The notes under the pieces: model-generated
What the model saw: the letters and a program-made list of their open reading frames with translations, nothing else
The model's database searches: none
What the model was told of the DNA's origin: nothing
Part shown: positions 1 through 60,343 of the stretch, piece by piece
Position numbering within the stretch: the stretch's first letter is position 1
Layout of the letters: every line of letters begins with the position of its first letter
Assembly: GCF_003217095.1 (NCBI RefSeq)
Contig: NZ_QJSR01000010.1
Location: forward strand, 1-60,343
DNA length: 60,343 nt
Source: Rhizobium sp. PP-CC-3A-592
GTDB taxonomy: Bacteria > Pseudomonadota > Alphaproteobacteria > Rhizobiales > Rhizobiaceae
Direction of reading: 5' to 3'
Position numbers and translations under genes: made by a program

Positions 1-1
1 C

Positions 2-973
2 CCAATATGGAAATCTGCATGGCTCGGCTCCTTTCTCTTCAAAAGAGACATCATACTCGATGTTCTCGGAAGGGCGGGCCATCCCATAATCAACATCGAA
101 CCCTCAAACACGTTTTCCGTGTCAGATTACCGACAGTGGAGCAAAGAGTTCCCGTATCGATACGGCGTCGATGAGAAAACAGCGAACTTGTTTTACACGT
201 CGACGGAAAGGCTTGGCCTATCGACACCGCTGCCGGACAAGGTTGTCTTTGTCACCGACAGCAAGCTCCAGCAGCTGGCCTTCAATTTGCTCCGGGTCGA
301 CAACGACTTCGCGGGGCGAAGCCGTGCCATCGCTTCCGCGCCATCGCTCTCTTGGTTGGAAAGCGCCCGCACACAGCCGCTGCAATCTAATGGAACCAGA
401 AAGGCATGGATTTCCGCGGATCTGGATCAAGAAGGCACGCTGAGCAGCATAGGGCGTTGGTTACAGCCAACTTTCGAGGCGAGCAATATATCCCTCAATA
501 CCGCTGCGGCGCTCCCGGAGGGCCTCGCTGGCTCGCAGCTTGTGGTGATAGCCGCCCACGGCAGCGTGGCGGATGGAGAACCGTTTTTTCACCAGGTTTC
601 CAATGAAGGCAATTTGCGAATTCTTGCGTCTGACTTGGCAGACGCTCTTCGCAATGTAGGAGTCGTGGTTTTGTTTGTCTGCAGCGGCGGCCGTAGCGAC
701 AAGCACCCTGCGGCAAACATGACAATTGGGCTTACGCGTCAGTTGTTGGACCGAGGATGCTCCACGGTTGTGGCGTCACCGTGGCCCCTCGCTTCGTCGA
801 TTACACCGAGGTGGTTTCCGGCCTTCCTAGAACGTTGGGATGCTGGAGATCAGGTAATAGACGCGGTCTTCAAAGCCAATCAGGACGTAGGAAAAGCAAC
901 GGGATATGATCCGGCACGCTTCCTAGCCCTGCACGTGTTTGGTGATCCGTTCCGCAGAATTGTGGATGGCTGA
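2..973 (+). CDS. CHAT-domain (caspase-like) protein, 5' end cut by window edge
   Basis: The reading frame is open from base 2, so the true start lies outside the window; an internal GTG at 119 would give 284 aa. The C-terminal part has the two catalytic blocks of CHAT cysteine proteases of the caspase/separase clan: His in VVIAAHGS (residue 147 counted from the GTG) and Cys in LFVCSGG (residue 188), about 40 residues apart as usual. It ends in the typical HVFGDPFRR block. Known CHAT proteins cleave partner proteins and often sit in defence or cell-death systems behind a sensor domain; any sensor domain here would be upstream and unseen. Substrate and partner are unknown. A toxin-antitoxin pair follows on the other strand. 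Confidence 0.75.
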   Translation, partial: PIWKSAWLGSFLFKRDIILDVLGRAGHPIINIEPSNTFSVSDYRQWSKEFPYRYGVDEKTANLFYTSTERLGLSTPLPDKVVFVTDSKLQQLAFNLLRVDNDFAGRSRAIASAPSLSWLESARTQPLQSNGTRKAWISADLDQEGTLSSIGRWLQPTFEASNISLNTAAALPEGLAGSQLVVIAAHGSVADGEPFFHQVSNEGNLRILASDLADALRNVGVVVLFVCSGGRSDKHPAANMTIGLTRQLLDRGCSTVVASPWPLASSITPRWFPAFLERWDAGDQVIDAVFKANQDVGKATGYDPARFLALHVFGDPFRRIVDG

Positions 974-988
974 GATAATTTAGATATC

Positions 989-1456
989 TTATCCGATCCG
1001 GTCGAAGCTCATTGTGCCACATCTTGGGATGGGCACAGATCTGGCAGGCTTCTTGAACGGATCAAGGACCATGACGCCCCGGCCCTGAAAATCCGCGACG
1101 TTGCGTGACACCATGATAAGATCATTCACCTGCGCTGTCGCGGCCAAGCCGGTATCGTCGGTATTCTTATCTGATTGACCGAGCATCTGACCCCAACGGC
1201 GTGCGACAGGCTCGTCGACGGGGAGAATACGACCTTGATAAGCCGCGAAGATTGCGTCGGCAGCCTTGGCGATCGCGTTCGCCACGACGTCATCGGTCTT
1301 ACGCTTCTTCTCGATGCCTTTCGAAATCTCTCGAACCGAGATCACGCTGATGGCGAGATCGGTATCATCGATCGTATCGAGCCAAGCCGCGACATTCTCG
1401 TGCGGTTCGGGTCGACCAATCTCTTTCAGGACATTTGTATCGAGCAGGTATTTCAA
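989..1456 (-). CDS. PIN-domain toxin (VapC-like)
   Basis: A 155-aa PIN-domain protein. It starts with the VapC signature MKYLLDTNVL and carries the expected acidic metal ligands: Asp6, Glu43 in VREISKG, Asp100/101 in NTDDTGLAATA and Asp122 in VADF. PIN toxins are Mg-dependent RNases that block translation until bound by their antitoxin. It lies two bases downstream of a DUF433-type gene on the same strand, so the two form one operon. The C-terminal tail of about 20 residues after LDPF is longer than in most VapC proteins. The RNA target cannot be told from sequence. Confidence 0.85.
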   Translation of the reverse strand: MKYLLDTNVLKEIGRPEPHENVAAWLDTIDDTDLAISVISVREISKGIEKKRKTDDVVANAIAKAADAIFAAYQGRILPVDEPVARRWGQMLGQSDKNTDDTGLAATAQVNDLIMVSRNVADFQGRGVMVLDPFKKPARSVPIPRCGTMSFDRIG

Positions 1457-1458
1457 GC

Positions 1459-2052
1459 TCAGTCATCCAGCGCGCTAAGATCGGCTGCGCGCATGGCGGC
1501 TTTTGCCGTTTGCTTCGGGTACGGCCGGCCCGCCTTCGGATGCGCCTCCGCATAGACGCGCGCCGCCACGACCTGTTGTTCCTTCAAGGAGGGATAGTCG
1601 CGAAGAATCTCTTCGACCGTGGCGCTGGCGTTGAGAAGAGCAGCGATCCGATGCGCCTCGATGTGCGTGCCTCGGATGACCGGCTCCTTCCCGGATAGGT
1701 CGACCTGATCGGTGAGCTTCTCGAGTTCCTTCAGCTTGCGCTCGACGAAGACTAGGTGCTGACCGATGTCGTAGCGCTGTTTGCCGAACACGACTTCCTT
1801 CGCGAGACTGCGCTTCAGGGATGTCGTCCGCAACGCCTCATAGAACTCGGATTGGCTCTTGGGCGTCAGCGCTAGTTTGAGTTCGTCATAGGCATGGAGA
1901 AACACCAGCTCAGCTTGACCGAACTGCCGAATGCTTCGACCACCTCGCTTCACGAGTTGCGGCTTAATCGGCGCGCGCTCGACAACCTTCTTGAAGATGT
2001 CCAGCGGCGCGCCCACCACAAAAGCCGCCTGTGCCGTTGTCAGATGTTCCAT
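1459..2052 (-). CDS. DUF433-domain antitoxin partner of the PIN toxin
   Basis: A 197-aa protein. Residues about 1-60 look like a DNA-binding region that includes an Arg/Gly-rich stretch (KRGGRSIRQFG). Residues about 118-175 are a DUF433 domain, with the block EPVIRGTHIEAHRIAALL followed by LRDYPSLKEQQVVAA. DUF433 proteins are known as antitoxins of PIN toxins (the VapB45 type). The gene order antitoxin then toxin with a two-base gap fits a type II module. It probably neutralises the toxin and represses its own promoter in the region above 2052, where AT content rises. Confidence 0.75.
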   Translation of the reverse strand: MEHLTTAQAAFVVGAPLDIFKKVVERAPIKPQLVKRGGRSIRQFGQAELVFLHAYDELKLALTPKSQSEFYEALRTTSLKRSLAKEVVFGKQRYDIGQHLVFVERKLKELEKLTDQVDLSGKEPVIRGTHIEAHRIAALLNASATVEEILRDYPSLKEQQVVAARVYAEAHPKAGRPYPKQTAKAAMRAADLSALDD

Positions 2053-2142
2053 CCGATCGCCTCCTAATTCACCCCGAAAGATAGGACCGAATTAGAGATA
2101 GCGCAAGGCCCGTCGTTCGATTTCATCTCGTTCTGACCCATT

Positions 2143-3273
2143 CTAGACAATCCCCCACGCCCGAAACCTCCCCCTCCCCGTCATCTCGCGCAGGCCCAGC
2201 TCCAAAACAATCCGCCGCGCCGCCTGCGGCGTGACGTCCAGCGCCTTCGCCACCATGCCGGCCGACACGAGCGGCCGTGCCATGACCAGCTCCACCAGCT
2301 CCAGCAATTTCGAGGAGGCTCGCCGTCCGTCCAGTTTTCGGTCCATCATTGTTTTCGCCAGAGTCAGCCGGTCATGCTCCTTCAGCCCGATCTCGGCGGC
2401 CGCGATCAGCCCGTGGGTGATCGCCAATAGCCGCGTTTCCCGATCACGATGCCGGCGCCGATCAACGGGAATGGTTTTCAGTCCGAGATTGATCGCCGCA
2501 AGATGGGCGCCGGTGGTGACGCCGGCCTGGCGCAGGATCGACGCGGCCAGCAGCCGGCCGAGCCAAGGGGCGTGCTGAAGGACGGACAGTTCGTTCCAGG
2601 CATCAAGGGCGACAATGGCCTGCAACACCGCGGACAAATTTTCGGCCTCACGCAACACAGCGCGCCATTCCTCGAGCCGCGCGTCCTCATCCCAGTCGAG
2701 ATCGTAGATCATCGGATCAGCCGGAGCCCGGCCGGGCTTTCTGGCTCGTTCGATCGCGGCGTCAGAGCGCGCAAGGATCGCGTCGATGGCGGCGTAGTCG
2801 ACGCCGGGGAGATTTTCGACGTCATCGACATCGTCCCCCTCCCCTTCCGTATCCGACGTGGCCGCGCGCCGAATGCCGCCGGCCGTCTCTCCCTCGTCTG
2901 CGCCGGCCGATGTGATGTCCGACGTTTGTCGCAAAGTTCGGATACCTTCTGCAGACAAGGCCCAGGTCGGAAGCTGAGCTGCAATGCGCCGGCGGGTGCG
3001 CAGGACGTCGCGGGCAATTGTCAGCTCATGGGTCGGTGTGCGAATATCTCTCACATCGTCATGGAGGACCAGGTCTTCGAGATGGACGAGTTCGCCGTCG
3101 ATCCATAGCGATGCGCAGGCATCGACGAAGTGTGTGCGTTCGATCCAGCCCGCGCCGACCGGCGAGCGGACGATGCGCTCGTCTAGGCGCGTCAGAGCGA
3201 CGCCGGCGTCGAAAACCGGCCGCATCAGGGGTGTCATGCTGATATTCTCGAGATCGTAAGCCATTGAAATCAT
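2143..3273 (-). CDS. DUF1612 (RHE_PE00001-family) protein with C-terminal winged HTH
   Basis: A 376-aa protein of a family almost confined to rhizobial replicons. The N-terminal part carries [18 protein letters not shown], which resembles [18 protein letters not shown] in the DUF1403 protein at 40.8-41.8 kb. An acidic linker follows near residues 125-160. The C-terminal about 60 residues ([22 protein letters not shown], shown here in part; then [16 protein letters not shown]) look like a winged helix-turn-helix. The start at 3273 has AGGAG ten bases upstream. A palindrome (CGATAA-N7-TTATCG) lies 82 bp upstream of the start, at the same offset as in front of the DUF1403 gene. DNA binding is inferred; the cellular role is unknown. 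Confidence 0.8.
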
Positions 3274-3320
3274 GGTAAATGATCTCCTACCGGAACTCTA
3301 TATAAATCTTGCGGTTCCTC

Positions 3321-3373
3321 ACATGGTATGATCGAAGGTTGGGGTTATAACCATCGATAAGTACCTCTTATCG
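3321..3373. promoter_or_regulatory. Palindromic site S1 with a conserved 40-bp flank
   Basis: CGATAA (3355-3360), a 7-bp spacer, then TTATCG (3368-3373). It lies in the divergent region between the DUF1612 gene and the antitoxin-PIN-recombinase unit. The adjoining stretch 3321-3360 matches 54014-54053 at 35 of 40 positions. It also contains the palindrome GGTTATAACC (3343-3352). It could be an operator, a tyrosine-recombinase core site or a centromere-like site; the sequence alone does not decide. Confidence 0.6.
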
Positions 3374-3452
3374 GTGACGATATGTACAAATCACTTGTAC
3401 GCATGCGATGGCGGTTGTATCATTGCCGTCAGAGCGATTTCCGGAGGTCCCG

Positions 3453-3746
3453 ATGCCCCAGACCAGCTACAAGATCAGCGAAGCCCGCAAGAATTTCGCA
3501 GAAGTCCTCGAACGCGCAAACCAGGGCGAGGAAATCATCATAATGCGCGGCAACGAAGTTTATGCCCGCATCGGTCCCGCGTCCGACGGTGGCAAGCGTC
3601 CTTTCGGCCTGCTGCGTCATCGTGGCCTGCCCGACAACCTGTTCGATGCAGTTGATGCAGAGCAGGCAATGATCGACGCTGGCGACTGGAACGACGATAC
3701 CGGTGTTTGGCAAGGCAAATCCAGCAGTACCGAAAGCACGCAATGA
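3453..3746 (+). CDS. Phd/YefM-family antitoxin
   Basis: A 97-aa protein. The N-terminal domain (YKISEARKNFAEVLERANQG, then EIIIMRGNEVYARIGP) is the Phd/YefM DNA-binding fold. The acidic C-terminal tail is the likely toxin-binding part. The start at 3453 is chosen because GGAGG lies 6 bases upstream; a longer frame from 3408 lacks a site. The stop overlaps the next start as ATGA, so antitoxin and toxin are translationally coupled. Antitoxins of this family block the PIN active site and repress their own operon. Confidence 0.85.
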   Translation: MPQTSYKISEARKNFAEVLERANQGEEIIIMRGNEVYARIGPASDGGKRPFGLLRHRGLPDNLFDAVDAEQAMIDAGDWNDDTGVWQGKSSSTESTQ

Positions 3747-4120
3747 AACTCCTGCTCGATAGCCATGCTGTCTACTGGTGGACAATCGGCAGTGATCGCC
3801 TGTCCGCCAGGGCACGATCGCTGATTGAGGACAAAACAAACTCCATCCTCGTCAGCGCGGTCACGTTCTACGAGCTGGACAATAAAATGCGCCTGAACAA
3901 GCTTGATCTCAAGCCCCAAGAACTAAGGGCAGCCGTCACGGAAAGCGGCCTGCAGACACTGGCCATCACCGATTTGCATGCTGAAGTCGCAGCCGCGTTC
4001 GATTGGGAGCATCGCGATCCGTGGGACCGGATTCTTGCCGCCCAAGCCCGGCTAGAGCACTGCAGTTTCGTCTCGACCGATGTGGCGTTCGACGCGATTC
4101 TACATGAGCGGGTCTGGTAA
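3743..4120 (+). CDS. PIN-domain toxin (VapC-like)
   Basis: A 125-aa PIN-domain protein starting MKLLLDSHAVYWW. The visible acidic residues are Asp6, Glu44 (TFYELDNK), Asp95 (DPWDRILAA) and Asp113 (VSTDVAF), all four expected ligands. The DPWDR block places it in the PIN subgroup normally paired with Phd-type antitoxins. Its start overlaps the antitoxin stop by four bases, and a second Phd-like gene follows after five bases. It is expected to be an RNase toxin held inactive by the upstream product. Confidence 0.85.
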   Translation: MKLLLDSHAVYWWTIGSDRLSARARSLIEDKTNSILVSAVTFYELDNKMRLNKLDLKPQELRAAVTESGLQTLAITDLHAEVAAAFDWEHRDPWDRILAAQARLEHCSFVSTDVAFDAILHERVW

Positions 4121-4125
4121 GGGCT

Positions 4126-4380
4126 ATGGCGGTGAGGGTATTCGTGGACATTGCAGAGGCAGCGGAGCGATTTGACGAACTGATCGACCTCGTTTTGCGC
4201 AGTGACGAGGTTGTCATCTGTCGAGCAGGCGATCCCATTGCCGCGATCTTGCCAATTTCGCAGAAAGAACAAGGCACATGGGATGAAGTCTGGGCGTTGG
4301 TGGCAAAGGGAAGGCCTGTGAACAATGACCAGACATTGAACCACGATGAACTTTATGACGAGAACGGACTGCCGAAATGA
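4126..4380 (+). CDS. Second Phd-like protein in the TA-recombinase unit
   Basis: An 84-aa protein with a Phd-like N-terminus: VDIAEAAERFDELIDLVLRS, then EVVICRAGDPIAAILPI. A short acidic C-terminus follows (NHDELYDENGLPK). It resembles the Phd/YefM antitoxin fold but follows the toxin instead of preceding it, so the module has antitoxin-like proteins on both sides of one toxin. Its stop overlaps the start of the recombinase (ATGA at 4377), coupling toxin-antitoxin control to recombinase translation. It could be an orphan antitoxin whose toxin was replaced by the recombinase, or a dedicated regulator. Confidence 0.6.
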   Translation: MAVRVFVDIAEAAERFDELIDLVLRSDEVVICRAGDPIAAILPISQKEQGTWDEVWALVAKGRPVNNDQTLNHDELYDENGLPK

Positions 4381-5522
4381 GCAGCTCGTCGTCAGGTTCG
4401 ATTGAGAAACGCGGGGAGACTTTAGACACGATAGCAGCCGTCCTGCCGATCGACCGTCGAGACGAGCTGGCAGAGCTGCTGACTGACCAGGATGTCGAAA
4501 CGCTCCGTCATCTCGTCAACGAAGGAATGGGCGCGAACACGCTTCGAGCGCTCACGTCGGACCTTGCCTATCTGCAGGCCTGGTCGCTGGCCACAACCGG
4601 CACTTCCATCCCCTGGCCAGCTCCCGAAGCTTCGCTTCTCAATTTCGTCGCCCATCATCTGTGGCAACCCGAGCAGCGGGACATCGATCCTCAACATGGC
4701 ATGCCAGCTGATGTCGAGCAGAGCCTGCGCGAACAGCGGTTCCTGCGATCGTCAGGTCCGCATGCGCCCGATACGGTGCGGCGACGGCTTGCCAGTTGGT
4801 CGACGTTGACGAAATGGCGAGGGTTGACGGGTGCTTTCTCCTCACCCTCGCTGAAATCGGCGATACGCCTTGCCGTGCGTGCAACACCACGGCCGCGAAA
4901 AAGCAAGAGCGCCAAAGCGGTCACCGGCGATGTTCTCGCCAAGATGCTCGTTACCTGCGCCACCGGCAGCCTGCCCGATCTGCGAGACCAGGCCATCCTC
5001 ATGGTCGCATTTGCTTCCGGCGGTCGCGGGCGTAGTGAGGTCGCCGGATTGCGCGTCGAGCAACTCACCGCCGAGCCGCCCGTTCCCGTCGAGAGTGGCT
5101 CTCCCCTGCCCTCGCTTTCCATCCATCTCGGCCGCACGAAGACCTCGGGCGCAGACCAAGACGAGGTCGTCTATCTCACCGGGCGGCCGGTCGACGCGCT
5201 CAACGCTTGGCTTGCAGCGACCCGGATCAAGACGGGAAGCATTTTTCGGAAGATCGATCGCTGGGGTAATCTCTCGCAGCGAGCACTGGAGCCGGGTGCG
5301 ATCAACCAGATTGTCAAGTCTCGAGCTGCGCTGGCCGGGCTCGATCCCGAAGCGTTCTCAGCGCATGGGCTGCGGTCGGGTTATCTGACAGAAGCGGCAA
5401 GCCGCGGTATTCCGCTACCCGAAGCCATGGAGCAGTCACGGCATCGTTCGGTCCAGCAGGCGTCAAGCTACTACAACAATGCGACGCGGCGCAGCGGTCG
5501 CGCAGCCCGATTGATATCGTAA
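4377..5522 (+). CDS. Tyrosine recombinase / site-specific integrase
   Basis: A 381-aa phage-integrase-family protein. Residues about 40-165 form the core-binding (SAM-like) domain and about 180-375 the catalytic domain. Visible catalytic residues are an Arg in FASGGRGRSEV (217 or 219), His330 and Arg333 in AHGLRSGY, His356 in SRHRSVQQ, and Tyr365/366 in SSYYNN. It is the last gene of a coupled four-gene unit with a toxin-antitoxin pair. A second, broken copy lies at 54155-54820, and the two share the upstream palindromic region. It likely cuts and rejoins DNA at a palindromic core; the target is unproven. Confidence 0.85.
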   Translation: MSSSSSGSIEKRGETLDTIAAVLPIDRRDELAELLTDQDVETLRHLVNEGMGANTLRALTSDLAYLQAWSLATTGTSIPWPAPEASLLNFVAHHLWQPEQRDIDPQHGMPADVEQSLREQRFLRSSGPHAPDTVRRRLASWSTLTKWRGLTGAFSSPSLKSAIRLAVRATPRPRKSKSAKAVTGDVLAKMLVTCATGSLPDLRDQAILMVAFASGGRGRSEVAGLRVEQLTAEPPVPVESGSPLPSLSIHLGRTKTSGADQDEVVYLTGRPVDALNAWLAATRIKTGSIFRKIDRWGNLSQRALEPGAINQIVKSRAALAGLDPEAFSAHGLRSGYLTEAASRGIPLPEAMEQSRHRSVQQASSYYNNATRRSGRAARLIS

Positions 5523-5726
5523 GTTCTTGCGCGCCTGAAGTAGCACTGCCATCGCGTTGCGGCTTGTCACCGCACTCTGCGTCCACCTACAGGATTGCTG
5601 GCGAAAGCCTTCAGCTTGCGCTCTGAATACTGCCGGCAAGCGATTAAGCGGCTCGGCGACCTTTTCGCTATGACGGCTTCTAATTCCAAAGACCTTCAGG
5701 CACTATCGGATAAAGGCCGCGAGCCT

Positions 5727-6674
5727 TCAGTGCCAGACCGGCGTTCCACAGGTCTCAAGCGAATTTGTCTGAAGTCCGGTCATCTCCTGCGAAACTTCCC
5801 AGAGCCGCTGGCTCGCGGCGCGATCGAGCGCCTGGGGCGGGGTCCTCGCCGGTTGCGGATGTCCGCGTGTCTCGCCAAGGCGGTTGGGACCATAGTAGCC
5901 GCCTGCCTTCGCCTCTTTCGACGTGGCAGCAAAGAGCTGCGGCAGGGCCCCTTGCGCCGCGGGCTGGAACAGGAACCACAGGACGGTTCGCGTCAGACTC
6001 TGCAGGCTGTGGCGACCTGGCGCATTATGCAGGAGATCGGTTCGCGAGATGCCGGGATGCGCCGCAATGCTTGAGACACCCCAGCCTGCGGCCTGGCTTC
6101 GCGCCTGGAGCTCAAGCGCAAACATCAAGCAGGCAAGCTTTGACTGGCTGTAGGCCTCCATGGGGCGGTATTGCGTCTTTGACTGGATATCGTCGAAATG
6201 GATCGACCCGGCGCGGGCTGCGACGCTGGACACGGTGACGACACGGGCGCCGGTCCCATTTGACAGCAACGGCATGAGATGAGCGGTCAGGGCGAAATGG
6301 CCGAGGTAGTTCGTCCCTAGCTGCATCTCAAACCCATCTCGGGTTTCCTGCCGAGTCGGCGGCACCATGATGCCGGCATTGTTGACCAGAAGATCGAGCC
6401 CCTCCCCCTCGTCCTTCATCCGCTGTGCGAACGACGAGACGGAGGAGAGATCGGCAAGATCGAGTACCTTGAACCGGACGAATGCATCAGGTGCGGCGCG
6501 CTGAACACGCGCCACAGCCTCAGCACCTCTTTGAGGATTGCGGCCGGCTATGGTCACATCGCATCCGGCCTGGGCAAGCATCAACGCGGTCTCCAGCCCC
6601 AATCCCCCCGTTCCGGTCACCACAGCGGATCGGCCGCGCTGATCGGGTATGTCGGTCGCGTTCCATTTCACCAT
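5727..6674 (-). CDS. SDR-family NAD(P)-dependent oxidoreductase (retinol-dehydrogenase-like)
   Basis: A 315-aa short-chain dehydrogenase. It has a glycine-rich nucleotide motif TGTGGLG (20-26; the family norm is TGxxxGIG), NNAG (98-101), Ser149/150 and the catalytic pair Tyr175/Lys179 in AYSQSK. Length and layout match the retinol-dehydrogenase/WW-oxidoreductase-like group of SDRs. The last about 20 residues (after SQEMTG) do not look like the family end and may be read-through after a lost stop. It is divergent from a TetR regulator that probably represses it. The substrate is unknown. Confidence 0.8.
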   Translation of the reverse strand: MVKWNATDIPDQRGRSAVVTGTGGLGLETALMLAQAGCDVTIAGRNPQRGAEAVARVQRAAPDAFVRFKVLDLADLSSVSSFAQRMKDEGEGLDLLVNNAGIMVPPTRQETRDGFEMQLGTNYLGHFALTAHLMPLLSNGTGARVVTVSSVAARAGSIHFDDIQSKTQYRPMEAYSQSKLACLMFALELQARSQAAGWGVSSIAAHPGISRTDLLHNAPGRHSLQSLTRTVLWFLFQPAAQGALPQLFAATSKEAKAGGYYGPNRLGETRGHPQPARTPPQALDRAASQRLWEVSQEMTGLQTNSLETCGTPVWH

Positions 6675-6696
6675 CTGACGGTCCTTCCATTATTTC

Positions 6697-6732
6697 TACA
6701 CTTGGTATAAAATAATTATCGCACTAAGTGTA
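6697..6732. promoter_or_regulatory. Inverted repeat between SDR and TetR genes (candidate TetR operator)
   Basis: TACACTT (6697-6703) and AAGTGTA (6726-6732) form a perfect 7-bp inverted repeat around an AT-rich core (TATAAAATAATTAT). It sits midway between the divergent SDR and TetR starts, the usual place for an autoregulatory TetR operator. Function is inferred from position and symmetry. Confidence 0.5.
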
Positions 6733-6750
6733 ATTTTACAAGAGGTTGTC

Positions 6751-7374
6751 ATGCGAAAATCCGAGCGTGGCGTTGAGACGGGCGGTGGCTTGCGGGAACG
6801 AAAAAAGCGGGAGACAAAAAAGCGCATTACCGAAACGGGAATCGCGCTGTTCCTTCAGAAGGGCATCGACCGCACGACGCTCGACGAGATCGCCGAGGCT
6901 GCAGGCATTTCGCGCAGAACCTTCTTCTACTACTTCGCGTCGAAGGACGAAATTTTGCTGTCGCTGCAGAGCGGGATCGGCGAGATGCTGTCCGATGCCG
7001 TGCGAAAGGCTTCCCCGACATCGACGCCGATTGATGCTGTTCGGGATGCGGTGGTCAGCGTCTGCAGTGCCATACCGACGGCCGATATGATCGAGATGGA
7101 TTGGTTGATGCGGACGAGCCCGAGCGTTCAGGCGCGCAAGCAGGTCTCATACGTCCAGCAGGAAGGCGAGATCTTCGAGGCGCTCAAGGAGCGGTGGCCC
7201 GATCCGGAGCGATCGACGGCATTGCGTATTGTCGCCATGCTCTCTGTCGGGGCGATGCGCATCGCTGGAGATATGTTCAACCGGGAGCAAGGCACGCGGC
7301 CAATGGCCGAGCTTCTGGTCGAGGCATTCGATAGCGTTGTCCGCGAGGTTCGGTTAGGCGACACCCGTGCGTGA
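6751..7374 (+). CDS. TetR-family transcriptional regulator
   Basis: A 207-aa protein. Residues about 20-65 are a TetR helix-turn-helix (KKRITETGIALFLQKG, TTLDEIAEAAGISRRTFFYY, FASKDEIL). The remainder is an all-helical ligand and dimer domain. It is divergent from the SDR gene 5727-6674, with an inverted repeat between them, so local control of that enzyme is the simplest reading. The 3' end overlaps the convergent AraC gene by about 20 bp. Confidence 0.9.
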   Translation: MRKSERGVETGGGLRERKKRETKKRITETGIALFLQKGIDRTTLDEIAEAAGISRRTFFYYFASKDEILLSLQSGIGEMLSDAVRKASPTSTPIDAVRDAVVSVCSAIPTADMIEMDWLMRTSPSVQARKQVSYVQQEGEIFEALKERWPDPERSTALRIVAMLSVGAMRIAGDMFNREQGTRPMAELLVEAFDSVVREVRLGDTRA

Positions 7375-8277
7375 TCGCGGGGTTGTTCCGAAAGCCTGTC
7401 GATAGGCGTTAGCGAATGCGCTCTGCGATGTGTAGCCGACGTGTCTGGCAACCGCATCGACAGTATGGACGTCTTTGCGCAAGAGGGTTCTCGCAAGCGT
7501 GAGCCGCCAAGCGCGCAGATAGGCAAGAGGCGGTGTGCCGATCTGCTGGCTGAACTTTGCCGAAAACGCCGCGCGCGACATGCCAGCCACCGCTGCCAGC
7601 GCCGCAACTGTCCAGGGAGCTGCAATGTCGCTGTGGACGGCACGGAGTGCGCGACCGAGACGCGGATCGGAGAGCGCCCCGAGCCATCCGGTCCGGCTGC
7701 GATCGCCCTCGTTGGAGAGCTCCCGGAGGGCCTCGATCACAAGAACATCTGCAAGACGGGCCGCGACAATGTCGGTGCCCATAGCATCCCGTAGAAACTC
7801 TTGGGCGATGAGGTCGAGAACAGCTGCGATGGCACCGGATGCGGTCGCTTCGCGCGCGACGCGCAAGAACCCAGGGAGCATGTCGAGTAGGAAATCGCCG
7901 TTCTCGTCCGAAAAGGCGATCGAGCCGCCGATTGCAACAACAGCGTCCCCGGTCCCCACCCTTGCAACGTCGGACCCTCCTGTCGGATAGAGGGACGCTC
8001 CATCGTGTGGTTCCCCGTCGGGATCACTCGCGACGATGTAGTCGGTTCGACCGATCAGGCAGACGTCGCCCTTCTTCATGCAGCACCATGTGTGTCCCGG
8101 TATGAGCATCCACTGTTCGCCTTCGAGGACCGCCACAAATTTGAGGCGGTCCGCTGATGGGAAAGAGAAGGCCCAGGATCCGCCGGCCTCTATGCGTGTG
8201 CGCCTCAAGACATGAGCACCAAGGACGCCAAGGACATCCGACAGCGGATCTCGTGCAGGTGTAGACGATCGCGACAA
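7354..8277 (-). CDS. AraC-family transcriptional regulator (cupin_6 type)
   Basis: The N-terminal domain (DPLSDVLGVLGAHVLRRTRI to about residue 175) is the AraC-associated cupin_6 sensor. The C-terminal about 100 residues hold two HTH motifs (VAALAAVAGMSRAAFSAKFS and VDAVARHVGYTSQSAFANAY). The frame runs open to 8622, but that part is antisense to the neighbouring SDR and not family-like. I therefore place the start at TTG 8277; ATG 8364 is possible but would overlap the divergent gene. It probably controls the divergent SDR. It also overlaps the 3' end of the TetR gene. Confidence 0.8.
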   Translation of the reverse strand: MSRSSTPARDPLSDVLGVLGAHVLRRTRIEAGGSWAFSFPSADRLKFVAVLEGEQWMLIPGHTWCCMKKGDVCLIGRTDYIVASDPDGEPHDGASLYPTGGSDVARVGTGDAVVAIGGSIAFSDENGDFLLDMLPGFLRVAREATASGAIAAVLDLIAQEFLRDAMGTDIVAARLADVLVIEALRELSNEGDRSRTGWLGALSDPRLGRALRAVHSDIAAPWTVAALAAVAGMSRAAFSAKFSQQIGTPPLAYLRAWRLTLARTLLRKDVHTVDAVARHVGYTSQSAFANAYRQAFGTTPRSRTGVA

Positions 8278-8331
8278 AATCTTGGACCTTTTCTCATAGA
8301 GGATCTCAAGACTGTGATTTAGTTTTACCGG

Positions 8332-8344
8332 ATTGGAAACCAAT
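8332..8344. promoter_or_regulatory. Short palindrome ATTGG-AAA-CCAAT in AraC/SDR divergent region
   Basis: A 5-bp inverted repeat with a 3-bp spacer just upstream of the SDR ribosome-binding site. It could be a half of a regulator site. The motif is short, so the call is weak. Confidence 0.25.
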
Positions 8345-8356
8345 AGGAGACGGACG

Positions 8357-9091
8357 GTGAGCATAGATGGAAAAATCGTGGTCATTACCGGCGCAAGCAG
8401 CGGCATTGGACGGGCAACAGCGAAGCTGCTTGCGCAACAGGGTGCTCTGGTGGTGCTCGGTGCGCGGAGACTGGAACCGCTCCAGCAGGTTGCGGAGGCA
8501 ATCTCGGCCTCTGGAGGCCGGGTGGCGTTCCGGCAAACGGATGTTCGCCAACGCGGCGACCTCGAAGCCTTGGTCTCGGCTGCGGTCGAGGAGGGCGGGC
8601 AGCTCGACGTGATCGTCAACAATGCGGGCGTAGGCCCGATTTCACGGTTCGACGACCTTAAGGTCGAGGACTGGGACCTGATGATCGATGTGAATTTTCG
8701 GGGAACGCTTTACGGAATCGCCGCGGCGCTGCCGGTCTTCGCCCGGCAGGGTTTCGGTCACGTTGTCAACGTGATCTCGACCGCAGGGCTCAAGATCGTG
8801 CCGACCATGGGCGTCTATGCGGCCACGAAGAACGCTGTGCGAACGGCGACGGAGGCGTTGCGCCAAGAGGCAGGACCAACGCTCCGGGTCACCGAAATCT
8901 CACCGGGGATGACCGCGACCAACTTTGGCGACAGCATCACGGATGCGGCCATGAAGAAGAAGATCGAGGCCGATCTCGGCGCGACCGCCATACCCGCGGA
9001 CGCCATCGCCCGCGGCATCGTGTTTGCGATCGACCAACCGGCCGAGGTTGATGTCGGGAGCATCGTCATCCGTCCGACAGCGCAGGGATGA
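8357..9091 (+). CDS. SDR-family oxidoreductase
   Basis: A 244-aa classical short-chain dehydrogenase. TGASSGIG lies at residues 11-18, NNAGVG follows in the fourth strand, and the catalytic Tyr/Lys is in YAATKNAV. The GTG at 8357 is chosen over TTG 8333 because AGGAGA lies 5-10 bases upstream and the protein then begins directly at the first beta strand (MSIDGKIVVITG). It is related to the SDR at 11787-12509 (shared VIVNNAGV and EQP/DQPAEVDV ends). Divergent AraC control is likely. The substrate is unknown. Confidence 0.85.
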   Translation: MSIDGKIVVITGASSGIGRATAKLLAQQGALVVLGARRLEPLQQVAEAISASGGRVAFRQTDVRQRGDLEALVSAAVEEGGQLDVIVNNAGVGPISRFDDLKVEDWDLMIDVNFRGTLYGIAAALPVFARQGFGHVVNVISTAGLKIVPTMGVYAATKNAVRTATEALRQEAGPTLRVTEISPGMTATNFGDSITDAAMKKKIEADLGATAIPADAIARGIVFAIDQPAEVDVGSIVIRPTAQG

Positions 9092-9151
9092 CGTGGCTCA
9101 CTGCTCATGGGTGGAAAACGACGCGAACCTACTACCGCTGCCGCCCTGCCG

Positions 9152-9520
9152 TCACAGATGCTTTGAGAGTGTCAGCGGCTGCAAAACAATCTCGGCCAAG
9201 GCAGACTTACCGACCAGGAACGCGGCCTGGTATTCCGGGTCTTCCACCATGTCCTTGAATGCCGTGCGTCGCGGATACTGCACCAGGAGGACGGCATCCC
9301 ACCCCTCGATTTCGCCATCGGTCAGCACGTCCAGACCATCGCCGCGGAACAGGATCGTCGCGCCGAAACGTGCAAGGATCGGTTCTGCCATGCGCAAATA
9401 ATCGAGATGGCGTTCGCGGCCGCCATCGGGCACAAAGCGGAGGAGGTTCAACATGACAACGGGCGCATCGTCCTCCGCGGCGAGGAACTTGGTGAAGACA
9501 TCGGGTGAAAACGCAACCAT
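9152..9520 (-). CDS. DUF1330-domain protein
   Basis: A 122-aa ferredoxin-like (dimeric alpha/beta barrel) protein. Visible family blocks are VVMLNLLRF, YLRMAEPILARFG, WDAVLLVQYPRRTAF and the DPEYQ motif. The biochemical role of DUF1330 is not established. It lies 45 bp downstream of the WYL-domain regulator on the same strand, so the two may be co-transcribed. Confidence 0.8.
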   Translation of the reverse strand: MVAFSPDVFTKFLAAEDDAPVVMLNLLRFVPDGGRERHLDYLRMAEPILARFGATILFRGDGLDVLTDGEIEGWDAVLLVQYPRRTAFKDMVEDPEYQAAFLVGKSALAEIVLQPLTLSKHL

Positions 9521-9565
9521 AAAATTTTCCTTTCATCAGGCCACTGTGATGCGCCTGTTGAAAGT

Positions 9566-10282
9566 TTAACCTCGTGCTCCGCCAGAAACTGTCAGGAACG
9601 AACGCCAGTCTCGATCCTGCTCCCGCCATCGCTTTATCAGCAGGGCCCGCCGCTCAGGATAGCGCTCGTCGAGCACCCTCGCCGCTCTGACGCGATCGAC
9701 ACGGAAATGTCGGAATGCAGATCGGCTTTCACACCAGGCGGCCAAGACTCGAACGTCGTCGAAGTAAACGATGGCGATCGGCCAAATGATGCGCTCCGAG
9801 ATTGAGCCGACTGCATCTTCATACTCGAGCGCCACTTTACGCAGCCTGCGGATGGCATCTCGCAGCGCCGAGACCTGCGTTGGGTCCAAGCGTTCAGAAA
9901 CCGAGGCGGCCGTTACGAGCGCAGGAGTTTCTTCGCCTGCGGACATCCGGTCGGTTCGACCCGAACGTATCTTCGCCAAGGCACTCTCGCTGCTCTGAAC
10001 GAGGGCCGGATCCGCTCTCTGCTGCACCCACCCCAAACCGAGGACGAGAGCGTCCATCTCTTCCGGCGAGAAGGCAAAATTCGGGAGAAAGAAGCCGTCT
10101 CTGAGAAGAAACCCGACGCCCGCCTGTCCATCGAGGGGCGCTCCGAGCTGACGAAGTGTATCGACGTCACGGTATACGCTTCGCTCCGAAATCCCGAGAG
10201 CCTGCGCCAACTCAAACGCGGTCACCGGCCGTCTGCGGGCGCGCAGCACGCCCAGCATTTCGAAGAGACGACCTACCCTTGA
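9566..10282 (-). CDS. YafY/DeoR-type transcriptional regulator with WYL domain
   Basis: A 238-aa protein. The N-terminal HTH_11 domain (ELAQALGISERSVYRDVDTL) is followed by the conserved AGVGFLLRDGFFLPNFAFS link. The C-terminal WYL-like domain runs from about residue 125, with the RIIWPIAIVYFDDVRVLAAW segment. The start at 10282 is chosen because the 12 extra upstream residues are not family-like. WYL proteins are ligand- or nucleic-acid-responsive regulators. The adjacent DUF1330 gene is the obvious local target. Confidence 0.85.
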   Translation of the reverse strand, partial: SRVGRLFEMLGVLRARRRPVTAFELAQALGISERSVYRDVDTLRQLGAPLDGQAGVGFLLRDGFFLPNFAFSPEEMDALVLGLGWVQQRADPALVQSSESALAKIRSGRTDRMSAGEETPALVTAASVSERLDPTQVSALRDAIRRLRKVALEYEDAVGSISERIIWPIAIVYFDDVRVLAAWCESRSAFRHFRVDRVRAARVLDERYPERRALLIKRWREQDRDWRSFLTVSGGARG

Positions 10283-10491
10283 CATCCCACAGTCCCCTTG
10301 TCGTTCGCCCATCCTCATTTAGGGTACCGACGGCTGCAGCCAATCATCATGCCGTCGATCCCGAGAGGCGGTTGCGTATCACAGGTGAAAAAGTGTTTCT
10401 CACTCGCGGCAGCATTGGAGAGAGCTGTTCCGACGCGGTCGTCGGGCGCGTTTGCACTGTGCGCCGTTTGCAATGTTTGTTTAGGGCAATC

Positions 10492-10767
10492 ATGCAAGCG
10501 TTTACCGGAAACGGTACCCACCGACGTGGAGGAGATCAGGATTTGCCCTATCAATGCAGTCGATGCAACGCCGATATGGAAGAGGGTTTCCTGCTTGAAA
10601 AGGGGGACGGCCTGTTGTCGTCCGAGACATGGGTCTCCGGGAAGCCTGTTAAAAGCTATCTCTCCGGTTTGAACTTGAAGGGCAAGGACGTCTACGATGT
10701 GGTGACGTTTCGCTGCAGCGCCTGCGGTTACCTCGACTCCTATGCCTTGAGCGAGCAATCGCGTTGA
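10492..10767 (+). CDS. Small zinc-ribbon protein (DUF6487-like)
   Basis: A 91-aa protein with two CxxC knuckles, YQCSRCNADM and FRCSACGYLD, about 45 residues apart, forming one zinc ribbon. AGGG lies 6-9 bases before the ATG at 10492; the longer frame from 10156 is antisense to the WYL regulator. Its function is unknown; such ribbons are mostly annotated as DUF6487. It stands alone between two operons on the opposite strand. Confidence 0.65.
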   Translation: MQAFTGNGTHRRGGDQDLPYQCSRCNADMEEGFLLEKGDGLLSSETWVSGKPVKSYLSGLNLKGKDVYDVVTFRCSACGYLDSYALSEQSR

Positions 10768-10844
10768 AGCCCCGTGGATCGGGCGGGTCGCGAGAGATCA
10801 AAACAAGCCGGAATGCGCCTTCACCATCGCCAGCATGACAGGCG

Positions 10845-11234
10845 TCAACGCTTCTCCCTGTAGAAGATCATTCCGCCGTGGTGCAGGGTGTCGTTGTCGA
10901 CGAAGGTGCCCTCGGCGGTAAAGCCGGTGTCGTCCCAGTAGTTGATATGCGTGGCGGTCACGCGGTAGCGTCCCCGGTAAGCGCTGCTCCGGCTGCCGCG
11001 GGCTTCGTCATAGCGGCCCGTGGGGAGCAGCTCCTGGCGGATACGGCCGTCTCCGGTCACCCACATGCCAAGATAAGGATGGCTCTGCGGCTCCGTGTCA
11101 CGGCCGATGTCGGTGTTTCCCGTGGTCTTGGTATAACTGGGCATGGCGTCCTCTGCCTTTGCGCTGCGGACCACCGCGCCGAGAGACGCGGCGGTGAGGA
11201 TGATGGCGACGATGATCAGGAGGGGACCGCTCAT
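10845..11234 (-). CDS. Secreted Atu4866-like protein
   Basis: A 129-aa protein with a signal peptide (GPLLIIVAIILTAASLGAVV) and the conserved body of the Agrobacterium Atu4866 domain: HPYLGMWVTGDGRIRQELLP, GRYDEARG, AYRGRYRVTATHINYWDDTG and DTLHHGGMIFYR. The fold is a small beta barrel of unknown function. Its ATG overlaps the stop of the CMD-family gene (ATGA), making it the third gene of an SDR-CMD-Atu4866 operon. Confidence 0.8.
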   Translation of the reverse strand: MSGPLLIIVAIILTAASLGAVVRSAKAEDAMPSYTKTTGNTDIGRDTEPQSHPYLGMWVTGDGRIRQELLPTGRYDEARGSRSSAYRGRYRVTATHINYWDDTGFTAEGTFVDNDTLHHGGMIFYREKR

Positions 11235-11749
11235 GGCCGGTTCACCTCCGGCGGCGCCCCCGGTTGCTGCCCAGCAGGGGCGCCGCCGCTCGCCTCGCGC
11301 CGTTCGCGGAAGAGATCCGACAGCACTCGCGAGGCCGCAATTGCCTTGGGAAAGCCAGCGGGCACCGTTACCATGTAGATGACCTCCTTAAGCTCGTTTT
11401 CCTGGACGCCGATGTTCAGAGCATAGCCTGCATGCACCTTCATCAGCGTCGTCTCGCCCATGGCCGCAAAGGCCGCGACCGCGGCGAGCTGGCGCGTGCG
11501 ACTGTCGAGACCCGGGCGCGACCAGACGTCACCGAGAGCATAGGCCTCGGTCGCTTCGGCAAGGAACGGGAACTCCTTTCGCATGCTCTCGAGCGTCTGC
11601 TGCGGCGTGCCATTGTTCAGGCTTCGGATAACAACAGCCCCGCGCTCCCGCCTTTCCTCCGTCGTCTGGGCGAAAGCGGCGTCCGGAACGAAGCTGAAAA
11701 GCGAAACGGCGGCGGCGGCGGCAATTTGGGATCCGCTCTGCTGAAACAT
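11231..11749 (-). CDS. Exported carboxymuconolactone-decarboxylase-family protein
   Basis: A 172-aa protein with a signal peptide ending near PDAAFAQ, then a CMD fold (LDSRTRQLAAVAAFAAMGET, LKVHAGYALNIGVQENELKE). The usual redox CxxC of AhpD-like members is absent, so it belongs to the decarboxylase-like group without peroxidase cysteines. The start at 11749 gives the signal peptide; the longer frame to 11902 is antisense to the SDR. It is co-transcribed with the upstream SDR and overlaps the Atu4866-like gene. The Pro/Gly-rich tail is unusual. Confidence 0.8.
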   Translation of the reverse strand: MFQQSGSQIAAAAAVSLFSFVPDAAFAQTTEERRERGAVVIRSLNNGTPQQTLESMRKEFPFLAEATEAYALGDVWSRPGLDSRTRQLAAVAAFAAMGETTLMKVHAGYALNIGVQENELKEVIYMVTVPAGFPKAIAASRVLSDLFRERREASGGAPAGQQPGAPPEVNRP

Positions 11750-11786
11750 TGTCTTTCCTCCTTCTGTCGTGTTGCTTTGCGGCCGG

Positions 11787-12509
11787 TCAGAATGCCGCTT
11801 TGGTCGGACGAACGACGATCTCGTTGACGTCGACATCCTCGGGCTGCTCGATGGCAAAGCGGACCGCGCGTCCGATTGCATCGGGTGTGAGTGCAATCGC
11901 ACGGTATGCCTTCATGCCTTCGATCGCGGTCGGATCGGTGATCGTGCTGGCCAGCTCGCTTTCCACGACGCCGGGATGGATGCAGGTGACGCGCAGCTTG
12001 TCGTTTTCCTGGCGCAGACCATCGGAGATCGCCCGGACGGCATATTTCGTGGCGCAATAGACGGCGGCTGTCGGCACCACCTGAAGCGCGCCGATCGAGG
12101 CAATGTTGATGATCTGGCCCGAGCCGCGCTCGGTCATTTCCTGCAGCACGGCGGCGATGCCGTAGAGCACACCCTTGATGTTGACATCGATCATCGTGTC
12201 CCATTCGTCGACCTTCAACGAGGCCATCGGCGATAGCGGCATGACGCCGGCATTGTTGACAATCACGTCGATCCGCCCGAACGCCTCCCGGGCTGCGTCC
12301 GCAAAGGCCGCAACGTCGGCACGATCGGTTACATCGACCTTGCGCGTCATGACCGTTCCGCCCGCTGCACGGATCTGGTCGGCAACGGCTTCCAGGCGAT
12401 CCGTGCGACGCGCACCCAACACGACCGTGGCACCTGCCTTGGCGAGCTCCTGGGCGATACCGACCCCGATGCCACTGGAAGCACCAGTGATGAGAACAAC
12501 CTTGTCCAT
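11787..12509 (-). CDS. SDR-family oxidoreductase
   Basis: A 240-aa classical SDR. TGASSGIG is at residues 8-15, NNAG follows near residue 88, and the catalytic Tyr/Lys is in YCATKYAV. It resembles the SDR at 8357-9091 across its length. It is the first gene of the SDR-CMD-Atu4866 operon and is divergent from a LysR gene. The substrate is unknown. Confidence 0.85.
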   Translation of the reverse strand: MDKVVLITGASSGIGVGIAQELAKAGATVVLGARRTDRLEAVADQIRAAGGTVMTRKVDVTDRADVAAFADAAREAFGRIDVIVNNAGVMPLSPMASLKVDEWDTMIDVNIKGVLYGIAAVLQEMTERGSGQIINIASIGALQVVPTAAVYCATKYAVRAISDGLRQENDKLRVTCIHPGVVESELASTITDPTAIEGMKAYRAIALTPDAIGRAVRFAIEQPEDVDVNEIVVRPTKAAF

Positions 12510-12567
12510 GACTTTCTCCTCTTTGAATCCGCTCGATTGCGGTTTTCAGGAGAGTACGCTCGCGGCA

Positions 12568-12584
12568 CTGTCGTGATAAGCTGC
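12568..12584. promoter_or_regulatory. Candidate LysR box in divergent region
   Basis: GATA-N7-TATC lies within GTGATAAGCTGCCTATCGG, about 35 bp upstream of the LysR start and 60 bp upstream of the SDR start. Dyad sites of this size, fitting T-N11-A, are typical for LysR autoregulation. The assignment rests on position only. Confidence 0.35.
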
Positions 12585-12619
12585 CTATCGGTTCATGCGA
12601 ACGTAAGGAAAGCTAACCA

Positions 12620-13534
12620 ATGCAGCCAGACTTCAACGCCCTTTCGGTCTTCGCGCTCGTTGCTGAAGAGAAGAGCTTTCGCGCCGCCGCCGACCGGATG
12701 GGCGTCACCCGCTCGGCCGTCAGCCAGACGATCCGCAGGCTTGAAGAGACGATCGGCATCGCGCTCGTCAGCCGGACGACGCGCAGCGTGGCGTTGACGG
12801 AGGCCGGGGAGCGGCTCTACGCGGATGCCGCGCCCGCGCTGCGGGATATGCGGGGCGCCATCGAAGCGGCCGCCAACCTTCGTGGCAGAGCGCGCGGGAA
12901 GCTCACGCTTGCAGTCTCGTCGATTGCCGAGAGTTTTCTGTCTGGGCCGCTGCTGGCCTCGTTTCTAGCGGAGAACCCGGACGTGACGCTGCACGTCACC
13001 GTCACCGACGAGGAGTTCGACATCGTCGCGGAAGGCTTTGACGCCGGGGTCCGGCTCGGCGAGGTGATCGCCCAGGACATGATCGCCGTAGCTGTTTCGG
13101 GCGAGCAGCGCCAGTTGGCGGTGGCGTCGCCGGAATATCTCGAGCGGTTCGGGACGCCGAACCACCCGAGCGAGCTCGCAAGCCGCCGTTGCATCGGATG
13201 GCGTCGCGCCGCAAATGTCGCGCCCTATCGATGGGAGTTCGAAGACGAAGGTCGCGCCTTCTGTGTGGCCGTGGCGGATACGGTCACGACGACGGACATG
13301 GCATTGATGATCAAGCTCGCCTGCGCGGGCGCCGGAATCAGCTTCGGAATGGAGGACAGTTTCCGCCCAGCGATTACGCGCGGCGAACTGGTGCCGGTTC
13401 TTCAAGACTTCTGCCCTCTCTTCCCAGGCTTCTTCCTCTACTACCCCAGCCGCCGCAACATGGCGCCGAAACTGAGAGCGCTGGTTGAGCATCTAAAGGG
13501 GCTGGGACCGCTTAACAGATTGGATGGGCGGTGA
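12620..13534 (+). CDS. LysR-family transcriptional regulator
   Basis: A 304-aa protein. The N-terminal winged HTH (FALVAEEKSFRAAADRMGVT, SAVSQTIRRLEE, VSRTTRSVALTEAGERL) is followed by a periplasmic-binding-like effector domain (GKLTLAVSS, FDAGVRLGE, LACAGAGISFGMED). It belongs to the large LysR subgroup found next to short-chain dehydrogenases. It is divergent from the SDR-CMD-Atu4866 operon, which it likely controls. Confidence 0.9.
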   Translation: MQPDFNALSVFALVAEEKSFRAAADRMGVTRSAVSQTIRRLEETIGIALVSRTTRSVALTEAGERLYADAAPALRDMRGAIEAAANLRGRARGKLTLAVSSIAESFLSGPLLASFLAENPDVTLHVTVTDEEFDIVAEGFDAGVRLGEVIAQDMIAVAVSGEQRQLAVASPEYLERFGTPNHPSELASRRCIGWRRAANVAPYRWEFEDEGRAFCVAVADTVTTTDMALMIKLACAGAGISFGMEDSFRPAITRGELVPVLQDFCPLFPGFFLYYPSRRNMAPKLRALVEHLKGLGPLNRLDGR

Positions 13535-13781
13535 TTTCCGCCGAGGCTGGCTGTGATGCACGTTCGCTGGCGGGTAGGGCCTTAGAATGCGCCCATAAAT
13601 CGAGCGTGCAGCGGATCAAATTTTGCTCTTCGTACATCTCTGCCTAACGGCGCGGAATGTTGACCCCATATCGACGTCCCCTCTTAGCCCGTTCTACGCA
13701 ATCGGCGCTTTGCCTGCACGGCGCTGGCCAAAGATACAGAGGGCAGGCCCGGTGCGATTGGTAGATATCTGTAGCTCTAGC
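13535..13781. other. Non-coding stretch
   Basis: I see no convincing gene or RNA here. The small open frames lack a ribosome-binding site and protein-like composition. It leads into the IstB remnant. Confidence 0.4.
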
Positions 13782-13942
13782 CTAAAGAACGGGTCTTGGA
13801 GCGCCAGGAGGCTGTTCAGTTCCCACGATCTCGAAGTGATGAGTCAGGCGGTTGAAGAATGCCGTCGTCATCTTGGCATCACCAAACGCCGATTGCGCCG
13901 AAGGCGAGATTCTGAGCGACGATCGAGCCGCTCTCGTATAGT
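13782..13942 (-). pseudogene. Remnant of an IS21-family helper ATPase gene (istB), C-terminus
   Basis: Read on the minus strand, two adjoining frames give YESGSIVAQNLAFG and, after a frameshift, FGDAKMTTAFFNRLTHHFEI. Together they match the conserved end of IstB (SxVVxxNLxFxEW...FGxxxxTxALLDRLTHH). No N-terminal part, Walker motifs or istA are nearby. It is a decayed fragment and is not similar in detail to the intact istB at 45107-45862. Site S4 lies 44 bp further on. Confidence 0.6.
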
Positions 13943-13985
13943 TATCAGGTGGAACAGAAGGTTACATCCTGGCTGCGCAAACTGC

Positions 13986-14009
13986 AGATAACCAACCTTT
14001 ATCGATGGT
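13986..14009. repeat. Palindromic site S4 (imperfect copy)
   Basis: AGATAA, a 7-bp spacer and TTATCG (13999-14004). The right arm TTATCGATGGT is the exact reverse complement of the S1 and S2 left arm ACCATCGATAA. No start codon of a fitting gene lies at the 82-bp offset seen at S1 and S3, so this is an orphan or decayed copy next to the IstB remnant. Confidence 0.45.
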
Positions 14010-14036
14010 ATATATTCCACGCCGAAGCAAGTATAC

Positions 14037-15002
14037 TTACCCGAGTGGTGCCTCTAGCTTATCCTTTGCAATGAGCCACGTGACCGCTTCCTGTACGGCT
14101 TGCATCGATGTATGCCGGGGGACGAACCCTAGGAGACGCCGCGCTTTTTCCATCGAACAATTCGGGCTGCGTGCAATATGCTCCCATGTGGCTTTCGCGT
14201 CTTCGGCATTCTGGCCAGCCGCCCATTGGTCATAGGGAAGAAATTCCAGCTCCGGTTCGTGACCGAACCAGCGAGACATGCTCTCCGCATATCCGCGCAG
14301 CGTCAGAGCCTTATCGGAAACAGCGTGGAAGGCCTCGCCGATTGCCGTTGCACGAGAGGAGATGGCCGCCATGAACAAGCGGGCGACATCTTCCGCATGG
14401 ACATGATGAACAGTCTCCAGGCCGAAGTTCGGCAGGACGAGCATTTCACCCCGCGCCAGCATCGAAAACACCTGCGAATTGAAGTTGCCCTGCGGGTTGA
14501 GCGGGGCCCAGCCCGGTCCGACGATGTGGCCGGGATGAAGAATAGTCACGGGAAACCCGTCCTGATGCGCCTTCTTCAACAGGTAGGTCTCGATCTCGGC
14601 TTTCTTCACCCCATAGTCGCCGAACGGATATTTTGCTGCGTCTTCAACGGTCGGCACAGCAACAGCCGTGCCGTGGGTCCAGATCGTGCCTGTGTGAAGG
14701 AAATGATCGACATGACCACCCAGTGCTTCAACCAGCATTTCAGCGCTGGGTTTTGTGAAGCAAATCATGTCGATGACGATGTCGGGCTTCAGAGACCGTA
14801 TGTCCTCGCCAAAAGTACCGGAGCACTCCAGCGCCTCCCGATCCATTTGCAGATGTTCGACCTGACGCCAAGCTGCGTGCGGCTGGTAGGGTTCGGCGAA
14901 GCCGCGACTGATGGCGACAACCTCATACCCTGCTTCAACGAGGGCGGGGACGAGGTAGGTCCCGACATGCCCCGTTGCTCCGATTACGATCACACGGGTC
15001 AT
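14037..15002 (-). CDS. NAD-dependent epimerase/dehydratase-family protein (extended SDR)
   Basis: A 321-aa extended SDR. It starts with the Rossmann motif MTRVIVIGATGHVGTYLVPA (GxxGxxG at residues 8-14). It has DYGVKKAEIE in the Tyr-x-x-x-Lys position and GHIVGPGWAPLNPQ after it. The C-terminal part holds a substrate domain (VHHVHAEDVARLFMAAI). It looks like a nucleotide-sugar or related epimerase, but no partner genes indicate the substrate. It stands as a single gene. Confidence 0.85.
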   Translation of the reverse strand: MTRVIVIGATGHVGTYLVPALVEAGYEVVAISRGFAEPYQPHAAWRQVEHLQMDREALECSGTFGEDIRSLKPDIVIDMICFTKPSAEMLVEALGGHVDHFLHTGTIWTHGTAVAVPTVEDAAKYPFGDYGVKKAEIETYLLKKAHQDGFPVTILHPGHIVGPGWAPLNPQGNFNSQVFSMLARGEMLVLPNFGLETVHHVHAEDVARLFMAAISSRATAIGEAFHAVSDKALTLRGYAESMSRWFGHEPELEFLPYDQWAAGQNAEDAKATWEHIARSPNCSMEKARRLLGFVPRHTSMQAVQEAVTWLIAKDKLEAPLG

Positions 15003-15067
15003 AACGTCACCTGACTTCCTGGTTTATGGAGGCTCGTGTTCGGGAACGCGCATCTGTCGCTCCGGTT

Positions 15068-15094
15068 CCGAACGATCCGAACGGTCCGAACGCG
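15068..15094. repeat. Three tandem 9-bp repeats (CCGAACGNN)
   Basis: CCGAACGAT, CCGAACGGT and CCGAACGCG lie head to tail in the 270-bp gap upstream of the large recombinase gene. They could be iterated protein-binding sites (iteron-like) or a chance expansion. No other repeat is seen in the gap. Confidence 0.5.
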
Positions 15095-15274
15095 TTAAAA
15101 TCTTAAGTTGCGTGGAGCTGCGCAAGTTGAAGGACAGGATTGGGCGGTTCCAAACGGGTCAGACAGCTCCGAAACTACATTCTCTTTGTCTTATACACGC
15201 TCTGTTAACATCATCGCATTAGCAGGCGTGCCCCGGCCTCAGGCCGGCGATGTTCGACCAACTGCGGATGCCTT

Positions 15275-17668
15275 ATGCGAAAGCACATTGCCTCACCCCA
15301 AACCCTCCAGCGCATGATTACCCAGTTCTGCCAAGCGAGGATCGCTCCCGTGGCAACACCACGAGACTGCCAGAACATTCAGCGCTTCATGCTTGCCCTC
15401 ATCGCCGAAAAAGCCCCGCCGCCCATGATGAACACAGGGTGCAACGCGGACTGGCGGCAGATTGCAGATGAATGTGATCTCCAGGACGACCTGTCGCCGA
15501 GGCTTAAACGGGCGATGCAGCCAGGACTGGATGCGATCGAACGCTGGATACGCGACGTCAGCGAGGCGGAGCACGTTCCAGCTTCCTCTCAGCAAGCACG
15601 GCGGCGCCCGCGGACAACGACTATGGGCAAGACGGCGGAGGCTAAACGATCAGTCAAAGGCGCGCCGCCATCGAGATCGTCAACGTCGCAGCCAACGATG
15701 ACATCCGCGTCGCAATCGTCTCGGTCAAAGCCTGGACCAGATCCGCAACCGATCGACCCCTTCCCCGAGCCACTCTTCAGCCAAGGGCAGGATCCCGCCT
15801 CTTTCCAGGAGGCAGTCAGCTACCAGATCCGTCGTTTTGGCGAGACCTACTATAGCCTGCATAAGGCCATCGTCCGTCCAGGCGAGACCTTTGACAAGAA
15901 TACGCTCCTGAGCTGGATCACCGGCATGAAAACCCCGAGGACGCTGGAAAGCCTCGACATCCTCAGCCGTATCGAAGCCCGCTATCGTGTTCCCCAAGGC
16001 TACTTCAAAGCCAAGCTGCCGCATGCCGCGCGCGCAGCATCGGGCCATGACGTCGGTAGCGACATCGGTCCAGCGGAACGGCGTCGATTGGCTTGGCATC
16101 TTCCGGACGACTTCAACAGTCTGCCCCATTCCAAGCGCGAGGAGATCCTCGACTGGGTCCGCCGCGTCATCATCACTGGCGCCACCGACTACAGGCGGTA
16201 TCAGGCAGCCGCCGTGCGCCAGCGATACGCCATACGCTTTCCCGGGATAGCCTATGGCGGCGGCCCATCGACCAGTCGCAACCTCCTCACAATTGTGGAC
16301 GATACAGATGAAGACGATGTCACGTCGATCGAGGATCCGGACCTCCTGTCCGGCGTGATCGATGCGCCGCCAGCGCTTGCGATGGAAATGGCCGATCTGG
16401 TTAGCTTCAAAACGTCGACGCTGACGGCACTCGGGTTTCAGCGCCACGGGGTGTGGGGTGAAGAAACGGCGTCCCAGAAGATCGAGCATCTCGGCCTGAT
16501 GTTCGGGGCCCTTGCCGCCTCCCCCGGCAGTGTCGTGCGCGGGCGTGGTGTGCCGTTGTCGCACCTGACCTTCGGCATGCTGGTCTTCCCCGGCATCTGG
16601 GACTGGTATGTACAATGGCGTGAACGACGCCGCGGCTTTTACACCGCCTGGGAAGTCGACATGCTGAGCGTTGCGCTGTCTTTGACCCGCGAGGGAACCG
16701 GCTGGCTGCGGCAGCATCCCGAACTCCTGCAGCGCGTTCGTGCCGTGCCCGGGCTGATCTCGCAGGCAGAGATCCATGACGCGCGCAGCGACTGGCATGC
16801 TGCCTGCGAACGGTTCTTCCAGTATGCGCGTCATCGCTCGAAAGAGATCCAGCGGGTCATGCGCGTCCACCGTGATCCGTTCGAGCCGATCATGCCGGTT
16901 CTGGAGGCGGCGAGCCCCCTTGCCGAATACCGCAAGATCACCGAGGAGATTCTTCAGCGGATGCCGGACGAGCGCCGATATCCGCGGGCCGCAGCCGAAG
17001 CCGTGCGTGCTTTCCTGATGTTGCGTCTCGGCCTGCATCTGGGGCTTCGCCAGAAGAACCTGCGCCAGCTCCTGCTCTGCCCGCGCGGTCATTTTCCGCG
17101 CTCCGAGCGGCGGCTGGAAGAACTGAAGCGGGGCGAACTGCGCTGGAACGACCGCGAGCGGGGCTGGGAAGTGCTCATTCCGGCCAACGCCTTCAAGAAT
17201 GCCCACTCGTCGTTCTTCGGCTCGAAACCTTTCCGGCTGGTTCTGCCCGATCTTTTGGGTCTCTACACGCATCTTGACGCCTATGTCGCGCGACACCGCA
17301 GTGTCCTTCTTGGAAACGCGCGCGATCCCGAAACTTTCTTCGTCAAGACGGTGAAGACCACCAGCAAGGATGCGGCCTACGACCAGACGACTTTCTACGA
17401 GGCGTGGCGGCTGACCATCCAGCGGTACGGGATCTACAATCCCTATACCGGCCGCGGTGCGATCGAAGGCCTTCTCCCCCACGGGCCGCATAACGTGCGC
17501 GATGTGCTTGCAACCCACATCCTGAAACAGACCGGCTCCTACGAGCAGGCAAGCTATGCCATCCAGGATACGCCCGACATGGTCGCAAGGCACTATGGCC
17601 GGTTCCTGCCGCAGGACAAGGCGGCGCTGGCGGCGAAGATCCTCAATCAGGTCTGGCAGGCAGCGTGA
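15275..17668 (+). CDS. Large (797 aa) tyrosine-recombinase-like protein
   Basis: Residues about 1-165 are low-complexity in part (Ser/Arg/Pro-rich near 105-165) and unassigned. Residues about 175-260 hold an RFGETYYSLHKAI to WITGMKTPRTLESLDILSRI block, probably helical. Residues about 420-560 form a core-binding-like region. About 580-797 is the catalytic domain, with a GLRQKNLRQLLL arginine region, His739-x-x-Arg742 (HNVRDVLATHIL) and the likely nucleophile Tyr774 in ARHYGRF. It is more than twice the size of ordinary integrases. A second copy of its last 88 residues lies at 30664-30929. The DNA target is unknown. Confidence 0.75.
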   Translation: MRKHIASPQTLQRMITQFCQARIAPVATPRDCQNIQRFMLALIAEKAPPPMMNTGCNADWRQIADECDLQDDLSPRLKRAMQPGLDAIERWIRDVSEAEHVPASSQQARRRPRTTTMGKTAEAKRSVKGAPPSRSSTSQPTMTSASQSSRSKPGPDPQPIDPFPEPLFSQGQDPASFQEAVSYQIRRFGETYYSLHKAIVRPGETFDKNTLLSWITGMKTPRTLESLDILSRIEARYRVPQGYFKAKLPHAARAASGHDVGSDIGPAERRRLAWHLPDDFNSLPHSKREEILDWVRRVIITGATDYRRYQAAAVRQRYAIRFPGIAYGGGPSTSRNLLTIVDDTDEDDVTSIEDPDLLSGVIDAPPALAMEMADLVSFKTSTLTALGFQRHGVWGEETASQKIEHLGLMFGALAASPGSVVRGRGVPLSHLTFGMLVFPGIWDWYVQWRERRRGFYTAWEVDMLSVALSLTREGTGWLRQHPELLQRVRAVPGLISQAEIHDARSDWHAACERFFQYARHRSKEIQRVMRVHRDPFEPIMPVLEAASPLAEYRKITEEILQRMPDERRYPRAAAEAVRAFLMLRLGLHLGLRQKNLRQLLLCPRGHFPRSERRLEELKRGELRWNDRERGWEVLIPANAFKNAHSSFFGSKPFRLVLPDLLGLYTHLDAYVARHRSVLLGNARDPETFFVKTVKTTSKDAAYDQTTFYEAWRLTIQRYGIYNPYTGRGAIEGLLPHGPHNVRDVLATHILKQTGSYEQASYAIQDTPDMVARHYGRFLPQDKAALAAKILNQVWQAA

Positions 17669-17710
17669 GGTACATAGGCCCCTCGCGCAGGCGCAGGTCT
17701 AACATGTAAA

Positions 17711-17733
17711 GGGAGCGGCTGATAACCGCTCCC
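17711..17733. terminator. Hairpin between convergent genes (probable terminator)
   Basis: GGGAGCGG, a 7-base loop and CCGCTCCC. It sits between the convergent ends of the 797-aa gene (17668) and the hydrolase (17811). On the minus strand it is followed by TTTA, so it more likely ends hydrolase transcription. Confidence 0.55.
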
Positions 17734-17810
17734 AATTGCAGCTTCGTCACTACGGAAACGGGTGATGCTTCCCATCCACCTGCGGGCTTCCGACGTCCGG
17801 CTATATCCGA

Positions 17811-18755
17811 TTACTTCTCGACGATGTTTCCAAGGCTGCTCCCCGGCCCCTTCAACGCCGTACATGCTGAGAACCAAGCGTCCGGGTCATCGCCGATGGC
17901 AGTTCTCAACCAAGCAAGGGTCATGCGCTTCGTTGCCTCGAGCGCATCCGGCAACTCGACCTCTGTCTCCTTGGCGTCGAGTCCGGCAATGCCACCAAGG
18001 CCGTGGCCTACGCCATGAAGCGTAAGAAGCGCGTGTGCACCAACCGCGTCATGATAGGCATCGGCGTGCCAATCCGGGCCACGGGGCGTAAAACGCGGGT
18101 TGTCATCTGCCCCGCAAACGACCAGGCTCGGCGTCGTGAGGTGTGAGAAGTCGAGGTCAAAGAATGGAAAGCGCGCGGCGTTCTCTTCTGTCAGATCCTT
18201 TCCACCCCGTCCGGGAGCGGTGAGAAGGATCCCAGCCTTGATGCGTGGATCGCTAAAAGTCTCTCCGTGGAGTTGCGCGCCCAGGAGCAGGCTCACCGTG
18301 TGGCCACCGAGAGAATGTCCTGCCGCCGCGATGCGGCCATGGTCAAGCCGGCCAGAGACGGCCGGCGCGCGCTCTTCGATCTCTGACAGCCGGTCGATCA
18401 CTGTCCGAATCTCAGCGACGCGCTCGCGCCAGAAGAACGGCGCTCCTTCGGCGTCTTCAGGAAGGCCGCCGACGCGTGAGCTCGCGTGAGTGGGCTGGAT
18501 GACGGCAAAACCGCGCTCTGCCCAAAACTGCGCCATATGCGCGTAGCCGTCCTTCGACGGAACGTAGAATGAGGGTCCGAATCCATGCGACAGAATGACG
18601 ATGGGGAGGCGATCGCCTTCTGCCGGTGCAGTCAAACGCAGTTCCAGAGGCGCCCGTCCGTCGATGTCGAGGCGGATCGGCGAGTAGGCTATCGTGAGGG
18701 CTCCGTCGGGCGTTGGGATACGGCGCGCGATATCGATCAGATTGTTCGTCGTCAT
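17811..18755 (-). CDS. Alpha/beta hydrolase (dienelactone-hydrolase/chlorophyllase-like)
   Basis: A 314-aa alpha/beta hydrolase. It has the oxyanion block HGFG (57-60), nucleophile Ser148 in GHSLGG, a probable acid Asp in VVCGADDNPRF, and a His in GVGHGLGG. No signal peptide is visible, so it is probably cytoplasmic. The last about 20 residues (ACTALKGPGSSLGNIVEK) look unlike the family. It is divergent from an AraC regulator of the cupin_6 type. The substrate is unknown; an ester or lactone is likely. Confidence 0.8.
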   Translation of the reverse strand: MTTNNLIDIARRIPTPDGALTIAYSPIRLDIDGRAPLELRLTAPAEGDRLPIVILSHGFGPSFYVPSKDGYAHMAQFWAERGFAVIQPTHASSRVGGLPEDAEGAPFFWRERVAEIRTVIDRLSEIEERAPAVSGRLDHGRIAAAGHSLGGHTVSLLLGAQLHGETFSDPRIKAGILLTAPGRGGKDLTEENAARFPFFDLDFSHLTTPSLVVCGADDNPRFTPRGPDWHADAYHDAVGAHALLTLHGVGHGLGGIAGLDAKETEVELPDALEATKRMTLAWLRTAIGDDPDAWFSACTALKGPGSSLGNIVEK

Positions 18756-18845
18756 GTGTGGTCTCCATGTGCGCCTTCAGGATGGACGACGAGAGCAGGA
18801 TTATCTATATCTGAAAGTCCGCACTGATTAAGTGAAAGTCCAGAC

Positions 18846-19739
18846 ATGTCCGATCCACTCGCCGAGATCGTCTCGCTGCTCAAGCCCGTGCCATCGATCG
18901 CCAAGCTGGTTGTTGCCGGTGGGGCATGGTCGGTCGAGCGTCGCGAGCTTGGTAGTCCGTTCTATTGCGCGATTGTGGAAGGACGCTGTCTGCTGACGAT
19001 CGCCGGCAGATCGCCGATCATTCTCGCGTCCGGGGATTTCGTTCTCGTGCCGCAAATCCACGAATTTACCATGAGCAGCTTTGAACCGCCTCCGCCGGGC
19101 ACGCCACCGCAACGGCTGGAGACCAACCCCGGAGTCTTCCGCCTCGGCGATCCTGACGCACTGGCCGAAGTCACAGCCATGGTGGGTCACTGTTCCTTCC
19201 TGGCGAACGACAAGCAGTTGCTGAGCTCGCTGCTGCCGGACATCGTTCATGCTCGAGGCGAGGGGCGGCTCATGGATCTCGTCGGGATGATTCACGCCGA
19301 GATGGTCGGCGGACTTGCAGCGCGGGACATGATCCTGAGTCGGTTGCTGGAAGTTCTCTTTATCGACGCTCTGCGGAGTACAGGAGGGGCTGAGACATCT
19401 CCGGGATTGTTGCGCGGGCTTTCCGACATGCGCCTGGCTCCAGCGCTGCGACGCATCCATCAGGACCCGAGCGGAGGCGTGTCCGTCGAGGAACTGGCAG
19501 AGACCTCCGCTATGTCTCGGTCGGCATTCTTCGACCGCTTCCGAAGGCAGGTGGGCGTCCCTCCGATGGAATACGTGACGGGCTGGCGCATGGCGCTTGC
19601 AAAAGACCTGTTGGTTCGGCGAGATGCGCCACTGGTCGAGATCGCAACACGGATCGGTTATGCCTCCGCCAGCGCGTTCAGCGTTGCATTCACACGGCAT
19701 GTAGGTGTTACGCCAGGCGTGTTCGCCCGAACAGACTGA
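18846..19739 (+). CDS. AraC-family transcriptional regulator (cupin_6 type)
   Basis: A 297-aa protein. The N-terminal cupin_6 sensor begins SDPLAEIVSLLKPVPSIAKL. The C-terminus has two HTH motifs (VEELAETSAMSRSAFFDRFR and VEIATRIGYASASAFSVAFT). It is a paralogue of the regulator at 7354-8277. It is divergent from the alpha/beta hydrolase, its likely target. Confidence 0.9.
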   Translation: MSDPLAEIVSLLKPVPSIAKLVVAGGAWSVERRELGSPFYCAIVEGRCLLTIAGRSPIILASGDFVLVPQIHEFTMSSFEPPPPGTPPQRLETNPGVFRLGDPDALAEVTAMVGHCSFLANDKQLLSSLLPDIVHARGEGRLMDLVGMIHAEMVGGLAARDMILSRLLEVLFIDALRSTGGAETSPGLLRGLSDMRLAPALRRIHQDPSGGVSVEELAETSAMSRSAFFDRFRRQVGVPPMEYVTGWRMALAKDLLVRRDAPLVEIATRIGYASASAFSVAFTRHVGVTPGVFARTD

Positions 19740-19920
19740 CCTCGACAGCCCTGTCTCGCCGCCTGTCTTGTGCTGGTTATGCCCTGCAATGTCTGTTTCG
19801 AAGGCGCCAAGTACAAGACGCCTGCCAGACCTTGCCTGTTCGCAGCAATTGGGCTTTCTAAAGCTACCACCACGAGAGATGCGGCTGAGCAAGTCCGCTC
19901 GTTGTCATAGGAGACGTCCG

Positions 19921-20502
19921 TTGCAGAGTCTTAAATATGGACGGTGGCTCAATGAGCCCACAAAAGCAGATGGTTCGGATACCGATCTTTCCGTAACGAC
20001 TGACGCCAACACCGATTTTTGGCGAGAGACACACTATGGCTTTGTTCGCGACAACGGCCACTTCTACGCTTTCCAGACCGAGGGCGATTTCACCGCCCAG
20101 ATTCGAGTTCAGGCAAATTTCGAGCATCTTTACGATCAGGCCGGTCTCATGGTTAGGCTCGACGAAAGACGGTGGGTCAAGACCGGGATCGAGTTCTCGG
20201 ACGGATATGGCTTGCTCGGCAGTGTGCTGACGAATGAAGCCTCCGACTGGGCAACGGGGCGTTATGACGGCGACCCATCAGATTTCTGGATAAGGGTGAC
20301 CGTCCAGAGCGGCGTTCTGAGAATACAAGCTTCACACGATGGGCAAACTTGGCCACTCGTGCGCCTCTGCCCATTCCCGGAAGCGGACCATTATCTCGTT
20401 GGACCAATGTGCTGTACTCCCGAACGTTCAGGTTTGGAGGTCAGATTTAGTGCGTGGCAATTGAGACCGGCCTTGGGCAAAGACCTTCACGACCTGACGT
20501 AG
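19921..20502 (+). CDS. DUF1349-domain protein (concanavalin-A-like fold)
   Basis: A 193-aa protein. Blocks such as SVTTDANTDFWRETHYGFV, YDQAGLMVRLDERRWVKTGI, ASDWATG and YLVGPMCCTPERSGLEV are typical of DUF1349, a jelly-roll family without a settled function. The TTG at 19921 is chosen because AGGAG lies 8 bases upstream and homologues begin near the KYGRWLN segment; no ATG fits. It is cytosolic by appearance. It follows the AraC gene on the same strand after 180 bp. Confidence 0.8.
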   Translation: MQSLKYGRWLNEPTKADGSDTDLSVTTDANTDFWRETHYGFVRDNGHFYAFQTEGDFTAQIRVQANFEHLYDQAGLMVRLDERRWVKTGIEFSDGYGLLGSVLTNEASDWATGRYDGDPSDFWIRVTVQSGVLRIQASHDGQTWPLVRLCPFPEADHYLVGPMCCTPERSGLEVRFSAWQLRPALGKDLHDLT

Positions 20503-20655
20503 CCGCCAGAGCGCTTTGTTTAGCAGCCGCAGCGTCTGCTTCTCGCGCAATTTACGCAGACTTTGCCGAGGCGCATTCCTGACAGGCAATCATCCTCGCC
20601 AAAGTCGGGAGTACCGGTGGTCGCCGCCTGGGAACCTACATCATAAATCTCTGAA

Positions 20656-20979
20656 TCACAGAGACGACTTCATACGCGATAACGCCTCGACCACAAGATT
20701 TGGTGCAGCAATCCATACGACGCCCAATCCTACATGCAGGGCTCCGATTGTCATCAGGATGCTGCGGAACGGCTCTTTGCGCGTCTTGTGACCAAGTACT
20801 TGCTGGGCGGCAAGGGCTCCAAGACTTCCACCGGCAATAGCCAGCCAGAGCAGCGTGCTCTCGCGAACGCGCCACGCTCCCTCTACCGCAGCTTTCTTAT
20901 CCCACCAGTAGACGCAGTAGACCACGACGTTGATGAGAAGATAAATTAGAAGGAGTGTCAGCTGTGTCGAACGGTACAT
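20656..20979 (-). CDS. DUF1294 membrane protein
   Basis: A 107-aa protein with about three hydrophobic segments and the DUF1294 signature: YWWDKKAAVEGAWRVRESTL, then GGSLGALAAQQVLGHKTRKEPF. Start 20979 (MYRSTQLT) is chosen over 21054 because the extra part is not hydrophobic or family-like. It is an inner-membrane protein of unknown function. Confidence 0.75.
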   Translation of the reverse strand: MYRSTQLTLLLIYLLINVVVYCVYWWDKKAAVEGAWRVRESTLLWLAIAGGSLGALAAQQVLGHKTRKEPFRSILMTIGALHVGLGVVWIAAPNLVVEALSRMKSSL

Positions 20980-21290
20980 AGTCGAATATATGCATGCGGC
21001 CGTTAACCGCCGGCTAATCATCGGTTCCATGATTGACGCAATGTTCTTTGCCACGCAGCCTGCCGCGCGTCACTGGAACGGCATCAAATGGCATAGTGCC
21101 AGGAAGGGATCGTGAGCGATCTGATCTGTTCCGGAAACTCACTCCCTCATAACCGGAAAAGCTTTGGGTCCACTTGCGGGCAAGACGTTTGAGATGTGGA
21201 CATGGGCAGCGCATATCTTGTATTCTACATGTACCCGTTGCTGAGTGGTGAGGATGAACGGAGGCCACGATACGATTTCTGGACCGCCTC

Positions 21291-22307
21291 TTGCGCCGCA
21301 CGCAGGCCGCACTGGTGCCGCTGACGTCCTGGCCCGACGGCCCCGCGCCGGCGGAGGTTCCGTTATTTCCCGATGGCATGAACCCGATCCTTCGCCTTGC
21401 GGACGATTGGCGCTTACCCCGTCACGAAACGCGCATGGAAGTCTTGGCGCGCTGCGGCGTTCTGCCCGATCCGATCTACAACTGGCCAGCGCTCGTCCTC
21501 ACCCACGCCGAACCTCCACCAGGCGCACTCGCGCCCTGGACGGCAAGCGCCTTTGAGCGCATCCCACCCCAGTTTCCGATCACCCGTTTTACCGCCCTTG
21601 CGTGGTTTAAGGACGACGCGCACGCCAACCTTCGACGCGTCGCTGACCATCTAACGGCATCGCTCGGGCCCGCGCCGGTCGGTCAGCGGTGGAACACTGT
21701 CGTTGCCGCCTGGCGGTCGGGGCTGGCTGAGGTCTCGCTGACAGCCTGGCCGCCGGATTGGCAGCCGCACGGCCTGCAAAACCGGTCCGAGGATCGCGAC
21801 CCGCGCCTTAGGACCGCCTGCCACGTGACGGTGACGACGGGCTTCCGCCTGGCTCTCAGCGCGAGAGAACAAGAATGGGTGACAGGCTTCCTGCCTCTCG
21901 CGTTCGACGGGGATGTCGGGACAGCGCGCATGGCTCAGGCTGGCCGCTTTGCGCCGGGCGAGACGGAGCTCGAATATGTGCGCGACCCAGAAGACCTGGT
22001 CAAGGACCGGCAGAGGATGCTTGGGCTGTCAGCAGACGGCGAGGCGCTGATCGTGGTTTCGGATCAGCTCTTCGTCATGCCCCGCACCGACATTCTGCAC
22101 CTTAAGGTCATCCGTATGACGCCGGCCAAGGGCGGGGGCGGCTCGTCGCTTCATGCCCATTGTTATACGCACGCACCCGGCGCGGACAGCCAGTCTGTGT
22201 TTCTAGCGCAGCACGGCGATCCAGACGGCATGACGGCGCTTGGGCAAGAACTGGGCGAGCGGCTCGATTGTTTGGTCGAGGTCAGCCCCTACTACCCGGA
22301 TTGCTGA
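21291..22307 (+). CDS. Conserved-looking protein of unknown function
   Basis: A protein of about 339 aa that I cannot assign. It is rich in Trp and Pro, with strong coding character (FPITRFTALAWFKDDAHANL, VGQRWNTVVAAWRSGLAEVS, GRFAPGETELEYVRDPEDLV). The frame opens at 21258 after a stop. GGAGG at 21260-21264 is followed by ATA 21270, CTG 21279 and TTG 21291 as possible starts, and no ATG fits. No signal peptide or membrane segment is visible. It leads a block of four unknown genes. Confidence 0.55.
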   Translation: MRRTQAALVPLTSWPDGPAPAEVPLFPDGMNPILRLADDWRLPRHETRMEVLARCGVLPDPIYNWPALVLTHAEPPPGALAPWTASAFERIPPQFPITRFTALAWFKDDAHANLRRVADHLTASLGPAPVGQRWNTVVAAWRSGLAEVSLTAWPPDWQPHGLQNRSEDRDPRLRTACHVTVTTGFRLALSAREQEWVTGFLPLAFDGDVGTARMAQAGRFAPGETELEYVRDPEDLVKDRQRMLGLSADGEALIVVSDQLFVMPRTDILHLKVIRMTPAKGGGGSSLHAHCYTHAPGADSQSVFLAQHGDPDGMTALGQELGERLDCLVEVSPYYPDC

Positions 22308-22379
22308 CCACGTGGGGATGACGGCTTGGACCAGCGTCGATAGGATGCCGGAGCGAAACGAACAGAAGCGGGCTCGCTA

Positions 22380-23261
22380 ATGGAAGGCAGGAGGACGGGC
22401 GCATGGCGGACAGAGACCGGAACCAAGTGGCGCGGAGGAGTGCTTGACCGTTTACGACGGCGCGGCATCTCCAAGCTTCTCGTCCTCCTTCTCGTCCTGC
22501 CGGTCGCAGCGGAGCCGCACGAGCCCGGCTACGCGGACGCAAAGATCGCCTCGCCCGCACGCACTGGCCGCGCGGGCGTCCGCCTCGCCTTTCCTGCCGA
22601 TCAACTGCCGCGTCGCGGGATGCTGGTCGCGACCGGCAACGTCCTGTCGCCGCTGGCGCGCTGGATCGTCATTGATCTCGACCTCATGACGATCCGTCAG
22701 GCTACGACCCGTCTGGCCGATGCGGGAGGGCCGGTGGAGATCGAAGGCGAACGCACCGGTTCCATTTCGGATGAGGAGCGGCGCAACGTGATCGCGTCCG
22801 GGTACGAGGTCTGGATCATGCCGGATCCCGATCCGCCAGTGCTCGGTGAGCCGACAGACCACTTGTGCAGCGTCGCGCTGTTCGACGGCGATGACGTCCT
22901 GCAAGAGGTCGGCTCCGATTGTCCGAGACCACACCTTGTCGCGGTACTGGAAGCGTTGGCGGCGTCCGCTAACGGGCGAGCGAGTTCGCAGGGGCATGCG
23001 CCGGCGCCTCCTTCCGCGGAGGCGTCGATCGGCTCAGCGCATCGCGAGCCCGATGGCACGCTGGTCCTATGGCTGCGAGGGAAAAGTGAAGACGGGTCCG
23101 TTGTCGGACATGGTGAGTTGCGCTACCCGCCGAGTGACCCGCACTATGACCGTGTCCTGCGCCATTTGGGACCGATCCCGCCGGGCGGTGAGGTTCTTGT
23201 TTGGCCATTTCCACCACGCTGGCCGGACGAACCTGTGTTGCCTCAGCGACCAAGGTCGTAG
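22380..23261 (+). CDS. Unknown exported or membrane-anchored protein
   Basis: A 293-aa protein. Residues about 31-45 (SKLLVLLLVLPVAAEP) form a hydrophobic segment after a basic stretch, so it is probably exported or anchored. The N-terminal 20 residues are doubtful; GTG 22440 is an alternative start giving a shorter leader. The C-terminal half is Pro-rich and ends VLVWPFPPRWPDEP. No domain is recognised. It overlaps the convergent gene by 19 bp at its 3' end. Confidence 0.5.
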   Translation: MEGRRTGAWRTETGTKWRGGVLDRLRRRGISKLLVLLLVLPVAAEPHEPGYADAKIASPARTGRAGVRLAFPADQLPRRGMLVATGNVLSPLARWIVIDLDLMTIRQATTRLADAGGPVEIEGERTGSISDEERRNVIASGYEVWIMPDPDPPVLGEPTDHLCSVALFDGDDVLQEVGSDCPRPHLVAVLEALAASANGRASSQGHAPAPPSAEASIGSAHREPDGTLVLWLRGKSEDGSVVGHGELRYPPSDPHYDRVLRHLGPIPPGGEVLVWPFPPRWPDEPVLPQRPRS

Positions 23262-23827
23262 GTCACGGTGACGATCACCTGGGGGCGGTCGCGACGTGCA
23301 CTCGGTGCGTCGGCACGGCTGAGGACCAGCGCCAGCTTCGGCTCTTTGCGCAGTCGAAAGAATGTCGAGACCATGCCGCCTTGGCGCTCCTCGCCGATGC
23401 GCTCCCAGCGATCGGAGAAGTCCGGTGAGGCGGCCACCGCTTCGGCCGCCGGCTGGAAGTCGACCCCGCCCCCGCCCGTGATGTGGCACATCGGAATGTC
23501 GCGCGAGACCACCAGCGCGTAACCCTCGTTGGGTCCGGTAATGATCCGCCAGTAGCGGTTGCCGCGCCGGAACAGCTCGGGTGGGAGGAGCGGCTCGGGC
23601 AGGCTCTCGGTCTCGAACACCGCGCCGCCAAGATCAATGGCCGCGAGGAAGCGCGCTGGATCGTTCAGCCAGCTTGACGGGTCGAGGACCCAAATCTCGC
23701 AGCCGCGCAGTGCGCCCTCCAGACCGCTGAGCAACGGATCCGCGACAGGCCCATCCTGCGCCGATGCGGATCCTGAGATGGCAAGCAGCATCGCCGATGC
23801 GAGCAGCAGGCGGGACAAGCGTTCCAT
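23243..23827 (-). CDS. Unknown secreted protein
   Basis: A 194-aa protein with a clear signal peptide (RLLLASAMLLAISGSASA, then QDG). The mature part has LRGCEIWVLDPSSWLNDPAR and CHITGGGGVDFQPAAEA; no catalytic motif is seen. Start 23827 gives the signal peptide, while 23857 adds ten odd residues. It lies 26 bp downstream of the truncated gene 23854-24231 and may share its operon. Confidence 0.55.
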   Translation of the reverse strand: MERLSRLLLASAMLLAISGSASAQDGPVADPLLSGLEGALRGCEIWVLDPSSWLNDPARFLAAIDLGGAVFETESLPEPLLPPELFRRGNRYWRIITGPNEGYALVVSRDIPMCHITGGGGVDFQPAAEAVAASPDFSDRWERIGEERQGGMVSTFFRLRKEPKLALVLSRADAPSARRDRPQVIVTVTYDLGR

Positions 23828-23853
23828 GTCGATACAGCATCGTAAGCGCGAAA

Positions 23854-24231
23854 TCATCGGTTCTCCAGGCCCCGTGAGGCGCGCTCAACTCTGATCATGT
23901 CCGCTTCTCGGCCGATCTGGCTGCGAAGGGCCGTCAGTCCTGCACGCATCCGCTTGTGTACGGCCGGATCCAGCGAAGGATCGGGATAACGTACGTCCCA
24001 AAGGAGCACGTTGTCGATCGTCCGCTGGAGCTTGGGGATGTCGCCGAAGGCCCAACCATTGACGGGCGGTCCGAGTGTCTCGAACAGCGACGAGAACAGA
24101 GCGGGTTCACCGGTCAGGTCCGAAGTTGGGCTAGCGTTCAGGCGTGAGCGCCAGCGAAGTTGTCCGGCATAGAACCAGAACGTCGCCTCGTCGCGCCTGC
24201 CCGCCTGCATCAGGGGTGCCGCACGCAGCAT
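23854..24231 (-). pseudogene. Unknown gene, 5' end lost to an IS6 remnant
   Basis: The coding part from ATG 24231 reads MLRAAPLMQAGRRDEATFWF and ends VERASRGLENR, a family I cannot name. The frame stays open to 24390, but that portion is the transposase wreck read in a shifted frame, so the native N-terminus (probably with a signal peptide) is missing. It may still be translated from 24231. It precedes the secreted gene 23243-23827 on the same strand. Confidence 0.5.
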
Positions 24232-24235
24232 GAAA

Positions 24236-24494
24236 GCCAATGCTGATTGCCACGGATTGCAACAACGGCTGCATCGAGATGCCACTTGTCCCCAAGCCGA
24301 CCGGATGATCGACGCCGGAGTATCGTTGGCAAAGGTGCGGTCGAATTTCTCCCCGAAGCCTGACGGTCTGATGCGAGACGGTGATCCCACCGGCAGCCAC
24401 CATGTCCCCGACCATTCGCAGGCTCAGAGGCAAACGGAATTAGAGCTACACGGCGTGGGCGATGACGTCAGCGGTAAAGCAGTTTCCACGACAT
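24236..24494 (-). pseudogene. IS6-family transposase remnant
   Basis: The minus strand gives, in order, DVIAHAV with a stop in place of Trp and a second stop in place of Tyr, then FRLPLSLRMVGDMVAAGGIT and VSHQTVR. A frameshift leads to GEKFDRTFAN and a further shift to DKWHLDAAVVAIRGNQHWL. These are consecutive blocks of IS6/IS26-type transposases (N-terminal HTH, first catalytic Asp in KWHLD). The rest is missing; the neighbouring gene begins where it stops. Confidence 0.7.
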
Positions 24495-24658
24495 AGTGAA
24501 TTACGGTCTGTCATGGCCCGTCATGCACGCATCAAGTTTCACATTCCGTTAAGTTGGCGATGCCGGTCCAGATACCCCGCACGATTAGGCACACCGGGCA
24601 ATTGCGGCTATGATGTGCCGGGAGATCACGGGAGGCGGCCTCGAGAGCCGGTGATTTG

Positions 24659-26545
24659 ATGGGTTTTGCGGATCACGTTAAGGGGATCGAGCGCGTCGGA
24701 CAGGGCAGCAATACCGGGCGCGACGCCATTGTCGCGGAATCCTGGCGGCGTTGCCTTGACACCTACCAGCTCGATCCGGCGCAGGCACGCGAGGCCGTGA
24801 TCGTCTCGCAGACCCGGCTGCGCGAACATCGCCAGCAGGCGGAGGACCTCGTTCACATCGCCCGCTCCGGGCTGGAGCGGCTTTACCGCCAGGTTGCCGA
24901 GCAGAACTACGTGCTGCTGCTCTCCGACCGTCAGGGCGTCACCGTCGAATTCCTCGGCGATCCCTCGTTCAACAACAATCTGCGCAAGGCTGGCCTCTAT
25001 CTCGGTTCCGAATGGGCCGAGCCCCGCGCCGGCACCTGCGCCGTCGGCGCGTGTATCGCCACCGGCGAGGCGTTGACCATCCACCAGACAGACCATTTCG
25101 ACATCACCCATACGCCGCTGTCCTGCACCGCCGCGCCGATCTACGACACGCAAGGAGCCTTGGCGGCCGTGCTGGACATTTCGCTCCTGAGTTCGCCGAT
25201 CCTGAAGGCGAGCCAGAACATGGGGCGCCATCTCGTTTCTTCCACGGTGCGGCGGATCGAGCTTGCCAACCTCATGGCCAACAGCCGCCACGATCTGGTG
25301 CTGCGCTTCGCCGGCGCCCCGGAGTTCCTCGACGTCGACCCGGAGGCGGCGATTTCCGTCGACGGCGCGGGCCGCATCACCGGCATGACCCATGGCGGTG
25401 CGCGGCTTCTTGCGGCCTCGCGCGGGCTCGACTGGCGCAGGCCCGAGCTTCTGATCGCACAACCGGTCACCGACTTCTTCGAAGCGGGGCTGGACGAACT
25501 CGCATCCCTCACCCGCGCCAGCCTGCCGCAGGACCGACGGATCGCCGTGCGCGACGGGTCGATCCTCTTTGCCCATGCCATCGAACCGCAGCAGCGCACG
25601 GTGAGCGTGCCCGTTGCGCGTCCGTCCCGGCAACTGCCGGCGATGAGCAGCCTGGGTGGCAACGTTCCGGCCGTCGATGAACTGAGGCGCAAGGTGACCA
25701 AACTCGCACCAAGCCGGCTGCCGATCCTCATCCAGGGCGAGACCGGAACTGGCAAGGAATATCTTGCCCGCATCGTTCACACGGTGAGCGGGCTTTCCGG
25801 CCGCTTCGTTGCGGTCAACTGCGCGGCCATCCCCGAACAACTCGTTGAAAGCGAATTGTTCGGCCATGCGCCGGGAGCCTTTACCGGCGCGCTCACCAAG
25901 GGGCGTAAAGGACTGGTCGAGGAGGCGCAGGGTGGCACCCTGTTCCTCGACGAGATCGGCGACATGCCCTATGCTGCGCAAAGCAGGCTGCTCCGGGTTC
26001 TGGCCGAGGGCGAGGTCCTGCCCGTGGGCGGCTCGGTTCCCCGCAGGGTCGATTTCCGCGTGCTTTCGGCGTCGCATCGATCGCTTAGCGACATGGTCGC
26101 GGCCGGCACGTTCCGCGAAGACCTCTATTACCGGCTGAACGCCGCTGTGCTTTCGCTGCCGCCCCTCTGCGAGCGCGAGGACCTGCCCTGGCTGCTCGAA
26201 CGGCTGCTCGAAAAGCATGGCACGGAGGGCCGGCCTCTCAAGCTCTCCAGCGCCGCAAGACTGCTGGTCCTCACCTATCCCTGGCCGGGCAATCTCCGCG
26301 AGCTGGACAATGCCATCGCCTTTGCCGCAGCGTTGTGTGACGACGGTTTGGTCGAGGTGGCGGACCTGCCGGACCAGCTATCGGGCATGACGTCGATCCG
26401 GAGCGACGACAGCACGCAAGCCGACCTCAGGGCCGTCCTTATGGCCTGCAATGGCAACGTATCCGAGGCCGCCCGCCGGCTCGGCATAGATCGCACGACC
26501 TTGCATCGCCGGATGAGACGGCTAGGCATAGACCGTCTGCATTGA
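24659..26545 (+). CDS. Sigma-54-dependent activator, AcoR type (GAF-AAA-Fis HTH)
   Basis: A 628-aa enhancer-binding protein. Residues about 60-220 are a GAF-like sensor (NYVLLLSDRQGVTVEFLGDP, AGTCAVGACIATGE). The AAA domain has GETGTGKE (360-367), GAFTGA (406-411, the sigma-54 contact loop) and DEIGD (431-435). The C-terminal Fis helix is GNVSEAARRLGIDRTTLHRR. AcoR-type proteins activate acetoin, butanediol or ketone catabolism. The two downstream genes, the palindrome at 26561 and the -24/-12 promoter at 26655 fit that role. ATG 24659 is one codon inside a possible TTG start. Confidence 0.9.
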   Translation: MGFADHVKGIERVGQGSNTGRDAIVAESWRRCLDTYQLDPAQAREAVIVSQTRLREHRQQAEDLVHIARSGLERLYRQVAEQNYVLLLSDRQGVTVEFLGDPSFNNNLRKAGLYLGSEWAEPRAGTCAVGACIATGEALTIHQTDHFDITHTPLSCTAAPIYDTQGALAAVLDISLLSSPILKASQNMGRHLVSSTVRRIELANLMANSRHDLVLRFAGAPEFLDVDPEAAISVDGAGRITGMTHGGARLLAASRGLDWRRPELLIAQPVTDFFEAGLDELASLTRASLPQDRRIAVRDGSILFAHAIEPQQRTVSVPVARPSRQLPAMSSLGGNVPAVDELRRKVTKLAPSRLPILIQGETGTGKEYLARIVHTVSGLSGRFVAVNCAAIPEQLVESELFGHAPGAFTGALTKGRKGLVEEAQGGTLFLDEIGDMPYAAQSRLLRVLAEGEVLPVGGSVPRRVDFRVLSASHRSLSDMVAAGTFREDLYYRLNAAVLSLPPLCEREDLPWLLERLLEKHGTEGRPLKLSSAARLLVLTYPWPGNLRELDNAIAFAAALCDDGLVEVADLPDQLSGMTSIRSDDSTQADLRAVLMACNGNVSEAARRLGIDRTTLHRRMRRLGIDRLH

Positions 26546-26560
26546 GCGCCACACTGCGGC

Positions 26561-26596
26561 ACATGCCACAGCTGCTGCGCCACAGCTGTGGCATGT
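26561..26596. promoter_or_regulatory. 14-bp-arm palindrome, candidate activator-binding site
   Basis: ACATGCCACAGCTG, an 8-base spacer and CAGCTGTGGCATGT, a perfect inverted repeat. It ends about 60 bp upstream of the -24 element, a normal distance for an enhancer of a sigma-54 promoter, and follows directly on the activator gene. A terminator role for the activator gene is possible too, but there is no T-run. Confidence 0.7.
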
Positions 26597-26654
26597 AACA
26601 CCACCATCGGCGCCAAAAGCTGAAGGATATCAGTCATCGCCCCGGCGCAGCCCG

Positions 26655-26670
26655 TTGGCATGGGCATTGC
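26655..26670 (+). promoter_or_regulatory. Sigma-54 (-24/-12) promoter
   Basis: TTGGCATGGGCATTGC has GG at 26657-26658 and GC at 26669-26670, exactly ten bases between, matching the TGGCAC-N5-TTGC consensus. It lies about 40 bp upstream of the dehydrogenase start and downstream of an AcoR-type activator gene. Confidence 0.75.
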
Positions 26671-26707
26671 TCCTCTTATGCTGTCAAAGGCAGCCAATGG
26701 AGGAAAC

Positions 26708-27781
26708 ATGCGCGCGCTCAGATTTCACGCAGCCAAGGACTTACGGCTCGACGACATCCCCGAGCCAAAGCAGCCGGGGCCGGAACAGGTTCTCGTGCGC
26801 AACCGCTTCGTCGGCATCTGCGGGACGGATCTTCACGAATACAGCTACGGCCCGATCTTCATTCCCACGGAGCCGCATCCCTTCACCGGCGCGCATGGCC
26901 CGCAGGTCCTCGGCCATGAATTCGGCGGCGTCGTCGAGGCTGTTGGCGATGACGTAACATCCGTCGCCGTCGGCGACCGCGTCTCGATCCAGCCTCTCGT
27001 CATGCCGCGATCGGGCGACTACTTCGCCGATCGCGGTCTTTTCCATCTGAGCACAAAGCTGGCGCTGGTCGGCCTCAGCTGGGATGGCGGCGGCATGGCG
27101 GAAGCTGCCATGGTCAACGAGTACAATGTCCAGAAAATTCCCGACGAGATGACCGATGAGGAGGCCGCACTCGTCGAACCGACGGCGGTTGCCGTCTATG
27201 CCTGCGATCGCGGCGGCGTAACCGCCGGCAACAGCGTTCTCGTCACAGGCGCCGGGCCGATCGGCATGCTGACCCTGCTTGCCGCCCGCGCGGCCGGCGC
27301 TGCCCAGCTCTTCGTCTCCGACCTCAACGATGCTCGGCTGGAGCTGGCCAAGAGCGTGTTGCCCGACGTCATTGCGATCAACCCGAAGCGCGACAATGTC
27401 GGCGATGTCGTCCGCGCGCTGACGGAGGGACAGGTCGGTTGCGACGTGGCGATCGAATGCGTGGGCAACGAACGTGCGCTCAAGGCGTGCGTCGATGCGG
27501 TCCGCAAACAGGGCGTGGTCGTCCAGACCGGATTGCACCCGCACGAAAACCCGATCGACTGGTTTCAGGTGACGTTCCGCGACCTTGAGGTCATGGGCTC
27601 CTGGGCCTATCCGACGCATTACTGGCCACGGGTGATCCGTCTGATCGCCTCGGGCCTGTTGCCGGCAACCAAGATCGTCACCAAGCGCATCACGCTCGAC
27701 ACGGCGGTGAAGGAGGGCTTCGACGTCCTGCTCGATCCGGCCGGCACCCATCTGAAGATCCTCATTGATCTTTCGAAATGA
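26708..27781 (+). CDS. 2,3-butanediol-dehydrogenase-like zinc alcohol dehydrogenase
   Basis: A 357-aa medium-chain dehydrogenase. Catalytic zinc ligands are Cys38 (GICGTDLHEY) and His70/Glu71 (LGHEFGG), with the Rossmann motif GAGPIG near residue 176. Overall pattern and length match (R,R)-butanediol dehydrogenase. The structural-zinc lobe is odd: where the family has four Cys, this protein reads RSGDYFADRGLFHLST. GGAGG before ATG 26708 sets the start. It is the first gene of the sigma-54-controlled operon and would oxidise a secondary alcohol or diol with NAD. Confidence 0.85.
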   Translation: MRALRFHAAKDLRLDDIPEPKQPGPEQVLVRNRFVGICGTDLHEYSYGPIFIPTEPHPFTGAHGPQVLGHEFGGVVEAVGDDVTSVAVGDRVSIQPLVMPRSGDYFADRGLFHLSTKLALVGLSWDGGGMAEAAMVNEYNVQKIPDEMTDEEAALVEPTAVAVYACDRGGVTAGNSVLVTGAGPIGMLTLLAARAAGAAQLFVSDLNDARLELAKSVLPDVIAINPKRDNVGDVVRALTEGQVGCDVAIECVGNERALKACVDAVRKQGVVVQTGLHPHENPIDWFQVTFRDLEVMGSWAYPTHYWPRVIRLIASGLLPATKIVTKRITLDTAVKEGFDVLLDPAGTHLKILIDLSK

Positions 27782-27899
27782 GCATCCTGGCCGCCGCCTG
27801 TCCCGGGAGAGGAGCCCGGCAGGCGGAGGCTTTGACGCTTTCCGGAACGCCCCATGCGGGCGCTCCAGGACCACCCCTAAGCATCTATGGAGGAAAACA

Positions 27900-29702
27900 A
27901 TGCTTGATATCAGCCCCGGAACCAAGATCGACACGATGCTTTCAAAGCTCGGGCAAGCGCTGGAAAGCGGCAACATCGACGCCGCCGTCAACCTGTTTCA
28001 GGCCGACTGCTACTGGCGCGACCTGGTGACATTCACTTGGAACCTGAAGACGCTAGAAGGCCATGAGCAGGTCCGCGACATGCTCACCAGCCAGCTGCCC
28101 GCCGCCAAGCCGTCGAACTTCGTGCAGGACACGAAGGAGGCCGCCTCGGAGGCCGGCGGCGTCACCGACGGCTGGTTCGAATTCGAGACCAGCGTCGCCC
28201 GCGGCTATGGCCATATCCGCCTGAAGGACGGCCTGATCTGGACCCTGCTCACCACCATGACGGAGCTGAAGGGCCATGAGGAGCCCAAGGGTTCTCGCCG
28301 TCCGATGGGAGCCGAGCACGGCCATGACCCGGACCGCAAAACCTGGAAGGAAAACCGCGAGATCGAAGCCGCCGAACTCGGCTATTCGGTCCAGCCCGAG
28401 GTGGTCATCATCGGCGGCGGTCAGGGCGGCATCGCGCTCGGCGCGCGTCTTCGCCAGCTCGGCGTGCCGACGATCATCATCGAGAAGAACGAACGGCCCG
28501 GCGACAGCTGGCGCAAGCGCTACAAGTCGCTCTGCCTGCACGATCCCGTCTGGTACGACCACCTGCCCTACATCCCCTTCCCGGAGAACTGGCCGGTTTT
28601 CACGCCAAAGGACAAGGTGGGCGACTGGCTGGAAATGTACACCAAGATCATGGAGCTGAACTACTGGTGCTCCACCACGGCCAAGTTGGCGCAGTATGAC
28701 GAAAAGACCAGCGAATGGACGGTCATGGTCGAGCGGGATGGCAAGGAAGTGGTGCTGCGGCCGAAGCAACTGGTACTGGCGACCGGGATGTCGGGCAAGG
28801 CTAATGTGCCGAAATTCGATGGCCAGGAGATCTTCAAAGGCGAGCAGCAGCATTCCTCGCAGCATCCCGGCCCGGACGCCTATGCCGGCAAGACGGTTGT
28901 CGTCATCGGCTCCAACAACTCCGCCCACGATATCTGCGCGGCGCTATGGGAGGCCGGCGCGGATGTCACCATGCTTCAGCGCTCCTCCACCCATATCGTC
29001 AAGTCCGACTCGCTGATGGAGATCGGCCTCGGCGATCTCTATTCCGAGCGGGCGGTCCAGGGTGGCATGACGACGCGCAAGGCCGATCTGATTTTCGCCT
29101 CCCTGCCCTACCGGATCATGCACGAGTTCCAGATCCCGATTTACGACGAGATCCGTGAGAGGGACGCGGACTTCTATGCGGCGCTCGAAAAGGCCGGCTT
29201 CATGCTCGACTTCGGCGACGACGGTTCTGGTCTCTTCCTGAAATATCTGCGCCGCGGATCGGGCTATTACATCGATGTCGGGGCCTGCGATCTGGTGATC
29301 GACGGCTCGATCAAGCTGAAGTCCGGCGTCGACGTGTCCCATCTGACGGAAAATGCCGTGGTGCTGAAGGACGGGACTGAACTGCCCGCCGACCTCGTGG
29401 TCTACGCCACCGGCTACGGCTCGATGAACGGCTGGGCCGCCGACCTAATCTCGCGCGAAGTAGCCGACAAGGTCGGAAAATGCTGGGGCCTCGGCTCCAA
29501 CACCACCAAGGACCCCGGTCCCTGGGAGGGCGAGCAGCGCAACATGTGGAAACCGACGCAGCAGGAAGCCCTGTGGTTCCACGGCGGCAACCTGCACCAG
29601 TCGCGCCACTACTCGCAGTATCTTTCGCTTCAGCTGAAAGCCCGCCAGGTCGGCATCGACACGCCGGTCTACGGAATGGCGAAGCCACAGCACCTATCCT
29701 AA
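27900..29702 (+). CDS. Flavin-dependent monooxygenase with N-terminal NTF2-like domain
   Basis: A 600-aa protein. Residues about 10-130 form an NTF2/SnoaL-like domain (ALESGNIDAAVNLFQADCYW). FAD binds at GGGQGG (172-177) and NADPH probably at GSNNSAHD (337-344). Between them is a flavin-monooxygenase fingerprint variant, FKGEQQHSSQH (312-322), where the family has FxGxxxHxxxW/Y. Class B enzymes oxygenate ketones or amines. Next to a diol dehydrogenase and an AcoR regulator, ketone or secondary-alcohol breakdown is the likely use. GGAGG precedes ATG 27900. A strong terminator follows. Confidence 0.8.
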   Translation: MLDISPGTKIDTMLSKLGQALESGNIDAAVNLFQADCYWRDLVTFTWNLKTLEGHEQVRDMLTSQLPAAKPSNFVQDTKEAASEAGGVTDGWFEFETSVARGYGHIRLKDGLIWTLLTTMTELKGHEEPKGSRRPMGAEHGHDPDRKTWKENREIEAAELGYSVQPEVVIIGGGQGGIALGARLRQLGVPTIIIEKNERPGDSWRKRYKSLCLHDPVWYDHLPYIPFPENWPVFTPKDKVGDWLEMYTKIMELNYWCSTTAKLAQYDEKTSEWTVMVERDGKEVVLRPKQLVLATGMSGKANVPKFDGQEIFKGEQQHSSQHPGPDAYAGKTVVVIGSNNSAHDICAALWEAGADVTMLQRSSTHIVKSDSLMEIGLGDLYSERAVQGGMTTRKADLIFASLPYRIMHEFQIPIYDEIRERDADFYAALEKAGFMLDFGDDGSGLFLKYLRRGSGYYIDVGACDLVIDGSIKLKSGVDVSHLTENAVVLKDGTELPADLVVYATGYGSMNGWAADLISREVADKVGKCWGLGSNTTKDPGPWEGEQRNMWKPTQQEALWFHGGNLHQSRHYSQYLSLQLKARQVGIDTPVYGMAKPQHLS

Positions 29703-29712
29703 CGCTGATCAA

Positions 29713-29739
29713 GGGCGCCGCCTTGGCCGGCGCCCTTTT
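29713..29739 (+). terminator. Rho-independent terminator of the monooxygenase operon
   Basis: GGGCGCCG, a 7-base loop and CGGCGCCC, followed by TTTTG. It begins ten bases after the monooxygenase stop. Confidence 0.85.
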
Positions 29740-30001
29740 GCTTCATCGGCGGCTTTTTGTATCGAAAAAACGCGATCTCCAACGGCATCACCATGCCAAA
29801 ACCGCTGGGATGGCATCGAGACGGGGCTCGATCTGAAGTCAAAGTCCCTCGCCTTCCTTCAGCAGCATTTTGGGAAATCTGATCCGTATTTCTACCGCAT
29901 GGCCCCTAGGATCGATGAACACGGGGTGAGACCTGATCGCATTCGAAAGTCGTAAGCGCGAATTTCCCTGCACCTTCTGTAATTGATTGAGCTCTCGCAT
30001 G
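29740..30001. other. Non-coding stretch upstream of IS66 debris
   Basis: No gene is supported. Small open frames on both strands lack start signals. It probably includes worn insertion-sequence ends. Confidence 0.35.
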
Positions 30002-30030
30002 TGGTGTCCACTTAAAAAAAGTGGACACCA
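30002..30030. repeat. Perfect 12-bp inverted repeat at the IS66 remnant's edge
   Basis: TGGTGTCCACTT, five A and AAGTGGACACCA. It lies five bases before the tnpA-like start. It could be two insertion-sequence tips abutting head to head, or a hairpin that blocks read-through into a transposase gene. Confidence 0.5.
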
Positions 30031-30034
30031 AGTT

Positions 30035-30670
30035 ATGGGTGAAGGTCAAAAACTCGCTGTGCGGTTGGTTGGTCGGAATGGAAGGCGGCGCTTCGATCAA
30101 GGTTCGAAAGATCGCCTCCTTGCGGCCTGTCTTGAACCCGGCGCATCAGTATCGAAACTTGCGCGAGAACACGGGGTCAGCGCGAACCTCGTTTGGAAAT
30201 GGATCAGGAACATTCCGCGGCACATCCATTATCGCCGTCCTCGACATCTGCGTCTATTGCGGTTCAGATTGCCGCCCCGAGCAGCGAGTTCGACCTTAAG
30301 ATGCCTGCCGCGGATCGCGAAGAGCGATTGCCGATGGCAGAGAGGAGCGCGCCGCTGCCCTCTCCAGCGAAGGTAAGTGCGTCATTGCCGAATGTTGTGA
30401 GATTTACGCTGGAGTGCCGCGATCTGAACGCATTGACTGTGATCATCGGAGCTCTGGCTCATGTTTTAGGCTCGGCGCTGATCTTCAAGTCTATCTCAAT
30501 CGCCAACCGATCGACTTCCGGGCCGGCATCAAAAGCCTTGCGGTCTTGGTCCAGGAGACGATGGTGGTGGGCCCGTTTGCTCCTTCAACGCTTGCCTTCT
30601 GCAACCGCCGGCGTGACCGGGTAAAGCTGCTATTCTTCAATCGCTCGGGCTTCGTGCTCATCTTGAAGCG
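30035..30670 (+). pseudogene. IS66-family tnpA and tnpB remnants
   Basis: From ATG 30035 the frame reads an OrfA-type HTH (NGRRRFDQGSKDRLLAACLE, then SVSKLAREHGVSANLVWKWI). After a frameshift near 30200 the OrfA end appears in another frame (EFDLKMPAADREERLPMAE, TLECRDLNALTVIIGALAHV). From about 30460 a third frame gives TnpB: LGADLQVYLNRQPIDFRAGI, LAVLVQETM, CNRRRDRVKLLFFNRSGFVL. TnpB stops at KRL and fuses in frame to a recombinase fragment. No tnpC is present here. It cannot move on its own. Confidence 0.8.
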
Positions 30671-30929
30671 GTTGACCATCCAGCGGTACGGGATCTACAA
30701 TCCCTACACGGGCCGCGGCGCGATCGAAGGGCTGCTGCCACACGGGCCACGCAATGTTCGCGATGTGCTCGCCACCCATATCTTAAAGCAGACCGGCTCC
30801 TACGAGCAGGCAAGCTATGCCATCCAGGATACGCCCGACATGGTCGCAAGGCACTGTGGCCGGTTCCTGCCGCTGGACAAGGCGGCGCTGGCGGCGAAGA
30901 TCCTCAATCAGGTCTGGCAGGCGGCGTGA
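30664..30929 (+). pseudogene. Duplicate of the 3' end of the 797-aa recombinase gene
   Basis: It encodes the last about 88 residues of the protein at 15275-17668 (LTIQRYGIYNPYTGRGAIEG to the same end, ILNQVWQAA), joined in frame to IS66 TnpB. The likely nucleophile is lost: ARHCGRF instead of ARHYGRF. DNA identity to 17413-17668 is patchy. The first about 40 bases and the stretch from about 30794 are nearly identical, while the middle differs at many third positions, which suggests gene conversion or two sources. Confidence 0.85.
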
Positions 30930-31005
30930 TGGGCGTTCTCGCGTATCCGTCAGACGTGGGTGCAGCGCCTGCTCGTCTCCACGGCATCTGCCATTGCTCG
31001 TTGCG

Positions 31006-32244
31006 TCAGTAGAGCAATCGCGTTCTGATCGTTCCGGGTATCTCGCGTAGCACCTGGAGGATTTCGTCAGCTGCCTGATCCACGCTCTCGACTTCGACGA
31101 CCACGTAACCTGTATCGCCGTGGGTCTGCAGGAACTCGGCGATGATGTTCACACCGCGCGACGAGAAGATCTCGTTCAACCGGTTGAGCATGCCGGGGCG
31201 GTTTTCGTGGACATGGATGAAGCGCGTCCCATTCGGGCGCTCGGGCAGCTGGACCTGTGGAAAGTTGACGGCGCCCATCGTCGAGCCGATGTCGGAATAC
31301 TCAACCAGCTTTCTGGCGACTTCCCCGCCGATACGCTCTTGTGCCTCTTCGGTCGAGCCGCCGACATGGGGTGTCAGAATGACATTGTCCAAGCCCTGCA
31401 GCGGGCTTTCGAAACGCTCGTTGTTGGATGCTGGCTCTCTGGGAAACACATCGACCGCAGCGCCTGCCAGATGGCCTTCCTTCAAGACTTTCGCGAGGGC
31501 GTCCAGATCGACCACTGTGCCGCGGGAGTTGTTGATGAAGATGGCTCCCTTCTTCATGCGGCGCAGCTCGGCTTCGGTGATCATATTGTGCGTCGATGCT
31601 GTTTCCGGGACGTGCATCGTCACATAGTCGGATATGTCGAGAAGCTCGCCGAGCGACGCCATCGATTCAGAATTGCCGCGGCGCAGCCTGTCGGAGAGAT
31701 CGAAATAGCGGACCACCATCCCCATGCTTTCCGCGAGCGCACTCAGCTGCGAACCGATATTGCCATAGCCGACAATGCCGAGGGTTTTTCCGCGAACCTC
31801 GTGGCTGCCGACAGCGGATTTCTCCCATCCGCCCTGATGTGCAGATGCCGAACGCGGAAAGATCTGCCGCGTCAGCATGATGATCTCGCCGATCACAAGT
31901 TCGGCCACCGAGCGTGTGTTCGAATAAGGCGCGTTGAAGACCGGAATTCCACGGTGACGAGCCGCATCCAGATCGACCTGATTGGTGCCGACGGAAAAAC
32001 AGCCGACGGCAATCAGCTTCCTGGCGGACTCGAAGATCTCTTCCGTCAGATGCGTCCGAGACCGGATGCCGATGATATGTGCATCGGCAATATGGGCTTT
32101 GAGATCCTTGTCATCGAGCGCTTTGGGCAGATGCACAAGGTTGGTGTATCCGCACGCCTTGAAATAATCCACGGCGCTCTGGCTGATGCCTTCGAGCAGG
32201 AGCACGGAGATGCGGTCGCGTGCAAGGGACAGCTGGAGATGCAT
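31006..32244 (-). CDS. serA: D-3-phosphoglycerate dehydrogenase
   Basis: A 412-aa protein of the short, ACT-containing SerA type (E. coli SerA is 410 aa). It oxidises 3-phosphoglycerate to phosphohydroxypyruvate, the first step of serine synthesis. Visible blocks are GCFSVGTNQVDLDAARHRGI, the NAD motif GIVGYGNIGSQ, NNSRGTVVD, and the catalytic His in TPHVGGST. The C-terminal ACT domain (VHENRPGMLNRLNEIFSSRG) is the serine feedback site. Start 32244 matches the family; the frame to 32421 adds 59 unlike residues. Rhizobia usually carry another long-type serA, so this is probably an extra, plasmid-borne copy. Confidence 0.9.
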   Translation of the reverse strand: MHLQLSLARDRISVLLLEGISQSAVDYFKACGYTNLVHLPKALDDKDLKAHIADAHIIGIRSRTHLTEEIFESARKLIAVGCFSVGTNQVDLDAARHRGIPVFNAPYSNTRSVAELVIGEIIMLTRQIFPRSASAHQGGWEKSAVGSHEVRGKTLGIVGYGNIGSQLSALAESMGMVVRYFDLSDRLRRGNSESMASLGELLDISDYVTMHVPETASTHNMITEAELRRMKKGAIFINNSRGTVVDLDALAKVLKEGHLAGAAVDVFPREPASNNERFESPLQGLDNVILTPHVGGSTEEAQERIGGEVARKLVEYSDIGSTMGAVNFPQVQLPERPNGTRFIHVHENRPGMLNRLNEIFSSRGVNIIAEFLQTHGDTGYVVVEVESVDQAADEILQVLREIPGTIRTRLLY

Positions 32245-32482
32245 GGATAGACCTTCGTTTTTCGGTATTGGAACGGGTGATGTCGTTTGCCGACCACTGT
32301 GGTCCGCTTCAACGATGCTTTGCGACCAGCCGGCAGAAACCACAAGCAACCGTGAGGTGCTCTTGCACACGCTGTGATAGGTGGAAGCCAACGCTGATGC
32401 ATGGTTTTCCTTACATCCCATCAGTGGAATGCCGGCATAAATGCAAGGATAGCATTCGCAACAATGTAATGGAGCCGTTCAA

Positions 32483-32950
32483 ATGAGTTATTACCTAATG
32501 GTTTTCGAACCGGCGGCTGCTCCTGCCTCCAAGGTCGAATTCCTTGTATGGTATGACAAGCAAGCCGAATGGGGAGAGAGCCACGGCTACGATGATCCGT
32601 CTGTCACCACACTAAAGTTGCGGCAGTGGTATGAAGCAATGATAGTAGACTTTCCAGCAATGAATGAACCTGACGGGGAAGAAAACGTTGATAACCCGAG
32701 AGTTTCCGATTATACGGTCGGTCAATCGATCATTTACGTTGCATTCGCATGGTCGCAGGCTGAGGTTGCGTATAAGGCTGCCAGGGCTGCTGCAGAACTA
32801 GCTGGAGTGGGGTTTTTCGATGCGAGCGGCCGTGGCGCTGAGATATGGCTGCCTGGCCAAATCGAACTTGCGGAAAAGCCGAGTTTCTGGCGTCGTCTCC
32901 TAAGACTGTCCTGGTCCTTCCGCACGCTTTTGGGCACCATAAACAGGTAG
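32483..32950 (+). CDS. Unknown 155-aa protein
   Basis: It begins MSYYLMVFEPAAAPASKVEF and continues WYDKQAEWGESHGYDDPSVT, a pattern I associate with a widespread uncharacterised family often found near secreted-toxin loci, but I cannot name a domain. No signal peptide or membrane segment is seen. The frame is well formed and coding-like throughout. It is divergent from serA. Confidence 0.6.
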   Translation: MSYYLMVFEPAAAPASKVEFLVWYDKQAEWGESHGYDDPSVTTLKLRQWYEAMIVDFPAMNEPDGEENVDNPRVSDYTVGQSIIYVAFAWSQAEVAYKAARAAAELAGVGFFDASGRGAEIWLPGQIELAEKPSFWRRLLRLSWSFRTLLGTINR

Positions 32951-33092
32951 TGCCTGCCTGTTGCCTTCCGTGTGTTCTGTCTGACGCCATCTGGGCCTGG
33001 ATGTGTTCGGGGGATACTTTGCTTCCATTCCAAATGAGCTTATCCGTCCGCATTACGGCTCAAAAAGACAAAAAGCCCTGAGCGTTCAGTAA

Positions 33093-33585
33093 ATGCCTGA
33101 CGATATCCCGCTTCCTGAAGCTGCAGTAGAGCCGCCTTAGAATGACGCCTCGGACCTCAGCTCTTTTGAGCAACGGTTAAGCCAGCTACGGAAGCAGATT
33201 GACGCAAACGATCTAAGCGAGAAGCAAAACATCGGGTTCTCCTTATAAGCAAGACTCGGCAACGCATTGATGTGCGCAACTGGGTAATCGTGATCGCAAT
33301 CACGGTGATGGTCATGGTCTTTATGTGCTGTATCCTATGCATGCCGCACATCATTATTTCGGGGGACCCCTTGTCCTGATACCGATCGCGATGTTCAGAG
33401 CTCCTCTGGTGTCCGTCACCACAATCACGGTCATGCTGCTAATCGGCGCGTTCCGCAGGTTCAAGGATGACGACATGGACAAGATTAATATCCAGTCGCT
33501 TGCTGCTGAGGCCGTCAAATTAACGCAAGGCGCCTCACCGGCAGTCCTGGGGGTTTTGGCTTCTAACGAGATTCACCTCTGGTAA
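33093..33585 (+). pseudogene. Degenerate gene for a two-segment membrane protein
   Basis: Three frames read in order give one plausible protein. From ATG 33093: MPDDIPLPEAAVEPP, a stop, then SSFEQRLSQLRKQIDANDLS. After a shift: RNWVIVIAITVMVMVFMCCI (first membrane segment). After another shift: VTTITVMLLIGAFRRFKDDD (second segment) and INIQSLAAEAVKLTQGAS. The pieces are coding-like but broken by one stop and two shifts. The family is unknown. Confidence 0.45.
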
Positions 33586-33606
33586 GTGCCGCGCTACGAT
33601 TCGCGT

Positions 33607-33627
33607 GCGGCGCGACCTGATCCACCC
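33607..33627. repeat. 21-bp direct repeat, copy 1
   Basis: The 21 bases starting GCGGCGCGACC and ending ATCCACCC recur without change at 34000-34020. The copies bracket the small minus-strand frame 33651-33941. They may mark a small insertion or a recombination scar. Confidence 0.5.
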
Positions 33628-33650
33628 GGTCCTCCCCCGGAAGCTGCGTT

Positions 33651-33941
33651 TCAATGCACCATCCGTGTGCCGTGGGTCGGAGGATCTGGCGTCGCTGTCA
33701 CGTAATATATAACTGACCCCTTCGGTTCTAAAGTGAACTGAGGGCGCTCCGTTCCTGCGACGATGACATCGATCCAGCTTTCGAGCGTGGCGATTTGCAG
33801 ATGCCCGGTGACATCCAGCAGCAAGCGTAAATCTGATCTCTCCATCACGGCGCTAGCTAAGCTAATCCCGCGATGGAAAACGTCGACACGAAAATTGAAA
33901 AGGGCCGTACTGGCGGCCTTTCGCGAGTTATGGATCTTCAC
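33651..33941 (-). CDS. Small unknown frame
   Basis: A 96-aa frame, MKIHNSRKAASTALFNFRVD to the end GTRMVH. No family is recognised. Composition is acceptable for coding (SDLRLLLDVTGHLQIATLES), but there is no clear ribosome-binding site. It lies between two 21-bp direct repeats. Confidence 0.3.
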   Translation of the reverse strand: MKIHNSRKAASTALFNFRVDVFHRGISLASAVMERSDLRLLLDVTGHLQIATLESWIDVIVAGTERPQFTLEPKGSVIYYVTATPDPPTHGTRMVH

Positions 33942-33999
33942 GCTAATTCCCCACCCTTATTAGGGAAAAGCTACCTTAACGTGAACTCATATGTCCAGC

Positions 34000-34020
34000 G
34001 CGGCGCGACCTGATCCACCC
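34000..34020. repeat. 21-bp direct repeat, copy 2
   Basis: Identical to 33607-33627, in the same orientation, 393 bp downstream. Confidence 0.5.
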
Positions 34021-34108
34021 TGTGCGCGCGGTGCGCGGGGTGCGGTGGTTACTCGACTGGGAAAGTGCCGAACTCCGGCGTGCTGCTGTCGGAGAGTGCT
34101 GAATCGTC

Positions 34109-34519
34109 CTACGGGTCGGGATCTTCTTCGTATGCGAGCGCCTTTGCTCCTGTGAGCTTGGCCAGCACCTTAAAGATCGTCTTGTTATCCCGGCCGGCCT
34201 GGACGGCTTCTTCGATGAGTTCTTGGATCGGCAAGTCCATGGCCTCCTCGCATTCCAGGACATACTCCGGATGGTCCTTGGCGAACTTGGGGCTGAATAT
34301 CTCTTCCATGACGGGTTTGCCCTTCGAGCTGACAACCGTGAGTGATTCTATTCGTTCCGCTCGGGTAGGTCCCACGGCCACAAAGGCGTAGAATCTCGAA
34401 AACGCAAAATGGCCGCCAGACGTTTCCGTCTGGCAGGCATCGCAACGCTGTTTTGTCAGAGGCCTTAGTTCGCCGGGCAGTTTGCGCCCGTCGAGGTCGA
34501 ACCGGACGTTGCAGCGCAA
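34109..34519 (-). CDS. Unknown protein
   Basis: A frame of up to 136 aa. The central part (FSRFYAFVAVGPTRAERIES, MEEIFSPKFAKDHPEYVLEC, IQELIEEAVQAGRDNKTIFK) is strongly coding-like and ends in an acidic tail. The true start may be a TTG or CTG near 34470, because the first residues overlap the 3' end of the secreted-protein gene. No domain is recognised. Confidence 0.45.
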   Translation of the reverse strand: MRCNVRFDLDGRKLPGELRPLTKQRCDACQTETSGGHFAFSRFYAFVAVGPTRAERIESLTVVSSKGKPVMEEIFSPKFAKDHPEYVLECEEAMDLPIQELIEEAVQAGRDNKTIFKVLAKLTGAKALAYEEDPDP

Positions 34520-34806
34520 GGCTGGTCGCCCGTCATCGGAGCTATCTTGGCCGGCGGTGCCATCGTCGTACCCGAGGTAGCCGCCGCAGCCGAACCTGAC
34601 ATGGAACCACTCGTGTTGCTGCCGTCGCTCGTGGAGGGCTGGTCACCGGTCATCGGTGCAGCACCGCTTGCGGAGTTGGCGGCACCACCGGTCGCGCCAA
34701 CGGCATCGGAGCCCGACAGGTTGCTCGAGCCGCCACCGGTCTGGGCAACAGCGGCACCTGCAAGGGTGAGGGCTACCAGAGCGGCGGTCAGATAGGTTTT
34801 TACCAT
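34465..34806 (-). CDS. Small secreted Ser/Gly/Ala-rich protein
   Basis: A 113-aa protein with a signal peptide (MVKTYLTAALVALTLAGAAV, then AQ) and a low-complexity mature part with three repeats of an M(T)GDQP-type motif: APMTGDQPST and APMTGDQPCA are clear. Start 34806 has GGAGA eight bases upstream. Such proteins are usually periplasmic or surface-exposed; the role is unknown. The two Cys at the C-terminus may pair. Confidence 0.6.
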   Translation of the reverse strand: MVKTYLTAALVALTLAGAAVAQTGGGSSNLSGSDAVGATGGAANSASGAAPMTGDQPSTSDGSNTSGSMSGSAAAATSGTTMAPPAKIAPMTGDQPCAATSGSTSTGANCPAN

Positions 34807-35119
34807 TTTCTCATCTCCTGTTTCCCGCCAGCTATCCTGCCAGCGTTGAGGTCCGAAGAACCCGTCGGAGTCGAAGATGTTCCTTCCCACTTACGAATTG
34901 ACGGCCGGAATAGCAAAGCGTTCGCAATCGGGCAGTCGAATGTTTCGCGGGAACGATCTAGAATATCGAAACGCACTTAAATACAATGCGTTAGGCTACA
35001 ACCTTTGCGCATGAATTGACATCATGCCGTGCATAACCATGCGCTTGCGCTGCAAGAGCCGAAGGCGGCGGGAGGAAGCCCCCGTCGAGAGGAGCGGCAC
35101 CAAAGGGCGGACCTGCGGT

Positions 35120-35470
35120 TTACCGCACATGCTCCAGCAGGCGCTCGCAGTTCAGAAAGTCGTACAACGCTTCCTGGAGCAGCGCCCGATCCTCGTTGTT
35201 GACGGAGGTCTTGCCGACGGAGACCTCCGGCATATCGTCGCTGCCCGCACCGAACGAGAAGAAGCAGCGGCTGGTCGGGAGCTTTGCCCGACCGACGATC
35301 TGGTCTTCGTCCGGCATGCCGATCTTCGGACGCTGCTGCGACGACATCGGCGCCTCTTCGTTGCTTGCGGCCGCAGGTGCCTCCGCGGTGGCGAGGTCGC
35401 CGCTGGCGATCGCAGCCAGGAACTTGTTGCCGTTCACTTTGAGAAAGTTCTGCACACCCTTAATCGATCT
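35120..35470 (-). CDS. Unknown C-terminal fragment or small gene
   Basis: The frame is coding-like from about IKGVQNFLKVNGNKFLAAIA to the end, NEDRALLQEALYDFLNCERL. It has no clear start: the upstream part overlaps the end of the RTX gene in another frame and is not protein-like. It may be the 3' remnant of a gene cut when the RTX gene was placed beside it. Confidence 0.3.
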   Translation of the reverse strand, partial: RSIKGVQNFLKVNGNKFLAAIASGDLATAEAPAAASNEEAPMSSQQRPKIGMPDEDQIVGRAKLPTSRCFFSFGAGSDDMPEVSVGKTSVNNEDRALLQEALYDFLNCERLLEHVR

Positions 35471-35495
35471 CGTAGGGTGGGAGCGTAGACCGCAA

Positions 35496-36851
35496 CTAGA
35501 GAAGGAAGAAGCCCTTCTGCAAGTCAAGCGGATCATCAAAGTGCAGAACGAAGTCGGCCTTCTTGTCGCCGTTCGTATCAGCATAGACGATCGTATCCGA
35601 CTTCAGTTTCTCATAGCGAAGTTCGCCCGCCTTCCCATGGAAGCCAGCTGTGCCGATGTATGAGAAAGCCTGATTGCCGGCAGCCTTGGTGTTTGCGTCA
35701 ATGGCCGATAAGTCGATGCGGTCTCTCTCAATAAGGGAGTAATCGAATATGCTGTCGCGCGTCGCTCCCGTGCCGTAGCTGTCTTTGACAGACGTGAAAG
35801 CGAAAGTATCGGCGCCGATGCCTCCGAACAGCTTATCGCCTCCCTGGCCGCCATCTAGTCGATCGTTGCCTTTGCCGCCGCTCAATCTGTCGGCACCAGC
35901 CAGACCAAAAATCTTGTCACTACCGGCTCCCGCCGAGAGGTTGTCGGCCTTCACTGTGCCTTTGATGGTTTCTACCGCATCACTCACAGAGAGCGTAATG
36001 GTCTGCTCGGTGGTTGCTCCCTTCGCATCGAAAGCGATCACCGTGAATGTGAGAGATGGCGTGGTCTCGAAATCGAGGGGGCCATTGACCTTCAATGACT
36101 GTCCATCGACCTTCAGCCGTCCTCCAGCGTTATCTTTGAGCGCAAACTGAAAGCTGTCGCCGTCAGGGTCATAAGCGCTTAACTGGGCAATAACCGTTTC
36201 CGACGGCAGATTTTCCGTCACCGAAACTTTGTCCACCGTGATCGAAACGGGAGCCCTATTTTCAACTTCATCACCGACCCAAACGATAACGGAAGCAACG
36301 CTAGCCAGTCCCCGGTTGTCGCTCGCTTCAAAGGAAAATTGAAAGTTTCTCGCTGTTTCGTAGTCCAGCTGTTTCAGCAGAATAATCTGATCGCCGCGCA
36401 GGGAAATCAATCCACCCGCGTCATCCATAAGCTGGTAAGTGATGGCGTCACCATCCCAATCGACTGCTGATACTCGGCCGATAACAGTTCCGACTTGGGA
36501 AAATTCCGAAACGGTAGACGAAGAAAAACTAAGAAAAGCAGGTCTACTGTTTATGGAAGGTACTGTAGGGACTACGGGGACAAGAGGCGCGGTCAAGTCA
36601 ACCGCACGGTCGACGAATTGAAGAACTTCAACGTTAAAAAGTGCATCGGTTCCGTCTGGGCTACCAGATCTCCCATCCAAGATTATAACGAGTGATCCGC
36701 TTCCGCTGGAATTGATCGATGAGTAGCTGTAGTCGGAACTTCTCCCTGTAAACAACGCAATGTCTCGCCCGCCTGCTGCGAAAATCGTCTGGTCTCCGGC
36801 GCCGGCGTCGAAGACTTCGTCCGCGAAAGTACCGAAAAACGTCGTAGACAT
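35496..36851 (-). CDS. RTX-type secreted protein with cadherin-like repeats
   Basis: A 451-aa protein. An N-terminal RTX-like end (GTFADEVFDAGAGDQTIFAA) is followed by two cadherin-like Ca-binding repeats (about 115-215 and 215-310; AVDWDGDAITYQL and AYDPDGDSFQFAL with LDYET/LDFET). A block of GGxGxDxL nonapeptides follows (about 320-365, LSGGKGNDRLDGGQGGDKLF). The C-terminal end resembles the M10/serralysin-like secretion module. It is expected to leave by a type I exporter, but no exporter genes are seen here. Start 36851 has AGAGG nearby; 36869 is possible. Confidence 0.8.
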   Translation of the reverse strand: MSTTFFGTFADEVFDAGAGDQTIFAAGGRDIALFTGRSSDYSYSSINSSGSGSLVIILDGRSGSPDGTDALFNVEVLQFVDRAVDLTAPLVPVVPTVPSINSRPAFLSFSSSTVSEFSQVGTVIGRVSAVDWDGDAITYQLMDDAGGLISLRGDQIILLKQLDYETARNFQFSFEASDNRGLASVASVIVWVGDEVENRAPVSITVDKVSVTENLPSETVIAQLSAYDPDGDSFQFALKDNAGGRLKVDGQSLKVNGPLDFETTPSLTFTVIAFDAKGATTEQTITLSVSDAVETIKGTVKADNLSAGAGSDKIFGLAGADRLSGGKGNDRLDGGQGGDKLFGGIGADTFAFTSVKDSYGTGATRDSIFDYSLIERDRIDLSAIDANTKAAGNQAFSYIGTAGFHGKAGELRYEKLKSDTIVYADTNGDKKADFVLHFDDPLDLQKGFFLL

Positions 36852-36869
36852 TGCGCCGCCTCTAGACAT

Positions 36870-37240
36870 TGATGAGTGAATTCCAAGACGACGATATCTA
36901 CCTTCGGTCGCAAGTCAATCCTGCGCTGCCTGAGTATCGCTGTCGAGTGAAGGCGGATAGCCTTGCTTCAGTCCGCCATGCATAATGGCGCTTCGGAGCC
37001 TGGCTGCACCGTTGCCCGGTTACAGTCTCTGCGGTCCTCCTAAACAAAGCCTGCTGCCGTTAACTGAATTATTTCAAGCTACATAGGCACTGCGAATTCA
37101 GGACGCCATGAGCTGAGGTGCACCAGCAATTGTCAGTCGTTCAAGTTAAGAAAGCCTTTTTAGTAAATGGTGAGGATATGTATTGCACCAATAGTTGTTC
37201 TGTACTTCCATATAAATAAGGTTTCTTACTCCATTTTGCC
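36870..37240. other. Non-coding stretch upstream of RTX gene
   Basis: AT-richer than its surroundings. It probably holds the RTX gene promoter on the minus strand, but I see no clear -35/-10 pair or repeat. Confidence 0.35.
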
Positions 37241-37417
37241 ATGAGCCGGTATGATGTGACCGACTTCGAGTGGTGCGCGATCGAGCCGCTTCTGCCCAAC
37301 AAGCCCCGAGTCGTTCCTCGCGTTGATGACCGCCCTTGGCGGGAGGTCCTTGAACGATATGGGCCTTACACGACTTGCTATAATCGTCTTAGTCGCTGGG
37401 CGGCAGTTGAAATTTGG
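37241..37417 (+). pseudogene. IS5-family transposase N-terminal fragment
   Basis: The frame begins SRYDVTDFEWCAIEPLLPNK and PRVVPRVDDR, the start of IS5/IS427-type transposases. It then jumps to WREVLERYGPYTTCYNRLSR, skipping the usual NGIFWVLRSGAPW segment. It is a fragment with an internal deletion of about 15 residues and no catalytic part. Confidence 0.7.
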
Positions 37418-37542
37418 AGCAATGGCAGCACTGACCGGGCGGAGATCCCTTATGGCATCCCCTCCATGAGCTTTCGGGCCCTCGTGTGGCACATCAAAAG
37501 AATCAGAGCCGCCGCATCCCATGAACGACCGATCCCCCGAAC

Positions 37543-37572
37543 GAGCCGGCCGTGTCTGACACGGGCCGGCTC
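37543..37572. terminator. GC-rich hairpin after the SDR gene
   Basis: The inverted repeat GAGCCGGCCGTGT / ACACGGGCCGGCTC has one unpaired base and a 3-base loop, and lies 30 bp beyond the stop of the minus-strand SDR. There is no strong T-run, so termination is probable but not certain. Confidence 0.5.
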
Positions 37573-37600
37573 TCTGGTTACGTCCGAGATCTGCGCAACG

Positions 37601-38335
37601 TCAAACCTGCGCAAGCCCCCCGTCTACGAAGACCTCGCCGCCCGTCATGAAGCTGCTGTCAGCGGAGGCGAGGAAGGCAGCGACGGCGCCGGTCTCCGAT
37701 GGATCTCCCACCCGGCCGAGGACGGTCGTCGCGCCAATCGCATCCATACCATCGGCACCCAGCACCTCCTGCGCGAGCTCGGTAGAGATCGGCCCTGGCG
37801 ACATCACGTTGACCCGGATGCCCGTGCCGCGGAGATCGAGCGCCCAGCTACGCGCGAGATTGCGCACGGCCGCCTTCGTAGCGCTGTAGATGCTGAAGGC
37901 CGGCGTGCCCATCACCCCGGTGCTCGATCCCGTGAGGATGATCGAGCCGCCCGCGCCCATCAGCGGCAGAGCCTTCTGCACGGTGAAGATCAGTCCCTTT
38001 ACGTTGAGGTCGAAAGTTTCGTCCACATGCTCCGGCGTGATGCTCCCGAGTGCAGCGAACGCGCCCGTGCCAGCGTTGGCGAGGACGATGTCGAGCCCGC
38101 CCCGCTCGGCCTTCACGGTTTCATAGAGGCGATCGAGATCGGGTAGGTGGGTGACCGAACCCTGCACGGCACGCGCCGAGGGCCCAAGCTGATGCACGGC
38201 CGCATCCAGCATTTCCTGCCGCCGGCCGAAAATGTAGACAACGGCGCCTTCCTCGATGAAGCGTCTTGCCGCTCCGAGGCCGATGCCGGTTGCCCCGCCG
38301 GTGATCACGGCCGTCTTGCCTGTCAGTCTGCTCAT
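37601..38335 (-). CDS. SDR-family oxidoreductase
   Basis: A 244-aa classical SDR. It has TGGATGIG (12-19), ANAG in the NNAG position, Ser in LTGSSTGVM, and Tyr/Lys in YSATKAAV. The C-terminus FMTGGEVFVDGGLAQV is typical of the FabG-like glucose/ketoreductase group. It is divergent from an HxlR regulator, which very probably controls it. The substrate is unknown. Confidence 0.85.
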   Translation of the reverse strand: MSRLTGKTAVITGGATGIGLGAARRFIEEGAVVYIFGRRQEMLDAAVHQLGPSARAVQGSVTHLPDLDRLYETVKAERGGLDIVLANAGTGAFAALGSITPEHVDETFDLNVKGLIFTVQKALPLMGAGGSIILTGSSTGVMGTPAFSIYSATKAAVRNLARSWALDLRGTGIRVNVMSPGPISTELAQEVLGADGMDAIGATTVLGRVGDPSETGAVAAFLASADSSFMTGGEVFVDGGLAQV

Positions 38336-38418
38336 GGTGTGCTCCTTGGTTGAGACTACGCCAAGGTGGCCAGGCGCCTTCCTGTTGACAAGTATGCACC
38401 TTTTGGTAAGTACCTCTT

Positions 38419-38859
38419 ATGACCATACAGATGCAAAGCCCGACCACCCCGTCTCTACCGGAAGCCGGCACCTGCACCCCGACGTTGCCCGGCTTTACCT
38501 GCGGGCTGGACGCGACGCTTCGGGTGATCGCAGGGAAGTGGAAACCGCTGATCCTCTATTTTGTCGCTCAGGGCGGCCCGACCCGCTATGGCGCGCTGCG
38601 CCGTGCCGTGCGCGATGTCAGCGACAAGATGCTGATCCAGCATTTGAAGGAAATGGAGGCAGACGGCCTTGTGAAGCGCACGGACTACAAGGAAATTCCG
38701 CCGCGTGTGGACTATAGCCTAACCCCGCTTGGCCACAGCCTCGCGCAGGCCCTCGTGCCACTCTGCACCTGGGGCACGGAAAACATGGCCGAGGTGGCAC
38801 GCGTGTTTGCCGAACGCGACGCCATGACGGCGCAGAACCAGCAGAAGAGAGGGGGGTAG
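38419..38859 (+). CDS. HxlR-family transcriptional regulator
   Basis: A 146-aa protein with a single HxlR winged helix: ATLRVIAGKWKPLILYFVAQ, then TRYGALRRAVRDVSDKMLIQ and LKEMEADGLVKRTDYKEIPP. HxlR proteins sense electrophiles or redox stress. A Cys lies just before the helix (GFTCGLD), as in redox-sensing members. The divergent gap holds the near-repeats AAGTATGCACC and AAGTACCTC, which could be the operator. Confidence 0.85.
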   Translation: MTIQMQSPTTPSLPEAGTCTPTLPGFTCGLDATLRVIAGKWKPLILYFVAQGGPTRYGALRRAVRDVSDKMLIQHLKEMEADGLVKRTDYKEIPPRVDYSLTPLGHSLAQALVPLCTWGTENMAEVARVFAERDAMTAQNQQKRGG

Positions 38860-38962
38860 CCGCACGAGGCGGAAAGACCGCGCCGCAAGGTAGGTCGCTT
38901 AATCTCCGACGTAGACAGAACGGGCTTTCACAGGAATAACGGCGTGGCTGATGAGGACGTGG

Positions 38963-39937
38963 CTACGCTGCGGCCGCATGCGGCATCGTTGCCATGAGCT
39001 CAGCCGACAGCGCCGGATCGACGCTCAGATCCTGCCGGATCAAGCCATGGCTCCATCGATTGCGGGATCGCGGTGCATGCCATGGCGGGCAGTCGACCAT
39101 CGGATACCAGCAAATACCGATAACCTCGACTCCCCGTTCTTTGGCAATCTTGACCTCATCCTGCACATGCCGAAGCCAACTCCCCTTGTTCAGACCGGGA
39201 TATCGTCTGTGATGAACCGAGTGACCATCGTGCCAGCTGGTCTCCGACACCATGATCGGCTTGCCGTACCGCCGCCACGTCTTGAGCAACACCTTCGATA
39301 GCGATGTGCGGGCCGTATGCGGGTAGTAATTTACGCCAATCACGTCAACGAACGTGCGCGATACGATCGCATCGGTCGCTGCAAACTGGCGATCGCCGAC
39401 GCCGGTAATAGGATCGTTGACGAGAATGCTGACGGAAGGATGCAGGTGTCGAGCCTCGTCGGCCATGACGACGGCCATATCGATCGCGTGCTCTCGCGAC
39501 GTGCCTGCCAGCATCGGGTAGAGCGACGGCTCGTTGACGGGACATAGCCAAAGGCGCTCTGCGCCACAGACTGCCTGTGCCTGCCGTACAATTGCTCTCA
39601 CATAGGCTCCGGGATCGTCGATGCGATGATAGTGCGACAGATCCCAGATGGTCTGCACGTCCTCATCCCGCGCGATGCGCAGCCTCTCGACGGCATCGTG
39701 CCCTGGCACCAGCCCGTCACGCGCGGTGAACACTCCGTGATCTCTGGCAATTCTCAAGTGATCGCGCATCCGACCGGCCGGCAGATGGCGGGTCGTCTGC
39801 AACAGATCATGCCGACCGCCGTGAACAAGCCCGCACTCAAACCCGGCGATCATCTCGCTGTTGACCAAAGAGCGGTCTATGAGACCGAAGCCCAAATCAC
39901 GCTGTCGCAAAACCAACCGCCCTCTTCCTGCCTTCAT
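38963..39937 (-). CDS. Clan GH-A glycoside-hydrolase-like protein
   Basis: A 324-aa TIM-barrel-like protein. The probable acid/base Glu is in PVNEPSLYPM and the probable nucleophile Glu in IMVSETSWHDG, about 100 residues apart as in beta-glucosidase-like enzymes. Other blocks are TIWDLSHYHRIDDPG and VIGVNYYPHTA. It lacks a signal peptide. The start is uncertain (39937 or 39976). The substrate is unknown; a beta-glucoside is possible. It stands alone. Confidence 0.65.
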   Translation of the reverse strand: MKAGRGRLVLRQRDLGFGLIDRSLVNSEMIAGFECGLVHGGRHDLLQTTRHLPAGRMRDHLRIARDHGVFTARDGLVPGHDAVERLRIARDEDVQTIWDLSHYHRIDDPGAYVRAIVRQAQAVCGAERLWLCPVNEPSLYPMLAGTSREHAIDMAVVMADEARHLHPSVSILVNDPITGVGDRQFAATDAIVSRTFVDVIGVNYYPHTARTSLSKVLLKTWRRYGKPIMVSETSWHDGHSVHHRRYPGLNKGSWLRHVQDEVKIAKERGVEVIGICWYPMVDCPPWHAPRSRNRWSHGLIRQDLSVDPALSAELMATMPHAAAA

Positions 39938-40133
39938 GGATGCTTTTAGAATGGTACGGCACGACCTCAGCCGCATTTCCCACGGGACTTGGCTGGATTG
40001 TATCGGCTCACGTCAGAGAGGCCGATATCGCAGAAGCACTGGCTGACGCGCTGGGGTCTTAAAAGATACCGAAGCGTCTCAAAAGGCCTCGTTGTCATCT
40101 TTGTCTGAAAACCTACCGGCTTGGCTCGAGCGA

Positions 40134-40838
40134 TCATTCGGATGACGCGTCGTCCACGTCGGCCTCCTCAACGCCATCTAACGGTAGGGCCACATCATTC
40201 TGCCGGCCCTGCATCAGCCCGGCGTCCTCCAGCATCTCGACATCGGGCAAATCCTGCAGCGTCTCCATGCCGAAGGCGCTGAGGAAGTGCCGTGTGGTCA
40301 CGTAGGTATATGGCGCACCGGGGGTGGGGCTGCGCGGGCCGGAAGCGATCAAACCAGCGCTGCGCAGGCTCGCAATGGTGTCCCGGCTGATCTCCTTGCC
40401 GAAGGTTTTTGAAAGTTCGCCGCGGGTGACCGGCTGCAGCGTGGCGATCGCCATCAGGACGGCTGCCTCCTGGCGAGATAGCGTCGCCGCCGTTGACCGC
40501 GTCTCAACCGTCGATGCACGAATGGTATCGGCATAGACGCTGCGGGTGCGATGCTGCCAGCCGCCAGCCACGGAGACGAGTTCATAGGGCCGCCCGACCA
40601 GATCCTCTCGCAGATCGTCGATCAGCAACTCGATGGCGCAATCCTCGCCGACGACGCGTGCCAGCGTTTCGCGCGTGACAGGCTCGGCGGACGCAAAGAT
40701 CACCGCCTCGACCCGCATCATCCATTCCCGCCACCGCAACGCCGCTGGCAGGTCCTCGAGCTCCCGGTCAAAAACGCGATCATCGTGCCGTTTCCCGGCG
40801 CGACGGCGGGCCCCTGTGCTCGAGTCCGCCATCGTCAC
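40134..40838 (-). CDS. scpB: ScpB-like protein (SMC-ScpAB condensin subunit family)
   Basis: A 234-aa protein. Two winged-helix domains of ScpB are seen: [20 protein letters not shown] from about residue 41, and [38 protein letters not shown] at the end. ScpB binds ScpA and the SMC ATPase in chromosome condensation. This is an accessory copy without scpA or smc nearby. GTG 40838 overlaps the DUF1403 stop (GTGA); ATG 40832 is an alternative. The two genes form one operon, as often in rhizobial plasmids. Confidence 0.8.
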
Positions 40839-41788
40839 AGCCCGTAGATCCGAAACATGCTGCGACCAGACAGCTCCCGCACGGCACCAGAACCCTCCAA
40901 CCGCTCGAACATCCGCCGGCTGGCCCAGCGCGACAGATCCGCGCCCGGAGCGGACGCCGATACCGCATCCTCATCCAGCAATCGGTGGATCACACCCTCC
41001 CCGCCTTTCGTGCGCAATTTTGGCGCCACGGTCACGAGCTGCCGGGCGCGTCGATCAATCTCGCTTGCGCTTTGCAGTGCGGCCCGTGCACCGTCCACCA
41101 GCGCCAGACATACCGCGCGTGCAAAGGCCGGCTCGCCTGGCCGCACCCGTCCGCGGCCACCAAGCGTGCGGAACGCCGGTCCGCTGCGCTGCGCCATCAG
41201 GAGAAACACCGGCCTCTGCCAGCCGAGCCGCTGCGCAATCAACCCGTCAGCAAGCGCCCAGGCCAGGCGTTCGGCATCCGGGCGAACGGCATGGATGACT
41301 GAGACGAGATCGGCCGCGGCAAAGGGCGCGGATCGAGGCGACTGCAGCGCGCCATCGAGCAGGTCGACCACGCCGGCCAGATGATCGTCCCAGCGCAGCG
41401 AGAGCAGCGTGGCGAGCTCCTGGAGGAACGCGGTGTTCATAGGACCTTTGCGGGCGCCGAGCCTCTTGTAGGCGGAATAGACGTTTCCAGCCGGCCCAAG
41501 ATCACCGGCGTCCGACGACAACAGCATGGCATCCCGCAGCTCGGCTTCCCCCTCGGTACGCCCCGTCAGGCGCACGGCCGCAGCGGCGGATCGAAGGGTC
41601 AGACGCGCGCGCCAGCAGCCCGCCCACACCGGCTCGCTGCGAACCAGATCGTCCAGCGTTTTCAGGGCGATGCCGGTGGAGAAGGCCGCATCGCTTTCCG
41701 TCTCGACAGGCCGCAGTGATACGGACCATGACGGCAGGATGAAGCCGGGGATAGTGGCAGAAGCGACCGGTATGTTGCGCAAAGTCAT
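40835..41788 (-). CDS. DUF1403 protein with C-terminal HTH-like end
   Basis: A 317-aa protein of the rhizobial DUF1403 family, of unknown function. The N-terminal motif [19 protein letters not shown] followed by VWAG matches [22 protein letters not shown] of the DUF1612 protein (2143-3273), so the two look like distant paralogues. The C-terminus ([28 protein letters not shown]) looks like a wing. It is coupled to scpB. A perfect palindrome lies upstream with its near half-site 82 bp from the start, the same offset as in front of the DUF1612 gene. Confidence 0.8.
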
Positions 41789-41864
41789 GACAGAAGCTTA
41801 GCTCGGATGTGCGGATTACGCCATTGAAAACTTATTGACCCGCACACACTGTCGCCAAATGATT

Positions 41865-41893
41865 ACGTCCGATAACGTTGACTTATCGGACGT
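41865..41893. promoter_or_regulatory. Palindromic site S3, perfect 11-bp arms
   Basis: ACGTCCGATAA, the spacer CGTTGAC, and TTATCGGACGT. The inner core CGATAA-N7-TTATCG is the one seen at S1 and S2. It is the only recognisable element between the DUF1403 start and the tniQ stop. Arm and spacer sizes also suit a tyrosine-recombinase core site. Confidence 0.7.
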
Positions 41894-41960
41894 CTTCTTC
41901 ATGATGCGAAAATGGCCCAATGTCGTTCGCTTTTCATCGACGGACAGCCTGTTTTGCGCG

Positions 41961-43448
41961 TCAGGTTGACGAGAATTCACGCTTATTGAGCGGACCGCAT
42001 TCGCGCTCAAACGCCGGACCTGGCTCGGCTTCGGCTCTCCCGACGCCCAGAGTATCAAATTGGTGCGATGCGACCGAGCAGACGAAATCTCGCGCATGCC
42101 ATTCGCTTGCAAATTCCACGTCAGGACGGTTTGTGTTCAATTTTCCGCAGCCAACAGGCTGCCCAGACGCGCGCCTCGCAGTTTCGGCCATAGGAGGCCG
42201 TACAGCGATTTGCTCAGCGTGACGATCACGGCTCATTCTCACCCTCGAAACGCGCTCCACGGCCGTCCACGTGACTCGATAATTTGCCCGCCAGGTCGCA
42301 ATTGAGTAGAAAGCCGGCCTCGCTGCTCGAATTGCGAGCAAGTGCTGCATCGACCAGCCGCGCGCGAAGACGTTGCCGTTTTCTCGCTGGCAGGTGCTCA
42401 GCTGTAATCCAGTCCGGATGCGCCAAGATATTGCGGGCCAAAGGTCGTAGTCTTCCGATGAGCGTCTCACTGCCTGATTGGAGGCCTCTTGGCGCAACGA
42501 TCGAGTAGCGGAGCGGCTTGTCATTGTCGTGGCCCTCCTGACCCAGCGGGTTGCGGCGTCCGGAATTGCATCATCCACATTTGGTTCAACGCCAAAGATA
42601 TCGTTCAAGGCCAGCAGCGTGACGAAGCGCCACCGCACCGGCATCCGGCCAAGCGGCGCGTCGGTACCCACGGCATGCCTGACTTCATAAGGGCAGCGCC
42701 ACCCGGCTTTGCCGAACCACAGCGCCAGAACGGGGCGTGCCGCTGCGGGATGATCGAGGGGCGCCCAAAGGATCGCAAGCGCCTTCTCCACCTGTTTTCG
42801 ACCGGGATCATTTTGATCGACGCTTGCCGCCACCAGCCGCTGGGTTGCCAACGCCGTCTGGACGAGCGCACGATCTCTTTGCGTACCACCCTCCCCTCCC
42901 CTGTCGTCAAGCAGGCATGCGCAATGATGACAGACCGGTCGCACGCAGCCATCGCGCAGGCAAAATGTTACGAAGAGTCGCTGATGACAAGAAATGCAGC
43001 GGTCGCAAAGCATTTGACCGTGTGCAGGACAGATACAGCACTCGCTGAGCATCCAGCTGGCCCGCAGATAGGCATTTCGACCCGCCACCCGATCGGCAGT
43101 GAAGCAGTCGAGGCAAACAGGCGGCGGTCCAGGCATCACCGAGTGGCCCCAATCCGGTCCGCGCCTCGTGAACCATGACGGAGGGCGCACCGGATAGCGC
43201 TTGCGCAAAGCCAGACGCTCCAGACGTCCGAGATCGATACCGCATGCCTGCGCCCACGCCGTTATCTGATGCTGTGCGGGCGACCAATCGTCGATTGGCA
43301 GGGGTGATGACAGGCTATTGCCGTCGTCGGCGAAATGGCCAACCAGTTCTCGTGCGGTGAGACCATAGCGGCATGCTACACGTGCCAGCCAGGAAGACAG
43401 CAATTTGTCACGATAGGGTCGCGGTGCGACTGGCAGACGCCCTGCCAT
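41961..43448 (-). CDS. tniQ: TniQ-family transposition protein
   Basis: A 495-aa protein. The N-terminal TniQ domain (LPVAPRPYRDKLLSSWLARV) includes zinc-knuckle cysteines in CLDCF, CCICPAHGQMLCDRC and VCHHCAC. TniQ proteins select or license the target in Tn7-, Tn5053- and CAST-like transposition. It is last in the tniA-tniB-tniQ operon, and its ATG overlaps the tniB stop (TAATG). The C-terminal about 150 residues are basic and unassigned. With tniA interrupted, it cannot work unless another TniA is supplied. Confidence 0.85.
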   Translation of the reverse strand: MAGRLPVAPRPYRDKLLSSWLARVACRYGLTARELVGHFADDGNSLSSPLPIDDWSPAQHQITAWAQACGIDLGRLERLALRKRYPVRPPSWFTRRGPDWGHSVMPGPPPVCLDCFTADRVAGRNAYLRASWMLSECCICPAHGQMLCDRCISCHQRLFVTFCLRDGCVRPVCHHCACLLDDRGGEGGTQRDRALVQTALATQRLVAASVDQNDPGRKQVEKALAILWAPLDHPAAARPVLALWFGKAGWRCPYEVRHAVGTDAPLGRMPVRWRFVTLLALNDIFGVEPNVDDAIPDAATRWVRRATTMTSRSATRSLRQEASNQAVRRSSEDYDLWPAISWRIRTGLQLSTCQRENGNVFARGWSMQHLLAIRAARPAFYSIATWRANYRVTWTAVERVSRVRMSRDRHAEQIAVRPPMAETARRASGQPVGCGKLNTNRPDVEFASEWHARDFVCSVASHQFDTLGVGRAEAEPGPAFERECGPLNKREFSST

Positions 43449-44383
43449 TATCGGCCCACCAGCTGCGTCATCCCGCGAACTGCCCGTCTGCCGGCAGCTT
43501 GCGTCATCGACACGAGCGGCAGCACGAGATGGTCCCCGAAGCTCGTCAGGTCCAGCTGCTCCCTGCCCGACCTGATAGCTTCTTCGGCTGCGGTCTCGAT
43601 CAGTCGGAAAATTCGTGAGGTGACGCCGCTGGTGAGTATGTGAATCCGTTCACGTACCGCCTGACTTTCGAGATCGGACGAACCGCGCAATGGCAGGATT
43701 CCTGCAAGGCTCTTCAGGAGCCGTGCAAAGGCATGATCGTTCTTCCAGGGTTTGAGATGAAGCGCCTCGAAACGTTCGGCCAGTTGCGCGTCTGTGAGCA
43801 AGGCCTGGCGCGCAAGATCGGTCCCGGCGCAGACAAGCGGCACTCTCAGGTCGTTTGCAAGAAACCGCAAGGCATTGAGGAAAATCCGTTGCTGCCGATA
43901 GGTGCCAGCCAGCATGCCGTTCACCTCATCGAGGATAATCATCCTGGCCCCGACGGTTCGCAGTAGTGAGCGGCAGACGTCCTTCTCGCGGGCAAGCGTC
44001 CCGCCAGCGAGCGCTGGAGCCTGCAAGCTGGCCAGCAGTTCCCGATAAAGATCGCGCTCAACCGGCTCCGAGGGCACCTGCGCCACCACGACCGGCCTTT
44101 TGGTGACCCCTGTTGACTGGCGGAATGTAGCCGGATGCGCCCGCTCGAACTTGCGGACGATCTTGGTCTTGCCCATACCGGTGTCGCCATAGATCAGCAG
44201 GCAAGGCATGCGGTCACGTGGCGGATAGGCCAACAAAGCGTTCAGACGCACAAGTGCTCCTTCCGCCTGATCGAAGCCTATCCAGCGATCGGCGTTGATC
44301 CATGCGATGCGTTCTTCCTCAGGCAGTGCTGCATAGCGCCGATAGCGCTCGTCAAGATGCTCGTATGCACCCTCCCCGCTCAC
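43448..44383 (-). CDS. tniB: TniB-family AAA ATPase
   Basis: A protein of about 311 aa. It has Walker A GDTGMGKT, Walker B MIILDEVN, and the TniB/TnsC-like layout (RRYAALPEEERIAWINADRW before it, LRFLANDLRVPLVCAGTDLA after it). It is an ATP-dependent partner that links TniQ-marked targets to the transposase. The GTG at 44383 overlaps the tniA stop (GTGA), so translation is coupled; the frame to 44422 is longer but would run into tniA. Confidence 0.85.
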   Translation of the reverse strand: MSGEGAYEHLDERYRRYAALPEEERIAWINADRWIGFDQAEGALVRLNALLAYPPRDRMPCLLIYGDTGMGKTKIVRKFERAHPATFRQSTGVTKRPVVVAQVPSEPVERDLYRELLASLQAPALAGGTLAREKDVCRSLLRTVGARMIILDEVNGMLAGTYRQQRIFLNALRFLANDLRVPLVCAGTDLARQALLTDAQLAERFEALHLKPWKNDHAFARLLKSLAGILPLRGSSDLESQAVRERIHILTSGVTSRIFRLIETAAEEAIRSGREQLDLTSFGDHLVLPLVSMTQAAGRRAVRGMTQLVGR

Positions 44384-44959
44384 GACCACTCCTCGACGGA
44401 AAAAAGGGGCACTTTGCTCCAATCGATTGGTCGGTCGTCCTCAGTTTCAGGTGGAGCGGCCGATCGGTTGGGTTTGGTAGCGTCGAGCGCGCGGTCCCGC
44501 TTCTCTACAAGTTGCCGCGCTGCCTTCGTGCGCCGGGCGGCATCATCAACCAGTGCGCGCTGGGTCTCGATGGCCTCAAAGATCAGTTGCTCGTCTACCA
44601 GGGCAAGACCGCGTTCTCTCAGGGCGGTTCGGGCACGGCGGTGCTCGCCCAGCGTTATCGGCGGCCGCCGCAGATCAGCGAAACGGATCAGCCAGCGCGT
44701 ACCATCTGGAGCCCTTACGAAAATCTGCGAGAGATCACGTGGATCGTAGGAAATGCGTAGCGGCCGGTCGAGCCGACCAGCCCAGATGCTGAGCACGTCG
44801 TCCCAGTAGCGCAGACCGAACAGACGAATCCCGTCACGCCGCACCAGTCGATCGACGCTGGGGAGGAAATCGATCATAAAACCAGCGAGGTCATGAGGCT
44901 GGCGCACAGGCCGAAGTCGCCGGGCCGTAGCCTCATGCCACGCCGCCAGGGGCGGAATC
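44380..44959 (-). pseudogene. tniA: tniA 3' part (Mu-type transposase C-terminus)
   Basis: This is the downstream half of tniA, cut by the IS21-family element. It encodes IPPLAAWHEATARRL, RRDGIRLFGLRYWDDVLSIW and the Mu-type beta-barrel region (ISYDPRDLSQIFVRAPDGTR) to the acidic end. Deleting 44960-47579 together with one GAATC joins it to 47580-48651 in frame: 1072 + 575 = 1647 nt, or 548 aa plus stop, reading ALG-IPPLAAW across the seam. The interruption therefore looks recent. Confidence 0.85.
44955..44959. repeat. Target-site duplication GAATC, left copy
   Basis: GAATC lies directly before the element's first base (TG...). The same five bases follow its last base at 47580-47584. Five bases is within the usual range for IS21-family insertions. 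Confidence 0.8.
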
Positions 44960-45106
44960 TGTGTATTCCAATGAAACCGGACGAGGGTTCCGATCATTGA
45001 CCGGACGCTTATTCCAGCGTTTTACCGGACGCTATTCCGAGGCAAATCCGGACAGTGTAGAGCGTCTCTGGGTCTGAGTGATCATTGTCGGCGAATATCG
45101 GGCTGG

Positions 45107-45862
45107 TCAAGCCTGAGTTGCATCCTCGGCTGACAGGTTTCGATGTTTGCGCAGGCTCTCACCGGAAAGTTCGATGCGGTAGGCGTTGTGGACGAGGCGA
45201 TCCAGCACGGCGTCGGCGATCGTGGGATTTCCGATCATATCGTACCAGTGGTCCACGGGGATTTGGCTGGTAACGATGGTCGAGCGCTTCTCGTAGCGAT
45301 CCTCAACAATCTCCAGGAGATCGCGTCGTTGCTCGTCGCTGAGCTTCTCCGGCCCCCAATCGTCCAGGATCAGGAGATCGGTTTTGGCCAGGCTCTTGAG
45401 CACCTTTGCGTAGCGACCGTCGCCTCGTCCCAAGGCAAGCTCGGCAAAGAGCCGTGGCACGCGGTGATAGGCGACGGAATAATCCTCACGGCACGCCTTA
45501 TGGCCGAGGGCGCATGCCAGCCAGCTTTTGCCAACACCGGCTGGCCCGATCAATAGCAAGGAGTGCCGCTGTCTGATCCAGTCGCAGGTGGAAAGCTTGA
45601 GGAAGAGGTTGCGGTCGAGACCGCGTGCCGCACGGAAATCGACATTCTCGACCTGTGCGTCATGACGGAGCCTGGCCGCGCGGGCTCTTGCCTCGAAGCG
45701 TTTCTGGCGGCGCGTGGTCTGCTCGCGTTCGAGCAAGATCGCGAGCCATTCGCCATGCTGAAGGCTTCTCGCTTCCGGTTGCTTCTCCAGATCCTGGAAA
45801 GCGGTGGCCATGCCAGAAAGGCCGAGTTGGTACAGAGTATCGACGGTCGGATTTGTCAGCAT
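45107..45862 (-). CDS. istB: IS21-family helper ATPase IstB
   Basis: A 251-aa AAA ATPase with Walker A GPAGVGKS and Walker B LLILDDWG, plus the IstB end (VTSQIPVDHWYDMIGNPTIA, DAVLDRLVHNAYRIELSGES). IstB assembles on DNA and recruits IstA to the target. Start 45862 (MLTNPTVDTL) has a GGAG-like site; the longer frame overlaps istA. It lies 13 bp downstream of istA. Confidence 0.9.
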   Translation of the reverse strand: MLTNPTVDTLYQLGLSGMATAFQDLEKQPEARSLQHGEWLAILLEREQTTRRQKRFEARARAARLRHDAQVENVDFRAARGLDRNLFLKLSTCDWIRQRHSLLLIGPAGVGKSWLACALGHKACREDYSVAYHRVPRLFAELALGRGDGRYAKVLKSLAKTDLLILDDWGPEKLSDEQRRDLLEIVEDRYEKRSTIVTSQIPVDHWYDMIGNPTIADAVLDRLVHNAYRIELSGESLRKHRNLSAEDATQA

Positions 45863-45875
45863 TTTTGATTGTCTC

Positions 45876-47411
45876 CTAATGAAAGTAGGCTTTGCCGCGA
45901 AGATTGGCATGCTCGCCGACGGCAGCGGATTCGGCGGAATGTCTTGGTGCCTTGTAGGTACTGATGAGGGCGCTGATGCTTTTGCAGGTCAGTCCGCCGA
46001 TCTCGACGGCACGGGCGGACACCGCTTCGGCCTGCATTGTGGGAATTGCCCGATAGAGCTTCAGCACGCCGAGGCAAGTTCGAAAGCCTTGTTCCGGATG
46101 AGGGCGGTTGGCCAGGATGGCAATGATCAGCCCCTCTGTGTGAGGTCCGATGGATGCACCCCAGCGCTGGAAGCGTTCAGGAGACCATTCTGCGTAACGG
46201 CGGTGCGAACTGGGCATATGGTCGGGATCGGTTCCGTAGCGGGAACCGCCGTAACGGCGTTGGTGGGCGGCAACCCTCTTGCCTCTGAAGAAGACCTCGA
46301 TCGTGCGGGTCGTGGCCCGCATATCCACCTGTTGGCGGATGAGGGTATGGGGCACGGAGTAGAAATAATGCTCAAACTCAACGTGATAGTCGGTCGACAC
46401 CCGTGCCAGCTTCCATTCGGCGTATTCGTAATCCTCAGCCGGAAGCGTGGCGAGTGCCGGGCGTTCCATGGTCTCGAACATCTCCTTGCGCGTTTGGCCA
46501 AGCCGCTTCATCACGTGCGTGTTGATCCGTTCGACAGCTCCGCGGATGGCGGCATTAGCTTCCTCCAACGAGAAGAAGGTCTGATTGCGCAGTCGGCCGA
46601 GAATGCAGGTCTGGGCAAAACGAACGCCGGCCTCGACTTTTGGCTTGTCTTTTGGCCGCTTCGGCCGCGCAGGAAGCACACCGACGCCGTAATGGGCCGC
46701 CATGATGGCGTAGCTGCGGTTGATCTCCGGATCGTAGAAGCTCGCCTTGTTGACGCCGGACTTCAAATTATCCGGAACGATAAGGCGCGGCACCCCGCCA
46801 AAGAAGGCGAACATGCGCACGTGCGAGCCGATCCAGTCCGGCAGGGTCTGGGTCCAGGTTGCTTCTGCAAAGGCATAACTCGATGCGCCGAGCACGCCGA
46901 CAAAGATCTCTGCCTCGCGGATCTCGCCGGTCTTGCGATCGACGATCGGCAGCTTCTTGCCGGAATAGTCGACGAACACCTTGTCGCCAGCGATATGGAT
47001 CTGCCGCATCGTTGGCGTCAGACGTCGCTCAAAGCCGCGGAACAGGTCGCAGAACCGGCTGAAGCCGTAGCCATCAGGATAGACGGCTCGATATTCTTCC
47101 CACAGGATTGTCAGGGTCACGCCGGGCTTCTTCAGCTCCACCGCAAGGACGCTCCAATCCGGCTCGGGTCGTCTCCGCTCCCCTTGTCTGGTGCCTTGCC
47201 GGGCGAAAAGTTTGCCTTCCAGGACGTCGTCAGTCAGATCGGCAGGCAAAGGCCATGACAGCCCTGCCGTCGCAGCTCGCCCGATCCCGTCCTGCACCGT
47301 GCTGCGGGCAATCCCGAGAAGATCGGCAATATCGCGAACGCTCACGCCGTCTGATCGCAGTCGAAGTAAATGTCGGATTTGTCTCATGGTCAGCCTTCGT
47401 CTCTTCGACAT
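45876..47411 (-). CDS. istA: IS21-family transposase IstA
   Basis: A 511-aa protein. The N-terminal HTH (LRSDGVSVRDIADLLGIARS) binds the terminal repeats. The DDE catalytic core shows VFVDYSG, RLIVPDNLKSG and PKVEAGV as the Asp, Asp and Glu positions. The C-terminal part (RVSTDYHVEFEHYFYSVPHT) is typical of IS21 transposases. It is full length without stops or shifts. It is the first gene of the istAB operon within the element that interrupts tniA. Confidence 0.9.
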   Translation of the reverse strand: MSKRRRLTMRQIRHLLRLRSDGVSVRDIADLLGIARSTVQDGIGRAATAGLSWPLPADLTDDVLEGKLFARQGTRQGERRRPEPDWSVLAVELKKPGVTLTILWEEYRAVYPDGYGFSRFCDLFRGFERRLTPTMRQIHIAGDKVFVDYSGKKLPIVDRKTGEIREAEIFVGVLGASSYAFAEATWTQTLPDWIGSHVRMFAFFGGVPRLIVPDNLKSGVNKASFYDPEINRSYAIMAAHYGVGVLPARPKRPKDKPKVEAGVRFAQTCILGRLRNQTFFSLEEANAAIRGAVERINTHVMKRLGQTRKEMFETMERPALATLPAEDYEYAEWKLARVSTDYHVEFEHYFYSVPHTLIRQQVDMRATTRTIEVFFRGKRVAAHQRRYGGSRYGTDPDHMPSSHRRYAEWSPERFQRWGASIGPHTEGLIIAILANRPHPEQGFRTCLGVLKLYRAIPTMQAEAVSARAVEIGGLTCKSISALISTYKAPRHSAESAAVGEHANLRGKAYFH

Positions 47412-47579
47412 GCCATCTCCTCAAGTTCAAAAGGAAATGCATGCCAAGATTGCTGACCCAGGGGCACTGCTTACGTTGAAAAACTGTCCGGTATCAAATC
47501 GGAATCGCGTCCGGTTGATTCTTGGAATCGTGTCCGGTTTTTGATCGGAACGCCGTCCGGTAAATCATCGGAATCTACA

Positions 47580-48651
47580 GAATCCCCAAAGCTCCATGTC
47601 GATCCGCATGATAGCGCACGATCTCAAGCGCCATCCAACGCTGCAGTTCGTCCAAGATCATCGTCGCATTTGCCGCCGAGTCATAGCTGCCGCGCTCATC
47701 GATATCGCTGAATGTCGTGCCGGGTAGAAGATGGATAGCGCCCATCATGGTGCCGATCAGCCGTTCGATATGGCCTCCGTAATGCGGCGTGGCGATCGGG
47801 CGATGGATGAGTTCAATACCATATTCTTCGGCACCTCGCCGCAATGCGACCGATCGGAATTCCTTGGCATTGTCGAGATGGATCGCGTCGGGGAACCCTG
47901 AGATGGGCCACTTCGCATCGATCCCCAGTCCGACAAGCCATGGCTCTTTTGGTTGCACGACGTGCTGGATTGCGAGAGCAACCGACACTGTCGACGGCGC
48001 CTCCAGCGTCAGATAGAAGCCTGCGACCATGCGGCTTGCAACGTCGATGGCAAGCGTCAGCCACGGCCTCTGCAGTGGTCGTCGATACTGACGGTCAACG
48101 ACGATAACATCGACCATGGTGTGATCGATCTGGACGACGTCGAATGCGCACTCAGCGGTATATTCTCCAGGGACGGGTCGGGAGCGATCGCGTGCGGCCT
48201 TAGAACCTTCCCGTGCCTTGGTGAGTTCGGCCGGATCCATCGCAGCAATTCGGGCTTTTACCGCCTGCCAGGAAGGCGCTCGCACGCCACGCAACCGGCA
48301 AAGGCCGCGGATCTCCTTATGCAGCCGATTGATGCTGGGTTTCTGACGTGTCGAGTAGAAATCCCGTACAGCTTGTGCAATCACCACCTCGGTCTCATCC
48401 GGCAGGCGGCGGCTCCCTCGCCTCGTGCCTGCTGGATTCGGGAGCAGCGAACTTGTGACCGGATTTTCCCGATAGGCTGTGATCAACTCATACAGTCGCG
48501 TTCGTCTGATTCCGAGCTCGCGGCAAGCTCTATGGAAGTCGGAACGACTGGGCCGACCAACGGCAAGCAGCCTGCGAAGTACAGCCTCTCTTCGTACTGC
48601 CTCGTCCCAGACAGCCTCTTCCATAATGTGTCTGTTAGCCCCAGGAACCAC
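47580..48651 (-). pseudogene. tniA: tniA 5' part (DDE transposase N-terminus and catalytic core)
   Basis: This is the upstream half of tniA; its first five bases (47580-47584) are the second GAATC copy. It has an N-terminal HTH region (LAVGRPSRSDFHRACRELGI) and the catalytic core: Asp in VVQIDHTMVDV, Asp in AIHLDNAKEF and Glu in GGHIERLIGT. Read alone it stops a few bases into the IS element. GTG 48651 with GGAGG upstream is the probable start; ATG 48624 is an alternative. With the element removed it encodes a Tn5053/Tn552-type transposase of 548 aa. Confidence 0.85.
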
Positions 48652-48777
48652 AGCGCCTCCGCTGAAAAGTTCGTCCGCCGAATTATCGCGAAAAATACGC
48701 CGGTTCGGCTAAAATCCGGTCATCAACTGCGAATATGATTCGTTCCACATCAGAAACTTACCGTCCGCCTATGAACC

Positions 48778-49917
48778 ATGAATGACACTCAAATCATCGA
48801 GCAGAACACCGAAATCCACGTCGAGAAGACCTCAGCGCCGTCTCTCAGCACGGCGGCTGGGCATGATGTTTCAGCGTCGCAGGTATCGGGCGGAAGCCCC
48901 CTCCTCTCTCCCGCCGGCGACGATCAGACGCCAACCCATCTCGCCAACCTTGCCGATCGTGCCCGGGGCTACGTCGCAGCGGCCAGCTCCGCGAATACAC
49001 GAAAAGGCTACGCAGCCGACTGGAAGCATTTTTCCGCGTGGTGCCGGCGGTCCAATCTGGCTCCCCTCCCCTCGCATCCGCAGACCGTTGGTCTCTACAT
49101 CACCGCCTGCGCGTCGGGCGCGGCGACGCGAGGCATGAAGGCGAACGCGGTGTCGACGATCGAGCGACGTCTGGCGTCCCTGTCCTGGAACTATGCCCAG
49201 CGCGGCCTCCCGCTCGATCGCAAGGATCGTCATATCGCAACGGTCATGTCCGGCATCCGCAAGAGCCATGCCAAGCCTCCGGTTCAGAAAGAGGCAGTAC
49301 TGGCGGAAGACATCATCGCCATGGTCGAGACGCTTGATCGCGGCACGCTGCGCGGCCTACGTGATCGCGCCATGCTGCTGATCGGCTATGCTGGCGGCCT
49401 GCGCCGCTCCGAGATCGTCGGTCTCGATCTGAAAGCCGAGCAGACGGAAGACGGGCGAGGCTGGATCGAGATCCTTGATCAGGGGATGCTCGTCACCCTG
49501 CGCGGCAAGACCGGATGGCGGGAGGTTGAGATCGGGCGGGGGTCGTCGGATGCCACCTGCCCGGTCGTGGCGGTAGAGACCTGGATCACCTTCGCCAGGC
49601 TTGCCCACGGGCCGCTGTTTCGCCGCGTGACCGGACAAGGCAAAGCCGTTGGACCGGATCGTCTCAACGACCGGGAGGTGGCGCGACTGGTGAAGCGGAC
49701 AGCCATGGCCGCGGGTGTGCGCGGTGATCTCAGCGAGATCGAGCGGGCGGAGAAGTTCTCCGGGCACTCGCTGCGCGCCGGCCTTGCCTCCTCGGCGGAG
49801 GTCGACGAGCGCTATGTGCAGAAGCAGTTGGGACATGCTTCCGCTGAGATGACGCGAAGATATCAACGGCGGCGAGATAGGTTCCAGGTGAATCTGACCA
49901 AAGCTGCAGGTTTATAG
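48778..49917 (+). CDS. Tyrosine recombinase / site-specific integrase
   Basis: A 379-aa protein. Residues about 60-170 are the core-binding domain (ANTRKGYAADWKHFSAWCRR) and about 185-375 the catalytic domain. Catalytic residues seen are Arg in GGLRRSEI, Lys near RGKTGWREV, His/Arg in GHSLRAGL, His in LGHASAEM and Tyr in TRRYQRRR. The first 60 residues are disordered-looking. It starts 127 bp from the divergent tniA. A truncated copy lies at 51808-52500. It belongs to a different subfamily from the recombinase at 4377-5522. Confidence 0.85.
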   Translation: MNDTQIIEQNTEIHVEKTSAPSLSTAAGHDVSASQVSGGSPLLSPAGDDQTPTHLANLADRARGYVAAASSANTRKGYAADWKHFSAWCRRSNLAPLPSHPQTVGLYITACASGAATRGMKANAVSTIERRLASLSWNYAQRGLPLDRKDRHIATVMSGIRKSHAKPPVQKEAVLAEDIIAMVETLDRGTLRGLRDRAMLLIGYAGGLRRSEIVGLDLKAEQTEDGRGWIEILDQGMLVTLRGKTGWREVEIGRGSSDATCPVVAVETWITFARLAHGPLFRRVTGQGKAVGPDRLNDREVARLVKRTAMAAGVRGDLSEIERAEKFSGHSLRAGLASSAEVDERYVQKQLGHASAEMTRRYQRRRDRFQVNLTKAAGL

Positions 49918-50120
49918 CACTCGATGATGGGGTAGTGGTGACCGCTTCCAGCCCAAGGCGGCTCTGGAAACCATTCCTGCTTAAGGCAGAAAGCGGGTCT
50001 GTCCGCTTTCTGGTGCATAGTTTAAATGCCCGAGAGGAGCCCGAGGACCACCACCGGATGATCTTCCGCCACGAATTCAAAAGCGGCATTGGCACGTTCA
50101 CCTCTGGTAGGCAGCTCGGC

Positions 50121-51377
50121 TTAGTCCAGTGCAGCGGCGACGGCGTCGAAGACGACCAGCGGGTCAATCGGCTCCTTGCCGGTCGGTTTGGGCTGGGCAC
50201 CGAAGGTGACGATGACGACGTTCTTCGCCGGGTTGATGTAGATGTTTTGCCCTTGGATGCCGATCGCCGCAAAGGCGCCGTCCGCGATCGAGGGCGTAGT
50301 CCAGCCGGTCCACCACATGTAGCCGTAATCCAGCTTCGAGCCGTCCTTTAGCTTGGTCGGCAGCGAAGCCTCTTTCGTCCAGCCGTCGGGCAGAATCGAG
50401 GTGCCGCCGATCTTGCCGTCGTTCAGGAAGAACAGGCCGAAGCGGCCGTAGTCGCGCAAGGTGGCACTTATGCCGCTTCCACCGATTTCGTGCCCGTCCG
50501 GGGAATCAAGCCACCAGTTGGCATCGGCCTCCATGCCGAAGGGCTCCCAGATCTTTTCCGAAAGGTAGTCGGCCAGCGGCTTCTTAATCGCCCCTCGCAC
50601 AATTTCGCTCAGCACTTGAGTCTCCCCGGTGCTGTAATTGTTCACCGTGCCGGGCTCGGCAGCACGCGGCAGGCTGGCCATCAGCTTCATCGCCGAGCCG
50701 GGCCCCTGCGAAATTTGAGACTTCAGGAGCGCCCGTCGGTCGGAGGCGGGGTCGGTATATGTCTCGTTCCAGCGGACACCTGAGGTCATCATCAGCACGT
50801 CACGTATGCTTGTGCCGTCATACGCGCTGCCCTTCAGCGCTGGCACATAATCGGCGACGGAGGCGTCGAGACCGGCGAGTAGGCCTTCTTTGATGGCGAT
50901 GGCGGCAAGTGTTGAGGTGATCGATTTTGCCACCGACATCGACATCCAGCGCGTCTTGTCAGTGTTGCCGCGCTGGTAGGTCTCATAGGCAATTTTGCCG
51001 TCCTTCAGCACGAGAAGTGCAGTGATGCTGTCGAGCGCTATGAAGTCGTAGAGATCGTTTTTCTTTCCGTTGATCTCGAAGGTGACGTTGCCGAGTGGCT
51101 TGTCGGACTTTGGCAGCGGCAGCACGGTACCGCCAGCCTTGATTGCCCGGGTAGGAAACAGCCGATCGATGTTGCGAAAGGTCGCGACTGCATCATCGGG
51201 CAACAGAGTCCCGTCATATATGTCCTCGACCGTGCCTATCTTCTCGGCGGCATGGACATAGTCTGAATCCGCGGCGGAAGCCGGCGTAAGGATAGACAGC
51301 GCCGCAACTACGGCGAGCCATCCGCTCAGAAGATGGGAACTTCGAGGAAAAGCGAAATTGCTGATAGGAGCCGACAT
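50121..51377 (-). CDS. Exported serine hydrolase, beta-lactamase/NylB-like
   Basis: A 418-aa protein with a signal peptide (LLSGWLAVVAALSILTPASA, then AD). The SxxK nucleophile motif is MSVAKS, the Tyr motif is YST in NNYSTGETQV, and a third-motif region lies near GIQGQNIY. Length and blocks match 6-aminohexanoate-dimer hydrolase-like and class C esterase-like proteins. It acts outside the cytoplasm on an amide or ester. It is not expected to be a true antibiotic beta-lactamase. It stands as a single gene between recombinase copies. Confidence 0.85.
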   Translation of the reverse strand: MSAPISNFAFPRSSHLLSGWLAVVAALSILTPASAADSDYVHAAEKIGTVEDIYDGTLLPDDAVATFRNIDRLFPTRAIKAGGTVLPLPKSDKPLGNVTFEINGKKNDLYDFIALDSITALLVLKDGKIAYETYQRGNTDKTRWMSMSVAKSITSTLAAIAIKEGLLAGLDASVADYVPALKGSAYDGTSIRDVLMMTSGVRWNETYTDPASDRRALLKSQISQGPGSAMKLMASLPRAAEPGTVNNYSTGETQVLSEIVRGAIKKPLADYLSEKIWEPFGMEADANWWLDSPDGHEIGGSGISATLRDYGRFGLFFLNDGKIGGTSILPDGWTKEASLPTKLKDGSKLDYGYMWWTGWTTPSIADGAFAAIGIQGQNIYINPAKNVVIVTFGAQPKPTGKEPIDPLVVFDAVAAALD

Positions 51378-51542
51378 GATTAAGTTTCCTCGTTGCAGTC
51401 AGCATAGTGCCCGTCTTGAATGATAGGGCAAGCAGGTATTGAAGATTTAGCGGCTACCTGAAGCGTGAGCGTGCGTATCGGACCCAGCAACGCTCTATTG
51501 GGATTGCGTATCGAAGGGCAGCTCCTTGGCCCCCGTGCCGGG
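51378..51542. other. Non-coding stretch upstream of the hydrolase
   Basis: It likely includes the hydrolase promoter on the minus strand. No motif stands out. Confidence 0.3.
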
Positions 51543-51805
51543 AAGCGCGCGGGGAGAATGCCGATATCCGGCTTATCGTCAGGCGCCGCGAGGCGGCGCC
51601 CATCATGGGAGAGCTGAAGGCCAAGCTCACGGAACTGAGTGACAAGGGGTCGTTGAAATTGGCGCTCGGCAAGGCGGTTTCTGCAGACAGCCAAAATGAA
51701 TGATGTCGATCTATGGGCTTGGCTGACAAAGACGCTTATTCGAATGGCCAACGGATGGCTCGCGCAGGATATCGAGGCTTTTATGCCATGCAACCTCAAG
51801 CCGGA
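51543..51805 (+). pseudogene. IS66-family tnpC remnant (C-terminal pieces)
   Basis: One frame gives RLIVRRREAAPIMGELKAKL and LKLALGKAV, a block from the C-terminal half of IS66 transposases. An adjoining frame gives MNDVDLWAWLTKTLIRMANG and DIEAFMP, the C-terminal IS66 tail. The segment between them is deleted. The remnant abuts the truncated recombinase copy at about 51806. Confidence 0.6.
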
Positions 51806-51807
51806 CG

Positions 51808-52500
51808 TGGGCGGCTATCATTGCCTTGGTCGAGACGCTCGACCACGGTTCGCTGCGCGGCCTGCGAGACCGTGCCATGCTGCTCATCGGCTTTGCAGGA
51901 GGTCTTCGCCGCTCCGAGATCTTTGTCCTTGATCCGAAGGCAGACCAGACCGAAGATGGGCGCGGCTGGATCGAAATCCTCGACAAGGGAATGCTCGTCA
52001 CCCTGCGCGGCAAAACTGGATGCCGGGAAGTCGAAATTGGCCGCGGTTCTTCAGACTCTACCTGCCCAATCGCGGCAGTCGAGACCTGGGTCAAGTTCGC
52101 CAAGCTTGCGCACGGTCCCCTTTTCCGTCGGGTCACGGGACAAGGCAAAGCGGTTGGGCCAGAAAGGCAGAATGACAAGGAAGTGGCTCGGCTGGTGAAG
52201 CGGGCCGCAATGGCGGCCGGCGTTCGCGGTGATCTCAGCGAGATCGAGTGTGTGTTTGAGTTCTCCAGTCATTCCCTTCGGGCAGGCCTCGCTTCTCCTG
52301 CCAAAATCAATGAGCGACACGTCCAGAAGCAACTGGGGCATGCGTCCGCAGAGATGACCCGCAGATATCAACGACGGCGCGATCGCTTCCGTGTAAACCT
52401 GACCAAGGCATCCGGGCTTAAGTTGCCCCCTCTCCGCCAAGCGCTTGCAATAAGATCGTTTGGACATTATAGTCACGATAGTCATTTTTGTTATAGGTGA
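51808..52500 (+). pseudogene. Truncated copy of the 48778-49917 recombinase
   Basis: It encodes only the catalytic domain, from VETLDHGSLRGLRDRAMLLI; the core-binding domain (about 180 residues) is missing. The catalytic residues are still present (GGLRRSE, SHSLRAGL with Ser for Gly, LGHASAEM, TRRYQRRR). The frame runs past the parent's stop (TKASGL) for about 28 extra residues. It was probably cut by the IS66 insertion and deletion just upstream. It might yield a catalytic-domain fragment but not a working recombinase. Confidence 0.8.
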
Positions 52501-52504
52501 GACG

Positions 52505-52771
52505 ATGCAAGCGTCAACGCACGATGATATGAACTGGACAGTCGCTGGTGCGAAAGCAAAGCTTTCAGAGGTTATGGAGCGCGCGCAATTGGCACCTCAA
52601 ACTATTAGCCGCAATGGGAAACCGAGCGTGGTAGTTGTTTCTGCAGAAGAATGGCAAAAGAAGACTGCGCGCCGGGGATCACTCGCCGAGTTTCTATTGG
52701 CATCGCCTCTGCGTGGCGCCGATCTGGATATTGAGCGACAACACGACGAGCCGCGCGACTTGTTCCTATGA
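52505..52771 (+). CDS. Phd/YefM-family antitoxin
   Basis: An 88-aa protein: WTVAGAKAKLSEVMERAQLA and QTISRNGKPSVVVVSAEEW form the Phd/YefM fold, and the C-terminus LASPLRGADLDIERQHDEPR is the usual toxin-binding tail of FitA/Phd partners of FitB-like PIN toxins. ATG 52505 has AGGTGAG upstream. The stop overlaps the toxin start (ATGA). Confidence 0.85.
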   Translation: MQASTHDDMNWTVAGAKAKLSEVMERAQLAPQTISRNGKPSVVVVSAEEWQKKTARRGSLAEFLLASPLRGADLDIERQHDEPRDLFL

Positions 52772-53190
52772 GACTACTCCTCGACACGAACGTTCTGTCG
52801 GAAGTTACAAAACCTCGCCCCGATGAGAGCGTCATGAAGTGGCTCCATGGGTTAGACGAAGACCGCACGTTCATCAGCATCGTATCGATTGCTGAAATTC
52901 GCCGCGGTGTCGCTCTGATGGATAGCGGACGGAAACGCGACACCCTGGGCGAGTGGCTTGAACATGATCTGCCTCAACGCTTCGAAAATCGGATTATTCC
53001 AGTGGAAGGGCCTGTCGCTTTGGCTTGGGGTGATCTCATGGCGCTCGCCAAGCGAAGTGGTCGCGGGCTGGCCTCTATGGACGGCTTGATAGCCGCTACA
53101 GCCGTCGCTCACCAATTGATCCTTGCGACGCGCAACACGAAGGATTTCGGAGGCTTCGGAATAGATATCATCGACCCGTGGACGGCGTGA
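52768..53190 (+). CDS. PIN-domain toxin, FitB/VapC-like
   Basis: A 140-aa protein starting MRLLLDTNVLSEVTKPRPDE, the FitB-like signature. The other acidic positions are Glu in SIAEIRRGV, Asp in ASMDGLIAATA and Asp in TKDFGGFG. It is a ribonuclease toxin by family. It is translationally coupled to the upstream antitoxin. It is the third PIN-type module in this window. Confidence 0.9.
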   Translation: MRLLLDTNVLSEVTKPRPDESVMKWLHGLDEDRTFISIVSIAEIRRGVALMDSGRKRDTLGEWLEHDLPQRFENRIIPVEGPVALAWGDLMALAKRSGRGLASMDGLIAATAVAHQLILATRNTKDFGGFGIDIIDPWTA

Positions 53191-53240
53191 TCAGCCCTCT
53201 TCGTCAACGGAAAGGATCAGTCTGAATGCTCTCCTAAAGT

Positions 53241-53870
53241 TTGCTCAAAAACCACGCTGGCATATTGCTCGTCGGAGACTACACATCCCTGACCTGGCTG
53301 CATGAGGTCGTCCATGATGTGAATGACCGCTCACCGCTTGTCATCGACAAAGAAGGCTCGTTTCTTGGCTTGGAGTACGATGTGCGCAAAGCGTTTGAGC
53401 GGCAGCGTGAGGTTATTCAGCCGCCAAAGCATTTTGAAGAAATTGGCGTTAGATACGGTGTCCAGATCCTTTGGCCAGTCCTTTTGCTGCAGCAAAGGCT
53501 GCTGAGGCAATCCCTCGCTTTCCTCAGCCATACGGCCAAAACACAATCTATTGCCTATGCCATGGAAGCAGTGATCGAAGAGGCGCTGCGCGAAGATTTC
53601 GGTGCGCAGACTGAGCATATTATCGGTCTTTGGCAGCGCCTTGATCCAGCACAGGCTGCAGTATTTGAGATGATCAACAGCCGCGGGGGGTTATTTTGTT
53701 CATGGACGAAAGCGCAACGTAAGGCCAGCTTTGCGTCGCTCCTTTCCAGTTTCGATCCGATGTATGACCTCTTCTACCCCATGCGACTGAGGAACGGCGA
53801 AAAGAACCTGATATCTCCTGGAGAATTCGCTGCTTGGGAAAATGCCGAATGGCCGGATCCCCGATGGTAA
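53241..53870 (+). CDS. Probable DUF6904-family protein
   Basis: A 209-aa protein with TTG start 53241; no ATG fits. The N-terminal pattern (GILLVGDYTSLTWLHEVVHD, FLGLEYDVRKAFERQREVIQ, GVRYGVQILWPVLLLQQRLL) resembles DUF6904 proteins, whose function is unknown. The C-terminal half after residue 120 is less typical. It sits 50 bp after a PIN toxin on the same strand but has its own character. The assignment is from memory of the family pattern. Confidence 0.55.
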   Translation: MLKNHAGILLVGDYTSLTWLHEVVHDVNDRSPLVIDKEGSFLGLEYDVRKAFERQREVIQPPKHFEEIGVRYGVQILWPVLLLQQRLLRQSLAFLSHTAKTQSIAYAMEAVIEEALREDFGAQTEHIIGLWQRLDPAQAAVFEMINSRGGLFCSWTKAQRKASFASLLSSFDPMYDLFYPMRLRNGEKNLISPGEFAAWENAEWPDPRW

Positions 53871-54013
53871 ACTTTGGCGCATCAATCGCGATATCAACCG
53901 GATAGACGCCCTCCCCTGCTCTGTTTTTGAACCCGCAAGATCAAAAACCCAGGCAGGATACTCCACTTGGCGCTTCAATTGAAATCTAGAGCCAAAATCC
54001 ACAGTGGTTCGCC

Positions 54014-54071
54014 ACATGGTATGATCGCCGGTTGGAGTGCTAACCATCGATAACTATCAATTATCGATGAT
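54014..54071. promoter_or_regulatory. Palindromic site S2 with the conserved 40-bp flank
   Basis: CGATAA (54048-54053), the spacer CTATCAA and TTATCG (54061-54066). The 11-base arms ACCATCGATAA and TTATCGATGAT match at 10 of 11 positions. The adjoining 54014-54053 matches 3321-3360 at 35 of 40. It lies about 90 bp upstream of the broken recombinase copy. On the other side no intact gene faces it. Confidence 0.6.
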
Positions 54072-54154
54072 AGTCGATCTGGTGTCGCAAATCAGCAAGA
54101 ATCGGAGCAAATCACGGCCGTGGAGGCCGCCGAAACCGTCCTTTTGGAGCGTCC

Positions 54155-54820
54155 GTGGTGAAACCCAAGACATCACTGACGGCCTTCGAGCGCCGTGCAG
54201 AAGAGCTCGACACCATCGCCGCCGTGCTGCCGATGGAGCGGCGCGACGAACTTGCCGAACTGCTCACCGACCACGACGTCGAGAGCCTGCGCCATCTCGT
54301 CAACCGTCGACCAGGGGATGGGCGACAACACACTTCGCGCCCTCACCTCCGATCTCGCTTATCTCGAAGCATGGGGACTGGCGGCGACTGGTAAGTCACT
54401 GCCCTGGCCTGCGCCAGAAGCGCTACTACTAAAATTCGTTGCGCATCATCTCTGGGACCCGCAACGCCGCGAGACCGATCCGGATCACGGCATGCCGGCC
54501 GACGTCGACGAAAGCCTTCGAAGCCAAGGGGCTCTGAAATCCGTCGGCCCGCATGCGCCGGCAACGGTGCGCCGGCGGCTGGCGAACTGGTCGACGCTGA
54601 CCAAATGGCGTGGGCTCGACGGCGCCTTCGCCTCCCCTGCCCTCAAGTCGGCTATCCGACTCGCCGTGCGCGCCGTCCCCCGAACGCGGGGTCGCAGGGG
54701 CGCCAAGGCGGTCACCGGCGACGTCCTGGCAAAACTGATGGCGACCTGCGCCACCGATACTCTGCGGGACCTGCGCGAACGGGCGATCCTGATGGTCGCG
54801 TTTGCGTCCGGCGGCCGGAA
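54155..54820 (+). pseudogene. Frameshifted, truncated copy of the 4377-5522 recombinase
   Basis: The first frame gives LDTIAAVLPMERRDELAELL as in the intact copy. At about 54302 seven extra bases (AACCGTC, beside GTCGACC) shift the frame. The second frame then follows the parent (TLRALTSDLAYLEAWGLAAT, KAVTGDVLAKLMATCATDTL) until FASGGR. There the sequence leaves the family just at the first catalytic Arg and enters the antisense of an adenosine-deaminase-like gene. The catalytic domain is lost, so it is not functional. Confidence 0.85.
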
Positions 54821-54821
54821 C

Positions 54822-55601
54822 AGGGTGATCATCGAGCGATCCAACGACGCCGAGTTCAACCTCTGCTCTCGGGCAGACCGTTACAGCTACGCCCGAGTCC
54901 CCGAGCCGCCGTGCCAGGTCCGGTCTTTCGTAGACCCGGTTGCCGTGATCCACGCGATCCACACGGAGAAGATCGTCTGCCTCTTCAATGTCTTCCGGCG
55001 GTCCCTCGAACCCTGCGTGAGCGGCCAGCTTGAGTCCGATCGCATGCGCCTGCTCGAAGAGCCGGACGAAGGTTCGGGGCGGATAGCCGATCTCCGCCGA
55101 GTCGATCCCAAGCGCCACGATCCCCTGTTGGTAGGGTTCCAGGGACGCCAGCAATGCCAGAGCTTCCTCCTCGTCCCGCTCGCGCATGAAATTTACGATG
55201 ATTGCGGTTGAAAGACCATTGCGCCTCGCCCGGTCCCTAGCGGCGGCGAGGCCCGCGAGGACAGTGCCAAGCGCTACCCCGCGCGACGTGTGCGCTTGTG
55301 GGTCGAACATCAGCTCAACGTGATAGACGCCCTCGGCAATCGACTGGTCGAAATGGGCAGATGCGACCTCCGCGAAATCGCTAAGGTGGAGCAGTACCTC
55401 CGAAGCCTTCGCGAAAATCTCCAGGAATTCTTCCAGACTCGCCACGTCGTAAGCGGCTCGTGCGGCATCCACGCTTCCAAACAAGTCGACGCCGTTCCGT
55501 CGCCCGATCGCAACAACCTGTTCGGGAGTGACGCACCCTTCCAGATGGACGTGCAGTTCAGCCTTTGGGAGCGAGCGAATGAAAGCAGCTCGATCGGTCA
55601 T
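54822..55601 (-). pseudogene. Adenosine/adenine-deaminase-like gene, 3' end lost
   Basis: About 260 N-terminal residues remain: KAELHVHLEG (two metal His), VELMFDPQAHTSRGV, GLKLAAHAGFEGPPEDIEEA and VDRVDHGNR. The family end, with the last His and the Asp pair (SDDP), is gone because the gene meets the recombinase copy after GSLDDHP. The catalytic Glu of HAGE is Phe here (HAGFEG), so the enzyme may have been inactive before truncation or had another reaction. The open frame continues to 54429, antisense to the recombinase, and that part is not native. Confidence 0.8.
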
Positions 55602-55735
55602 GCCCCGGTCTATACGGCGTCAGCGCGATGCGGAAGGTAACTTCCGTCGATCCCATGTTCAAAACCCGACTGGCCGCTTTCCACCCATCTGAGCCAATAA
55701 CGTTTGTCGCGAACGTCAGGATATTTGTGACAGGG

Positions 55736-56314
55736 TTATACGACTTTGCGATCCGGATAGCGCGCCTTTATTTCGTCCTCAGTGCCAAGTTCCCTGATGA
55801 AGTCAGTGAAGCTTGGCGCGACATAGCCGACATTTTCCCAGCCGTAATTTGCGTGCTTACCAAACACCTGCTTTCGGACATAGGGGAGATACAGCACGTT
55901 TCCGAAGCTTTCCGGGCGAAGATCGATCAGCAGAGTGGAGGAGTTGTCGCGTGTGAGCGGAAGCAGTTCACGCGATATACGCGGCTTAACGCCTTCGTAA
56001 GCCGGATGAGGGTTACAGTAAGCCCTGATAGCACTGATGGTCAGTTTCGCCCAAGGCACCAAGGAGATGTCCCCCATGATAACCGACTTTTTTTTGAAAC
56101 TACACGGGAAGAAATACGCGCCGACGTTGATAGAGCCGCCGATGGCATAATATTGTAGTAAAAACTCCCGATAGTCTTCAGGAATACGTGTTTCCACTAA
56201 GCGCTCGATCTGCTCGATGTCCTCTTTAGTGCTGGGTTGAAAGAAATCTGGACCCCCATTCCTTTGCGATTCCCACATCTTGAAGACCTTCGGGTTGAGG
56301 CTTTCTAAATCCAT
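55736..56314 (-). CDS. SMI1/KNR4-family protein
   Basis: A 192-aa SUKH-fold protein: IEQIERLVETRIPEDYREFL is the core motif, followed by YYAIGGSINVGAYF and LPLTRDNSSTLLIDLRPESF, then a C-terminal SFTDFIRELG helix. In bacteria these are often immunity proteins for polymorphic toxins. No toxin gene is recognised beside it, so it may be an orphan immunity gene. The base composition is more AT-rich than its neighbours, suggesting transfer. Confidence 0.75.
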   Translation of the reverse strand: MDLESLNPKVFKMWESQRNGGPDFFQPSTKEDIEQIERLVETRIPEDYREFLLQYYAIGGSINVGAYFFPCSFKKKSVIMGDISLVPWAKLTISAIRAYCNPHPAYEGVKPRISRELLPLTRDNSSTLLIDLRPESFGNVLYLPYVRKQVFGKHANYGWENVGYVAPSFTDFIRELGTEDEIKARYPDRKVV

Positions 56315-56578
56315 GATCGTGCTCTTTAGTCAATCATTTCGTCTCAACTATATTTCTTATATCGCGAAACTCTCGACATTTGCTCGACATGATAAGCCGA
56401 TTTTGCAGCGCTGCAAAATTAGGACTTCCGCGACATGAACTCGTTGTCGGGGCCGATGGCCCGATCATTGATAATAAAGAGGATTATGCGTAAATCTGGT
56501 CATCCCGCCAGATCCCCCATTATGATCGATGCCCGGTTAACGTTACAGTGCCCGAACGACCACGCCGCTGTTCGTTAT

Positions 56579-58444
56579 CTACTGCAACATATCGTAGCTG
56601 ATCAGGTCGAGTTGTGGTGCACCCGTTTTGAGGATCGTATCACGTGCAATGAAGGCATAATGTTTTCCTTCTTCCAAAGGCACCGGCATAAGTGTTGGAA
56701 CAGCGTCGTTGACATACAGCACCACATCTTTGCCGTCCGGCGTCCGGACCTGCATGGCAGGACCGATGAAGCGCGAGCGTGGTTCGTTTACCGCGAGGTT
56801 ACGGTCGCTCATATCAGGTGATTTGGAAACGATTGTCGCCTCGAACCGCAGGAGCTTCTGGAACACCGGGTCGTTCTTCGGATCGAACGGTATCGTACCG
56901 CGCGCGCGGTCAGTCTGGTTCTTTTGATTTGCCGCGTCATAGTCCGCAAAGCTCGGATAGCGCACATACCATTCGAATGACTTTGATTGGTTCATCACGC
57001 GGTAGGCCGCGCCCGCCAGTGTCGAACTGATTCTTTGCGCCGGCACCTTTTCAGATATCTGGTTCACAAAGCTTTGTAACCGGCGTCTTGGCGAGTCGTC
57101 GTTTTCGAACAGAACTTGCAGGCCAGGCCCCAGGGCCACACCAACCTGTTTTGTGTCTGGAGCGACGACCAGAACGGCGCCATTGCCCACATCCAATTTG
57201 CCGACCCGCATCTGGCGCATAAAGTCCAGCGCATACCGGTCAGGATCCCGACCTTGCAGATCCTTGACTGCAAGGGTGACCACCTCGACATTGGCGGCGG
57301 CCGCGAACTGGAAGGCGATCGCTTGAAGTTTTTCGCGCACAACCGGGTCGAAAACGCCGGCCTCGTCATAGACAAAACGGTCGAATTTGGATGCCGTTGC
57401 TTCCGCAGAGAGCTTCGGCAGACGGTCGATGACAGCGGGACCGATGGTCTTGGAGCCGCCATTGGGGTTAAGCGATGGCATGTCATCGAACGGACCCGGA
57501 ATGTCTGGCATTTGGGCCGTATCGGTGTGATCGGATGCGATTGCCGGAGGCTCAGCGACGGCGGTAGGCACCTCCGGCACGCCCTGTCCGGCATGTCCTG
57601 CAGAGGGCTCCGCTAACGCGACGGATAGATCATCGCCGCAGCTTTCTCGCTGCTGTTCGCAAGATTGTGCCCAACCTGCCTTGACGGCATCAAGCCGTCT
57701 CTTGCGTCCGGGGTGGGTTGGTCCATCGGCCTGCGGGATCAGTGTGGCAATCGCCTTCTCCGCCTGTGGCAAAGTGGCCCCCATCTTGAAAAGAACAAAG
57801 CCTGAGAACTTGTCAGCTTCCAGTTCTATCGGAGGCTTGCTGCCGCCCGGCAAAAGCGTGTGACCGGAGAGATGATGGCCGATTTCGTGAGCAAGGATCG
57901 AGGTTCCGCTCCAGTCGTTGTCTCCCGTTACCCGCGCCACCTCCTGCATGAACTGCCGGTTGTATGCAATGACCCGCTTCGGAATCCCGTCTTGCCCCAT
58001 AACGATCAGCGCGGCAGCATTCGGCACTGCGCTCTCCGTGATTGTGAAGTTCTGTGGCAGGCCGGTATAGCGCATGATCCGGGAGACAGCGGCCGTCCCG
58101 TTCGCCTCGGTGGAGGTCTTCAATGTGCTCGCGTCGACCTTTAATGCCTTGCCATCGTAGGAACAGGCTTGCAGCATCTCAGAAAGCTGCGTGGTCAGTT
58201 CGTTTTCATCGGCTTTGCTCGCGTCCTCAGTATCCTTCTTCGCCTCTTTATCTCCGGAAGATGCCGGAGGTTGGGCCTGCGCAACAAGCGTGCCTCGTTC
58301 AGCTTTATCCAGTTTCGAGAACATGGAGTTGCATATCGCCTTGTCGTCCTGCGTTGGCCAGAGACTCGCAGAATTCGCAGCAGACGTACCTTGTGTCAGT
58401 ATCGATCCTGCAGCCACGCTCGCGCACAGAAATAAGGTTCTCAT
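56579..58444 (-). CDS. Exported M48-like metallopeptidase fused to a TPM domain
   Basis: A 621-aa protein with a signal peptide (MRTLFLCASVAAGSILTQGT). Residues about 110-260 are a zinc metallopeptidase domain with HEIGH (186-190) and a downstream ELEAD ligand block (207-211). A Pro-rich linker follows. Residues about 355-480 are a TPM domain (FVYDEAGVFDPVVREKLQAI, VGNGAVLVVAPDTKQVGVAL). The last about 130 residues are unassigned. TPM domains occur in photosystem-II repair and envelope-stress proteins. The fusion suggests a periplasmic quality-control protease. A DUF3667 membrane gene follows upstream at 30 bp and may be co-transcribed. Confidence 0.75.
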   Translation of the reverse strand: MRTLFLCASVAAGSILTQGTSAANSASLWPTQDDKAICNSMFSKLDKAERGTLVAQAQPPASSGDKEAKKDTEDASKADENELTTQLSEMLQACSYDGKALKVDASTLKTSTEANGTAAVSRIMRYTGLPQNFTITESAVPNAAALIVMGQDGIPKRVIAYNRQFMQEVARVTGDNDWSGTSILAHEIGHHLSGHTLLPGGSKPPIELEADKFSGFVLFKMGATLPQAEKAIATLIPQADGPTHPGRKRRLDAVKAGWAQSCEQQRESCGDDLSVALAEPSAGHAGQGVPEVPTAVAEPPAIASDHTDTAQMPDIPGPFDDMPSLNPNGGSKTIGPAVIDRLPKLSAEATASKFDRFVYDEAGVFDPVVREKLQAIAFQFAAAANVEVVTLAVKDLQGRDPDRYALDFMRQMRVGKLDVGNGAVLVVAPDTKQVGVALGPGLQVLFENDDSPRRRLQSFVNQISEKVPAQRISSTLAGAAYRVMNQSKSFEWYVRYPSFADYDAANQKNQTDRARGTIPFDPKNDPVFQKLLRFEATIVSKSPDMSDRNLAVNEPRSRFIGPAMQVRTPDGKDVVLYVNDAVPTLMPVPLEEGKHYAFIARDTILKTGAPQLDLISYDMLQ

Positions 58445-58473
58445 GGTGTCTTCCTTTCATGTCTTCACTTCAG

Positions 58474-59298
58474 TCAGGAAAGTTGCGCCAGGACGATACG
58501 GATGACGGCGCGCGCATAAAGATAGAAGAGACCCTCCTTTGACAAATAGAACAGAACCGCCCCAATCGCGGGCCACCACCATTGTTGTCGCCAATCAATG
58601 GCAAAAAACTGTCCAAAGGCGAAAAATACGATCCCGATTTCTATAAAGGGCATGTAATAGCCGGTGTAGAAGCGGTGGGTCTTGACCATTTGTGCGGTGG
58701 AATCGAACAGTAGCGGGGACAAATTGACGATGTTGGCGACGATGATGACAAAATGCGTATACGTCGCCAGTACCAGATGTTCGATAAAATTAAACCCGTG
58801 CCGCTTCCAGAAGACGATATTTGATGCAATCAATATTGCCAGGATGCCGAGCGAGAACGACCATTTTGACCAGGATTGCACCAATGCCACAGCTTTGCTG
58901 AGCCGCTCGTCCTGAGTGCCGAGGTAGTCAACCTCCGCAATCACCAATAGCAGCACAACAATCGCCGCGAGAAGCAGTTTCAAGGGATGTGTGTGGCTTT
59001 TTCGCTGACCGAGAACATACTCACGGGCAACACTGCCTGGCTTCAGGACGACGCGAAAGGCAGATTTTGCGATGTCGGCTTCAAACCATCGAAGTTTCTC
59101 CCAAACCTCGTCGCGCAAGTGTGAAGAGCTCAGCCGCCGGGCTTTCTTCTGTCCGCAAATATGACAATATTTATCGCGCAGTGGGTCACCGCAGTTGCGG
59201 CAGACAGGCTCCTCAAAAAACCGGTCGGATACACTGGAAATATCTTTCGTCGTAGGTTTCTTGGCTAAAGCTGATCCGATTTCCGGCGATTCTTCCAT
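58474..59298 (-). CDS. DUF3667 membrane protein with zinc ribbon
   Basis: A 274-aa protein. The N-terminal zinc ribbon has CRNCG and YCHICGQK. The family block HLRDEVWEKLRWFEADIAKS with KPGSVAREYVLGQRKSHTHP follows. About five hydrophobic segments make up the rest (LLLAAIVVLLLVIAEV, FSLGILAILIAS and others). DUF3667 is an inner-membrane family of unknown role. It lies directly upstream of the metallopeptidase-TPM gene on the same strand (gap 29 bp), so the two probably work together. Confidence 0.8.
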   Translation of the reverse strand: MEESPEIGSALAKKPTTKDISSVSDRFFEEPVCRNCGDPLRDKYCHICGQKKARRLSSSHLRDEVWEKLRWFEADIAKSAFRVVLKPGSVAREYVLGQRKSHTHPLKLLLAAIVVLLLVIAEVDYLGTQDERLSKAVALVQSWSKWSFSLGILAILIASNIVFWKRHGFNFIEHLVLATYTHFVIIVANIVNLSPLLFDSTAQMVKTHRFYTGYYMPFIEIGIVFFAFGQFFAIDWRQQWWWPAIGAVLFYLSKEGLFYLYARAVIRIVLAQLS

Positions 59299-59466
59299 GT
59301 AGATCTCCGCGCTTTATGACGCATTTCACCGCGAAACGCGGGTGTATTCCAGTTCATGCAGTGTACAATCGCCTTCGGTAGGAATCGACCTCAGCGTTTT
59401 GGGCGGTCTGCCTAATATCCGCTACGTCGCTGAGTATCATCGCAAAAGTTGTCGCAAGGTCTGAGA

Positions 59467-59673
59467 ATGTTTGACAGGCTATGGTCCTGGCGGAAGCAAC
59501 CGCCAATCACACGCGCCGAAAGAGAACAGTTCATTGAAGGCCAGATTTGTCTAGATATCAGCGCTGATTTCCACGATCCGTTAGCGCTAAATATCACTTC
59601 GCGGCGCTGCAGGCCGTCGTATCGCAAAGATCGAGTTTCGAGAATTGCGGGTCACTTCGCATCATGGCGATGA
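59467..59673 (+). CDS. Small unknown frame
   Basis: MFDRLWSWRKQPPITRAERE and FIEGQICLDISADFHDPLAL are coding-like, but the second half is not. It may be a short gene or a fragment. No family is recognised. Confidence 0.25.
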   Translation: MFDRLWSWRKQPPITRAEREQFIEGQICLDISADFHDPLALNITSRRCRPSYRKDRVSRIAGHFASWR

Positions 59674-59695
59674 TCATGGGACAGGGGGTGTGTCG

Positions 59696-60211
59696 TTGAC
59701 CGGATATGTAGCCCTGCTTCGGGCAGTGAATGTGGGTGGCACTGGCAAGCTGCCGATGACGGCGCTGGCACAGATGTGTGAGGCGGTCGGGTTCGAGAAG
59801 GTGAAAACCTATATCGCCAGCGGCAACGTCGTCTTTCAAACCGGGCGATCAGAGGATCAGGTGCGATCCGTGATGGAGGATCAGCTACGGGCATATGCCG
59901 GTAAGAGCGTTGCCATCATCGTGAGAACAGTTGCCGAAATAGCCGACACGTTGGCCCGCAATCCATTCGTGGACGAGCCGGGCAACCGTGTCATGGCGCT
60001 GTTCGTGGATGGGACGCTGCCGGCCGATCCGCTCGACGGCGTGACCGGGATCAAGAACGAACAGGTGCGCTTGGGAAAGCGCGAGTTGTTTGTCCTTTAC
60101 CCGGACGGAATGGCGAACTCCCGGCTTCGCATACCTAGCGAGAAGCATGGAACGGCGCGAAACATGAACACGGTCGCGAAGCTCGCCGAGATGGCCGCAG
60201 CAGTCGCTTAA
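59696..60211 (+). CDS. DUF1697-family protein
   Basis: A 171-aa protein with the full DUF1697 pattern: YVALLRAVNVGGTGKLPMTA, TYIASGNVVFQTGRSEDQ, NPFVDEPGNRVMALFVDG, LGKRELFVLYPDGMANSRLR and TARNMNTVAKLAEMAA. Function is unknown. TTG 59696 is chosen because it sits 8 bases after a GGGGG site and gives the usual start just before YVALLRAVN; GTG 59690 is the alternative. It is a single gene near the window end. Confidence 0.85.
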   Translation: MTGYVALLRAVNVGGTGKLPMTALAQMCEAVGFEKVKTYIASGNVVFQTGRSEDQVRSVMEDQLRAYAGKSVAIIVRTVAEIADTLARNPFVDEPGNRVMALFVDGTLPADPLDGVTGIKNEQVRLGKRELFVLYPDGMANSRLRIPSEKHGTARNMNTVAKLAEMAAAVA

Positions 60212-60343
60212 TCCGGCGAGGTATAGCAAAACTGATAGTTGTGCCGCCCCGGGAGTGTCAGGAATTTCGTGTACGGGCGTGCGGTTGAACATTCGCGTCT
60301 ACGCCCTTGCGGCCTGAAAGCGGTCCGCAAACAGAATTGAGAA

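Follow-up and report, generated by a model that had tools for sequence, protein, structure and literature searches.

A palindromic site beside tyrosine recombinase genes of rhizobial plasmids, a candidate core for recombination with predicted Fic-fold partners

The Xer/dif system and the plasmid cer/psi sites combine two 11-bp arms, a short spacer and ATAA...TTAT inner ends with accessory DNA at fixed spacing, and PepA and ArgR serve as accessory factors in other recombination systems. In organisation, the closest parallel to the locus described here is TnpS/TnpT-rst, which resolves the cointegrates of Tn4651-type Tn3 transposons and in which, in the available excerpts of PMC7157771, a divergent tyrosine recombinase and a helper are arranged around a site with two inverted-repeat pairs. 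Insertion at res sites, aided by the resolvase of the target, is described for Tn5053-family elements in the accessible part of PMC7765201. The portion of PMC10194956 at hand reports RinQ of R. etli p42d and a XerD-papAT block downstream of repABC in pSmeLPU88b, and mentions neither the palindrome studied here nor DUF1403 or RHE_PE00001.

We analysed a 60,343-nt stretch of Rhizobium sp. DNA (the window), in which an original prediction had found the palindrome CGATAA-N7-TTATCG upstream of a DUF1403 gene and a DUF1612 (RHE_PE00001) gene, and had read it either as the operator of a shared regulator family or as a recombination or segregation site. As in Xer/dif and cer/psi, two 11-bp arms with ATAA...TTAT inner ends enclose a short spacer, with proposed accessory DNA at fixed spacing; unlike those sites, the palindrome has symmetric arms, a 7-bp spacer and its own recombinase adjoining it. 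A divergent recombinase and a helper flank the site here as around rst (PMC7157771, in excerpt), but the helpers are predicted Fic-fold winged-helix proteins (with ScpB), and the carriers seen are plasmids and tni transposons. These transposons share TniA, TniB and TniQ with the Tn5053/Tn402 res site hunters, as well as ends close to a presumed resolution site and, in L163 and L114 (L numbers denote fetched stretches of DNA), 5-bp target duplications, although their targets here are mostly tyrosine-recombinase modules (compared with the accessible part of PMC7765201). Like RinQ and XerD-papAT in the available portion of PMC10194956, the recombinase (and toxin-antitoxin genes) stands beside repABC.

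The original prediction knew of no description of the palindrome, and we found none in the accessible parts of the literature on DUF1403, DUF1612, RHE_PE00001, y4cF, y4cG, rinQ, tnpS/tnpT, half-sites, repABC cointegrates, and tni with tyrosine recombinases. No paper naming DUF1403 was found.

The palindrome, its copies and its spacers

The core pattern, with arms of up to 11 bp around a 7-bp spacer, is present exactly at both places first noticed and at a third that had been overlooked (Table 1; pattern scan of all 60,343 nt). The 41870 site is perfect over 11-7-11, and so has the inverted arms of about 11 bp and the 6-8 bp spacer expected of a resolution site; outer arms are mixed at many other sites. 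With up to two mismatches allowed, the window holds six matches against a shuffle mean of 1.42. In the 5.12-Mb genome the pattern is matched exactly four times and its reversed control never. Among 151 genomes of the family, 51 carry exact sites, 78 in all, and the reversed control is matched 15 times, so that roughly four-fifths of the sites are beyond chance. On these counts we reject a chance origin of the palindrome; the original prediction had put the chance expectation at far less than once in 60 kb.

Table 1. Coordinates of the palindrome copies and neighbouring features in the window.
Feature	Position	Strand	Sequence elements	Remarks
Site 41870, proposed core site	41865..41893, core 41870-41888		ACGTCCGATAA-CGTTGAC-TTATCGGACGT	Tyrosine recombinase/DUF1403/ScpB module
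Site 3355, proposed core site	3350..3378, core 3355-3373		Spacer GTACCTC	Tyrosine recombinase/RHE_PE00001 module; outer arms imperfect
Third site	54043..54071, core 54048-54066		Spacer CTATCAA	RHE-type leader on left
RHE_PE00001 protein (DUF1612 + HTH_13)	2143..3273	-		Predicted Fic fold without Fic motif, C-terminal winged helix; proposed accessory or regulatory partner
Second dyad, RHE side	3292..3318		GGAAC 3292-3296, GTTCC 3314-3318	Between 3355 core and RHE_PE00001 start
Phd/YefM antitoxin gene	3408..3746	+		Between 3355 site and recombinase
PIN-domain gene	3707..4120	+		Presumed toxin partner of the Phd/YefM antitoxin
Tyrosine recombinase, 381 aa	4377..5522	+		Divergent partner of RHE_PE00001 at the 3355 site; R, H-x-x-R, H, Y conserved
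ScpB family protein	40134..40838	-		Overlaps end of DUF1403
DUF1403 protein	40835..41788	-		Predicted Fic-like fold, C-terminal winged helix, no Fic motif; proposed accessory or regulatory partner
Second dyad, DUF1403 side	41808..41846		TGTGCGG 41808-41814, CCGCACA 41840-41846	Spacing similar in relatives; proposed accessory or operator site
Inferred tni transposon, 6,867 bp	41921..48787			32 bp from 41870 core, in the recombinase gene's first codons
TniQ	41961..43448	-
TniB	43448..44422	-
TniA	44380..48651	-		Two parts, 47575-48651 and 44380-44997
IS21-like element (IstA-like and IstB genes)	45107-47411			Splits TniA
Tyrosine recombinase, 379 aa	48778..49917	+		DUF1403 module; parted from site by tni insertion
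Fragment of a further tyrosine recombinase gene	51817..52419	+
Broken tyrosine recombinase gene	54167..54824	+		Starts about 100 bp right of third site

No RHE_PE00001 gene was found at the third site. The fourth site of the genome (G000:C11:2016) has a spacer identical to that of the 41870 site and precedes a second DUF1403-ScpB pair, whose proteins are 92% and 90% identical to those of the window pair. The repC genes of this genome are on contigs C6 and C7, not on the window's contig.

The spacer consensus differs between DUF1403 modules and RHE modules. Wherever one region carries at least two sites (11 of 11 regions: L035, L099, L141, L148, the window and L158-L163), their spacers differ, mostly owing to the difference in module type between the sites. 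Exclusion by spacer among the plasmids of one cell is not supported, since identical spacers occur on co-resident plasmids.

Two further observations concern the flanks and the rest of the window. If the recombinase comes next to the site, RHE-type left flanks (for example those of L158, L123 and L034) carry an extra dyad, TGATTTG...CAAATCA, about 12 bp to the left of the core; if a toxin-antitoxin pair intervenes, as at the 3355 site, a GTACAA dyad takes its place. The window also contains a 262-bp direct repeat (17407-17668 and 30668-30929, 92% identical, 13 kb apart) and an open frame of 797 aa (15275-17668) with no Pfam match at E 0.001.

Partner genes and the adjoining recombinase

Loci for comparison were chosen by protein and not by the pattern, one per genome, and the 30 best-scoring loci of each family were taken from the 49 (DUF1403) and 58 (RHE_PE00001) genomes with a match. 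The site, with up to two mismatches, is present in 24 of the 30 DUF1403 loci and in 17 of the 30 RHE_PE00001 loci, and absent from six and 13, respectively. The original prediction had measured 82 bp from each start codon to the near half-site (41788 to 41870 and 3273 to 3355), which is correct in this genome. Elsewhere, an ATG lies 82-84 bp from the site in 23 of the 24 site-bearing DUF1403 loci. Of the 17 site-bearing RHE_PE00001 loci, 16 have one at 90-91 bp, and nine also have an in-frame ATG at 82. The offset is therefore real and nearly invariant within each family where the site is present, at about 83 bp for DUF1403 and 91 bp, often also 82, for DUF1612/RHE_PE00001. Because the latter family has its ATG at 90-91 bp, and only sometimes an in-frame one at 82, the equality of the two offsets depends in part on the choice of ATG, and 82 bp for both as a general law is weakened.

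Inside the leader of both families, between the core and the partner start, lies a second dyad. Hand-made patterns, applied after removal of duplicates and of sites lacking a module label, detected both of its arms in 27 of 35 DUF1403-type records and 10 of 26 RHE-type records. Relative to the core, the arms lie at +23 to +25 and +52 to +53 in 23 of the 27, and at +35 to +37 and +57 to +58 in the ten.

On the other side of the site stands a divergent tyrosine recombinase gene, which the original prediction had overlooked. The first annotated plasmids inspected place the site between DUF1403-ScpB or RHE_PE00001 and a recombinase, near repABC; in pRL10 the tyrosine recombinase begins 24 bp from the core, and in pSR5 tni genes part the two. 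The partner ATG lies 82-91 bp from the core, and in ten modules the recombinase match begins 24-43 bp from it. The catalytic residues R, H-x-x-R, H and Y are invariant in seven of seven aligned recombinases. A tyrosine recombinase is found upstream in 28 of the 60 protein-picked loci, all 28 of which carry the site, and in none of the 19 loci without a site, one of which has just 64 bp of upstream sequence (Fisher p 1.7e-7, with kinship ignored and with five loci having at most 300 bp upstream). Of the 41 site-bearing loci, 28 thus have a tyrosine recombinase linked to the site, and ten have no recombinase upstream, four of these having less than 310 bp of upstream sequence and two holding a tni insertion there. 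On the chromid p42e (L164/L165), the RHE_PE00001 gene that has been proposed to be essential in R. etli follows directly after repC with neither recombinase nor palindrome, and may have a chromid-specific role there. Given the contrast of 28 of 28 with 0 of 19, and a p42e gene lacking both, we conclude that the site tracks the divergent tyrosine recombinase more closely than it tracks DUF1403 or RHE_PE00001/DUF1612.

This linkage bears on the operator reading, in which the palindrome would be bound by the winged helix of DUF1403 or RHE_PE00001, the protein would repress its own gene as well as the divergent genes for the recombinase or the toxin-antitoxin pair, and the breakpoints described below would be incidental. 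Such a role would suit the fixed offset to the starts of both families, the winged helix predicted in both, the partly symmetric outer arms, and a palindrome that stays intact next to RHE_PE00001 in modules with a serine recombinase. However, an operator should be present wherever its gene is, and the counts of 24 of 30 and 17 of 30, together with p42e, depart from this; the site is missing from 19 of the 32 loci without an upstream tyrosine recombinase. It also persists beside recombinases where no partner gene was found (at sites located by the pattern itself, and on p42d), its core lies closer to the recombinase than to the partner ATG in the ten modules, and replicons that are near-identical on one side have their breakpoints at the core. 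We therefore consider an operator unlikely.

The strongest counterpoint to a recombination site is the presence of the same palindrome in serine-recombinase modules. Among the protein-picked loci with a serine recombinase, three of eight have the site at one or two mismatches and five have none; searching by pattern, the intact palindrome was found in serine-recombinase modules of L034, L134, L136 and L147. Such a module on p42d (L166:5745) also carries it, with 12-bp arms, GCTTCCGATAAG-CATTA-CTTATCGGAAGC. The p42d copy lies about 420 bp upstream of a gene annotated as a recombinase family protein (4408-5325), with no RHE_PE00001 annotated next to it. From its family and place we infer that this gene is rinQ, which would put the same palindrome upstream of that recombinase. 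Since the dyad axis falls on a base, and since the serine-linked RHE_PE00001 sites of the protein-picked loci are degenerate or absent, a serine recombinase is unlikely to be the palindrome's enzyme.

DUF1403 and RHE_PE00001 were originally taken for relatives. Predicted models give both a Fic fold and a winged helix, and so point to a relation at the level of the fold; a profile comparison (probability 30, E 5.5e-4, 276 columns) is suggestive of one. They differ from Fic proteins with a C-terminal winged helix, such as SO_4266 (3eqx), in missing the Fic motif HPFx[D/E]GN[G/K]R, which even in a loose form was found in none of 29 RHE_PE00001 and none of 27 DUF1403 sequences. ScpB adjoins DUF1403 in 27 of the 30 loci. 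The six site-less DUF1403-ScpB pairs (L057, L060, L061, L063, L064 and L065) also lack a recombinase, and their neighbours, where Pfam matched (four of the six loci), are metabolic or regulatory ORFs; thus, the pair also occurs outside the module. Relatives of the window's DUF1403 and RHE_PE00001 proteins are found in 692 and 1,051 plasmid records, respectively.

Transposon ends and breakpoints near the core

Ends of tni transposons cluster near the cores, which favours a recombination site, because the Tn5053 family targets res sites (PMC7765201, in excerpt). The Vaf10 element (6,745 bp, ends TGTGGCTTTTA/TAAAAGCCACA) carries recombinase, site, DUF1403, ScpB, TniQ, TniB and TniA, and is near-identical on four plasmids of the strain. 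At RHE-type sites, copies and relatives of this element are inserted on the RHE side, with the recombinase end facing the site each time: 16 bp from the core in L161 and L162; 75 bp in L163, with the only full target duplication seen in this type (GTGTG, 5/5); 153 bp in L158-L160, past about codon 27 of RHE_PE00001; and 155 bp in pRL10, past about codon 25. The exception is L157, with no recognisable site and with pieces of tyrosine recombinase about 1.7 kb off. In carrying a tyrosine recombinase-DUF1403-ScpB module the Vaf10 element differs from Tn5053/Tn402 as described in the available part of PMC7765201; no serine resolvase (TniR) was found in it, and a serine-recombinase query found none in the window element.

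A second tni type sits between site and recombinase, in the window, L114, L132 and L036. Terminal inverted repeats of about 25 bp and 5-bp target duplications are typical of Tn5053/Tn402 elements. The window element has terminal inverted repeats matching at 19 of 30 positions and a target duplication of CCCAA/CTCAA (4/5). The L114 element ends 55 bp from the core, with inverted repeats matching at 23 of 30 and a full duplication (CAGCG, 5/5), and contains a serine recombinase gene, like the tniABQ-R elements of PMC7765201 (in the part available). Ends in L132 and L036 lie 47 and 48 bp from the core, with no full duplication; L144 holds a remnant, with one end 67 bp from the core and its two ends 301 bp apart; L119/L120 have a possible end at 95 bp, with no full duplication, and L147 has no clear tni end. 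As a control, the best scores at 300 random window positions had a median of 21, a 95th percentile of 23 and a maximum of 27. The ends in L114 (33) and L144 (28) exceed that maximum; the window end (27) equals it and is also backed by the recombinase reading frame on both sides; those in L132/L036 (25) fall between the 95th percentile and the maximum, and that in L119/L120 (20) is not above the control. The DUF1403 module is not always part of a tni transposon: tni genes are present in 10 of 36 DUF1403 stretches, and the other 26 have none in the fetched DNA. The recombinase-site-DUF1403-ScpB module is thus carried by one tni subgroup, in which it probably serves as the transposon's own resolution system.

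Pairwise comparison of the fetched modules (at least 95% identity over at least 400 bp) revealed three replicon pairs that are 96-99.9% identical on one side and break at the site, one inside the core and two within 8 bp of it. L143 and L151, from two genomes of one genus, match at 99.87% over at least 6,158 bp, as far as the DNA was fetched; this homology starts 1 bp ahead of the core, blastn found no match further left, and the two core sequences differ solely to the left of the right arm. Two plasmids of R. leguminosarum Vaf10, L158 and L160, are 99.2% identical over 7.2 kb that begin at the outer edge of the left arm; left of the site, identity is 16-30% per 50 bases. In L125 and L126, which are contigs of a single genome, the core and its right flank are 96% identical across 467 bp, and the sequences diverge 8 bp left of the core. 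Additionally, the plasmid of L163 (strain Vaf-108) is orthologous to that of L158, with the same RepA, RepB and RepC accessions; the two are 91% identical up to 7 bp past the core and differ from there to the transposon. All other ends in this comparison are transposon ends, edges of fetched DNA, or lie 0.4 kb to several kb from the site. A reciprocal exchange product of L151 was not found in its own genome. The L160 junction joins the left flank of one plasmid to the donor leader and gene start, the transposon, and the remainder of another RHE_PE00001 gene, an arrangement that would be the expected leftover of a cointegrate resolved at plasmid sites.

Match ends in the plasmid collection cluster at the site as well. 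With L158 as query, 15 of the 59 non-self matches listed (348 records) end within 17 bp of the core, on both sides, three of the 15 being one walnut lineage. With L034 (core 1502-1520), 27 of the 59 non-self matches listed (418 records) start at 1470-1515, and one ends at 1536. Among the 24 non-self matches in a further listing of 25 of 162 records, 12 end 40 bp left of the core, six end 4-15 bp past it, five run through and one ends elsewhere. A conserved leader could account for part of this clustering, and the pairs near-identical on one side are the stronger evidence.

The mosaics might also have arisen by homologous recombination or tni activity that stops where homology stops, the site being a regulatory or binding site within a shared intergenic block. 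Many shared segments do stop at tni ends, the near-identical transposon copies on four plasmids of one strain could seed homologous exchange, and the 12 of 24 listed matches that stop 40 bp from the core do not stop at the core itself. Nevertheless, L143 and L151 break inside the core with no tni genes found in the fetched DNA of either, and in three independent pairs homology is lost no more than 8 bp from the core, against other ends that are scattered or are transposon ends. We regard this origin as quite improbable.

A proposed role and its implications

Between the two roles first suggested, the evidence favours a recombination site, with the operator weakened by the loci that lack both site and tyrosine recombinase. 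We think it reasonably probable that the tyrosine recombinase acts at the palindrome as the core of a recombination or resolution site, and that the predicted Fic-fold proteins assist or regulate it. Support comes from the conserved site and offset, the linkage to the recombinase and its invariant catalytic residues, the mixed outer arms, the breakpoints at the core, the nearby tni ends and the predicted Fic folds. Under this proposal the palindrome would be the crossover core, and the divergent recombinase of about 380 aa would bind both inverted arms and exchange strands across the 7-bp spacer. Exchange would resolve plasmid multimers or transposon cointegrates, and could occasionally fuse different plasmids, or reassort them, at the site. 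DUF1403 (with ScpB) and RHE_PE00001/DUF1612 may bind the second dyad at its fixed spacing and serve as regulators and accessory factors, as PepA and ArgR do elsewhere, or as TnpT does, and tni transposons would home on the recombinase sites.

It is very improbable that a host factor acting in trans (chromosomal XerC/D or a segregation protein) targets the palindrome and that the nearby recombinases are passengers: the palindrome's inner arms are dif-like and it is common to tyrosine and serine modules, but it is present in 28 of 28 loci with a local tyrosine recombinase, its 7-bp rather than 6-bp spacer and symmetric arms are unlike dif, and its spacer consensus differs between DUF1403 and RHE modules.

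Returning to the tyrosine recombinase acting at its own palindromic core, we offer more tentatively, and with rather more doubt than confidence, the view that it represents an undescribed class of resolution system, in which winged-helix Fic pseudoenzymes and a plasmid ScpB would be architectural accessory factors, and which tni transposons would both hunt and carry. RHE_PE00001, listed as a conserved hypothetical protein, has been proposed to be essential in R. etli (PMC9022086 and PMC3898782, in the parts available), which makes the question directly testable.

If the proposal is correct, it would provide a function for two common protein families of rhizobial and agrobacterial plasmids, and would extend res-site hunting by tni transposons to the sites of tyrosine recombinases. 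It would also imply a role for Fic folds in DNA architecture. Finally, these plasmids would carry a resolution site whose exchange can reassort them, and exchange between sites on co-resident plasmids would be a motor of rhizobial plasmid reassortment.
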